Positions 1-25,563 of a stretch of DNA of 25,563 nt are shown here, piece after piece. The position numbers and the translations under genes were made by a program. Within the stretch, counting starts at the first letter, position 1. Every line of letters begins with the position of its first letter. Origin of the DNA: a virus; the IMG/VR virus record IMGVR_UViG_3300021962_000585, positions 1 to 25,563 of that record, one strand, 5' to 3'. The notes beneath the pieces were generated by a model. The model saw only the letters and a program-made list of their open reading frames with translations. It had not been told where the DNA came from and ran no database searches.

Positions 1-925
1 TCATTTTTGAAAACATTTCAATTACATCTACATAAGATTTAACAGTCGTTTGAGTATCGTTTAAATCTATTTTAAATGAAAATAAGTCGTTAAATAAAAC
101 GAACCCCAATTCTTCGATTATTTTTATCTGTTCCTCAGAAGAAATTAAAAGTAAAAAAGGTATTTTATGAGCAAAATTTCTTAAAGTTTTTTCAGTAAGA
201 TGTGAATTAAATCCATTATTATCAAATCCAAAATCTGAAAATGTCTCTATTGTAAATCCAAAAAAAGAATTTTTGTAAACTGATTGAAAATTAAAATCAG
301 CATCTCTATTAGTGTAAGTGAATACACTCGAGTGATCGTGACTCTGCAGAATATCTAAATTATTTTTTATATTTGGAAAACTTTCAATATGTCTATTACC
401 ATAATGCTCTTCCCCGTTGCAACTCACATAGGATTGATTGAAATTTAAATTTCTATTTAGTAATTCGTTAAGAACCAATGCTCTTGGTTTTCGTATAGCG
501 TTATTAGTAAAATAAAATTTTAAAAATCTTTCCGAATAGTCTTTAAATCCGGTATTTAATTGTGAGTGTTCGGAATGATCAGTAATTGATAATCCATTAT
601 GTAAACAATTAAACCTATCTAAGAAATGATTTGTAGAATGAAAAAATATATTTCTACTTAAAATTCCATTTTTTAAACAATTTTGATAAAAAGCCTTTGC
701 TCCACCAAATGAGATGGGTTCGGTAAAATTATATAAAATTATTTTTTTATTAACTAAATTTTTATTAACCGTAATACGTTGAAAAAAAGGCAATTGATTT
801 GTTATGGATACGAATAAAAAATCCGCATCAATATCGTTATCAACTTTTTCAAAAAATTTTTGATTATGGAGATGGGATACTGATATGAATTCAACTTTCA
901 AATCATAAAAATATATCCTTACCAT
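1..925 (-). CDS. Glycosyltransferase-like phage protein, C-terminus cut by window edge
   Basis: The reading frame is open from an ATG at 925 to the window edge, 308 codons without a stop, so the C-terminus is missing. The start overlaps the stop of the SGNH gene upstream by 7 nt, which suggests translational coupling. I see no signal peptide or membrane segment. Around residues 141-160 there is a K-x-R stretch before 'LVLNELL', and at 244-275 a TEKT motif is followed by a hydrophobic strand and 'ELGF'. The same arrangement (SEKTF, hydrophobic strand, KKLGF) occurs near the end of the protein at 17224-18168. This EKT...GF layout is familiar from glycosyltransferase-like proteins in phage and surface-glycan clusters. 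No donor or acceptor can be named. The gene is certain; the family is an inference. Confidence 0.75.
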   Translation of the reverse strand, partial: MVRIYFYDLKVEFISVSHLHNQKFFEKVDNDIDADFLFVSITNQLPFFQRITVNKNLVNKKIILYNFTEPISFGGAKAFYQNCLKNGILSRNIFFHSTNHFLDRFNCLHNGLSITDHSEHSQLNTGFKDYSERFLKFYFTNNAIRKPRALVLNELLNRNLNFNQSYVSCNGEEHYGNRHIESFPNIKNNLDILQSHDHSSVFTYTNRDADFNFQSVYKNSFFGFTIETFSDFGFDNNGFNSHLTEKTLRNFAHKIPFLLLISSEEQIKIIEELGFVLFNDLFSFKIDLNDTQTTVKSYVDVIEMFSKM

Positions 926-1698
926 TTAATTTTCTTTATAAATGAATACAATTCATTGGAAATTAATCTATAACCTTCTCTATTAGGATGTTGAGTGCTT
1001 CTATTATCCCAATTTTCCTGATATTCCCAATACGTTTCATCGGTATGTTGTATTAACCATTCTCTAAATGTAGTTTGCATACACCCCCAATAATTTTTAG
1101 TTTCAACTAAATGAGTTTTATCATAATCTTTACTCACTCCTAAAAACATATCTTCTATCCCATCACATAAAACATAATTTATTTTATAGTGTGCAAAAAA
1201 TTGTTGAAGAAAAATTATATAGTTTTGGTTCACTATTGAATAATATAAATCAGAATATAGGTTGGTTAGCCAAAATTTCTTATAATCTTCCATAAAAAAA
1301 TCATAGTAACGATTTTCGGTTTGAGTTGATGTAAAGAATCTTTCAGGAGTTTGCATCAAATGCTTTGTACTCCAACTTAACCATTCTCCTTTAGGCCCAT
1401 GTGGCATAAAAGGAAGATAATCTCTTAAAGATGAACTCCACATAACAACCACCAAATCATTTTTTGTAGTTATTCCGTTCTTAACATCATCTATAATTTG
1501 ATTAAATATTTTATTATTTGGATTACCACTTATACCATTATTTTCATATGTAAAGTTCAAATCATCTGCCAAAAACTTAACCCAACTATTCTCTTTTTGG
1601 TAAGCCATCTTTTCGTGTTTGGAGAGGTCATCTTCGACTTCTCGATTACAACCCTCTCCAATAGTCCAACTATCACCGTATGCAACTAATCTTTTCAT
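919..1698 (-). CDS. SGNH/GDSL-hydrolase-like protein (paralogue 1)
   Basis: A 259-residue protein that begins with the block I motif of SGNH hydrolases: GDSW at residues 8-11 carries the presumed nucleophile Ser10. An Asn-rich segment at about 54-65 (NNGISGNPNN) fits the middle block with its Gly and Asn. Near the C-terminus His237 (in TQHPNREGY) sits where the catalytic His is expected. The usual D-x-x-H spacing is not exact, with Asp231 the nearest acid, so the triad is only partly clear. Such enzymes remove acetyl or other acyl groups from sugars and lipids. The start overlaps the carbamoyltransferase stop by 4 nt, and the glycosyltransferase-like gene follows with a 7-nt overlap. Four more members of this family lie in the window. 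Confidence 0.75.
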   Translation of the reverse strand: MKRLVAYGDSWTIGEGCNREVEDDLSKHEKMAYQKENSWVKFLADDLNFTYENNGISGNPNNKIFNQIIDDVKNGITTKNDLVVVMWSSSLRDYLPFMPHGPKGEWLSWSTKHLMQTPERFFTSTQTENRYYDFFMEDYKKFWLTNLYSDLYYSIVNQNYIIFLQQFFAHYKINYVLCDGIEDMFLGVSKDYDKTHLVETKNYWGCMQTTFREWLIQHTDETYWEYQENWDNRSTQHPNREGYRLISNELYSFIKKIKW

Positions 1699-3386
1699 TT
1701 CTTTTTTATAAGATAATTTTCCAATACTAATAAATCTAATCCTATTTGTAAAAATGTGTTTATAGCAGTTTGTGGGTTCAATATCATTGTCTGATCCTTA
1801 ACATTAAAAGATGTGTTTAAAACAATCGGAAATCCCGTTTTCTCCTCCAATTTATCTAATAGTGAATAAACTCTTTCAGTTTCGGGTTTCTTTTTTAAAG
1901 TTTGTATCCTAGCACTACCATCAATATGAGTAATAGCAGGTAGTTTATCCTTAAATTCTTTTTTAACACTCACAATTTGATTCATATATGGAACTTCTCT
2001 ATCCCATTCGAAATATGTAGAAGTGGAGGAATCTTTCACAATTGGTGCAAAAGGTCTAAAACCTTCTCTCTTTTTTACAATTTTATTTATTTTAGATTTC
2101 ATTTCAGGATTTCTCGGGTCAGCAAAAATAGAGCGATGCCCCAATGCTCTAGCTCCCAACTCCAATCTACCCTCAAACCAAGCAACCACTTTTCCATTTG
2201 AAATTTCAGTTGATACAATATCGATGATTTCATTATCAGATAATTTTTTGTAAATTAATTCTTTATTATAATTTCGTAATATTTGTAAAATATATTCATT
2301 TGAAAATTTAGGCCCTAAAAATGGATTAGTGTTATCATATCTTTCTTTTATAGTTCCCCTATAAAATGAAATCAAACATGCTCCAATTGAAGAACCGGAA
2401 TCAGATGGTGCAGATGGTATCCATACATTTTTAAATCCTGTCTTTTTTGAAATTTTACCATTAGCAGTTCCGTTGTATGCACATCCACCACCTAACACCA
2501 AATTATCACATTTAGTTCTACGATGTAAATCTTTTAATAATCTAAAAAAATACATTTCATAAATAAATTGAACGGCCGCCGCTAAATCTTTATGAGAGTG
2601 TGTCAATTCTTCGTTAGGTAATCTAGGTAATAAATCTAAATGTTTTGATAATTCTGATGTAAACATAACATCATCATTTTTATGATAATCAAACATTTTC
2701 ATATTCAATTTAAACCCGCCTTTTTTTGATGGATAAATTATTTCTCTAAATTTATGAACAAAAGTTTTAGGATTCCCATAAGGAGCTAATCCCATTACTT
2801 TATATTCCCCTTCATTTGGTTTAAACCCTAAAAATGCGGTAAATGTAGAATAAAACATTCCCAATGAATTTGGAAATTGTGTAGATTCTAATTCTTCCCA
2901 ATCATTTAATTTATTTCCCTTTGCTAAAACAGTTGTATCCCATTCACCTACCCCATCAACTGTCAATATAGCAGCCTCTTCAAATGGAGATGTTAAAAAT
3001 GAATACCCAATATGAGAATCATGATGAGATGTAAATTTAATTGTTGCATTTGAAAATAAAAATTTAATTTGTTTCTTCAAATCATAATATTGTCTAATAC
3101 CCTTTACCGCAAATTTGAAAGCATCCCTTATCTGAAAATTATCCAAACACGCTGATACAACTCTATGTGTTTTTAACAAAGGCTTTTCATAAAAACAAAC
3201 TTCTTCTATATCCTCAAATGAAAGTTTAGATTCATCCATTATCCATTTAATAGATTTATGTGGGAAAGAACTATCATGCTTTACTCCACTAAATCTCTCT
3301 TCTTCTACTGCTAACTTTACTTTACCATCAACAACTAAACACGCTGAACTATCGTGATAAAAGCAACTTATTCCTATACTAATCAT
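1695..3386 (-). CDS. O-carbamoyltransferase, NodU/CmcH/TobZ family
   Basis: A 563-residue protein covering both domains of the NodU/TobZ family, which transfers carbamoyl from carbamoyl phosphate, through carbamoyl-AMP, to a hydroxyl group. The N-terminal Kae1-like domain has HDSSA at 11-15, EEERFS at 28-33, the metal-binding HHDSH at 121-125 and VDGVGEWD at 143-150. GGGCAYNG at 299-306 fits the nucleotide site. The C-terminal domain has LGARALGHRSI at 410-420, REGFRPFAP at 440-448 and LNTSFN at 523-528. All key residues appear intact. Family members carbamoylate nodulation factors, antibiotics and, in at least one characterised phage-type enzyme, 5-hydroxymethylcytosine in DNA. No hydroxymethylase gene is in view, so a glycan or a modified base are both possible acceptors. 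It overlaps the following SGNH gene by 4 nt. Confidence 0.93.
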   Translation of the reverse strand: MISIGISCFYHDSSACLVVDGKVKLAVEEERFSGVKHDSSFPHKSIKWIMDESKLSFEDIEEVCFYEKPLLKTHRVVSACLDNFQIRDAFKFAVKGIRQYYDLKKQIKFLFSNATIKFTSHHDSHIGYSFLTSPFEEAAILTVDGVGEWDTTVLAKGNKLNDWEELESTQFPNSLGMFYSTFTAFLGFKPNEGEYKVMGLAPYGNPKTFVHKFREIIYPSKKGGFKLNMKMFDYHKNDDVMFTSELSKHLDLLPRLPNEELTHSHKDLAAAVQFIYEMYFFRLLKDLHRRTKCDNLVLGGGCAYNGTANGKISKKTGFKNVWIPSAPSDSGSSIGACLISFYRGTIKERYDNTNPFLGPKFSNEYILQILRNYNKELIYKKLSDNEIIDIVSTEISNGKVVAWFEGRLELGARALGHRSIFADPRNPEMKSKINKIVKKREGFRPFAPIVKDSSTSTYFEWDREVPYMNQIVSVKKEFKDKLPAITHIDGSARIQTLKKKPETERVYSLLDKLEEKTGFPIVLNTSFNVKDQTMILNPQTAINTFLQIGLDLLVLENYLIKKK

Positions 3387-3387
3387 A

Positions 3388-4104
3388 TTAAAAAAAACTA
3401 TCTTCTTCTATTTCAATATCTCCTGTATTTAAAAACTCTTCTAAAATTTTATCTTGATGAGTTTTCATTATTGAAATAACTTTTGTTATATAATGTGTTT
3501 TATGACCTGTCATTTCTCTTATTAAGAGATACAGGCTCTTTTTATTAAAATTTTCTATGTAATCAACCCTTCTAAATAATTCCAATATAGCATCTGCAAT
3601 CTGAATATCTCTTTTTTTATCAAATACGGAATTTAATTTTTTATCCCAATATGCTAACATTATATTTCTAAATTCAATATGATTATCATTAGCTTCTGCA
3701 CTAACATAATCCTCAGATGGATTCCAGCTTTCAGGCATTGCTGAAATTAAATCATTTTGTTTATATCGTTTGTAGTTTGAGTTGTTTAATAGAATTAAAT
3801 GGTTTAATGCCATTCTGGTAAAATAAGAGAATGCCTTACCCTTTCCTTCCTGAAACATATGTATTTTTGAAATCATTTGAGATACAACTTCTCTTTTTAC
3901 ATCGGAAGGAGAATCATCAAAATAAGAAAATTTATAAGTATTTAAAACATTTTCTGCTATTTTTTCGAAAGGATATTTTATTTTTTCAACATATAATACA
4001 TTCCTTTCTCTTAAACTTTCTGATTTATTATAAGCAATTATCGCTTCTTCGGTTTCCAAAGTAAAATACATTTTATTCTTTGGAGTCTTCGGTTTTCTTG
4101 ACAT
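3388..4104 (-). CDS. 55: Late-transcription sigma factor, T4 gp55-like
   Basis: A 238-residue protein resembling the minimal sigma factor gp55, which directs host RNA polymerase to phage late promoters together with the sliding clamp. After a basic start, the 'MYFTLETEEAIIAYN' segment (12-26), the 'YPFEKIAENVL' segment (44-54) and the region around 66-105, with 'GKGKAFSYFTRMALNHLI', match the sigma region 2 helix layout of this family. Full region 3 and 4 domains are absent, as in gp55. The stop lies 1 nt before the carbamoyltransferase ATG and the start is 1 nt after the stop of the gene at 4106. I could not pick out late promoters of the T4 TATAAATA type on the coding strand. The assignment is by sequence pattern, from memory of the family. 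Confidence 0.75.
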   Translation of the reverse strand: MSRKPKTPKNKMYFTLETEEAIIAYNKSESLRERNVLYVEKIKYPFEKIAENVLNTYKFSYFDDSPSDVKREVVSQMISKIHMFQEGKGKAFSYFTRMALNHLILLNNSNYKRYKQNDLISAMPESWNPSEDYVSAEANDNHIEFRNIMLAYWDKKLNSVFDKKRDIQIADAILELFRRVDYIENFNKKSLYLLIREMTGHKTHYITKVISIMKTHQDKILEEFLNTGDIEIEEDSFF

Positions 4105-4105
4105 T

Positions 4106-4363
4106 TTAATCTAAAATATTTTTAAATGATTCTATTTCATCTTTAATTTGAGAAAAAACAGTACCTACATCATCATCTTTTTCAAAAAGCTCTTTACTAT
4201 CTAATTCCCTAATTGTTTTTAACAATTCTTCATATGCTTCTCTTCGGTTTACTATAAATCCTTCGTAGTACTCAATTTTTTGTAATGCGTTAGCGATTCC
4301 ATATAATAAAAACCCAATTACTAAACATAACAACACTACTAATAATGTAATAAAAATTTCCAT
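4106..4363 (-). CDS. Small single-span membrane protein
   Basis: An 85-residue protein with one clear N-terminal membrane helix (about residues 3-24: isoleucine-, leucine- and valine-rich, no charges), followed by a charged helical tail rich in Glu, Asp and Lys. It is likely anchored with the tail in the cytoplasm, though topology is inferred. The start is preceded by the A-rich leader CTTAAAAAATAAATT, in which TAA is also the stop of the gene at 4374. It is tightly packed between that gene and the late sigma factor. Proteins of this shape are frequent in T4-like phages, but I do not recognise a function. Confidence 0.75.
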   Translation of the reverse strand: MEIFITLLVVLLCLVIGFLLYGIANALQKIEYYEGFIVNRREAYEELLKTIRELDSKELFEKDDDVGTVFSQIKDEIESFKNILD

Positions 4364-4373
4364 AATTTATTTT

Positions 4374-4652
4374 TTAAGCTTCCCCTATGCCTCCGAAATA
4401 AGGAAAAGATTCAATTTTATTTTCTCTTTCTTCTCTGATTTTATCCAATTTTTTAGAAACAACTTTTACTTTTTCATCCATCATTTTACCAATTTGTTCG
4501 GAAGATAATATATTTTGCTCTACCATAATATCAGTAAGAGTAGCAATTAATAATTCTGCCTGGAGTAATCTTGCTGATAAATTATTTAATACTTTTGTTT
4601 GCTCATCTAATGCATTAAACACAATCGAATTATCATTTTCAAATTTATTCAT
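4374..4652 (-). CDS. Small helical/coiled-coil protein of unknown function
   Basis: A 92-residue protein with no membrane segment or signal peptide. Residues 1-75 look almost entirely helical with heptad-like leucine and isoleucine spacing, and the basic-acidic stretch 'KVVSKKLDKIREERENKIE' (64-82) supports a coiled coil. The C-terminal 'FPYFGGIGEA' is glycine- and aromatic-rich and could be a peptide dock. It starts 6 nt after the stop of the deformylase-like gene and ends 10 nt before the small membrane protein, so these are probably co-transcribed. I do not recognise the family. Confidence 0.7.
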   Translation of the reverse strand: MNKFENDNSIVFNALDEQTKVLNNLSARLLQAELLIATLTDIMVEQNILSSEQIGKMMDEKVKVVSKKLDKIREERENKIESFPYFGGIGEA

Positions 4653-4658
4653 TATTTT

Positions 4659-5210
4659 TTACATTATCACATACCCCTTATCCATAAATTTTTGGATATG
4701 CTTAAATTTAATTTGCTCAATCATGCCATCAGGTGATTTAGCCATAACTAACTGATTTCTTTCATGCTTAACTTCCCTTACCATTGGTTTATTAACATTT
4801 TTATCAGCAATTGTAATACCATCTAAAAGATCAATCATTTGTTGGGCATAAATGCATTCATTTAATCCTTCTTTATTATTTTCCAAATCTCCCTCAAATA
4901 CTACTAACCCCAAATTATCAGTTTGAACTTGTAATTTAGATGATCTATTAACATATCTGTATTTTTTACCTCTATCGAACTCGGAAATTTCCTGTGAAAG
5001 AATTGTATCACCTGCATATCCAGTTATAGTTGGATTTATAAGTAAAATAGGAGTTTCTGAATTGATATAAATCGCTCTAAATTTATTTTCAATTGTTTGT
5101 GTTGAAACTGCAAATAAATTATTTCTTCTACAATAGGAAGATAATTTTTTGTTTAATAATTCTTCATCAGCTTGTGTAAATTGTGAAGACTCTATTTTTC
5201 TAATTTTCAT
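4659..5210 (-). CDS. Peptide-deformylase-like protein lacking the catalytic residues
   Basis: A 183-residue protein that follows the peptide deformylase layout: a strand with Gln38 (AVSTQ, where active enzymes have GLAAPQ), 'LLINPTI' at 56-62, a long beta segment with 'YRYVNRS' and 'DNLG', and a C-terminal helix ending 'IDLLDGI'. Active deformylases carry QHEIDHLDG there; this protein reads QQMIDLLDG at 123-131, so both metal-binding His and the catalytic Glu are replaced. The EGCLS motif with the third metal ligand is also missing (SQEISEF at 72-78). It should not deformylate peptides but could keep a ribosome- or peptide-binding role. Residues about 150-183 form an added module ending 'KFMDKGYVIM'. 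The fold is inferred from sequence pattern only. Confidence 0.6.
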   Translation of the reverse strand: MKIRKIESSQFTQADEELLNKKLSSYCRRNNLFAVSTQTIENKFRAIYINSETPILLINPTITGYAGDTILSQEISEFDRGKKYRYVNRSSKLQVQTDNLGLVVFEGDLENNKEGLNECIYAQQMIDLLDGITIADKNVNKPMVREVKHERNQLVMAKSPDGMIEQIKFKHIQKFMDKGYVIM

Positions 5211-5258
5211 ATTATATGTTATTATTACAAATGTATTAATAATTTTTTAATTTTCAAA

Positions 5259-5531
5259 CTATTCTTTTGTTTTTTTATAAGTAATCCAATAATTAACCGC
5301 ATTTTGGTCGTTTATCCACTTAGATTTATCACTCCAATTAAATCCAGGTCTAGCATAATATGGTAATAAATCTTTTGCAACTAAAGCTCTATTTGGATGT
5401 GCGGTCATATTATCTATTAAACCATCGCCATCGGTATCATATCCATCGATAGAACCATCTCCATCTAAATCAATACCTCTATTTGAAAAATCTCTTTGTA
5501 AACTTTCTAATTCTATATCAAATTCAACGAC
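5259..5531 (-). CDS. -1 frame extension of the 5513-6514 membrane protein, with Ca-binding-type loops
   Basis: Directly after the A9-G run that ends the membrane-protein gene, the -1 frame is open for 90 codons to a TAG at 5259-5261. In that frame the nearest upstream stop is a TGA 15 nt before the slippery heptamer, and no ATG, GTG or TTG precedes residue 42, so separate translation of the whole segment is unlikely. The peptide has two loops of the D-x-D-G-D-G-x-x-D type (residues 21-29 and 32-40), the EF-hand/dockerin/thrombospondin-3 calcium-binding pattern, then a Trp- and Tyr-rich tail. It reads as a real C-terminal domain reached by ribosomal slippage, giving a 418-residue product, or as one gene split by a homopolymer error. 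Confidence 0.65.
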   Translation of the reverse strand, partial: VVEFDIELESLQRDFSNRGIDLDGDGSIDGYDTDGDGLIDNMTAHPNRALVAKDLLPYYARPGFNWSDKSKWINDQNAVNYWITYKKTKE

Positions 5532-6514
5532 TTTTTTTTTAAGTCTTCTTCATATCTCTCCTTTGCTTCAATTAAAGCATCAACTGGAGCAGGAGGATTT
5601 ACTATATTTTCGAAAAATACCTCTTTATCATTCTCTGATTGTAAGATATTTTCTACTATTTCCTCATTTTTATCGTTTTTTGTTAAATTTTTTCCATTAT
5701 CACCATAAATTTGATAATTTTTTTCCACTAATTCGGAATTTTGTCGAATTATCTCATCATTTTTTCGGTTTGTAATTATTAAACCATTAAATGCAATTAT
5801 TAACGCTACCGCTAATGGGTCAAATACTAATACAATGATAAGGATAAAGAATTTTACAACATCGTTAAGTGGAACATTAAATGCTTCTGCTACAAAACGA
5901 AATCCACCAACTTCTCTTTCTAATTCAATATTATTATTTTTGATAGAATTGATAGAATCTAATGAAATATTATTCTGAACTGTTAAGTCATCAATTCTTT
6001 TTGAAATTGAAGCGATTTCTTTATCAGCATTACGAATCATTTGAGTAACTCTACTTGTAGATGAATTTCTATCTATTTGCTTAGATAAATTTGCTTCCTG
6101 TGAGTTACGAATATTTTGTTGATTAGTCAATTGAGTTGTATAACGAGCAATCTCAGCATCATTCTTTTCTATTTGCGTTTGATATACTGCAATATCTCTT
6201 TCCACTTTCTGTAAGGAAAGGTTTTGTTGTTGGAAAGCATTTGAAAGATAACCGAATATACCAGCGGATGTGATGAGCATTAAAGTAGCAACTGATATAG
6301 TCAAATACCATTTGTTAAATCCTCCAATTTCATCCCATTTTTGTTTTAAATAGGTAGCAGCAACTAATTTAGCAAGTTCTAATGAACCAGCCATCACCAT
6401 TACTGATAAAGATGCTCCAGCAAATAATACTCCTAAACCTGTAACTGAAAAATAAGCCGCACAACCTGCGATTAAAATTGCTGAAAATCCTACTAAGATT
6501 TTTAACCAATTCAT
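5513..6514 (-). CDS. Membrane protein with long coiled coil (zero-frame product)
   Basis: A 333-residue protein. Hydrophobic segments at about 5-47 (two spans), 72-93 and 216-246 make three or four membrane helices. Between them, residues about 95-205 form a charged, Gln/Asn/Ile-rich coiled coil, probably outside the membrane. The C-terminal 90 residues are polar with many Asn, Lys and Glu. The zero frame ends 'DLKKKSLNLI' just past a run of nine A and a G. The heptamer A AAA AAG is in the correct phase for -1 slippage and leads into a 90-residue open frame. The gene starts 1 nt after the stop of the 58-aa gene. I do not know its function; an envelope role in phage development is a guess. Confidence 0.85.
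   Translation of the reverse strand: MNWLKILVGFSAILIAGCAAYFSVTGLGVLFAGASLSVMVMAGSLELAKLVAATYLKQKWDEIGGFNKWYLTISVATLMLITSAGIFGYLSNAFQQQNLSLQKVERDIAVYQTQIEKNDAEIARYTTQLTNQQNIRNSQEANLSKQIDRNSSTSRVTQMIRNADKEIASISKRIDDLTVQNNISLDSINSIKNNNIELEREVGGFRFVAEAFNVPLNDVVKFFILIIVLVFDPLAVALIIAFNGLIITNRKNDEIIRQNSELVEKNYQIYGDNGKNLTKNDKNEEIVENILQSENDKEVFFENIVNPPAPVDALIEAKERYEEDLKKKSLNLI
5531..5540 (-). promoter_or_regulatory. Slippery A9-G run, candidate -1 ribosomal frameshift site
   Basis: Nine A then G on the minus strand, read in the zero frame as TTA AAA AAA AAG. The last seven bases are A AAA AAG, the classic bacterial -1 slippery heptamer (as in dnaX), in the right phase. The zero and -1 frames overlap only briefly here. 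I see no strong downstream hairpin, but the upstream GAAGAAGA is purine-rich. A sequencing or assembly indel in the homopolymer would give the same picture. Confidence 0.6.
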
Positions 6515-6515
6515 T

Positions 6516-6692
6516 TTATCCTAAATCGATAAGGTCATTGTTTGTTTCGATTAACCCTTTAACTTCTTCCAATAATCTAATTGCTTCTACATTATTTGCA
6601 GGTCTTGCTCCGTTCATCATATCCAACACGATTCTGATTCTTTGTTTGATTGCTTCGTTGTTGTCTTGAATCCTTTGTCTAAATTTTGCCAT
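6516..6692 (-). CDS. 58-aa helical protein
   Basis: A short gene of 58 codons with an ATG at 6692 and a TAA at 6516-6518, one base before the ATG of the membrane-protein gene. The product starts 'MAKFRQRIQDNN' and ends 'NNDLIDLG'. It looks fully helical and charged, with regular Ile/Leu/Val spacing (VLDMMNG, AIRLLEEVKGLI), so it may form a small helical bundle or bind its neighbour. It has no membrane segment. The leader is A/T-rich with no Shine-Dalgarno. It lies just after the Hsp20 terminator, so it is probably the first gene of the unit that runs into the membrane protein. Function unknown. Confidence 0.7.
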   Translation of the reverse strand: MAKFRQRIQDNNEAIKQRIRIVLDMMNGARPANNVEAIRLLEEVKGLIETNNDLIDLG

Positions 6693-6732
6693 AAAAATTT
6701 TTGTTTGTTATTATAAATATATACTAATAAAA

Positions 6733-6757
6733 AAGGGAAGATATAATCTCTTCCCTT
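6733..6757 (-). terminator. Intrinsic terminator after hsp20
   Basis: A perfect 9-bp stem (AAGGGAAGA with TCTTCCCTT) around a 7-nt loop, followed on the minus strand by a T-rich stretch (TTTTTTATTAG). It lies 25 nt beyond the hsp20 stop codon and before the 58-aa gene. The flanks are T/A-rich on both sides, so it could also work on the plus strand, but no plus-strand gene ends here. Confidence 0.85.
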
Positions 6758-6781
6758 CTAAAAGTAATAAAAAAAATTCAA

Positions 6782-7174
6782 TTAACCAACTTTAATCGTA
6801 ACTTTTTTAGGTTTTGTTTCTTCCTTTCTTTCTAATGTTATAGTTAATATACCATTTTTAATTACTGCTTTTGCATTTCTACCATCGAAATTTTTACCAA
6901 TAGTGATTTTTTCATCAATTTTAGAAACCAATTCATTATATGGTGTTTTTTCTTCTGGTTTACTTGATTTGATTTCAATTTTATCTTCATAACAATTGAT
7001 TTCAATATCATTTGCATCATGCCCCAATACGGCTAATGCTATAACTGCTTTTTCATCATTCACATCAATTGCTAATTTAGATGGAACATAATTTTGGTAT
7101 TCTGTTGTTGCCTGATACCATAGCGGGTCGTTTGAAATTCTTTCGATAATTCTTTGTAATTCTGAATTGAACAT
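6782..7174 (-). CDS. Small heat-shock protein, Hsp20/alpha-crystallin family
   Basis: A 130-residue protein with the layout of the Hsp20 family, ATP-independent chaperones that hold unfolding proteins. The alpha-crystallin domain runs from about residue 32 to 118: 'LAIDVNDEKAVIALAVLGHDANDIEINCYED' strands, then 'AVIKNGILTITLERK' at 103-117, which is the family's hallmark A-x-x-x-NGxL-x-I segment. The C-terminal VTI at 125-127 is the short I/V-x-I/V anchor for oligomer formation. T4-like phages of aquatic bacteria often carry such a gene. It has its own terminator, and its leader holds a 10-bp inverted repeat. The start follows an A-rich leader (ACTTAAAAAAATAAAATT) without Shine-Dalgarno. Confidence 0.92.
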   Translation of the reverse strand: MFNSELQRIIERISNDPLWYQATTEYQNYVPSKLAIDVNDEKAVIALAVLGHDANDIEINCYEDKIEIKSSKPEEKTPYNELVSKIDEKITIGKNFDGRNAKAVIKNGILTITLERKEETKPKKVTIKVG

Positions 7175-7209
7175 AATTTTATTTTTTTAAGTTATACCCT
7201 ATAAATTAC

Positions 7210-7241
7210 AAATTCCATACCACCGAAATGATATGGAATTT
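7210..7241. promoter_or_regulatory. Perfect 10-bp inverted repeat upstream of hsp20
   Basis: AAATTCCATA and TATGGAATTT are separated by 12 nt. The repeat lies between the ParB-fusion stop and the hsp20 start, about 36-67 nt before the hsp20 ATG. There is no T run after it on the minus strand, so it is a poor terminator. It could be an operator or an RNA hairpin controlling hsp20. The sequence is unlike the CIRCE consensus. Confidence 0.5.
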
Positions 7242-7269
7242 ATGTCAGAGTTTTATTGACAAAATGTCA

Positions 7270-8556
7270 CTATGCTACTAATCCTAATTTAAGTAATCCA
7301 AAATATTCCTCTTTAACACTTTCCCAATAACTTTGGCCAGTTTCTTTAGTCTCTGGAAATTTACCTTGTTTATAATCACTTATAAATTTGATTTCTAAGA
7401 ATCCTAAAAATCTAGTAAAATTATTTGATATTGTTTGATTGGTATTAAGTAGAATTCTCACATCTACCATAATATCCCTCATAATAGTTCCTAAAAACTT
7501 TCTATCATCTGAAGTTAATCTGGTCATTAAATCTAAGATAGGTTTAATCTGAGTGTTATATTCCTTCTCATCTATTCTATAATCACCACTTTTAACTTTT
7601 TTCATATCATCAAATGCTAAAGAGTTAGTATGACAGAATATATAAATTGGATTTGCTTCACCCCACCCTTGTTTCTTAGCTACATTCATCGATTCAAGCA
7701 TTTTCCCATATGTGTAAACACCTGATTCATCACCTAACATCCCCAAATTACCTTTATGGGATTTAATATAGTTTTTCAACTTCCAACCTGCGTAAGTAGT
7801 ATTCGTTGTAATCAACATTTTATGAAGTACATCAATATCAGATGATGATACCCAAGGTACATTTATACACGCTATATTAGGTATCTGATATCCTTTTTCT
7901 TTTAAATCCTTAAGAGAAAAATATCTAGTATGCCCCTCAAAAATCATATAAGTTTGCTCGCCCTTTTCATTTAAGGTGTGAGGCACTACATTTATTTGAG
8001 TAAAAAATCCATTTTTTATAATAGAAGATTTGATAGTAGGAATATTCTTAATATTTAAATCTCTATTATTAGGATGGGGTACTATATTTTCAAATGGTAT
8101 TGAAATAGGCTCTGCCATCTTAACAATCTTATTAGGATTCAATATTACACTTTCATTAATAATAAATGAATCACAAGCTGATTGACCTTCGAATACAATA
8201 ACACCTCTATCTCTTAAATCCTTAACATTTTTAGAGTGTTTTTTTGAATTCGGCTCCCATTCACACATTATAACCATTCTGATTTCTAATGTCTGTAATG
8301 TTTCAAATAACTTTAAAATTTTAGTTACTTCTGCAGAATTGATAAAGGTTTTTGCTTCAATCCAATTACCCTTATATTGGTAATCTGCAATTCGGTCGGA
8401 TAGACCATCATTAATTGTTTTGAATACAGGTGGTATTCCTGATTCTTCGAATTTTTCAGCGATATATGTTTGCCACTCATCGCCATGTGCGTAACGGGCT
8501 TTCATAACTTCGCTGGACAACTGCTCGGCTAAAACGCCATTTGTTGATTTTTCCAT
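7270..8556 (-). CDS. PD-(D/E)XK-like nuclease fused to a ParB/Srx domain
   Basis: A 428-residue protein with two recognisable parts. Residues about 20-135 look like a PD-(D/E)XK nuclease: Glu33 in a helix, Asp54/Asp58 in 'SDRIADY', then E67-A-K69 ('NWIEAKT'), followed by strands 'MVIMCEW' and 'GVIVFEG'. Residues about 151-225 match a ParB N-terminal domain, with 'ENIVPHPNNRD', 'IKSSIIKNGFFTQINVV' and the GxxR-type motif 'FEGHTRYFSL' (206-215). The C-terminal 200 residues are helical and unassigned. ParB-type domains bind or hydrolyse CTP or ATP and are common in phage nucleases and modification proteins. No parS sites or ParA partner are seen, so chromosome segregation is unlikely. It lies downstream of the HD hydrolase gene. 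Confidence 0.75.
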   Translation of the reverse strand: MEKSTNGVLAEQLSSEVMKARYAHGDEWQTYIAEKFEESGIPPVFKTINDGLSDRIADYQYKGNWIEAKTFINSAEVTKILKLFETLQTLEIRMVIMCEWEPNSKKHSKNVKDLRDRGVIVFEGQSACDSFIINESVILNPNKIVKMAEPISIPFENIVPHPNNRDLNIKNIPTIKSSIIKNGFFTQINVVPHTLNEKGEQTYMIFEGHTRYFSLKDLKEKGYQIPNIACINVPWVSSSDIDVLHKMLITTNTTYAGWKLKNYIKSHKGNLGMLGDESGVYTYGKMLESMNVAKKQGWGEANPIYIFCHTNSLAFDDMKKVKSGDYRIDEKEYNTQIKPILDLMTRLTSDDRKFLGTIMRDIMVDVRILLNTNQTISNNFTRFLGFLEIKFISDYKQGKFPETKETGQSYWESVKEEYFGLLKLGLVA

Positions 8557-8610
8557 AAAATTATTATTTTTTGTGAATCTTTGATATAGGGGTTCACATT
8601 ACCCTTTATT

Positions 8611-9264
8611 TTAAAAAGTATTATTCAACCCTTGCTGCCTTTCGATGACGGTGCTCATATGGTCTGCCCAATGAAGAATATACTGAATGGTATATCGAAG
8701 GTATTTAGATGTATCATATACCTTATAATACTTTTCATTATCTTCATCATATACGCCATCTGTTAATTTGATGCCAAACCATTCTTTATCAGAATATGTA
8801 ATACCATATTGACTAAGTGTAAAAAATCCTCTATCAGTAATACTCATAAACGGAATTGCTTCATTTCTTTTAAAGAATTCACCTCTATTTTTTATATGCC
8901 AATCTGAATCATTAGGAATATAATGCATCTCACCTTTAGTTCCTAATTTACCTAAATCATGATGCAATGCAGAAAAAATTAACTCTTCATCAGTAAAATC
9001 TACTGTACCACCACATTCAATAAAAAGATTTTTCATTTTTAATGCGTGCTTACATACATTGAATATATGGTCAATATACCCACCTTCATAAGCATAATGA
9101 AAATTTTTATTACCACTAGCAGGAGATAACATAAGGTTAGGCCCTAACTCATCCATAGAATACATTTCCAATAGCCTTTGCTTTCTTTCACCTGTGATGT
9201 ATTTATCAACTATTCCTAAGAACTTTTGATAATTCTTTTCTAATTCTTCATTTGTACGTTTCAT
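8611..9264 (-). CDS. HD-domain phosphohydrolase
   Basis: A 217-residue protein with all metal-binding residues of the HD superfamily in order: His66 ('GGYIDHI'), His102-Asp103 in 'HHDLGKLG' and Asp201 in 'HWADHMS'. The domain fills residues about 55-210. HD enzymes cleave phosphate esters of nucleotides such as dNTPs, (p)ppGpp or cyclic nucleotides; the substrate is not visible here. Phage genomes often have such a single-domain enzyme near nucleotide-metabolism genes, in line with the nucleotidase at 10832. A good Bacteroidota-type promoter lies about 65 nt upstream, so this is probably the first gene of the transcript that continues into the nuclease-ParB fusion and hsp20. Confidence 0.88.
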   Translation of the reverse strand: MKRTNEELEKNYQKFLGIVDKYITGERKQRLLEMYSMDELGPNLMLSPASGNKNFHYAYEGGYIDHIFNVCKHALKMKNLFIECGGTVDFTDEELIFSALHHDLGKLGTKGEMHYIPNDSDWHIKNRGEFFKRNEAIPFMSITDRGFFTLSQYGITYSDKEWFGIKLTDGVYDEDNEKYYKVYDTSKYLRYTIQYILHWADHMSTVIERQQGLNNTF

Positions 9265-9328
9265 AATTTTTTCTTTTATTTTTTAAGTTTTATTATTCTC
9301 TAGTTTAGTCAATAATTAAAAGATACCC

Positions 9329-9359
9329 CAAATATACGAAAATTTTTCCAATTTTCCAA
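9329..9359 (-). promoter_or_regulatory. Bacteroidota-type promoter for the HD hydrolase
   Basis: On the minus strand TTGG is followed after 19 nt by TATATTTG, a full match to the TAnnTTTG -7 element of the Bacteroidota primary sigma factor, with a TTG-type -33 element at normal distance. It would start transcription near 9323 and leave a leader of about 60 nt before the ATG at 9264. The bases in between, 9265-9328, hold only A/T-rich sequence. Confidence 0.7.
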
Positions 9360-9364
9360 CTATT

Positions 9365-9979
9365 CTACCAAAATCTTTTTGAATTTTTTTCTTCATAGTT
9401 TTCAAACTCATCCGGAATTATAATCTCTTCCCTATTTTTAAGGTATTCTGCCTTCGTTAGAACCTCGTTCTCACACTCAACTATGGTTTTACCTATCCTC
9501 AACTCTAACTCTCTATAATTAACCCCTATCCACCCCCAAAACGATTCTCCTCCGATGTAGCGGATACCATCCTTCATATAATCATGTGAATCAGAAAAAG
9601 CGGTAGCAAAAAAAGGTTTAGTAGAATTTTTTTTAGTTGATTCGGTTATCTTATCTAACGCATCGTTTAAATAAGTTCCTGTTTGAGTATTGGAATCACT
9701 CTTAAGTTGCCCTTCCCAAATAAAATCACCTTCAAACACCCTTAAATCTATTCCTAATAATTTTTCATCTTTATCAGTATTGATTACTTTTAAATTTTTA
9801 GAACATTTTTCAGCAATTTCTTGTAGAGTCAACCCCAAAATTGTAGTGAGTGTTCTTTCTAATGATAATACCGGAGAATACCTACTGTATTTTTTGTAAA
9901 GATTAAAATCATTTGTATAAACTTTATCTAATACTCTTCGAACTACTCTATCTCTTAGTTTATCTAAGATTTCTTTCAT
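9365..9979 (-). CDS. Putative PD-(D/E)XK-like endonuclease
   Basis: I start this gene at the ATG at 9979, which overlaps the upstream stop as ATGA; a longer frame reaches 10039 but would run 60 nt into the upstream gene. The product is 204 residues. Asp78 in 'LLGIDLRV' is followed by a short hairpin and Q91-L-K93 in 'WEGQLKSDS', the pattern of a PD-(D/E)XK nuclease with Gln in place of the acidic residue, a variant known in some restriction enzymes. Glu41 ('SLERT') could be the helical acid. The C-terminal 'SFWGWIGVNYRELE' is aromatic-rich. It may be a restriction-like or DNA-repair nuclease; specificity cannot be read. The DNA methylase at 15610 is too far away to be called its partner. Confidence 0.6.
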   Translation of the reverse strand: MKEILDKLRDRVVRRVLDKVYTNDFNLYKKYSRYSPVLSLERTLTTILGLTLQEIAEKCSKNLKVINTDKDEKLLGIDLRVFEGDFIWEGQLKSDSNTQTGTYLNDALDKITESTKKNSTKPFFATAFSDSHDYMKDGIRYIGGESFWGWIGVNYRELELRIGKTIVECENEVLTKAEYLKNREEIIIPDEFENYEEKNSKRFW

Positions 9980-10287
9980 TTTAAATTTTCTTTTGTGAGT
10001 ACGAAATAAAGCATGTCCAATTCTTCTACAAATGTACAAACTCCTAATCCCCCGCTATCATACAATTCAATAATGTATTCACCCTCTTCCAGCCCAATAT
10101 CATTTGATTCCACATTATATGAACTTATTAGATACATACAATTAGGGTCTGGATTATTTTTAGGTAACTTAAGCATATATGCGTAAACACCAGGTTCTCC
10201 ATTTTCATCATCTATTTTTTCAAACCCATATTTTACCAAATGTTCTTCGGTAATCGGGGTCAAATCAATCTGTATTCGTGGTTTCAT
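9976..10287 (-). CDS. Unknown 103-aa protein
   Basis: A 103-residue acidic protein with no membrane segment or signal peptide. It looks like a small alpha/beta domain: 'QIDLTPITEEHLVKYGFEKID' at the start, beta strands 'GVYAYMLKLP' and 'CMYLISSYNVE', then 'YIIELYDSGGLGVCTFVEELDMLYFVLT'. The ATG touches the lipoprotein gene stop (10287 shared) and its own stop overlaps the nuclease start by 4 nt, so the three genes are coupled. I do not recognise the family; small proteins with this strand-and-helix order are common phage hypotheticals. Confidence 0.75.
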   Translation of the reverse strand: MKPRIQIDLTPITEEHLVKYGFEKIDDENGEPGVYAYMLKLPKNNPDPNCMYLISSYNVESNDIGLEEGEYIIELYDSGGLGVCTFVEELDMLYFVLTKENLK

Positions 10288-10835
10288 TAGTCTAATATTA
10301 TTTTTACAAATCTTCTTAGGTTTGAATTATAATTGTAACCCTGTACAATTAAAGTATCACCCTTCATCCTAAGTATTGGAGCAATTACGATATTAATTTC
10401 ACCATTTTTTCCACTGTAAGAAGATGGATTAATGGTAGGAACTAATTCAGTTTTATTAGCAATTAAAGGCGGTAAAACGATTGTGTCTAATTGGCCTTTA
10501 TAAAGATTCATATAGGTTTTAGTAATTGTTGCTATTGTATCATTTCGTTTTAAATGCCAATACAAATTACTTTCCCATTCTACTTTTTCAGAGGGTGTTG
10601 GTTCTTTACCATTTACTAAAAACTTACCTGTAATTCTATGTATAGATTGATTTTTGGTAACATCTAATTTTAATCTATAAAAGCCATTATTATCCTGAGG
10701 TAAACTCCTAAGACCTGTTTGGGTAAGAACCGAATCTATTGTAAATGAATATTCTTTAAGTGGTACTATTTCATCATCTTTAGAACAACTAATTAATATT
10801 GAAAGTAATGTAGCACCTAAAATTATTTTTTTCAT
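10287..10835 (-). CDS. Surface lipoprotein with Bacteroidota export signal
   Basis: A 182-residue protein with a textbook lipoprotein signal: two Lys, a hydrophobic stretch and the lipobox LISC with the acylated cysteine at residue 17. The cysteine is followed by SKDDE, an acidic motif like those that send lipoproteins to the outer face of the outer membrane in Bacteroidota. The mature part looks all-beta ('YSFTIDSVL', 'YRLKLDV', 'GEINIVIAPILRM'), like small Bacteroidota surface domains. This supports a Bacteroidota host. A phage lipoprotein placed on the cell surface could block receptors for other phages, but nothing in the sequence proves this. The start overlaps the nucleotidase stop by 4 nt. 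Confidence 0.8.
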   Translation of the reverse strand: MKKIILGATLLSILISCSKDDEIVPLKEYSFTIDSVLTQTGLRSLPQDNNGFYRLKLDVTKNQSIHRITGKFLVNGKEPTPSEKVEWESNLYWHLKRNDTIATITKTYMNLYKGQLDTIVLPPLIANKTELVPTINPSSYSGKNGEINIVIAPILRMKGDTLIVQGYNYNSNLRRFVKIILD

Positions 10836-11290
10836 AACAAATGTTTTAAAACTGAATCCCAGTTAGGAAATTTTTCAGTTCCGAATTGAATTAAAGAACC
10901 TTCAAAATCACCTGCCCCATTAGCAGTTCTATCATCAATAAGGTAATCTCCCTTTAACATATTTTTTAAGTGAGTAATAGCCATTTTCTTATGGAACAAT
11001 CTACCGAAATGTTCTTCAATCCAAAATCTCTTATCCATAGCCGCCATTGGGTTACCCCACGGCGCTGCAGTTGCAATATAGAGTTCATATTGATTACTCT
11101 CCGCTAATTTATTAACTGCTTCAATAGCTCCTTCAATTGGAGGAGGGTTTCGAAATATACCAGGTATGTGGTCGTATCTCCCTTCGTAAGCTATTTTTAA
11201 AAATTCATTATTCGATGTACTTTCCTCGACATGTCTGGCAAAATCTACCAAAACACCATCCATATCAATCCATATAATCTTTTTTTCCAT
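10832..11290 (-). CDS. 5'(3')-deoxyribonucleotidase (HAD family, NT5C type)
   Basis: A 152-residue HAD-family phosphatase. D9-M-D11-G-V-L-V-D is motif I with the nucleophile Asp9 and the acid/base Asp11. Thr74 in 'YIATAAPWGNP' is motif II, a Lys around residue 101-109 would be motif III, and Asp119-Asp120 in 'DYLIDDR' is motif IV. The short cap and the 'IEGAIEAVNKLAE' segment are as in the NT5C 5'-nucleotidases, which dephosphorylate deoxyribonucleoside monophosphates. In a phage it would tune nucleotide pools during host DNA breakdown or remove unwanted dNMPs when bases are modified. It starts 4 nt after the stop of the gene at 11295 and overlaps the lipoprotein gene. Confidence 0.88.
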   Translation of the reverse strand: MEKKIIWIDMDGVLVDFARHVEESTSNNEFLKIAYEGRYDHIPGIFRNPPPIEGAIEAVNKLAESNQYELYIATAAPWGNPMAAMDKRFWIEEHFGRLFHKKMAITHLKNMLKGDYLIDDRTANGAGDFEGSLIQFGTEKFPNWDSVLKHLL

Positions 11291-11294
11291 TATT

Positions 11295-11525
11295 CTATTT
11301 TAATCTATACATAAACAAATCACCACAATCATCATCGTAATCATCATCCTCAACTACGTTGATACCACTACCGATAATTTCTTGTAATTTACTAACATTA
11401 ACTCTACTCCAATAACCAAATCTCAGGTAAACATCGTTTGAACCTCCCATTACCTGTTTGATATCAAAAGAACCAAATTCCGATTCAATTTTTTTCAATG
11501 TTGAAATATCTAATCCGTTCATCAT
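11295..11525 (-). CDS. Unknown 76-aa acidic protein
   Basis: A 76-residue protein. The first half has a helix ('ISTLKKIESEF') and strands ('DVYLRFGYWSRVN'), the second a helix 'SKLQEIIGSG' and an unusual acidic run, EDDDYDDDCGD at residues 59-69, which could bind metal or mimic nucleic acid locally. Two ATG codons stand in tandem at the start; the leader is CTTAAAATATAAAATATAAAATT, like those of several genes in the window. It has no membrane segment and I do not know its function. Confidence 0.7.
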   Translation of the reverse strand: MMNGLDISTLKKIESEFGSFDIKQVMGGSNDVYLRFGYWSRVNVSKLQEIIGSGINVVEDDDYDDDCGDLFMYRLK

Positions 11526-11552
11526 AATTTTATATTTTATATTTTAAGTTTA

Positions 11553-11900
11553 TTAAAGATATTGAGGGCCGTACACACCATAACGAGCAGTACCATCCAT
11601 AATATTACCTCTCGAATGTTTAGCAGGTGATTTCCAACTCGCCGGTTTTAACAAATCACCTTTCTTAATCGGTGCTCCTTTTAAGTCACCATCTACTCTA
11701 CTGATAAATCCCCAACAAGTTGAACCCTTCCACAATCGGATAAATTTATTACCAACATCAACGGTAACATATTCGGGTTTCAAATTTGGAAGAGATTTTG
11801 CGTAATACTCTTCAATTTGTTTGTTCACACCTTCTACAAAGGATTTAACAACTGGATTACTTTCCAAATAATTAACTGATTTTTCGTTCATTGTTCTCAT
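11553..11900 (-). CDS. Unknown 115-aa protein
   Basis: A 115-residue protein with an N-terminal helix (about 8-35, 'VVKSFVEGVNKQIEEYYAKSL') and a beta-rich second half: 'YVTVDVGNKFIRLWKG', 'CWGFISRVDGDLKG', then 'GDLLKPASWKSPAKHSRGNIMDGTARYGVYGP'. The last part is rich in Gly, Lys and Ser and reads like a compact small domain that could touch nucleic acid; this is a guess. It is the first gene after a promoter at 11924-11954. A second in-frame ATG lies three codons in and could be the real start. The family is not recognised, although such proteins are common in large phages. Confidence 0.75.
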   Translation of the reverse strand: MRTMNEKSVNYLESNPVVKSFVEGVNKQIEEYYAKSLPNLKPEYVTVDVGNKFIRLWKGSTCWGFISRVDGDLKGAPIKKGDLLKPASWKSPAKHSRGNIMDGTARYGVYGPQYL

Positions 11901-11923
11901 ATATCTTATCTTTTATTACATAG

Positions 11924-11954
11924 TAAAGATATGATAAAATTTTGGATTTTCCAA
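11924..11954 (-). promoter_or_regulatory. Bacteroidota-type promoter for the 11900-9365 gene set
   Basis: On the minus strand TTGG, 19 nt, TATCTTTA, close to TTTG/TAnnTTTG. The expected start point is near 11918, just before the ATG at 11900. It lies between the terminator at 11981-12005 and the first gene, as expected for a new transcription unit. Confidence 0.6.
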
Positions 11955-11980
11955 GCATTTGAGGAAATATTTTAAAAAAA

Positions 11981-12005
11981 TAACCCATTGAAAATCAATG
12001 GGTTA
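11981..12005 (-). terminator. Intrinsic terminator of the metallophosphoesterase gene
   Basis: A perfect 11-bp stem (TAACCCATTGA with TCAATGGGTTA) and a 3-nt loop. On the minus strand it is followed by TTTTTTTAAAA. The stem includes the TAA stop codon (12003-12005) of the metallophosphoesterase gene, so termination begins right at the end of translation. Confidence 0.9.
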
Positions 12006-12779
12006 TATAAAATCTATTAAAATTCTTTCACTAAAATCGTAATCAAACGTAATTGGATTATTGTTTGGTTCATAGCTCAATGTACAAATACATCCGTTAA
12101 ATGCATATCCACTCCAATCTCCATATTGAATAGGAGCATATCCATAATCTTCGTGAATGTGCCCACTAAAATGTAAATGTGGTTTTACTGCGTGTAATCT
12201 ATGTAATAAATCAGCACATCCAACGTTTTCATATGTACGATATGTTTTATCCCTATAACCATAGATAGGCCCGTGAGTAATTACAATATCAGTATCATTC
12301 GGAATCCCATCCCAAATTTTGGAAATATCCTCACCCCTATCTTCATTGAACGCCCAACCATATCCAAACGATGGGCTGATAGGTGAACCCCAAATTTTTA
12401 TTCCATCCAATTCAACAAATGAATTCTCTAAATAGAATACATTAGGATTCAAATCGGAATTTAATAATATATCCAACCATTGTGGTTTACCAAATGAAGC
12501 GGGTGTATCCCAATTATTTCTACCACCATCAAAATAATCTAATTTATTCCTTAATAGAATTTCGCTATCAAAAGACATATCGTGATTACCTGCGATAAAA
12601 ATCTTATTAGTGTATCCTTCAATTTTATTAAACCACTTAACAAAATCCTTAACTTCGGATTCTCTACCTAATGAACTGATATCACCGCTGTGAATAAGCA
12701 AATCGCCACCCGGCAGTTTTCCGTTTAACTTTTTGTGCTTATTGTGTGTATCACTAATGTGTGTTATTCTCATTTTCAT
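12003..12779 (-). CDS. Calcineurin-like metallophosphoesterase (MPPED-like)
   Basis: A 258-residue single-domain metallophosphoesterase with all the metal-binding motifs: D10-T-H12 in 'HISDTHNKH', G32-D33 in 'IHSGDIS', G64-N-H-D67 in 'IAGNHDMSF', T168-H-G-P in 'VITHGPIYG' and G206-H-I-H209. The closest pattern I know is the MPPED1/MPPED2 group, which cleaves phosphodiesters and cyclic nucleotides; the substrate here is unknown. In a phage it might degrade cyclic-nucleotide or cyclic-oligonucleotide alarm signals, which is speculation. Two starts are possible: ATG at 12779 and ATG at 12773. A promoter ends only a few bases upstream, so the mRNA may be almost leaderless. It ends in its own terminator. 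Confidence 0.9.
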   Translation of the reverse strand: MKMRITHISDTHNKHKKLNGKLPGGDLLIHSGDISSLGRESEVKDFVKWFNKIEGYTNKIFIAGNHDMSFDSEILLRNKLDYFDGGRNNWDTPASFGKPQWLDILLNSDLNPNVFYLENSFVELDGIKIWGSPISPSFGYGWAFNEDRGEDISKIWDGIPNDTDIVITHGPIYGYRDKTYRTYENVGCADLLHRLHAVKPHLHFSGHIHEDYGYAPIQYGDWSGYAFNGCICTLSYEPNNNPITFDYDFSERILIDFI

Positions 12780-12780
12780 A

Positions 12781-13548
12781 TTATGAATATACGAAATTAT
12801 TTGGAATTTTACAAATTTCTTTTTCGCCTGAATTTTTATAAACTACACTAAATAACAATGCAATTCTATTAATATCTTCATTTAAAATTGAAACTTCGTG
12901 TTCAGGATCACTATCACCTCTAAAATTAAGAAATAATAATTTACCAAATTCAGGTGCAACAGTTTCGCCATTTACTATAAAATTTCCCCCTATCTTAATA
13001 TTATAGTTTTTATTGAGATATAATAAGATATTAGCTGGCTTTATTAGTTTTTGCTTTTCCATTGTCAATGATTTACCATCAGTATGTCTCATTAAAATTC
13101 CATTTTTTTTATACATTGTAAGTAAAGGATTATCAATTTTTAATTGCTTTATACGAAATTCAGTTTCATTTATTTTTCTAAGTATTATATCTTCACCGTA
13201 TATTTCTAAAATTTTTGAAAAAATAAAATTGTAGGTATTCGGGTATTCATTCCAATTTAAAGATTCCCCATATAATGAAAATTGTCCAATTTGTTTATCA
13301 CCGTTAAGTGTAATCCAATTGGATATTTTTTCATAATCCACTAATAATTCATTGTATGATGAAAAAAACTTCGTGCTATTTTTTTCATAATCAGGAAATA
13401 TTTGTTGGTATTCTGAAAATGGCCCTCTAAAAATCAATTTAGTGTATCGGTGAGTTTCATTACAAAAATCATACATTTTATCCAATTCTTCTATTAATGA
13501 AGGTTCTTTGGTTAAATCAAATTCAAAAAAAGGTTTTTCCATAAACAA
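12781..13548 (-). CDS. 2-oxoglutarate/Fe(II)-dependent oxygenase (prolyl-hydroxylase-like)
   Basis: A 255-residue protein whose C-terminal half has the double-stranded beta-helix signature of Fe(II)/2-oxoglutarate oxygenases: H155-T-D157 ('MRHTDGKS'), the distal His217 ('PEHEVSIL') and Arg228 ('INRIALLF') that binds 2-oxoglutarate. 'PANILLYLNKNY' and 'GGNFIVNG' are the usual strands between. The N-terminal 140 residues have no recognised motif and may bind the substrate. Phages use such enzymes to hydroxylate proteins or modified bases. An ATG three codons in (MEKPFF) is an alternative start. It is divergent from the plus-strand gene at 13588, with 39 nt between. A second, smaller oxygenase lies at 25031. 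Confidence 0.82.
   Translation of the reverse strand: MFMEKPFFEFDLTKEPSLIEELDKMYDFCNETHRYTKLIFRGPFSEYQQIFPDYEKNSTKFFSSYNELLVDYEKISNWITLNGDKQIGQFSLYGESLNWNEYPNTYNFIFSKILEIYGEDIILRKINETEFRIKQLKIDNPLLTMYKKNGILMRHTDGKSLTMEKQKLIKPANILLYLNKNYNIKIGGNFIVNGETVAPEFGKLLFLNFRGDSDPEHEVSILNEDINRIALLFSVVYKNSGEKEICKIPNNFVYS
12784..12815 (-). promoter_or_regulatory. Bacteroidota-type promoter for the metallophosphoesterase
   Basis: On the minus strand TTTG, 20 nt, TATATTCA, preceded by TTTCG as at the promoters at 9329 and 17188. It lies inside the end of the upstream oxygenase gene. The -7 element ends 5 nt before the ATG at 12779, so a start point close to that ATG is expected and the ATG at 12773 may be the one used. 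Confidence 0.55.
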
Positions 13549-13587
13549 TATATATACTTATACATATACGGTTATATTAATTGTTTT

Positions 13588-14553
13588 ATGAAAAAAATAT
13601 TCAAAATAGATTTCGGGCAATTTGATTCCCATAAAAAACTAACTTCAGAATACTCTCTTAATTTTGAAGTACAGCCTCATCCAATCGCAGAACTTTGGTT
13701 TGATAAACTTAAAGACCTTCTTTCAGATTCAAGTTGGAAATTAGAAACCAGATGGGCCGCATTTAAACTACCATCTAGAAATCCGAAAATATTAGTTGAA
13801 AAACTAAAAAGATGTGTAGATTTAATTAATAACTCAGATTGGTTTGATTATCATATTATCGAATCCGATAGAATTACCGAAGATTATCCTATGGAAGTAC
13901 ATAATATTATACATCACCATTTTGAGATATTAATTGGGCAAGTATGGAAACCTTCGGAATATTGGAAAAAAATAATTGATAAAAAAGATTGGGTATTAGT
14001 TGACGCCGTAAGGGGATTAAATGATCTTTCACATGAAATTGAAGAGTGGAATATGGGAGGTGATGCTACTATATGTACAACTTTTATGAATGGACTAGCT
14101 CCAATACAGAAAGTAGAATTACCACAAGAAGCCGATGAGTGGTTTACATTAGATGGTGCATTTGGTAGGGGGTATTTACATTATGCACAATTAGGAAAAA
14201 CATGGCAAGAAGTTTGTATAGATGATGATGACCATATAGACCCATCGAATATTTCAGAACATAGATTGTTAAGTGGTGAATTTGATTTACAATTTTCTCT
14301 ATTTGATAGAACTCATGAGGGAATGGTTGAAATGTTTAATATGAGAGAAAAGTTAGCAAAATTCGACAGAACACCTGAAGATAAAACTTTAAGACTAGGA
14401 TATTGTCCAATATTTGATATCGTAAATCAATCGGAACTAAATAAATCCGATAAAGAAAATATAATTGATAATGTGAGAAACCATCCTCAAATTATTAGAA
14501 TGAATTTAGATGGAATAGAAAGGCCTTTTATTCCTTACTTTGATCCTTATTAA
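13588..14553 (+). CDS. Unknown 321-aa protein, the only plus-strand gene
   Basis: A 321-residue soluble protein with a normal ATG and no signal peptide. It is rich in Trp, His and Asp, with 'EVHNIIHHHFEILIGQVW' at 102-119, 'HEIEEWN' near 150, 'TTFMNGLAP' near 170 and 'LHYAQLGKTWQEV' near 205, followed by a D-D-D-D-H run. Several clustered His and acidic residues could bind a metal. It resembles a hypothetical family that I have seen in aquatic phages, but I cannot name a function. Its 3' end overlaps the minus-strand SGNH gene by 26 bp, and its 5' side is divergent from the oxygenase gene. The 39-bp gap 13549-13587 is A/T-rich and must hold any promoter; I see no clear element in it. Confidence 0.85.
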   Translation: MKKIFKIDFGQFDSHKKLTSEYSLNFEVQPHPIAELWFDKLKDLLSDSSWKLETRWAAFKLPSRNPKILVEKLKRCVDLINNSDWFDYHIIESDRITEDYPMEVHNIIHHHFEILIGQVWKPSEYWKKIIDKKDWVLVDAVRGLNDLSHEIEEWNMGGDATICTTFMNGLAPIQKVELPQEADEWFTLDGAFGRGYLHYAQLGKTWQEVCIDDDDHIDPSNISEHRLLSGEFDLQFSLFDRTHEGMVEMFNMREKLAKFDRTPEDKTLRLGYCPIFDIVNQSELNKSDKENIIDNVRNHPQIIRMNLDGIERPFIPYFDPY

Positions 14554-15211
14554 TAAAATCAATTAATTTTTCTGCATATATTCTATTACCCCTTTCAGAT
14601 AAATGAAAATCAGTTTCGGAATAGGTTAATTTATTTTTTTTAGCCCAGTCCGATGAAGATAAATCCATATCAGGTCTAAAAATATTTAAAGTATCGAACA
14701 AATCGAAAGGTAATACAAATTCATCGAAATATAAAAAAACTATTTTGTTATTTTTAGTTAATGCAGATGATTGAATATGATATAAATTATAAAACAATTT
14801 TTTAAATTCGTAAAAATCATTATGTATATTTAAAAAATAATGGTCAAAAAATTCATTTTCATTGAATATAAATTTACCATCTTTTGTTTTACTAACATCA
14901 TTACTCTGTAAAAATCTATCGCAATATTCATTTTGTGAAAGTTTTACAGACACTAAATCATTTATTCTAGTATCCCAATATGCAGTTCTTGTTAAATGGG
15001 TAGATTGAAATAAAATAAGTGAATCAAAGATTTCATTTTTAAAAAATTTTTCATTAAATCCATAAATGATTTCTTCATTCGAATTACCAGGAGAACTCCA
15101 ATTTTCTAAAGAACAATTATAGTGTTCAGCAACAATATCTGCGAAACCAGTATAAAAATCTTGCCTCCAGCAAGAATAGGAACACCCGAATGTAAATACC
15201 TTATTAAACAT
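14528..15211 (-). CDS. SGNH-hydrolase-like protein (paralogue 2)
   Basis: A 227-residue protein of the same family as the one at 919. Block I reads FGCSYS (8-13), so the usual GDS has Cys in place of Asp but Ser11 is kept. 'SSPGNSNEEIIYGF' gives the Gly/Asn middle block and D201-F-H203 is the C-terminal D-x-H pair. Membership is supported by the shared order G-x-S, G-x-SN-x-x-I, D-x-H seen in its paralogues. The ATG lies 6 nt after the CCA end of the tmRNA, so it needs RNA processing or read-through to be expressed from the upstream promoter. It ends inside the convergent plus-strand gene. Confidence 0.75.
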   Translation of the reverse strand: MFNKVFTFGCSYSCWRQDFYTGFADIVAEHYNCSLENWSSPGNSNEEIIYGFNEKFFKNEIFDSLILFQSTHLTRTAYWDTRINDLVSVKLSQNEYCDRFLQSNDVSKTKDGKFIFNENEFFDHYFLNIHNDFYEFKKLFYNLYHIQSSALTKNNKIVFLYFDEFVLPFDLFDTLNIFRPDMDLSSSDWAKKNKLTYSETDFHLSERGNRIYAEKLIDFINKDQSKE

Positions 15212-15217
15212 TTTATG

Positions 15218-15606
15218 TGGTGGAGATGGTGGGATTCGAACCCACGTCTTATAAAGTAATCATAATACCAACGTTTCACAAGTTTATTCCTTTTTCTAAA
15301 GGAAAAAATATGTAGTTTATACTTCCCCGCTAAAACTACAAAATTCAGATGGTTCAACTTTTAGAGTCTGAACCAAAAACCAGCTCTTTGTAAACACTTC
15401 TGTTCCTAGGTTGTATGTGCACCGACCCGAGTTGGACTAGGCAGCTACTGCGTAATCCGCACCAACGAATGCCATAGCATCTTCGAAGGTGAATGAAGAT
15501 AATTCTTCTGCGTTTATTGTTTGATTCCTTTATTAAAGTGGTTTGAGAACCTTCCCACTACTTGTGATATTATAACTCACATCATAATCAAATCCGAGTC
15601 ATCCCC
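15218..15606 (-). ncRNA. ssrA: tmRNA (ssrA), 389 nt, CCA encoded
   Basis: Both ends of a one-piece tmRNA are visible on the minus strand. The 5' end GGGGATG pairs perfectly, with one G-U, with CATCTCC before A-CCA at the 3' end. GACTCGGATTTGAT follows the acceptor strand as in other tmRNAs, and GTGGGTTCGAATCCCAC is a standard T arm. Between them is the tag frame (15437-15511). tmRNA with SmpB rescues stalled ribosomes and adds a degradation tag; SmpB would come from the host. The gene is 3 nt after the DNA methylase stop and 6 nt before the SGNH ATG, so it is probably cut out of a longer transcript, as no own promoter is evident. Confidence 0.95.
15437..15511 (-). other. tmRNA tag reading frame, 24 residues ending YAVAA
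   Basis: The likely resume codon is GCA at 15509-15511, preceded by AATAAAC. The frame begins AEELSSFTFE, ends GADYAVAA and stops at TAG (15437-15439). Most bacterial tags have 8-20 residues; Bacteroidota tags are typically short and end in YALAA. The C-terminal hydrophobic-AA end still fits ClpXP-type recognition. The exact resume codon is inferred. Confidence 0.8.
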
Positions 15607-15609
15607 ATA

Positions 15610-17169
15610 TTACTTTTTATAAAATATAAATATTGGTTCGTATTTGTAAAACTCACCATTAATCTTCATACTATTTTTTACATTCGATAAATCAACACCT
15701 GTCATTGGTGACATTGTCATCTTTATCTTACCCTGATATTCCATACCCAATTCAGTTAGGATATCAATTGAATCCTGCTCCAATGGGTAAAAACTTTTAC
15801 CAATTTTAATATCTGCAATATTCCAAAGGATGTATCTATCATTTCGCAGCCATTCATAAGCAGTTATTAATGTAGGTCGTAGGAATCCATCTCTCCAACT
15901 TTCGTAGTTTCCGAATTTCTTATAAGATTGAGTTTCATCATCTGAATATCTTTCTCTATCAAAATAGGGAGGTGAGGTAAATACAAAGTCCAATTGACCT
16001 TTCCATTTTTGGAATCCTTCTTGCTCACTAATAATTTCACTTCCTGTTCTGTAAATCTCATAGGTATTTTTATGCCCCCAAAATGGATTTGCTGCACCTG
16101 GTATACGCGAGTTAAAAAATTCCGCTAAATACTCATAACGAGTCTTATCTATTTCATCAATATAATTCTCCGTATTCGGGTCATTTCCAATGTAATGAAT
16201 ATTTCTATCATCAACACTCAATGCACCCAATATTCTACCACCCCATCCCGAAGAAGGGTCATAGATATTAATTTGTTTTTGGTCTTTAATATGGTTTGTA
16301 AATCTTTGATACAAATACTTCGCAGTAAGTGGAGGAAAGTTTACAGCTGCCTGAGTTCCCATTCCGATTCTAAACGCCGCAGTTGCTTCGGGGAAAATAG
16401 TTTGACCTAAAGGATACCACTTTAATTGAATAGGTTGTTTTTCCAAATCAACCAATGAGTCAATATCTTCACCCCAATTAGCAGTTTTCAAAGATGATAT
16501 GTGTTTATATTGAATAACACCATCTTTGTATAATTGCTTCACTTCTTCTGCGGTAATAGGTAAAGATTCAATTCTACTATCAGTTTGCGCTAAACAAAAA
16601 TCATGTCCTTCCCATACATCGCCTTTCATCCATTTTTCAATCCATTCTTTTGCAGTTGGTAAGTGAGAATTATGATGTTCTTTGTTACCTTTAGCAAGAG
16701 TTTTAGAGAAACGATACATTGCATCCTGTCGTGTCAATCTTCTCATTTGTTTTGCAAATTCAGGAAGATATTCATCCTTACAAAAGATATCGTAAATAGA
16801 TGGTTTTGGTTTATCATAGGTTGAACCACCAATACCAGTCTTATACATTGCAGGAAAAAATTGGTTTACAGGAGTAGCAAATTTATTGAAGTTAAAAATT
16901 ACTTCATCCCCGTCATCATCCTTTTCTTCAAATTTATCTACTTTATATGTTTGTAGTTTAGAGAATTGTTCTATGATTTCAGCTTCGGAAGAACCAATAC
17001 GAGGAGGCGCTCCTGTTTCGTTCCATACTTCAACAACGGTCTTTCTGAACATCGCTACCCAATCCTCAAATTCTTTTAGTGTCATTTTAAGAACATCTTC
17101 ATATTTCAAATTGATATGGGGTTCATTAAAATAATCACACTTTTCGTAAAAATACTTCTTTTCTGACAT
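15610..17169 (-). CDS. DNA methyltransferase, N-4/N-6 class
   Basis: A 519-residue protein. The C-terminal half holds a class I methyltransferase domain: motif I as D304-P-S-S-G-W-G-G-R for SAM binding, an acidic strand end at 'YIGNDP' (326-331), and motif IV as T398-S-P-P-Y-F, the catalytic signature of DNA amino-methylases (N6-adenine or N4-cytosine). The order motif I before motif IV fits the beta-type reversed or the gamma-like classes only loosely. The N-terminal 280 residues carry no clear motif and may recognise the target. No endonuclease gene lies beside it, so it may protect phage DNA on its own. It has its own promoter at 17188-17219 and leads directly into the tmRNA. Confidence 0.88.
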   Translation of the reverse strand: MSEKKYFYEKCDYFNEPHINLKYEDVLKMTLKEFEDWVAMFRKTVVEVWNETGAPPRIGSSEAEIIEQFSKLQTYKVDKFEEKDDDGDEVIFNFNKFATPVNQFFPAMYKTGIGGSTYDKPKPSIYDIFCKDEYLPEFAKQMRRLTRQDAMYRFSKTLAKGNKEHHNSHLPTAKEWIEKWMKGDVWEGHDFCLAQTDSRIESLPITAEEVKQLYKDGVIQYKHISSLKTANWGEDIDSLVDLEKQPIQLKWYPLGQTIFPEATAAFRIGMGTQAAVNFPPLTAKYLYQRFTNHIKDQKQINIYDPSSGWGGRILGALSVDDRNIHYIGNDPNTENYIDEIDKTRYEYLAEFFNSRIPGAANPFWGHKNTYEIYRTGSEIISEQEGFQKWKGQLDFVFTSPPYFDRERYSDDETQSYKKFGNYESWRDGFLRPTLITAYEWLRNDRYILWNIADIKIGKSFYPLEQDSIDILTELGMEYQGKIKMTMSPMTGVDLSNVKNSMKINGEFYKYEPIFIFYKK

Positions 17170-17187
17170 TATAGTTTTATTAGTATC

Positions 17188-17219
17188 CGAAGATACGAAA
17201 AAAATGTGGAATTACCAAA
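17188..17219 (-). promoter_or_regulatory. Bacteroidota-type promoter for methylase-tmRNA-SGNH
   Basis: On the minus strand TTTG, 20 nt, TATCTTCG, preceded by TTTCG. It ends 18 nt before the methylase ATG at 17169. It lies in the 54-nt gap after the long operon, where I see no hairpin terminator, so read-through from that operon is also possible. Confidence 0.65.
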
Positions 17220-17223
17220 TAAA

Positions 17224-18168
17224 TTAATAATTCAATATGAAATTTTTTAACAGATTATGATTATGGATTAACCCTTCTAAATGGTAATTGTAATAATCAT
17301 GAAAGTCAGAATCCGTCATTTCCAATAATTCAAACAATTTTTTAAAATATTCCTCTTCGTTTTTGTAGTAAAAAGAATCCAAACAAAATCCTAATTTTTT
17401 TAAAGATATTAGATTATCAAATGAATATAATAGAGCAGGGATACACCCCATTAAAAGTGGTTGGAAAGTTTTTTCACTAAAACAAAAACACATATCCATA
17501 GTTTCACTCCCAATATGAATTTTACAATTTTCCAAATATTCAAATGTTTTAACTGATATGTTCTTATCACATAAGTTTATACCATCATCATATAATGGCT
17601 CTTTTATTTCGTTAAAATTATTTAAAAATGATTGATTAAGATAAGGTATATCAATATCGGAGTTTATATTAAATTCAAAATTATTTGATTTATATAAATC
17701 ATAGTTGGTTGCGTTGAATTTCACCGCAATTTTTTCATTAAAATCATTTTTTAATAAAAAATTTAAAATTTTTATTCTAAAGTGTTTAACGTTGTTTGAT
17801 AAAAAAAGACCTCTAAATCTATTTTTATTAAAATCCATATTAAAGAACTTTTCGCAATATGGATATATCTTTAGGGTTTTAAATCCGTTAGATATGAAAT
17901 ATTTAGAACCTTCTATATGAAAATTAATTTGATCAGATAATATAATTTTGTCAAAATTATTTTTTATAAATTCATTACATTCATTTCTTATAGGATCATT
18001 TGAATCATTGAATATGGGAAGTATTTCAAAGTCATCCTGTATTAAAAGGATTTTTTTATCCGATATTTCAACTAATTCTTTAAACTCTGAAAATTTATAG
18101 ATTGCAAAATTTAAATTAACTACCCTAAATTCAGTTGTTTCTAAATTTATGTAATGCCTAATAACCAT
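17224..18168 (-). CDS. Glycosyltransferase-like protein
   Basis: A 314-residue cytoplasmic-looking protein, very rich in Asn, Phe and Lys. The N-terminal half has alternating strands and helices ('KKILLIQDDFEILPIF', 'FDKIILSDQINFHIEG') as in a Rossmann-type GT-B half. Near the C-terminus 'CFSEKTFQPLLMGCIPALLYS' is followed by 'SLKKLGF', the nucleotide-sugar region of several exostosin- and fucosyltransferase-like families, in which the EKT Glu contacts the donor. The partial protein at 1-925 has the same layout. It is the last gene of the long operon, its start sharing one base with the amidinotransferase stop. The donor sugar is not known. Confidence 0.65.
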   Translation of the reverse strand: MVIRHYINLETTEFRVVNLNFAIYKFSEFKELVEISDKKILLIQDDFEILPIFNDSNDPIRNECNEFIKNNFDKIILSDQINFHIEGSKYFISNGFKTLKIYPYCEKFFNMDFNKNRFRGLFLSNNVKHFRIKILNFLLKNDFNEKIAVKFNATNYDLYKSNNFEFNINSDIDIPYLNQSFLNNFNEIKEPLYDDGINLCDKNISVKTFEYLENCKIHIGSETMDMCFCFSEKTFQPLLMGCIPALLYSFDNLISLKKLGFCLDSFYYKNEEEYFKKLFELLEMTDSDFHDYYNYHLEGLIHNHNLLKNFILNY

Positions 18169-19193
18169 TATTCTCTAATTGTATCCAATGTTACACAATG
18201 AGGCCCTCCACTAAAAGTTCTGGCGTGTCTCATTTTTACAGGTATAGAATCTACTCCCCATTTTTTAAGCTCTTTTATAAGAGGAATTTGTCTTTCCTCT
18301 ACAATCATAGTTTTTTCATCATAAGAAAGTGTGTTCATTCCTAACCAAGAAGATGCTTCCGCCCAATGTTCTAAGAAAGGAGTATCTATCATCTCAGGAG
18401 AGTATATTTTATCCCATTTTTTGAATATTTCCGGCATATTGGTATCATTTACCCTTTTTGGATTAAGTAAGACCAGTCCCTCTCTAATTAACACGAAAGT
18501 GGTATCTATATGAATGAAAGCATATACATCTTGAATAGGATGGACTTTATACTTTTCTTTCATATTTTCATCTAACCATTTTTGTAGATATTGAGCCCCC
18601 GCTAAATTACCGGTATTAGAAACTAAATAAATTATATCATTATTACATTTTAGAAGATTGGCTGCATCAAATACTGGTTCTTCGTTTCCTAATGTTGGGC
18701 CAGGTAATAATTCCCTATTATAGATTGAATCTAATAATTTTGGTTTAGGGAAATCCACCCAACAACTTTCATCAAAAAGGTGTTTAAATGCTCTTGTCTC
18801 ATTTTGTCTTTGGCGGAGAGCCATTGGAGTAGCAATAACCTTATCTTCTATCACTAACATTGAATCTCTTGGGCAATATCCATAATACCCATCTACTTCC
18901 CAATTATCAGTTGAATACTTCTCACTCCAATCAATAAGTTTAGGTCTAAAAACTTCTACACCTAAATCTTCTAATGTTTTGCTAAAATTATCTAAATCTT
19001 CGATTGTTTCTTCAATCATCCAATTAGGATATCTACCCGATGGGATTCTTAAAAATTGTTCATCGGTGTAGTGCGCATAATCTATCGTATGCAATGATTT
19101 ATCTTTTACAGTAGGTACTTGAGCAAATTCAGGTCTTCCGACAATTATTTGTTTCAGTTTACCCCATTCGTTTTTAATATAAGGTTTTATCAT
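18168..19193 (-). CDS. Amidinotransferase (glycine/inosamine type)
   Basis: A 341-residue enzyme of the guanidino-group family that moves an amidino group from arginine to an amine. The catalytic residues of glycine amidinotransferase are in place: Asp176 in 'PVFDAANL', His228 in 'AFIHIDTTF' and the nucleophile Cys333 in 'GGPHCVTLD'. The substrate-binding P-R-D (108-110) and 'IIVGRPEFA' at 16-24 also fit. Known products are guanidinoacetate, guanidino-inositols of aminoglycosides and guanidino groups on toxins. Placed between a sugar epimerase and a glycosyltransferase-like gene, it might act on an amino sugar; this is an inference. It overlaps the epimerase gene by 4 nt. C-terminal ends 'TIRE', as expected for a full-length enzyme. 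Confidence 0.92.
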   Translation of the reverse strand: MIKPYIKNEWGKLKQIIVGRPEFAQVPTVKDKSLHTIDYAHYTDEQFLRIPSGRYPNWMIEETIEDLDNFSKTLEDLGVEVFRPKLIDWSEKYSTDNWEVDGYYGYCPRDSMLVIEDKVIATPMALRQRQNETRAFKHLFDESCWVDFPKPKLLDSIYNRELLPGPTLGNEEPVFDAANLLKCNNDIIYLVSNTGNLAGAQYLQKWLDENMKEKYKVHPIQDVYAFIHIDTTFVLIREGLVLLNPKRVNDTNMPEIFKKWDKIYSPEMIDTPFLEHWAEASSWLGMNTLSYDEKTMIVEERQIPLIKELKKWGVDSIPVKMRHARTFSGGPHCVTLDTIRE

Positions 19194-19726
19194 CTATCTC
19201 TTTTTTGTAATATTGGATTATTTGTAGGCCATTCCATTTGAAACTCCGGGTCATTCCATTTAACTACACCTTGCTCATCTGCATCCACATAACCATCTTT
19301 ATAAAATAGGTTATAATGAAACATACAATCGGTTAATGCGTAGTGTCCGTTTGCAAATCCTGGTGGAACTAATACCTGATTTCTTAATCTCTCTGAAATT
19401 ATATAAGATTCCCAGTCTCCATAAGTAGGAGAATCTTTTCTCATATCTAATACAACTAAGTAAATATCACCTACCGCTGCTTGGACTAGTTTCCAAGTCT
19501 TATTATCCCAATGCAATCCCCTTAGTACACCTTTATAAGAACGAGAAAATCTTCCGTGTATTTCACACCCATCACTCACATAATTCATTACAGGATGTTC
19601 TTTTGAATGAAATGTTGTAAATATCTCACCCCTATATTCTCTGAATACGGATGGTTGAAATTGTGGAACTTCTATACCAAAAGTTTTTGATGGAGTAACT
19701 TTGAACTCATCCCATTTATTATTCAT
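19190..19726 (-). CDS. dTDP-4-dehydrorhamnose 3,5-epimerase-like protein (RmlC family)
   Basis: A 178-residue protein covering the RmlC cupin. 'GVLRGLHWD' at 66-74 carries the catalytic base His72, 'KLVQAAVGDIYLVVLDMRKDSPTYG' follows the family almost word for word, 'VPPGFANGHYAL' at 120-131 is the conserved loop, and 'VKWNDPEFQMEWP' closes the domain. RmlC converts dTDP-4-keto-6-deoxyglucose to the rhamnose precursor; relatives make other deoxysugars. No rmlA, rmlB or rmlD genes are in view, so the precursor would come from the host or from genes outside the window. It precedes the amidinotransferase gene with a 4-nt overlap. Confidence 0.92.
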   Translation of the reverse strand: MNNKWDEFKVTPSKTFGIEVPQFQPSVFREYRGEIFTTFHSKEHPVMNYVSDGCEIHGRFSRSYKGVLRGLHWDNKTWKLVQAAVGDIYLVVLDMRKDSPTYGDWESYIISERLRNQVLVPPGFANGHYALTDCMFHYNLFYKDGYVDADEQGVVKWNDPEFQMEWPTNNPILQKRDR

Positions 19727-19729
19727 AAC

Positions 19730-20194
19730 TTAAATCTTATTAAAATTATTTTTTATAAATATGTTTTGCGCAGCTTTATGCCATTCTTCACAATAACAGG
19801 TAATTTTTTTACAATCCGATGGTAGAGCTGAAATCACTTTACTTACGAACCATTCAGGAGTATTTTCTGGTCTTTTTATTATTTTAGTAACATATAAATT
19901 ATACAAATAATATTCACCTTTTGCTTTGGGTTCGAGGAATACATATCCTATCGGCTCATTTATATAATAGAGGATAAATAGTATGTGGTTAGAATCTATT
20001 CTATTTATAACATCTTCATATTCAAACATATTATCCCATTTATATTCGGAATTAAAGTAAGATATCAATGTATCAATATCACTGGATTCACTCATTGTCA
20101 GAAGAAATGCATCGTTTAACTCTTGAATTTTTAATCCAAATATATCCGAATCAAATTCATTAAAATCTTTTCTATCTAAATAAAATTTTACCAT
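19730..20194 (-). CDS. GNAT-like N-acetyltransferase
   Basis: A 154-residue protein with the course of a GNAT domain: strand 'HILFILYYINEPIGYVFLEP' (about 70-89, the N-terminal beta hairpin), 'YYLYNLYVT' (motif A strand) and a C-terminal 'HKAAQNIFIKNNFNKI', which corresponds to the usual 'A..FY.k.GF' helix and strand. The acetyl-CoA loop R/Q-x-x-G-x-G/A is not clear: 'KRPENTPEWFV' occupies that place, so activity is uncertain. GNAT enzymes in such operons often acetylate amino sugars. It shares one base with the stop of the radical SAM gene and ends 3 nt before the epimerase start. Confidence 0.6.
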   Translation of the reverse strand: MVKFYLDRKDFNEFDSDIFGLKIQELNDAFLLTMSESSDIDTLISYFNSEYKWDNMFEYEDVINRIDSNHILFILYYINEPIGYVFLEPKAKGEYYLYNLYVTKIIKRPENTPEWFVSKVISALPSDCKKITCYCEEWHKAAQNIFIKNNFNKI

Positions 20195-21264
20195 TATAAA
20201 AGACTACTTTTATGCTCTATAAATTCCTGTAGATTATGCCAACTTTGTTGAGCTGGTAAAAATGAATTAACTTCTTTAACAAATTCTCTATATTCTGGAT
20301 GTGTAATATCCCAAACTTTTTCACTTTCATATTGTTCGTTACTAAAAGTTCCCCAATTATTTATTTTACCATAAAACACATTTGCTTTATTACCAAATAT
20401 AGATACCATTAAATCATAAAAAAGTTTCATTTCTTTATAGTTCTTTTGTTGAACAACGAATGATGTTTTTACACTCTTTAAACTTTTAATAGTGTTTATG
20501 AATTTTAAATTTTCTATTAGTTCATCCCAATTACCACCCAATCTTACTTTATTTTCATAAGTATCCTTTGTAGCAGCATCAATACTTATCTCGCAACTTT
20601 TAATGTATTTGTGAATTTTGGGCATTGAATCCCACATCTTCTTATCCCATTTTGTTGCGTTTGTATGAAAATGTATTTTGTATAAATTAGGCCATTTTTT
20701 TGAATCAAAATTTCTTAAAAAATCTCTAAACCCAACTGATACGAAAGGATCACCACTTCCTGTTATATACAACGTTTTAGTAGTTTTCCCATATTGTTTC
20801 TCTATCTCATCAATAGTTGTTTTAACTCTATTTATACCATTTGAATCTTCTACAAATAAATTAACCCTACAAGATGGACATTTTAAATTACAAGTTCTAT
20901 CAAAAGAAAATTGAATAGTAGATGGTGGTAATAATGTTCCCTTACTAAAAGAATCTATTTTTTCTTTAAATTCATATGGTATATCATTTTTATGATGCAA
21001 TGTGTTTGTATTACCAATTTTTCCAAATTTAATTAGTTGATGTAAATATGGACATTGGCTTTTATCACAATGTTTAAAACTACCATCTAATACTGAATTT
21101 CTTATATCATTTGCTTCATCGGATTCCCATGCATCTTTTGGAGAAGTATGTTGTGGTAAATATTTTTTTAACCAAGATGCACAGCATAAAAATCTATCCC
21201 TCTCATGCATTTCTAAAGCAACGAAAGGAACAACGCACACATAATCTTTTAAATCAATACTCAT
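20194..21264 (-). CDS. Radical SAM protein with N-terminal cysteine-rich extension
   Basis: A 356-residue protein. The iron-sulphur motif C125-x3-C129-x2-C132 ('RTCNLKCPSC') and the following 'YITGSGDPF' (SAM-binding glycine strand) define a radical SAM core at about 115-330. Before it lie Cys10, Cys27, Cys28, Cys66 and Cys71 in 'VCVVPF', 'FLCCASW' and 'HCDKSQCPYL', which looks like the SPASM/Twitch-type auxiliary cluster motif placed N-terminally rather than C-terminally. Such enzymes modify peptides, sugars or cofactors. No precursor-peptide gene is obvious next to it, so a sugar or small-molecule substrate fits the operon better. It overlaps the SGNH gene upstream by 4 nt. Confidence 0.88.
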   Translation of the reverse strand: MSIDLKDYVCVVPFVALEMHERDRFLCCASWLKKYLPQHTSPKDAWESDEANDIRNSVLDGSFKHCDKSQCPYLHQLIKFGKIGNTNTLHHKNDIPYEFKEKIDSFSKGTLLPPSTIQFSFDRTCNLKCPSCRVNLFVEDSNGINRVKTTIDEIEKQYGKTTKTLYITGSGDPFVSVGFRDFLRNFDSKKWPNLYKIHFHTNATKWDKKMWDSMPKIHKYIKSCEISIDAATKDTYENKVRLGGNWDELIENLKFINTIKSLKSVKTSFVVQQKNYKEMKLFYDLMVSIFGNKANVFYGKINNWGTFSNEQYESEKVWDITHPEYREFVKEVNSFLPAQQSWHNLQEFIEHKSSLL

Positions 21265-21986
21265 AATAAACTTTTAATATATTTTTTAGGAGTATATTGA
21301 TACGATGAAACATCTATATTTAGTTTTTTTGAAATATACTTAAATAATTCAAAATTTCCAAATACCCCTAAATGACTATCTATGATATTTTTGTCAGTTT
21401 CCTCAGTTATATTTGTAAATTTCTCATTAAAATTTATTAAATCAACTGATTTAACTTTATCAGATAAATCACTTGTCCATGTAATCATAATTGGATTCCA
21501 ATTTTTATAAATATTTGGTATATTATTAATAAAGTTTATTTCATCTTTATTAACATTATCATCGAACCACCATTTGTTTCTTTCGATAAATTGACTTTCT
21601 ATAAATTTTACAGTTTTATCATCCCACCCAAATAATTTTTTAAGATGAGTTCCATCTGATATGAATGAATATTTTTTCTTATCATCTATCCAATTAAATC
21701 TCTGTGGAGTTGTGAATATTATAATAATACGATCCCCCTCTTCATATTCTGGAAGATTACCTAATTGAAAAATAATCTGTTCGTTAGTAGCGGCTCCTAC
21801 TCCATATGAATATACATCATAATAATGTGAAATATGATCAATCCAATGACCAAAATAATTATGATATTTTACAAAAGATTCAACCCCATCCAACCCCAAA
21901 AAAGGTTTACATTTTATAAGAGAGTTGATTTTTGAAAAATAGTTATTGGCCCAACTATCACCAAATACAAATAATCTTTTTTTCAT
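21261..21986 (-). CDS. SGNH-hydrolase-like protein (paralogue 3)
   Basis: A 241-residue protein starting 'MKKRLFVFGDSW', with Ser11 as the likely nucleophile. 'GVGAATNEQIIFQLGNLPEY' (the Gly/Asn block) is followed by 'EGDRIIIIFTTP', and D203-S-H205 forms the C-terminal pair. It is most like the protein at 23145-23774, which shares the 'FQLGNLPEYE' and 'GDRII' stretches and the first residues, so the two arose from a recent duplication with two other genes now between them. The C-terminal 30 residues are basic ('TPKKYIKSLL'). It overlaps both neighbours by 4 nt. The acyl group it might remove or transfer is unknown. Confidence 0.8.
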   Translation of the reverse strand: MKKRLFVFGDSWANNYFSKINSLIKCKPFLGLDGVESFVKYHNYFGHWIDHISHYYDVYSYGVGAATNEQIIFQLGNLPEYEEGDRIIIIFTTPQRFNWIDDKKKYSFISDGTHLKKLFGWDDKTVKFIESQFIERNKWWFDDNVNKDEINFINNIPNIYKNWNPIMITWTSDLSDKVKSVDLINFNEKFTNITEETDKNIIDSHLGVFGNFELFKYISKKLNIDVSSYQYTPKKYIKSLL

Positions 21987-22627
21987 ATCATTTTTTTATC
22001 CGATGATAGTATATTAAAAAAATATTCTGATAATTGCTTATGACCTTTAAATGAAAAGTGTAAATCTTCAATTTCACCATTAGTTGCCTTCGTAATATTT
22101 TCAAAAATTTTTATCATATCCTTAACTTCCCATATTATACAATTTCTTACTTTTATATTATTTGTAAGAATTTTTTTTAAAAAATCAAATCTATTATTAT
22201 CTCTAACACGATACATAGGATTTGTTAAAAAATAATATTGGAAATTTATCAACGCTTCAAATTCCTCTTTTGAAAATTTTTTACTAATATCGTTTTTCCA
22301 ATCTGAATCTATTTCTACATAAGATAAAATTTCAATCCACTTTGAATCCTTTGGAATATTAAATCTACCATGAACGGTTTTACCAATTAAAATTATATCA
22401 TTTTCTTTTATGTTATCAATGTTTTCTATTACCGATTGAAATATTTGCTCATTAGATGAACCATTTTGTCCATAATTTACTACAGCCATCTCTAATCTTT
22501 CACCTAAATGTATAGGCCATATATCATCTCCATCTTTTTTATATGAATAGTATGGTTTAAAATGACAATCCTCTACACACCCATATCCAAAAGTAAAACT
22601 ATCACCAAATGTATGTATAGTACTCAT
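21983..22627 (-). CDS. SGNH-hydrolase-like protein (paralogue 4)
   Basis: A 214-residue protein with GDSF at 8-11 followed by 'TFGYGC', the strong block I of SGNH esterases. 'NYGQNGSSNEQIFQSV' at 51-66 supplies the Gly and Asn of the oxyanion hole, 'NDIILIGKTVHGRF' follows, and D188-L-H190 is the C-terminal catalytic pair. All the family landmarks are intact. Among the five paralogues it is closest in block order to the one at 919 (both have a cysteine after block I). Its ATG overlaps the SDR-like gene stop by 4 nt and its stop overlaps the next SGNH gene by 4 nt. Confidence 0.8.
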   Translation of the reverse strand: MSTIHTFGDSFTFGYGCVEDCHFKPYYSYKKDGDDIWPIHLGERLEMAVVNYGQNGSSNEQIFQSVIENIDNIKENDIILIGKTVHGRFNIPKDSKWIEILSYVEIDSDWKNDISKKFSKEEFEALINFQYYFLTNPMYRVRDNNRFDFLKKILTNNIKVRNCIIWEVKDMIKIFENITKATNGEIEDLHFSFKGHKQLSEYFFNILSSDKKMI

Positions 22628-23148
22628 ATTAATGTATTATCAATTTTTAATTTTGTTTTAGATATACCTATTTCAAAAATTTCAATATCTTGTGGAAGTT
22701 CGATTAACCATTTTATAATATTCGATATATTCGAGTATTTTAGTTTTTGATTATTCACCGTTTTTGAACTTTCTAATGTATTCGGGTAAACATTTATAAT
22801 ACGAACTTCTTTATCCATACTTCTTAACTGAAATGTTTTTTGTTCTAAATCCATTTTATCGTCAATATACTTTTTGTTTGGCCCACCAAATATTATGGCA
22901 GAAGTTAAAATGTTTATTATAGTTTTTGGTTTATATTTCCACTCATTGTAAACATACTCAAATAAATCAGATTGTAGTTTATCTTTATATTCGTTGTTAA
23001 TGAACACATCGTATTGATTTATTACATTTGGTAAGTGGTGTGCATAAGAATCAATAGAACTCATATAATCTACTTCATATCCATTTGTAGAAAGATATTC
23101 TTTTATGTTCTTTCCCAACCCATAATTTCCTGTTATTAAAATTTTCAT
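22624..23148 (-). CDS. Short SDR-like (Rossmann) protein
   Basis: A 174-residue protein beginning with the dinucleotide-binding fingerprint T6-G-N-Y-G-L-G ('ILITGNYGLGKNI'). Ser83 in 'ILTSAII', Tyr94 and Lys98 ('YIDDK') could form the SDR triad. The chain is shorter than a normal SDR or sugar epimerase (230-330 residues) and lacks the C-terminal substrate lobe, so it may be a minimal enzyme or a binding protein. In this operon an NAD(P)-dependent step on a sugar is plausible but unproven. It lies between two SGNH genes with 4-nt overlaps at each side. Confidence 0.7.
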   Translation of the reverse strand: MKILITGNYGLGKNIKEYLSTNGYEVDYMSSIDSYAHHLPNVINQYDVFINNEYKDKLQSDLFEYVYNEWKYKPKTIINILTSAIIFGGPNKKYIDDKMDLEQKTFQLRSMDKEVRIINVYPNTLESSKTVNNQKLKYSNISNIIKWLIELPQDIEIFEIGISKTKLKIDNTLI

Positions 23149-23774
23149 AATAAATCTTTTCTATAATTTTCAAATTCTACGATTTCATCATTTATGGATA
23201 AAAGATTGTGAAATATTTTGTAAATTTCGTAACATCCTTTTGGCCCAGGATGAAAATCTTTTTCTTCTGCAATACCTTCATCATAATTAGATGAAACTTT
23301 GATAAGTTCCACAAAATCTGATGTTTGAGTATGAAAATGCTCACTCCATGTTACAAAAACTGGTTCATAATTTTTAATCCAATTTTTTAATTTTTTTAAA
23401 AATGATACCTCAACTCCTCTTTCACCATTTACCCATCTTTCTGATTCATTATATTTTATGTTATGCAGTTTATTTGCAAAATCCATATCTTCATAAAATG
23501 AAGGATTCATAAAAGGAGTACTTATGCACTGCTTTTTCCTAATTCCATAGAATCTTCGGGGTAACCTACCTGGTTCGGTAAAATACATTATTATCCTATC
23601 ACCATCTTCATATTCCGGTAAATTTCCCAATTGAAATAATATCGAATAGTTATCTGCTCCATATTTGCCAAATTTGAAAACTTCATAATGTTTTTCTAAA
23701 TACCAAGTCCAGTGAAATTTGGGTATTTCCCAATCCACAAAAGAATCCCCTAAAATAAATAACCTTTTTTTCAT
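23145..23774 (-). CDS. SGNH-hydrolase-like protein (paralogue 5)
   Basis: A 209-residue protein starting 'MKKRLFILGDSF', with Ser11 as the likely nucleophile, 'GKYGADNYSILFQLGNLPEY' and 'DGDRIIMYFTEPGR' in the middle, and D173-F-H175 ('KDFHPGPKG') at the end. The near-identity with the protein at 21261 in the first 12 residues and in the FQLGNLPEYE block shows a recent duplication, after which the loops between diverged strongly. The 13-nt gap from the methyltransferase gene is the widest in this operon. As with the others, the substrate is unknown; deacetylation of a surface glycan is the usual role of such enzymes in sugar clusters. Confidence 0.8.
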   Translation of the reverse strand: MKKRLFILGDSFVDWEIPKFHWTWYLEKHYEVFKFGKYGADNYSILFQLGNLPEYEDGDRIIMYFTEPGRLPRRFYGIRKKQCISTPFMNPSFYEDMDFANKLHNIKYNESERWVNGERGVEVSFLKKLKNWIKNYEPVFVTWSEHFHTQTSDFVELIKVSSNYDEGIAEEKDFHPGPKGCYEIYKIFHNLLSINDEIVEFENYRKDLL

Positions 23775-23787
23775 TATATTATTTCTT

Positions 23788-24345
23788 TTAATTTTTTCTC
23801 CACCACCATACTAATCTTTCTAACTGAGGGAAGTTTGAATTTATATCCAATTTAATAGGAATATGTATTGATAAATTAAATTGTTTTGTTCTTTTGTAAA
23901 AATCAGAATAGAATATTCTATTATTAGTTTTATGTAAGTATTTTTCATTATGACCGATGTAATCAATAAATGGCTGATTCCTCATAATAATATACCCACC
24001 TGGTTTAACCCAACTCACCACCTTACTAAGTTGATATTCTTGTTGGGTTCTTGAGGTGTATTGAAGTGAACCCAAACATAATGCCACATCTACTGATTCT
24101 AATTCAATATCAATATCTTCAATAGATGCCAGTTTATCAACCTCTGGATAGTTTTCTTTATCGAACCCATATAGATTATTAATTAGCCCTTTAAATAAAT
24201 TTTCTCCACACCCCACATCTATTACTTTGGAGGGGTTTAAATTATTTACATCTTTGACTAGATTGTACCCAGAATACTTATAACCTTCCATTACTTCTTT
24301 ACTATATCTACCTATACCTGGAACTATAAATAACATTGGTTTCAT
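23788..24345 (-). CDS. SAM-dependent methyltransferase, class I
   Basis: A 185-residue protein with the class I fold: motif I V41-I-D-V-G-C-G-E, the acidic strand end 'YGFDKEN' at 59-65, motif IV 'VALCLGSLQY' at 87-96 and the post-I loop 'WVKPGGYIIM' at 112-121. It is of the small Methyltransf_11 type that methylates sugars, lipids or small molecules rather than DNA, as it lacks an N/DPPY motif. The ATG shares one base with the stop of the sulfotransferase-like gene, so the pair is translated together. Confidence 0.85.
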   Translation of the reverse strand: MKPMLFIVPGIGRYSKEVMEGYKYSGYNLVKDVNNLNPSKVIDVGCGENLFKGLINNLYGFDKENYPEVDKLASIEDIDIELESVDVALCLGSLQYTSRTQQEYQLSKVVSWVKPGGYIIMRNQPFIDYIGHNEKYLHKTNNRIFYSDFYKRTKQFNLSIHIPIKLDINSNFPQLERLVWWWRKN

Positions 24346-25034
24346 TATATTATTTGTTTTTTGGTACTTTGTTTTAGTCTGTTTGATGGGTGTAGATACT
24401 CATTTAATTTTTCAGAATCAATATTATTTATGCCCCATGAATTAATAATTCCTAAAGATTTATTCCTATCTTCCCCATACAGGTCTTCATACCAGATAAT
24501 ATTTCCTTCTAACTTTTTAATAGTTTCATGCAATATCTCTTTATCATGAATTAGTTTTTCTCGTAATCCACTTTTTTCAAACTCATTTATAACTTCAAGA
24601 GGTATATCGGTTGTGTACCATTTTTTGTACCACGGCCTTACATCTCCATTTGATTCATTATTAACTTTATATGTTAAATTAACTATACTTAAAAAATGCT
24701 CATCTAAATTTTTTCTATCAATCCAAAGTACTTTATCAAAATTTTTTACAAACTCAAATATAAATGATTGCCAATTTTTAAAACCATGATATCGTTTTGG
24801 AGTTTGCCCTACCAATGTTTTAACCAAAGTATTTTTTTCTTTATCAAGAAAAAAATTAAGTTGTTCTTCTTTATTTCTATTCCACCAACCAAATTGAAAT
24901 TTTTTTTCATTAACACCTGTATATGTGGTATCCATACTAAATGGTTCTGGAATAATATGATATTTTTGATTATGGAAAGCATCGGATAACGATATCGTCC
25001 CACATCTACCTATTCCAACTAACAAAATATTCAT
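24345..25034 (-). CDS. Sulfotransferase-like protein
   Basis: A 229-residue protein with the two PAPS-binding motifs of the sulfotransferase family. The 5'-phosphosulfate loop is G7-I-G-R-C-G-T-I-S-L-S, and the 3'-phosphate site is 'VLWIDRKNLDEHFLSI' at 102-117, with Arg107 and Ser116. The hydrophobic first strand 'MNILLVGI' fits the fold. It would transfer sulfate from PAPS to a hydroxyl or amine of a glycan or lipid, using host PAPS. It is somewhat shorter than typical family members but no part is visibly missing. It overlaps the oxygenase gene by 4 nt. Confidence 0.8.
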   Translation of the reverse strand: MNILLVGIGRCGTISLSDAFHNQKYHIIPEPFSMDTTYTGVNEKKFQFGWWNRNKEEQLNFFLDKEKNTLVKTLVGQTPKRYHGFKNWQSFIFEFVKNFDKVLWIDRKNLDEHFLSIVNLTYKVNNESNGDVRPWYKKWYTTDIPLEVINEFEKSGLREKLIHDKEILHETIKKLEGNIIWYEDLYGEDRNKSLGIINSWGINNIDSEKLNEYLHPSNRLKQSTKKQII

Positions 25035-25531
25035 ATCAAAGTTTCTTTTTTATCAAACATTATTACTAATACCTTTCTAACACCACTTTCAATTTTAGAT
25101 ACAGAATGTCTTTCTTTAAAACCTTCGAAATTTATAAACATACCTTTTTTATTAAAAGATATAATGTTATCATCGATTATCAAATCTCCTCCGGTAAATT
25201 TATCTTCTAAGAGTATCAATGTAGTTTGTAATACCGTTTTTTTATCCAAATGTGGATTTGTATAATTTCCTTCATTATAAATTAATTCATAAAAAAAATC
25301 AATTTTAAAATTTTCTTTTCCAAATTTTTTAAGTAAAAATGCGTTCAACTCTTTATCATGTGAACCATAATGTTTCATAGATGAGATAATAAGAGCATTA
25401 TCATCTCTCATAACGGCATATGGATGCTTTTTTTTAAGAGTAGCGTATTCACTTTCACTCATACCCATATTAGCATTCAATGAATTTATTATAAAATTAT
25501 ATTCAGTATTATCTAATATCCCTATTTCCAT
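25031..25531 (-). CDS. 2-oxoglutarate/Fe(II)-dependent oxygenase, small
   Basis: A 166-residue protein that is nearly only the catalytic core: H94-L-D96 in 'NPHLDKKT', the distal His142 in 'KERHSVSKI' and Arg152 in 'GVRKVLVIMF', with 'GGDLIID' between. These are the iron and 2-oxoglutarate ligands of prolyl-4-hydroxylase-type oxygenases. Its substrate may be a sugar, peptide or small molecule of the operon. It is only distantly like the 255-residue enzyme at 12781. The start shares one base with the stop of a frame that enters from the right edge. Confidence 0.85.
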   Translation of the reverse strand: MEIGILDNTEYNFIINSLNANMGMSESEYATLKKKHPYAVMRDDNALIISSMKHYGSHDKELNAFLLKKFGKENFKIDFFYELIYNEGNYTNPHLDKKTVLQTTLILLEDKFTGGDLIIDDNIISFNKKGMFINFEGFKERHSVSKIESGVRKVLVIMFDKKETLI

Positions 25532-25563
25532 TATAAAATTTTATTTTTTGATATTTCATTTTT
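25531..25563 (-). CDS. C-terminal end of an upstream gene (partial)
   Basis: A frame enters at the right edge and ends with TAA at 25531-25533 after ten codons (ending NKIL), sharing one base with the oxygenase ATG as TAATG. The same junction is used at 24345, 20194 and 18168, which is the reason for calling it. The piece is too short to identify. Confidence 0.4.
   Translation of the reverse strand, partial: KNEISKNKIL

What the first reader, a model, noticed from the sequence alone, without database searches (positions are those of the whole stretch)
17224..25563. Twelve or more coupled genes for an unknown tailoring pathway in a phage
Seen: from 25531 to 17224 nearly every gene joins the next by a 1-nt or 4-nt overlap: oxygenase, sulfotransferase, methyltransferase, SGNH, SDR, SGNH, SGNH, radical SAM, GNAT, RmlC, amidinotransferase, glycosyltransferase. 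Known: each family acts on sugars, peptides or small molecules. Inference: they build a sulfated, methylated, possibly guanidinylated sugar or metabolite that decorates virions, DNA or the host surface. I know of no described phage pathway with this combination.
Basis: partly seen in the sequence, partly recalled or inferred. Interest (0 to 1): 0.75.

Follow-up and report, generated by a model that had tools for sequence, protein, structure and literature searches.

The report
Swappable phage surface-decorating gene cluster
A virus of Bacteroidota bacteria carries a long, tightly packed set of genes that chemically decorate a sugar or protein (probably adding sulfate, guanidine and other groups); related viruses swap most of the set while keeping a core, and several carry it beside tail-fibre genes, which suggests that the viruses decorate their own fibres.

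Summary
In detail: twelve minus-strand genes (25531-17224) are coupled, 9 of 11 junctions overlapping by 1 or 4 nt. A near-identical longer record shows a run of 20 genes. The window is a fragment of a T4-like phage whose relatives are nearest Flavobacterium Immutovirus, not a host locus. It is not one fixed pathway. A core (amidinotransferase, 3,5-epimerase and, outside the window, APS kinase, nucleotidyltransferase and an intein-fold protein) is in 7 of 7 records laid out, while genes 5' of the epimerase are replaced at a sharp boundary, even between phages 95.5% identical downstream. The amidinotransferase is nearest StrB1; 'RmlC' is nearest GDP-heptose-type epimerases; the sulfotransferase has the Stf0 fold. 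In relatives the radical SAM cassette adjoins a protein O-heptosyltransferase and Ser/Thr-repeat fibres, and its lead gene often has a late-type promoter motif. Best explanation: a late, modular island decorating the phage's own fibre glycoproteins; host-surface modification is the main rival. Hypervariable 'LPS' islands (cyanophages) and interchangeable radical SAM/amidinotransferase modules (Campylobacter phages) are in print, so this is a new variant of a known kind. The sulfate-activation genes, intein-fold leader and O-heptosyltransferase/fibre link were not found in print.

The parts
25031..25531 (-). OGO1, 2OG-Fe(II) oxygenase-like (variable cassette)
   Evidence: PHROG 2OG oxygenase E 4.9e-6; Pfam below cut-off; family of 88 ORFs in the loci fetched
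24345..25034 (-). ST, Stf0/NodH-like sulfotransferase (variable cassette)
   Evidence: no profile hit; model pLDDT 78.6; Foldseek top Stf0 1tex E 5.1e-4; VIA Z 12.5, rmsd 4.2, 192 aligned; R10, G12, R107, S116 invariant in 21 relatives
23788..24345 (-). MT, small-molecule or protein methyltransferase-like (variable cassette)
   Evidence: Pfam Methyltransf_11 at cut-off
23145..23774 (-). SGNHa, SGNH-family hydrolase/esterase
   Evidence: joins SGNHb family by iterated profile; no Pfam hit
   Evidence: no family hit; conserved family of 10 ORFs in related loci
21983..22627 (-). SGNHb, GDSL/SGNH hydrolase
   Evidence: Pfam Lipase_GDSL over cut-off
21261..21986 (-). SGNHc, SGNH family
   Evidence: iterated profile
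20194..21264 (-). rSAM, twitch-type radical SAM enzyme; marker gene of the cassette
   Evidence: Pfam over cut-off; NF033640 E 7e-24 but under its cut-off; CxxxCxxC and C10, C27, C66, C71 invariant in 12 relatives
19730..20194 (-).
   Evidence: no Pfam or PHROG hit; family of 7 ORFs
19727..19766 (-). boundary of cassette exchange; the late-type motif ATATTTAT lies at 19762-19755
   Evidence: collinearity with L003 starts at 19762, with L006 at 19766, with L008 at 19727; the motif is present before 2 of 8 distinct epimerase copies, so it may be chance
19190..19726 (-). 3,5-epimerase of NDP-4-keto sugars, GDP-heptose type ('RmlC'); stable core
   Evidence: Pfam PF00908; best solved relative 8dco GDP-4-keto-heptose 3,5-epimerase 138 bits vs 90 or less for the dTDP-4-dehydrorhamnose epimerases below rank 8; in 7 of 7 records laid out
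18168..19193 (-). AMT, StrB1-like amidinotransferase; stable core
   Evidence: 1bwd StrB1 E 1.1e-83, SxtG 9e-50, AGAT 2.8e-45; in 7 of 7 records laid out
17224..18168 (-). GTb, putative glycosyltransferase; end of the coupled run
   Evidence: no family or PDB-sequence hit; absent or replaced in relatives other than L002 and L003
17170..17223 (-). gap with a Bacteroidota-like promoter before the DNA methyltransferase, so the run ends here
   Evidence: sequence TTTG...TTTCGTATCTTCG; consensus recalled, not from a call
15610..17169 (-). MTase519, N4/N6 DNA methyltransferase; neighbouring phage gene, not part of the cassette
   Evidence: PHROG DNA methyltransferase E 4.7e-10; found in 37 loci, many with other neighbours
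919..3386 (-). carbamoyltransferase plus SGNHe: a second small tailoring group in the window
   Evidence: PHROG Nol-like carbamoyltransferase E 2e-110; SGNHe by iterated profile

Best explanation
A late-expressed, modular tailoring island of a T4-like Bacteroidota phage. Stable core enzymes make and guanidinylate an activated sugar, probably heptose-like (epimerase, StrB1-like amidinotransferase), and supply active sulfate (APS kinase outside the window). A swappable cassette adds hydroxyl, sulfate, acyl/ester, methyl and radical SAM chemistry. The decorated sugar is placed on Ser/Thr repeats of the phage's own fibre or adhesin proteins, changing what the virion binds or what recognises it. 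Shown: operon, core versus cassette, exchange boundary, enzyme families as listed, genomic link to fibres and to a protein O-heptosyltransferase in relatives. Inferred: substrate, order of steps, virion as target, benefit.
For: Exchange: L003 is 95.5% identical over 11.6 kb from 36 nt 5' of the epimerase start and shares only 256 nt upstream; L006 and L008 break at the same place. Between two close relatives (G003, G004) cassette genes diverge (36-93%) while amidinotransferase, DNA methyltransferase and PhoH stay at 97-98%. Enzymes. Sulfate supply: APS kinase over Pfam cut-off, found in 7 of 7 records laid out. Fibre link in relatives that share the radical SAM cassette: the protein O-heptosyltransferase model TIGR04414 is over its cut-off in 15 of 52 records; a collagen-like Ser/Thr-rich fibre follows it in L055, L058, L071, L073 and L074, and a Thr/Pro-repeat protein lies near it in L050, L053, L062, L063, L065 and L066 (11 of 14 such loci examined); one fibre has collagen and S74 domains. 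In G008 the amidinotransferase lies in the same co-directional run as an S74 fibre, gaps <= 142 nt, and in G003 a glycosyltransferase island directly follows the S74 fibre gene. G009 has a GDP-heptose 4,6-dehydratase (7us5, 358 bits). Timing: TATTTAT precedes 14 of 23 structural and 1 of 41 early genes in G003; ATATTTAT 6 of 14 vs 4 of 47 in G002/G004/G005; it precedes 8 of 18 cassette-leading intein-fold genes vs 17 of 298 others.
Against: In the window's own clade the O-heptosyltransferase was not found in any record examined, the GDP-heptose dehydratase was not found in G001-G005, and in G003 the cassette lies about 45 kb from the S74 fibre. The late motif before the window epimerase is in 2 of 8 distinct copies, and no such motif was seen before the first coupled gene in G001. 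Of 8 records with radical SAM relatives, 4 had no amidinotransferase, though these are fragments. G004 is a close relative of G003, so the promoter test is only partly independent. The published view of similar islands is host LPS modification (PMC7029224, PMC9602691; passages).
Confidence: 0.5

Rival explanations
1. Host-surface modification: the enzymes alter the infected cell's LPS, capsule or surface glycoproteins to exclude competing phages (a serotype-conversion-like role).
For: Published reading of glycosyltransferase islands in pelagimyophages and cyanophages (passages of PMC7029224; PMC9602691); StrB1-like amidinotransferase and GDP-heptose-type epimerase act on free or nucleotide-bound sugars; hypervariability also fits this; no fibre gene lies next to the window cassette.
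Against: Late-type promoter motif before the lead gene in 8 of 18 cases, whereas exclusion would be expected early; a protein O-glycosyltransferase family and Ser/Thr-repeat proteins next to the cassette in relatives. A flippase or polymerase was not specifically searched for.
Confidence: 0.25
2. The intein-fold protein that leads the cassette (HINTn) is itself the main substrate, and the cassette is a line of enzymes modifying it.
For: It is present in 27 of 31 distinct radical SAM/amidinotransferase records with at least 5 kb upstream (recounted by hand; in G001 it lies further up); its fold is intein-like at residues 284-466 (Z 15.4); the short form ends in a six-Cys, Trp/Tyr-rich tail and all 6 short forms have a tryptophan-halogenase gene nearby against 0 of 12 long forms.
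Against: Its first half has no known fold (barely tested, model pLDDT 63.9); absence of the halogenase is only partly tested, as several loci start within 1-4 kb upstream; sugar enzymes of the core do not fit a pure protein target; 4 of 31 records lack it.
Confidence: 0.13
3. Biosynthesis of a free small molecule (aminoglycoside-like or peptide-like metabolite).
For: StrB1-like amidinotransferase, sulfotransferase, radical SAM and, in relatives, a tryptophan halogenase are typical of secondary metabolism.
Against: No carrier-protein, cyclitol or peptide-synthetase gene was noticed in the window (not searched for specifically); wholesale swapping next to structural modules is unusual for a metabolite pathway.
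Confidence: 0.07
4. Hypermodification of phage DNA bases.
For: A DNA methyltransferase gene follows the run; the isolate relative immuto has 7-deazaguanine genes.
Against: The methyltransferase has its own promoter-like sequence and stays when the cassette changes; none of immuto's QueC/D/E, FolE or DpdA genes had a blastp match in G001, G003, G008 or G009.
Confidence: 0.04

Closest known systems
Interchangeable radical SAM/amidinotransferase cluster of Campylobacter phages CP220 and CPt10 (PMC2853527)
   Same: Published passages: the largest region differing between the two phages, little sequence relation but the same enzyme kinds, each with five radical SAM genes and a putative glycine amidinotransferase; CP220 also has sugar-transferase-like genes beside it.
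   Different: Amidinotransferase only 27.9% identical; one radical SAM here; CP220 annotation shows no sulfotransferase, SGNH or 2OG genes in the 25 kb viewed.
Hypervariable LPS/tail-fibre islands of T4-like cyanophages and pelagimyophages (PMC3037559, PMC7029224, PMC9602691)
   Same: T4-like phages; islands near phoH or tail fibres with glycosyltransferases, carbamoyltransferase, PrnA halogenase and, in S-SCSM1, 24 2OG oxygenases (passages).
   Different: Bacteroidota-type phages; amidinotransferase, APS kinase, sulfotransferases and the intein-fold leader; sulfotransferase had 0 occurrences in PMC3037559 and PMC7029224.
Synechococcus phage S-SCSM2R glycosyltransferase/radical SAM/amidinotransferase run
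   Same: Coupled glycosyltransferases, radical SAM, 2OG oxygenases and an amidinotransferase 38.7% identical to this one.
   Different: No SGNH genes annotated there and different neighbours.
StrB1 inosamine-phosphate amidinotransferase (streptomycin)
   Same: Best solved relative, full length; Asp/His/Cys positions recalled as catalytic are kept in the printed alignment.
   Different: Substrate untested; no streptomycin-type neighbours noticed.
TibC/Aah protein O-heptosyltransferase (TIGR04414)
   Same: Domain over the curated cut-off in relatives beside the cassette.
   Different: Not found in the window's clade.

Membership tests
PAPS-dependent sulfotransferase (Stf0/NodH-like) | sulfotransferase fold | tested here: met
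   VIA Z 12.5 to Stf0, next rows sulfotransferases; some kinases at Z 9.0-9.3; Foldseek E 5.1e-4, with only 2 hits at E <= 0.001, the other not a sulfotransferase
PAPS-dependent sulfotransferase (Stf0/NodH-like) | conserved 5' loop Arg/Gly and 3' Arg/Ser | tested here: met
   R10, G12, R107, S116 invariant in 21 relatives; their role is recalled
PAPS-dependent sulfotransferase (Stf0/NodH-like) | significant sequence-profile match | tested here: inconclusive
   no Pfam/PHROG/NCBIfam hit; best PDB profile hit NodH E 0.0056, other rows chance-like
StrB1/AGAT amidinotransferase | full-length similarity with catalytic Asp, His, Cys | tested here: met
   alignment, residues 6-340
RmlC (dTDP-4-dehydrorhamnose 3,5-epimerase) equivalog | TIGR01221 cut-off | tested here: not met
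   109.7 vs 155.75 bits; the wider epimerase family PF00908 is met
GDP-4-keto-heptose 3,5-epimerase | closest to enzymes of that activity | tested here: inconclusive
   the top 8 PDB sequences (128-138 bits) are named GDP-heptose epimerases or 'thymidine diphospho-4-keto-rhamnose 3,5-epimerase'; substrate untested
T4-like phage hypervariable tailoring island | T4-like phage; sequence replaced between conserved flanks near phoH | tested here: met
   terminase of G003 56% to Immutovirus, T4-like portal/capsid homologues; exchange between flanks; PhoH at G001 615-1472, matched by Immutovirus PhoH
CP220/CPt10 radical SAM/amidinotransferase module | several radical SAM genes with an amidinotransferase | tested here: not met
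   one radical SAM gene in the window run
Host O-antigen locus | present in bacterial chromosomes | tested here: not met
   radical SAM profile: 1 truncated copy at a contig end in genome contigs; pattern-seeded, distant copies could be missed
Virion protein glycosylation system | modified virion protein | not testable with these tools
   needs mass spectrometry

The most novel reading that the evidence does not exclude
The island is a phage-encoded protein-maturation line: an intein-fold leader protein (HINTn), expressed late, is the carrier or substrate on which swappable enzymes install halogen, hydroxyl, sulfate, methyl and guanidinylated heptose groups, and its Hint domains then release or attach the modified segment to the fibre. 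It would be a viral analogue of a modified-peptide pathway coupled to fibre glycosylation, exchanged as a cassette in the arms race with Bacteroidota hosts.
Probability: 0.12. Interest if true: 0.88.

Novelty: new variant of a known kind. Interest (0 to 1): 0.6.

Why it matters
Why T4-like phages carry large sets of sugar-modifying genes is open; one of the papers seen could not say whether such genes are functional or stuffer DNA (PMC3037559, passage). The fibre and O-heptosyltransferase neighbours, the stable core and the exchange boundary give a testable answer: virion fibre decoration, with sulfation and guanidinylation predicted. If right, phages build sulfated, guanidinylated protein glycans and vary them by cassette swapping, which would bear on host range and phage recognition and offer new tailoring enzymes.

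Tried and rejected
DNA hypermodification: weighed and put low. Host fragment: rejected; window proteins sig, HD, MPE and coil333 match Immutovirus and the linked records carry T4-like structural genes. A promoter at the exchange boundary as the rule: rejected, 2 of 8 copies. PDB sequence searches with the radical SAM profile at E 0.001, SGNHb and GTb gave nothing usable. The terminase family search hit 2 of 24 records, most being fragments or off model. tblastn in 50,697 phage records gave no match for the radical SAM protein, the sulfotransferase or the first half of HINTn, 15 records for the amidinotransferase and 5 for the APS kinase. Absence in print: full-text searches gave 0 papers, 67 gave 1 unrelated, 69 gave 5, 108 gave 8 and 109 gave 4; listings only, except passages of PMC2853527, PMC3037559, PMC7029224, PMC9602691 and PMC11360552. 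Listings were not read further except those named. The open library misses most subscription journals. Labels SET, GSCFA, DUF2061, Zn96 and HINTn are mine or recalled; NCBIfam gave no hit for the SET-like and GSCFA-like genes.
Full report
What is there. The window is the whole of a 25,563-base IMG/VR virus record. Twelve minus-strand genes from 25531 to 17224 are coupled: six 4-nt overlaps, three 1-nt overlaps, gaps of 13 and 3 nt. A 40.6 kb record, G001, is 99.97% identical over 25,527 nt and extends it; there the coupled run counts 20 genes. The eight genes before the window edge are, by eye and blastp, mostly more 2OG-oxygenase-like genes, a GSCFA-like gene and a second sulfotransferase-family gene. 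Further up lie a SET-like gene, the intein-fold gene HINTn, a glycosyltransferase-like gene, a small membrane protein, a nucleotidyltransferase and an APS kinase, then PhoH.

Which phage. The terminase of the 164 kb relative G003 is 56% identical to Flavobacterium phage immuto, and its portal, capsid and protease match immuto at 48-49%. Window genes sig, HD, MPE and coil333 match immuto (29-43%). A Bacteroidota-like promoter sequence precedes the DNA methyltransferase (consensus recalled). A tmRNA gene lies at 15218-15606 and is kept in 10 of 16 loci scanned.

Core and cassette. With the amidinotransferase as query, 11 viral loci were found; epimerase, amidinotransferase and DNA methyltransferase stay together in most, but what lies 5' of the epimerase differs. 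L003 is 95.5% identical to the window over 11.6 kb, starting 36 nt before the epimerase start, and beyond that shares only 256 nt at 68%, in the radical SAM gene; L006 and L008 break within 40 nt of the same point. L003 still has its own radical SAM (34%), GNAT-like (43%) and SGNH (43%) genes there: the kinds of enzyme persist while the sequences change. In two close relatives, G003 and G004, cassette proteins are 36-93% identical while PhoH, amidinotransferase and methyltransferase are 97-98%. In the seven records I laid out (G001-G005, G008, G009) amidinotransferase, epimerase, APS kinase, nucleotidyltransferase and HINTn are in 7 of 7; radical SAM in 3, halogenase in 5, GDP-heptose dehydratase and O-heptosyltransferase in 2. 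Five of these were picked because they hold the amidinotransferase; among 8 records picked for the radical SAM gene the amidinotransferase is in 4, the other 4 being fragments of 13-84 kb.

What the enzymes do. The amidinotransferase is nearest StrB1 (E 1.1e-83) ahead of SxtG and AGAT, with the residues recalled as catalytic kept: transfer of an amidino group from arginine to an amino sugar or amino-cyclitol is the likely reaction. The epimerase misses the rmlC equivalog cut-off and its best solved relatives (128-138 bits) are GDP-4-keto-heptose epimerases and entries named TDP-4-keto-rhamnose epimerase, ahead of classical RmlC at 90 bits and below. The sulfotransferase had no profile hit, but its model matches Stf0 (Z 12.5, rmsd 4.2, 192 residues), with R10, G12, R107 and S116 invariant in 21 relatives. 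Sequence profile support against the PDB is weak (NodH E 0.0056). The radical SAM protein is of the twitch type. Five SGNH proteins in the window form one family when searched from a, b, c or e; the search from SGNHd gathered no other window member.

Link to fibres. The radical SAM gene brought in 27 loci. Around it the order HINTn - SET-like - 2OG - SGNH - sulfotransferase - radical SAM recurs. HINTn is in 27 of 31 distinct records with at least 5 kb upstream of the anchor gene (recounted by hand by contig; in G001 it lies further up). A protein O-heptosyltransferase domain (TIGR04414) is over its cut-off in 15 of 52 records, none of the window's clade. In 11 of 14 such loci examined a Ser/Thr-rich repeat protein lies beside it: collagen-like in five, Thr/Pro repeats in six, of which L062, L063 and L065 are near copies. 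S74 fibre domains were found in 9 of 29 records. In G008 the amidinotransferase is in one co-directional run with an S74 fibre; in G003 the glycosyltransferase island follows the S74 fibre; in G009 the cassette runs into O-heptosyltransferase and fibre. G009 also has a GDP-heptose 4,6-dehydratase (7us5, E 4e-106). In G003 itself the cassette and the fibre are about 45 kb apart.

Timing. TATTTAT was among the 7-mers enriched upstream of G003 genes. It precedes 14 of 23 structural genes and 1 of 41 early genes with at least 20 nt upstream (Fisher 2e-7), with classes set by me from map position. In G002, G004 and G005 ATATTTAT precedes 6 of 14 against 4 of 47 (p 0.007); G004 is close to G003, so this is a partial replicate. 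HINTn genes have it in 8 of 18 cases against 17 of 298 for other genes. Before the window's epimerase it occurs 36 nt up, but only 2 of 8 distinct epimerase genes have it. No terminator-like site was found between HINTn and the run in G001.

Reading. A late, swappable tailoring island whose product is most likely a guanidinylated, possibly sulfated sugar on Ser/Thr repeats of fibre proteins. The virion as target, the heptose and the order of steps are inferred. Host-surface modification is the main rival and is the published view of similar islands (passages).

Novelty. Hypervariable sugar islands in T4-like phages and an interchangeable radical SAM/amidinotransferase module in Campylobacter phages are in print (passages), and S-SCSM2R has a similar deposited run. 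Not found in the searches named in Tried and rejected: phage APS kinase with sulfotransferases, the intein-fold leader, and the O-heptosyltransferase beside fibres. Hence a new variant of a known kind.

Noticed in passing
L076:6124-8838 (G001), L083:4201-5685 (G003): HINTn: a late-motif-bearing gene leading the cassette. Long forms carry Hint/intein domains; the short form has an intein-like fold unseen by Pfam and a tail of the type HN-P-C-W-C-P-W-x-x-C-G-x-W-C-x4-C-x2-C.
   Followed up: partly
L083:7395-8642 and homologues: Tryptophan-halogenase gene (Pfam E 5e-92) near all 6 short HINTn forms and none of 12 long ones; absence only partly tested.
   Followed up: partly
window 15218-15606 (-): Phage-borne tmRNA with a 24-residue tag ending GADYAVAA; found in 10 of 16 related loci scanned, at the same place downstream of the DNA methyltransferase.
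   Followed up: partly
L076:3895-4905: APS kinase, HxGH nucleotidyltransferase and a small membrane protein (DUF2061-like, recalled) in a row: a possible phage sulfate-activation unit; the kinase and nucleotidyltransferase are in 7 of 7 records laid out, the membrane protein in 6.
   Followed up: partly
L050, L053, L062, L063, L065, L066: Mucin-like Thr/Pro repeat proteins (TPTNTSTQTQ) beside an O-heptosyltransferase gene.
   Followed up: no
L113:6992-7595: Contig of an uncultured Sediminibacterium genome with host-type genes, ending in a truncated radical SAM gene and the start of the phage-type glycosyltransferase gene in the phage order: a remnant or a misassembly.
   Followed up: no
G003:45225-48100: Galactosyltransferase family 7 enzyme fused to a laminin-G-like domain in a phage (a second similar copy by eye).
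   Followed up: no
window 13588-14553 (+): The one large plus-strand gene, g321, with no family hit, kept in the same reversed orientation in relatives.
   Followed up: no
G003 upstream regions: Two promoter-like motif types: TATTTATA before structural genes and TTTCGTATCTTTG before several early genes.
   Followed up: partly
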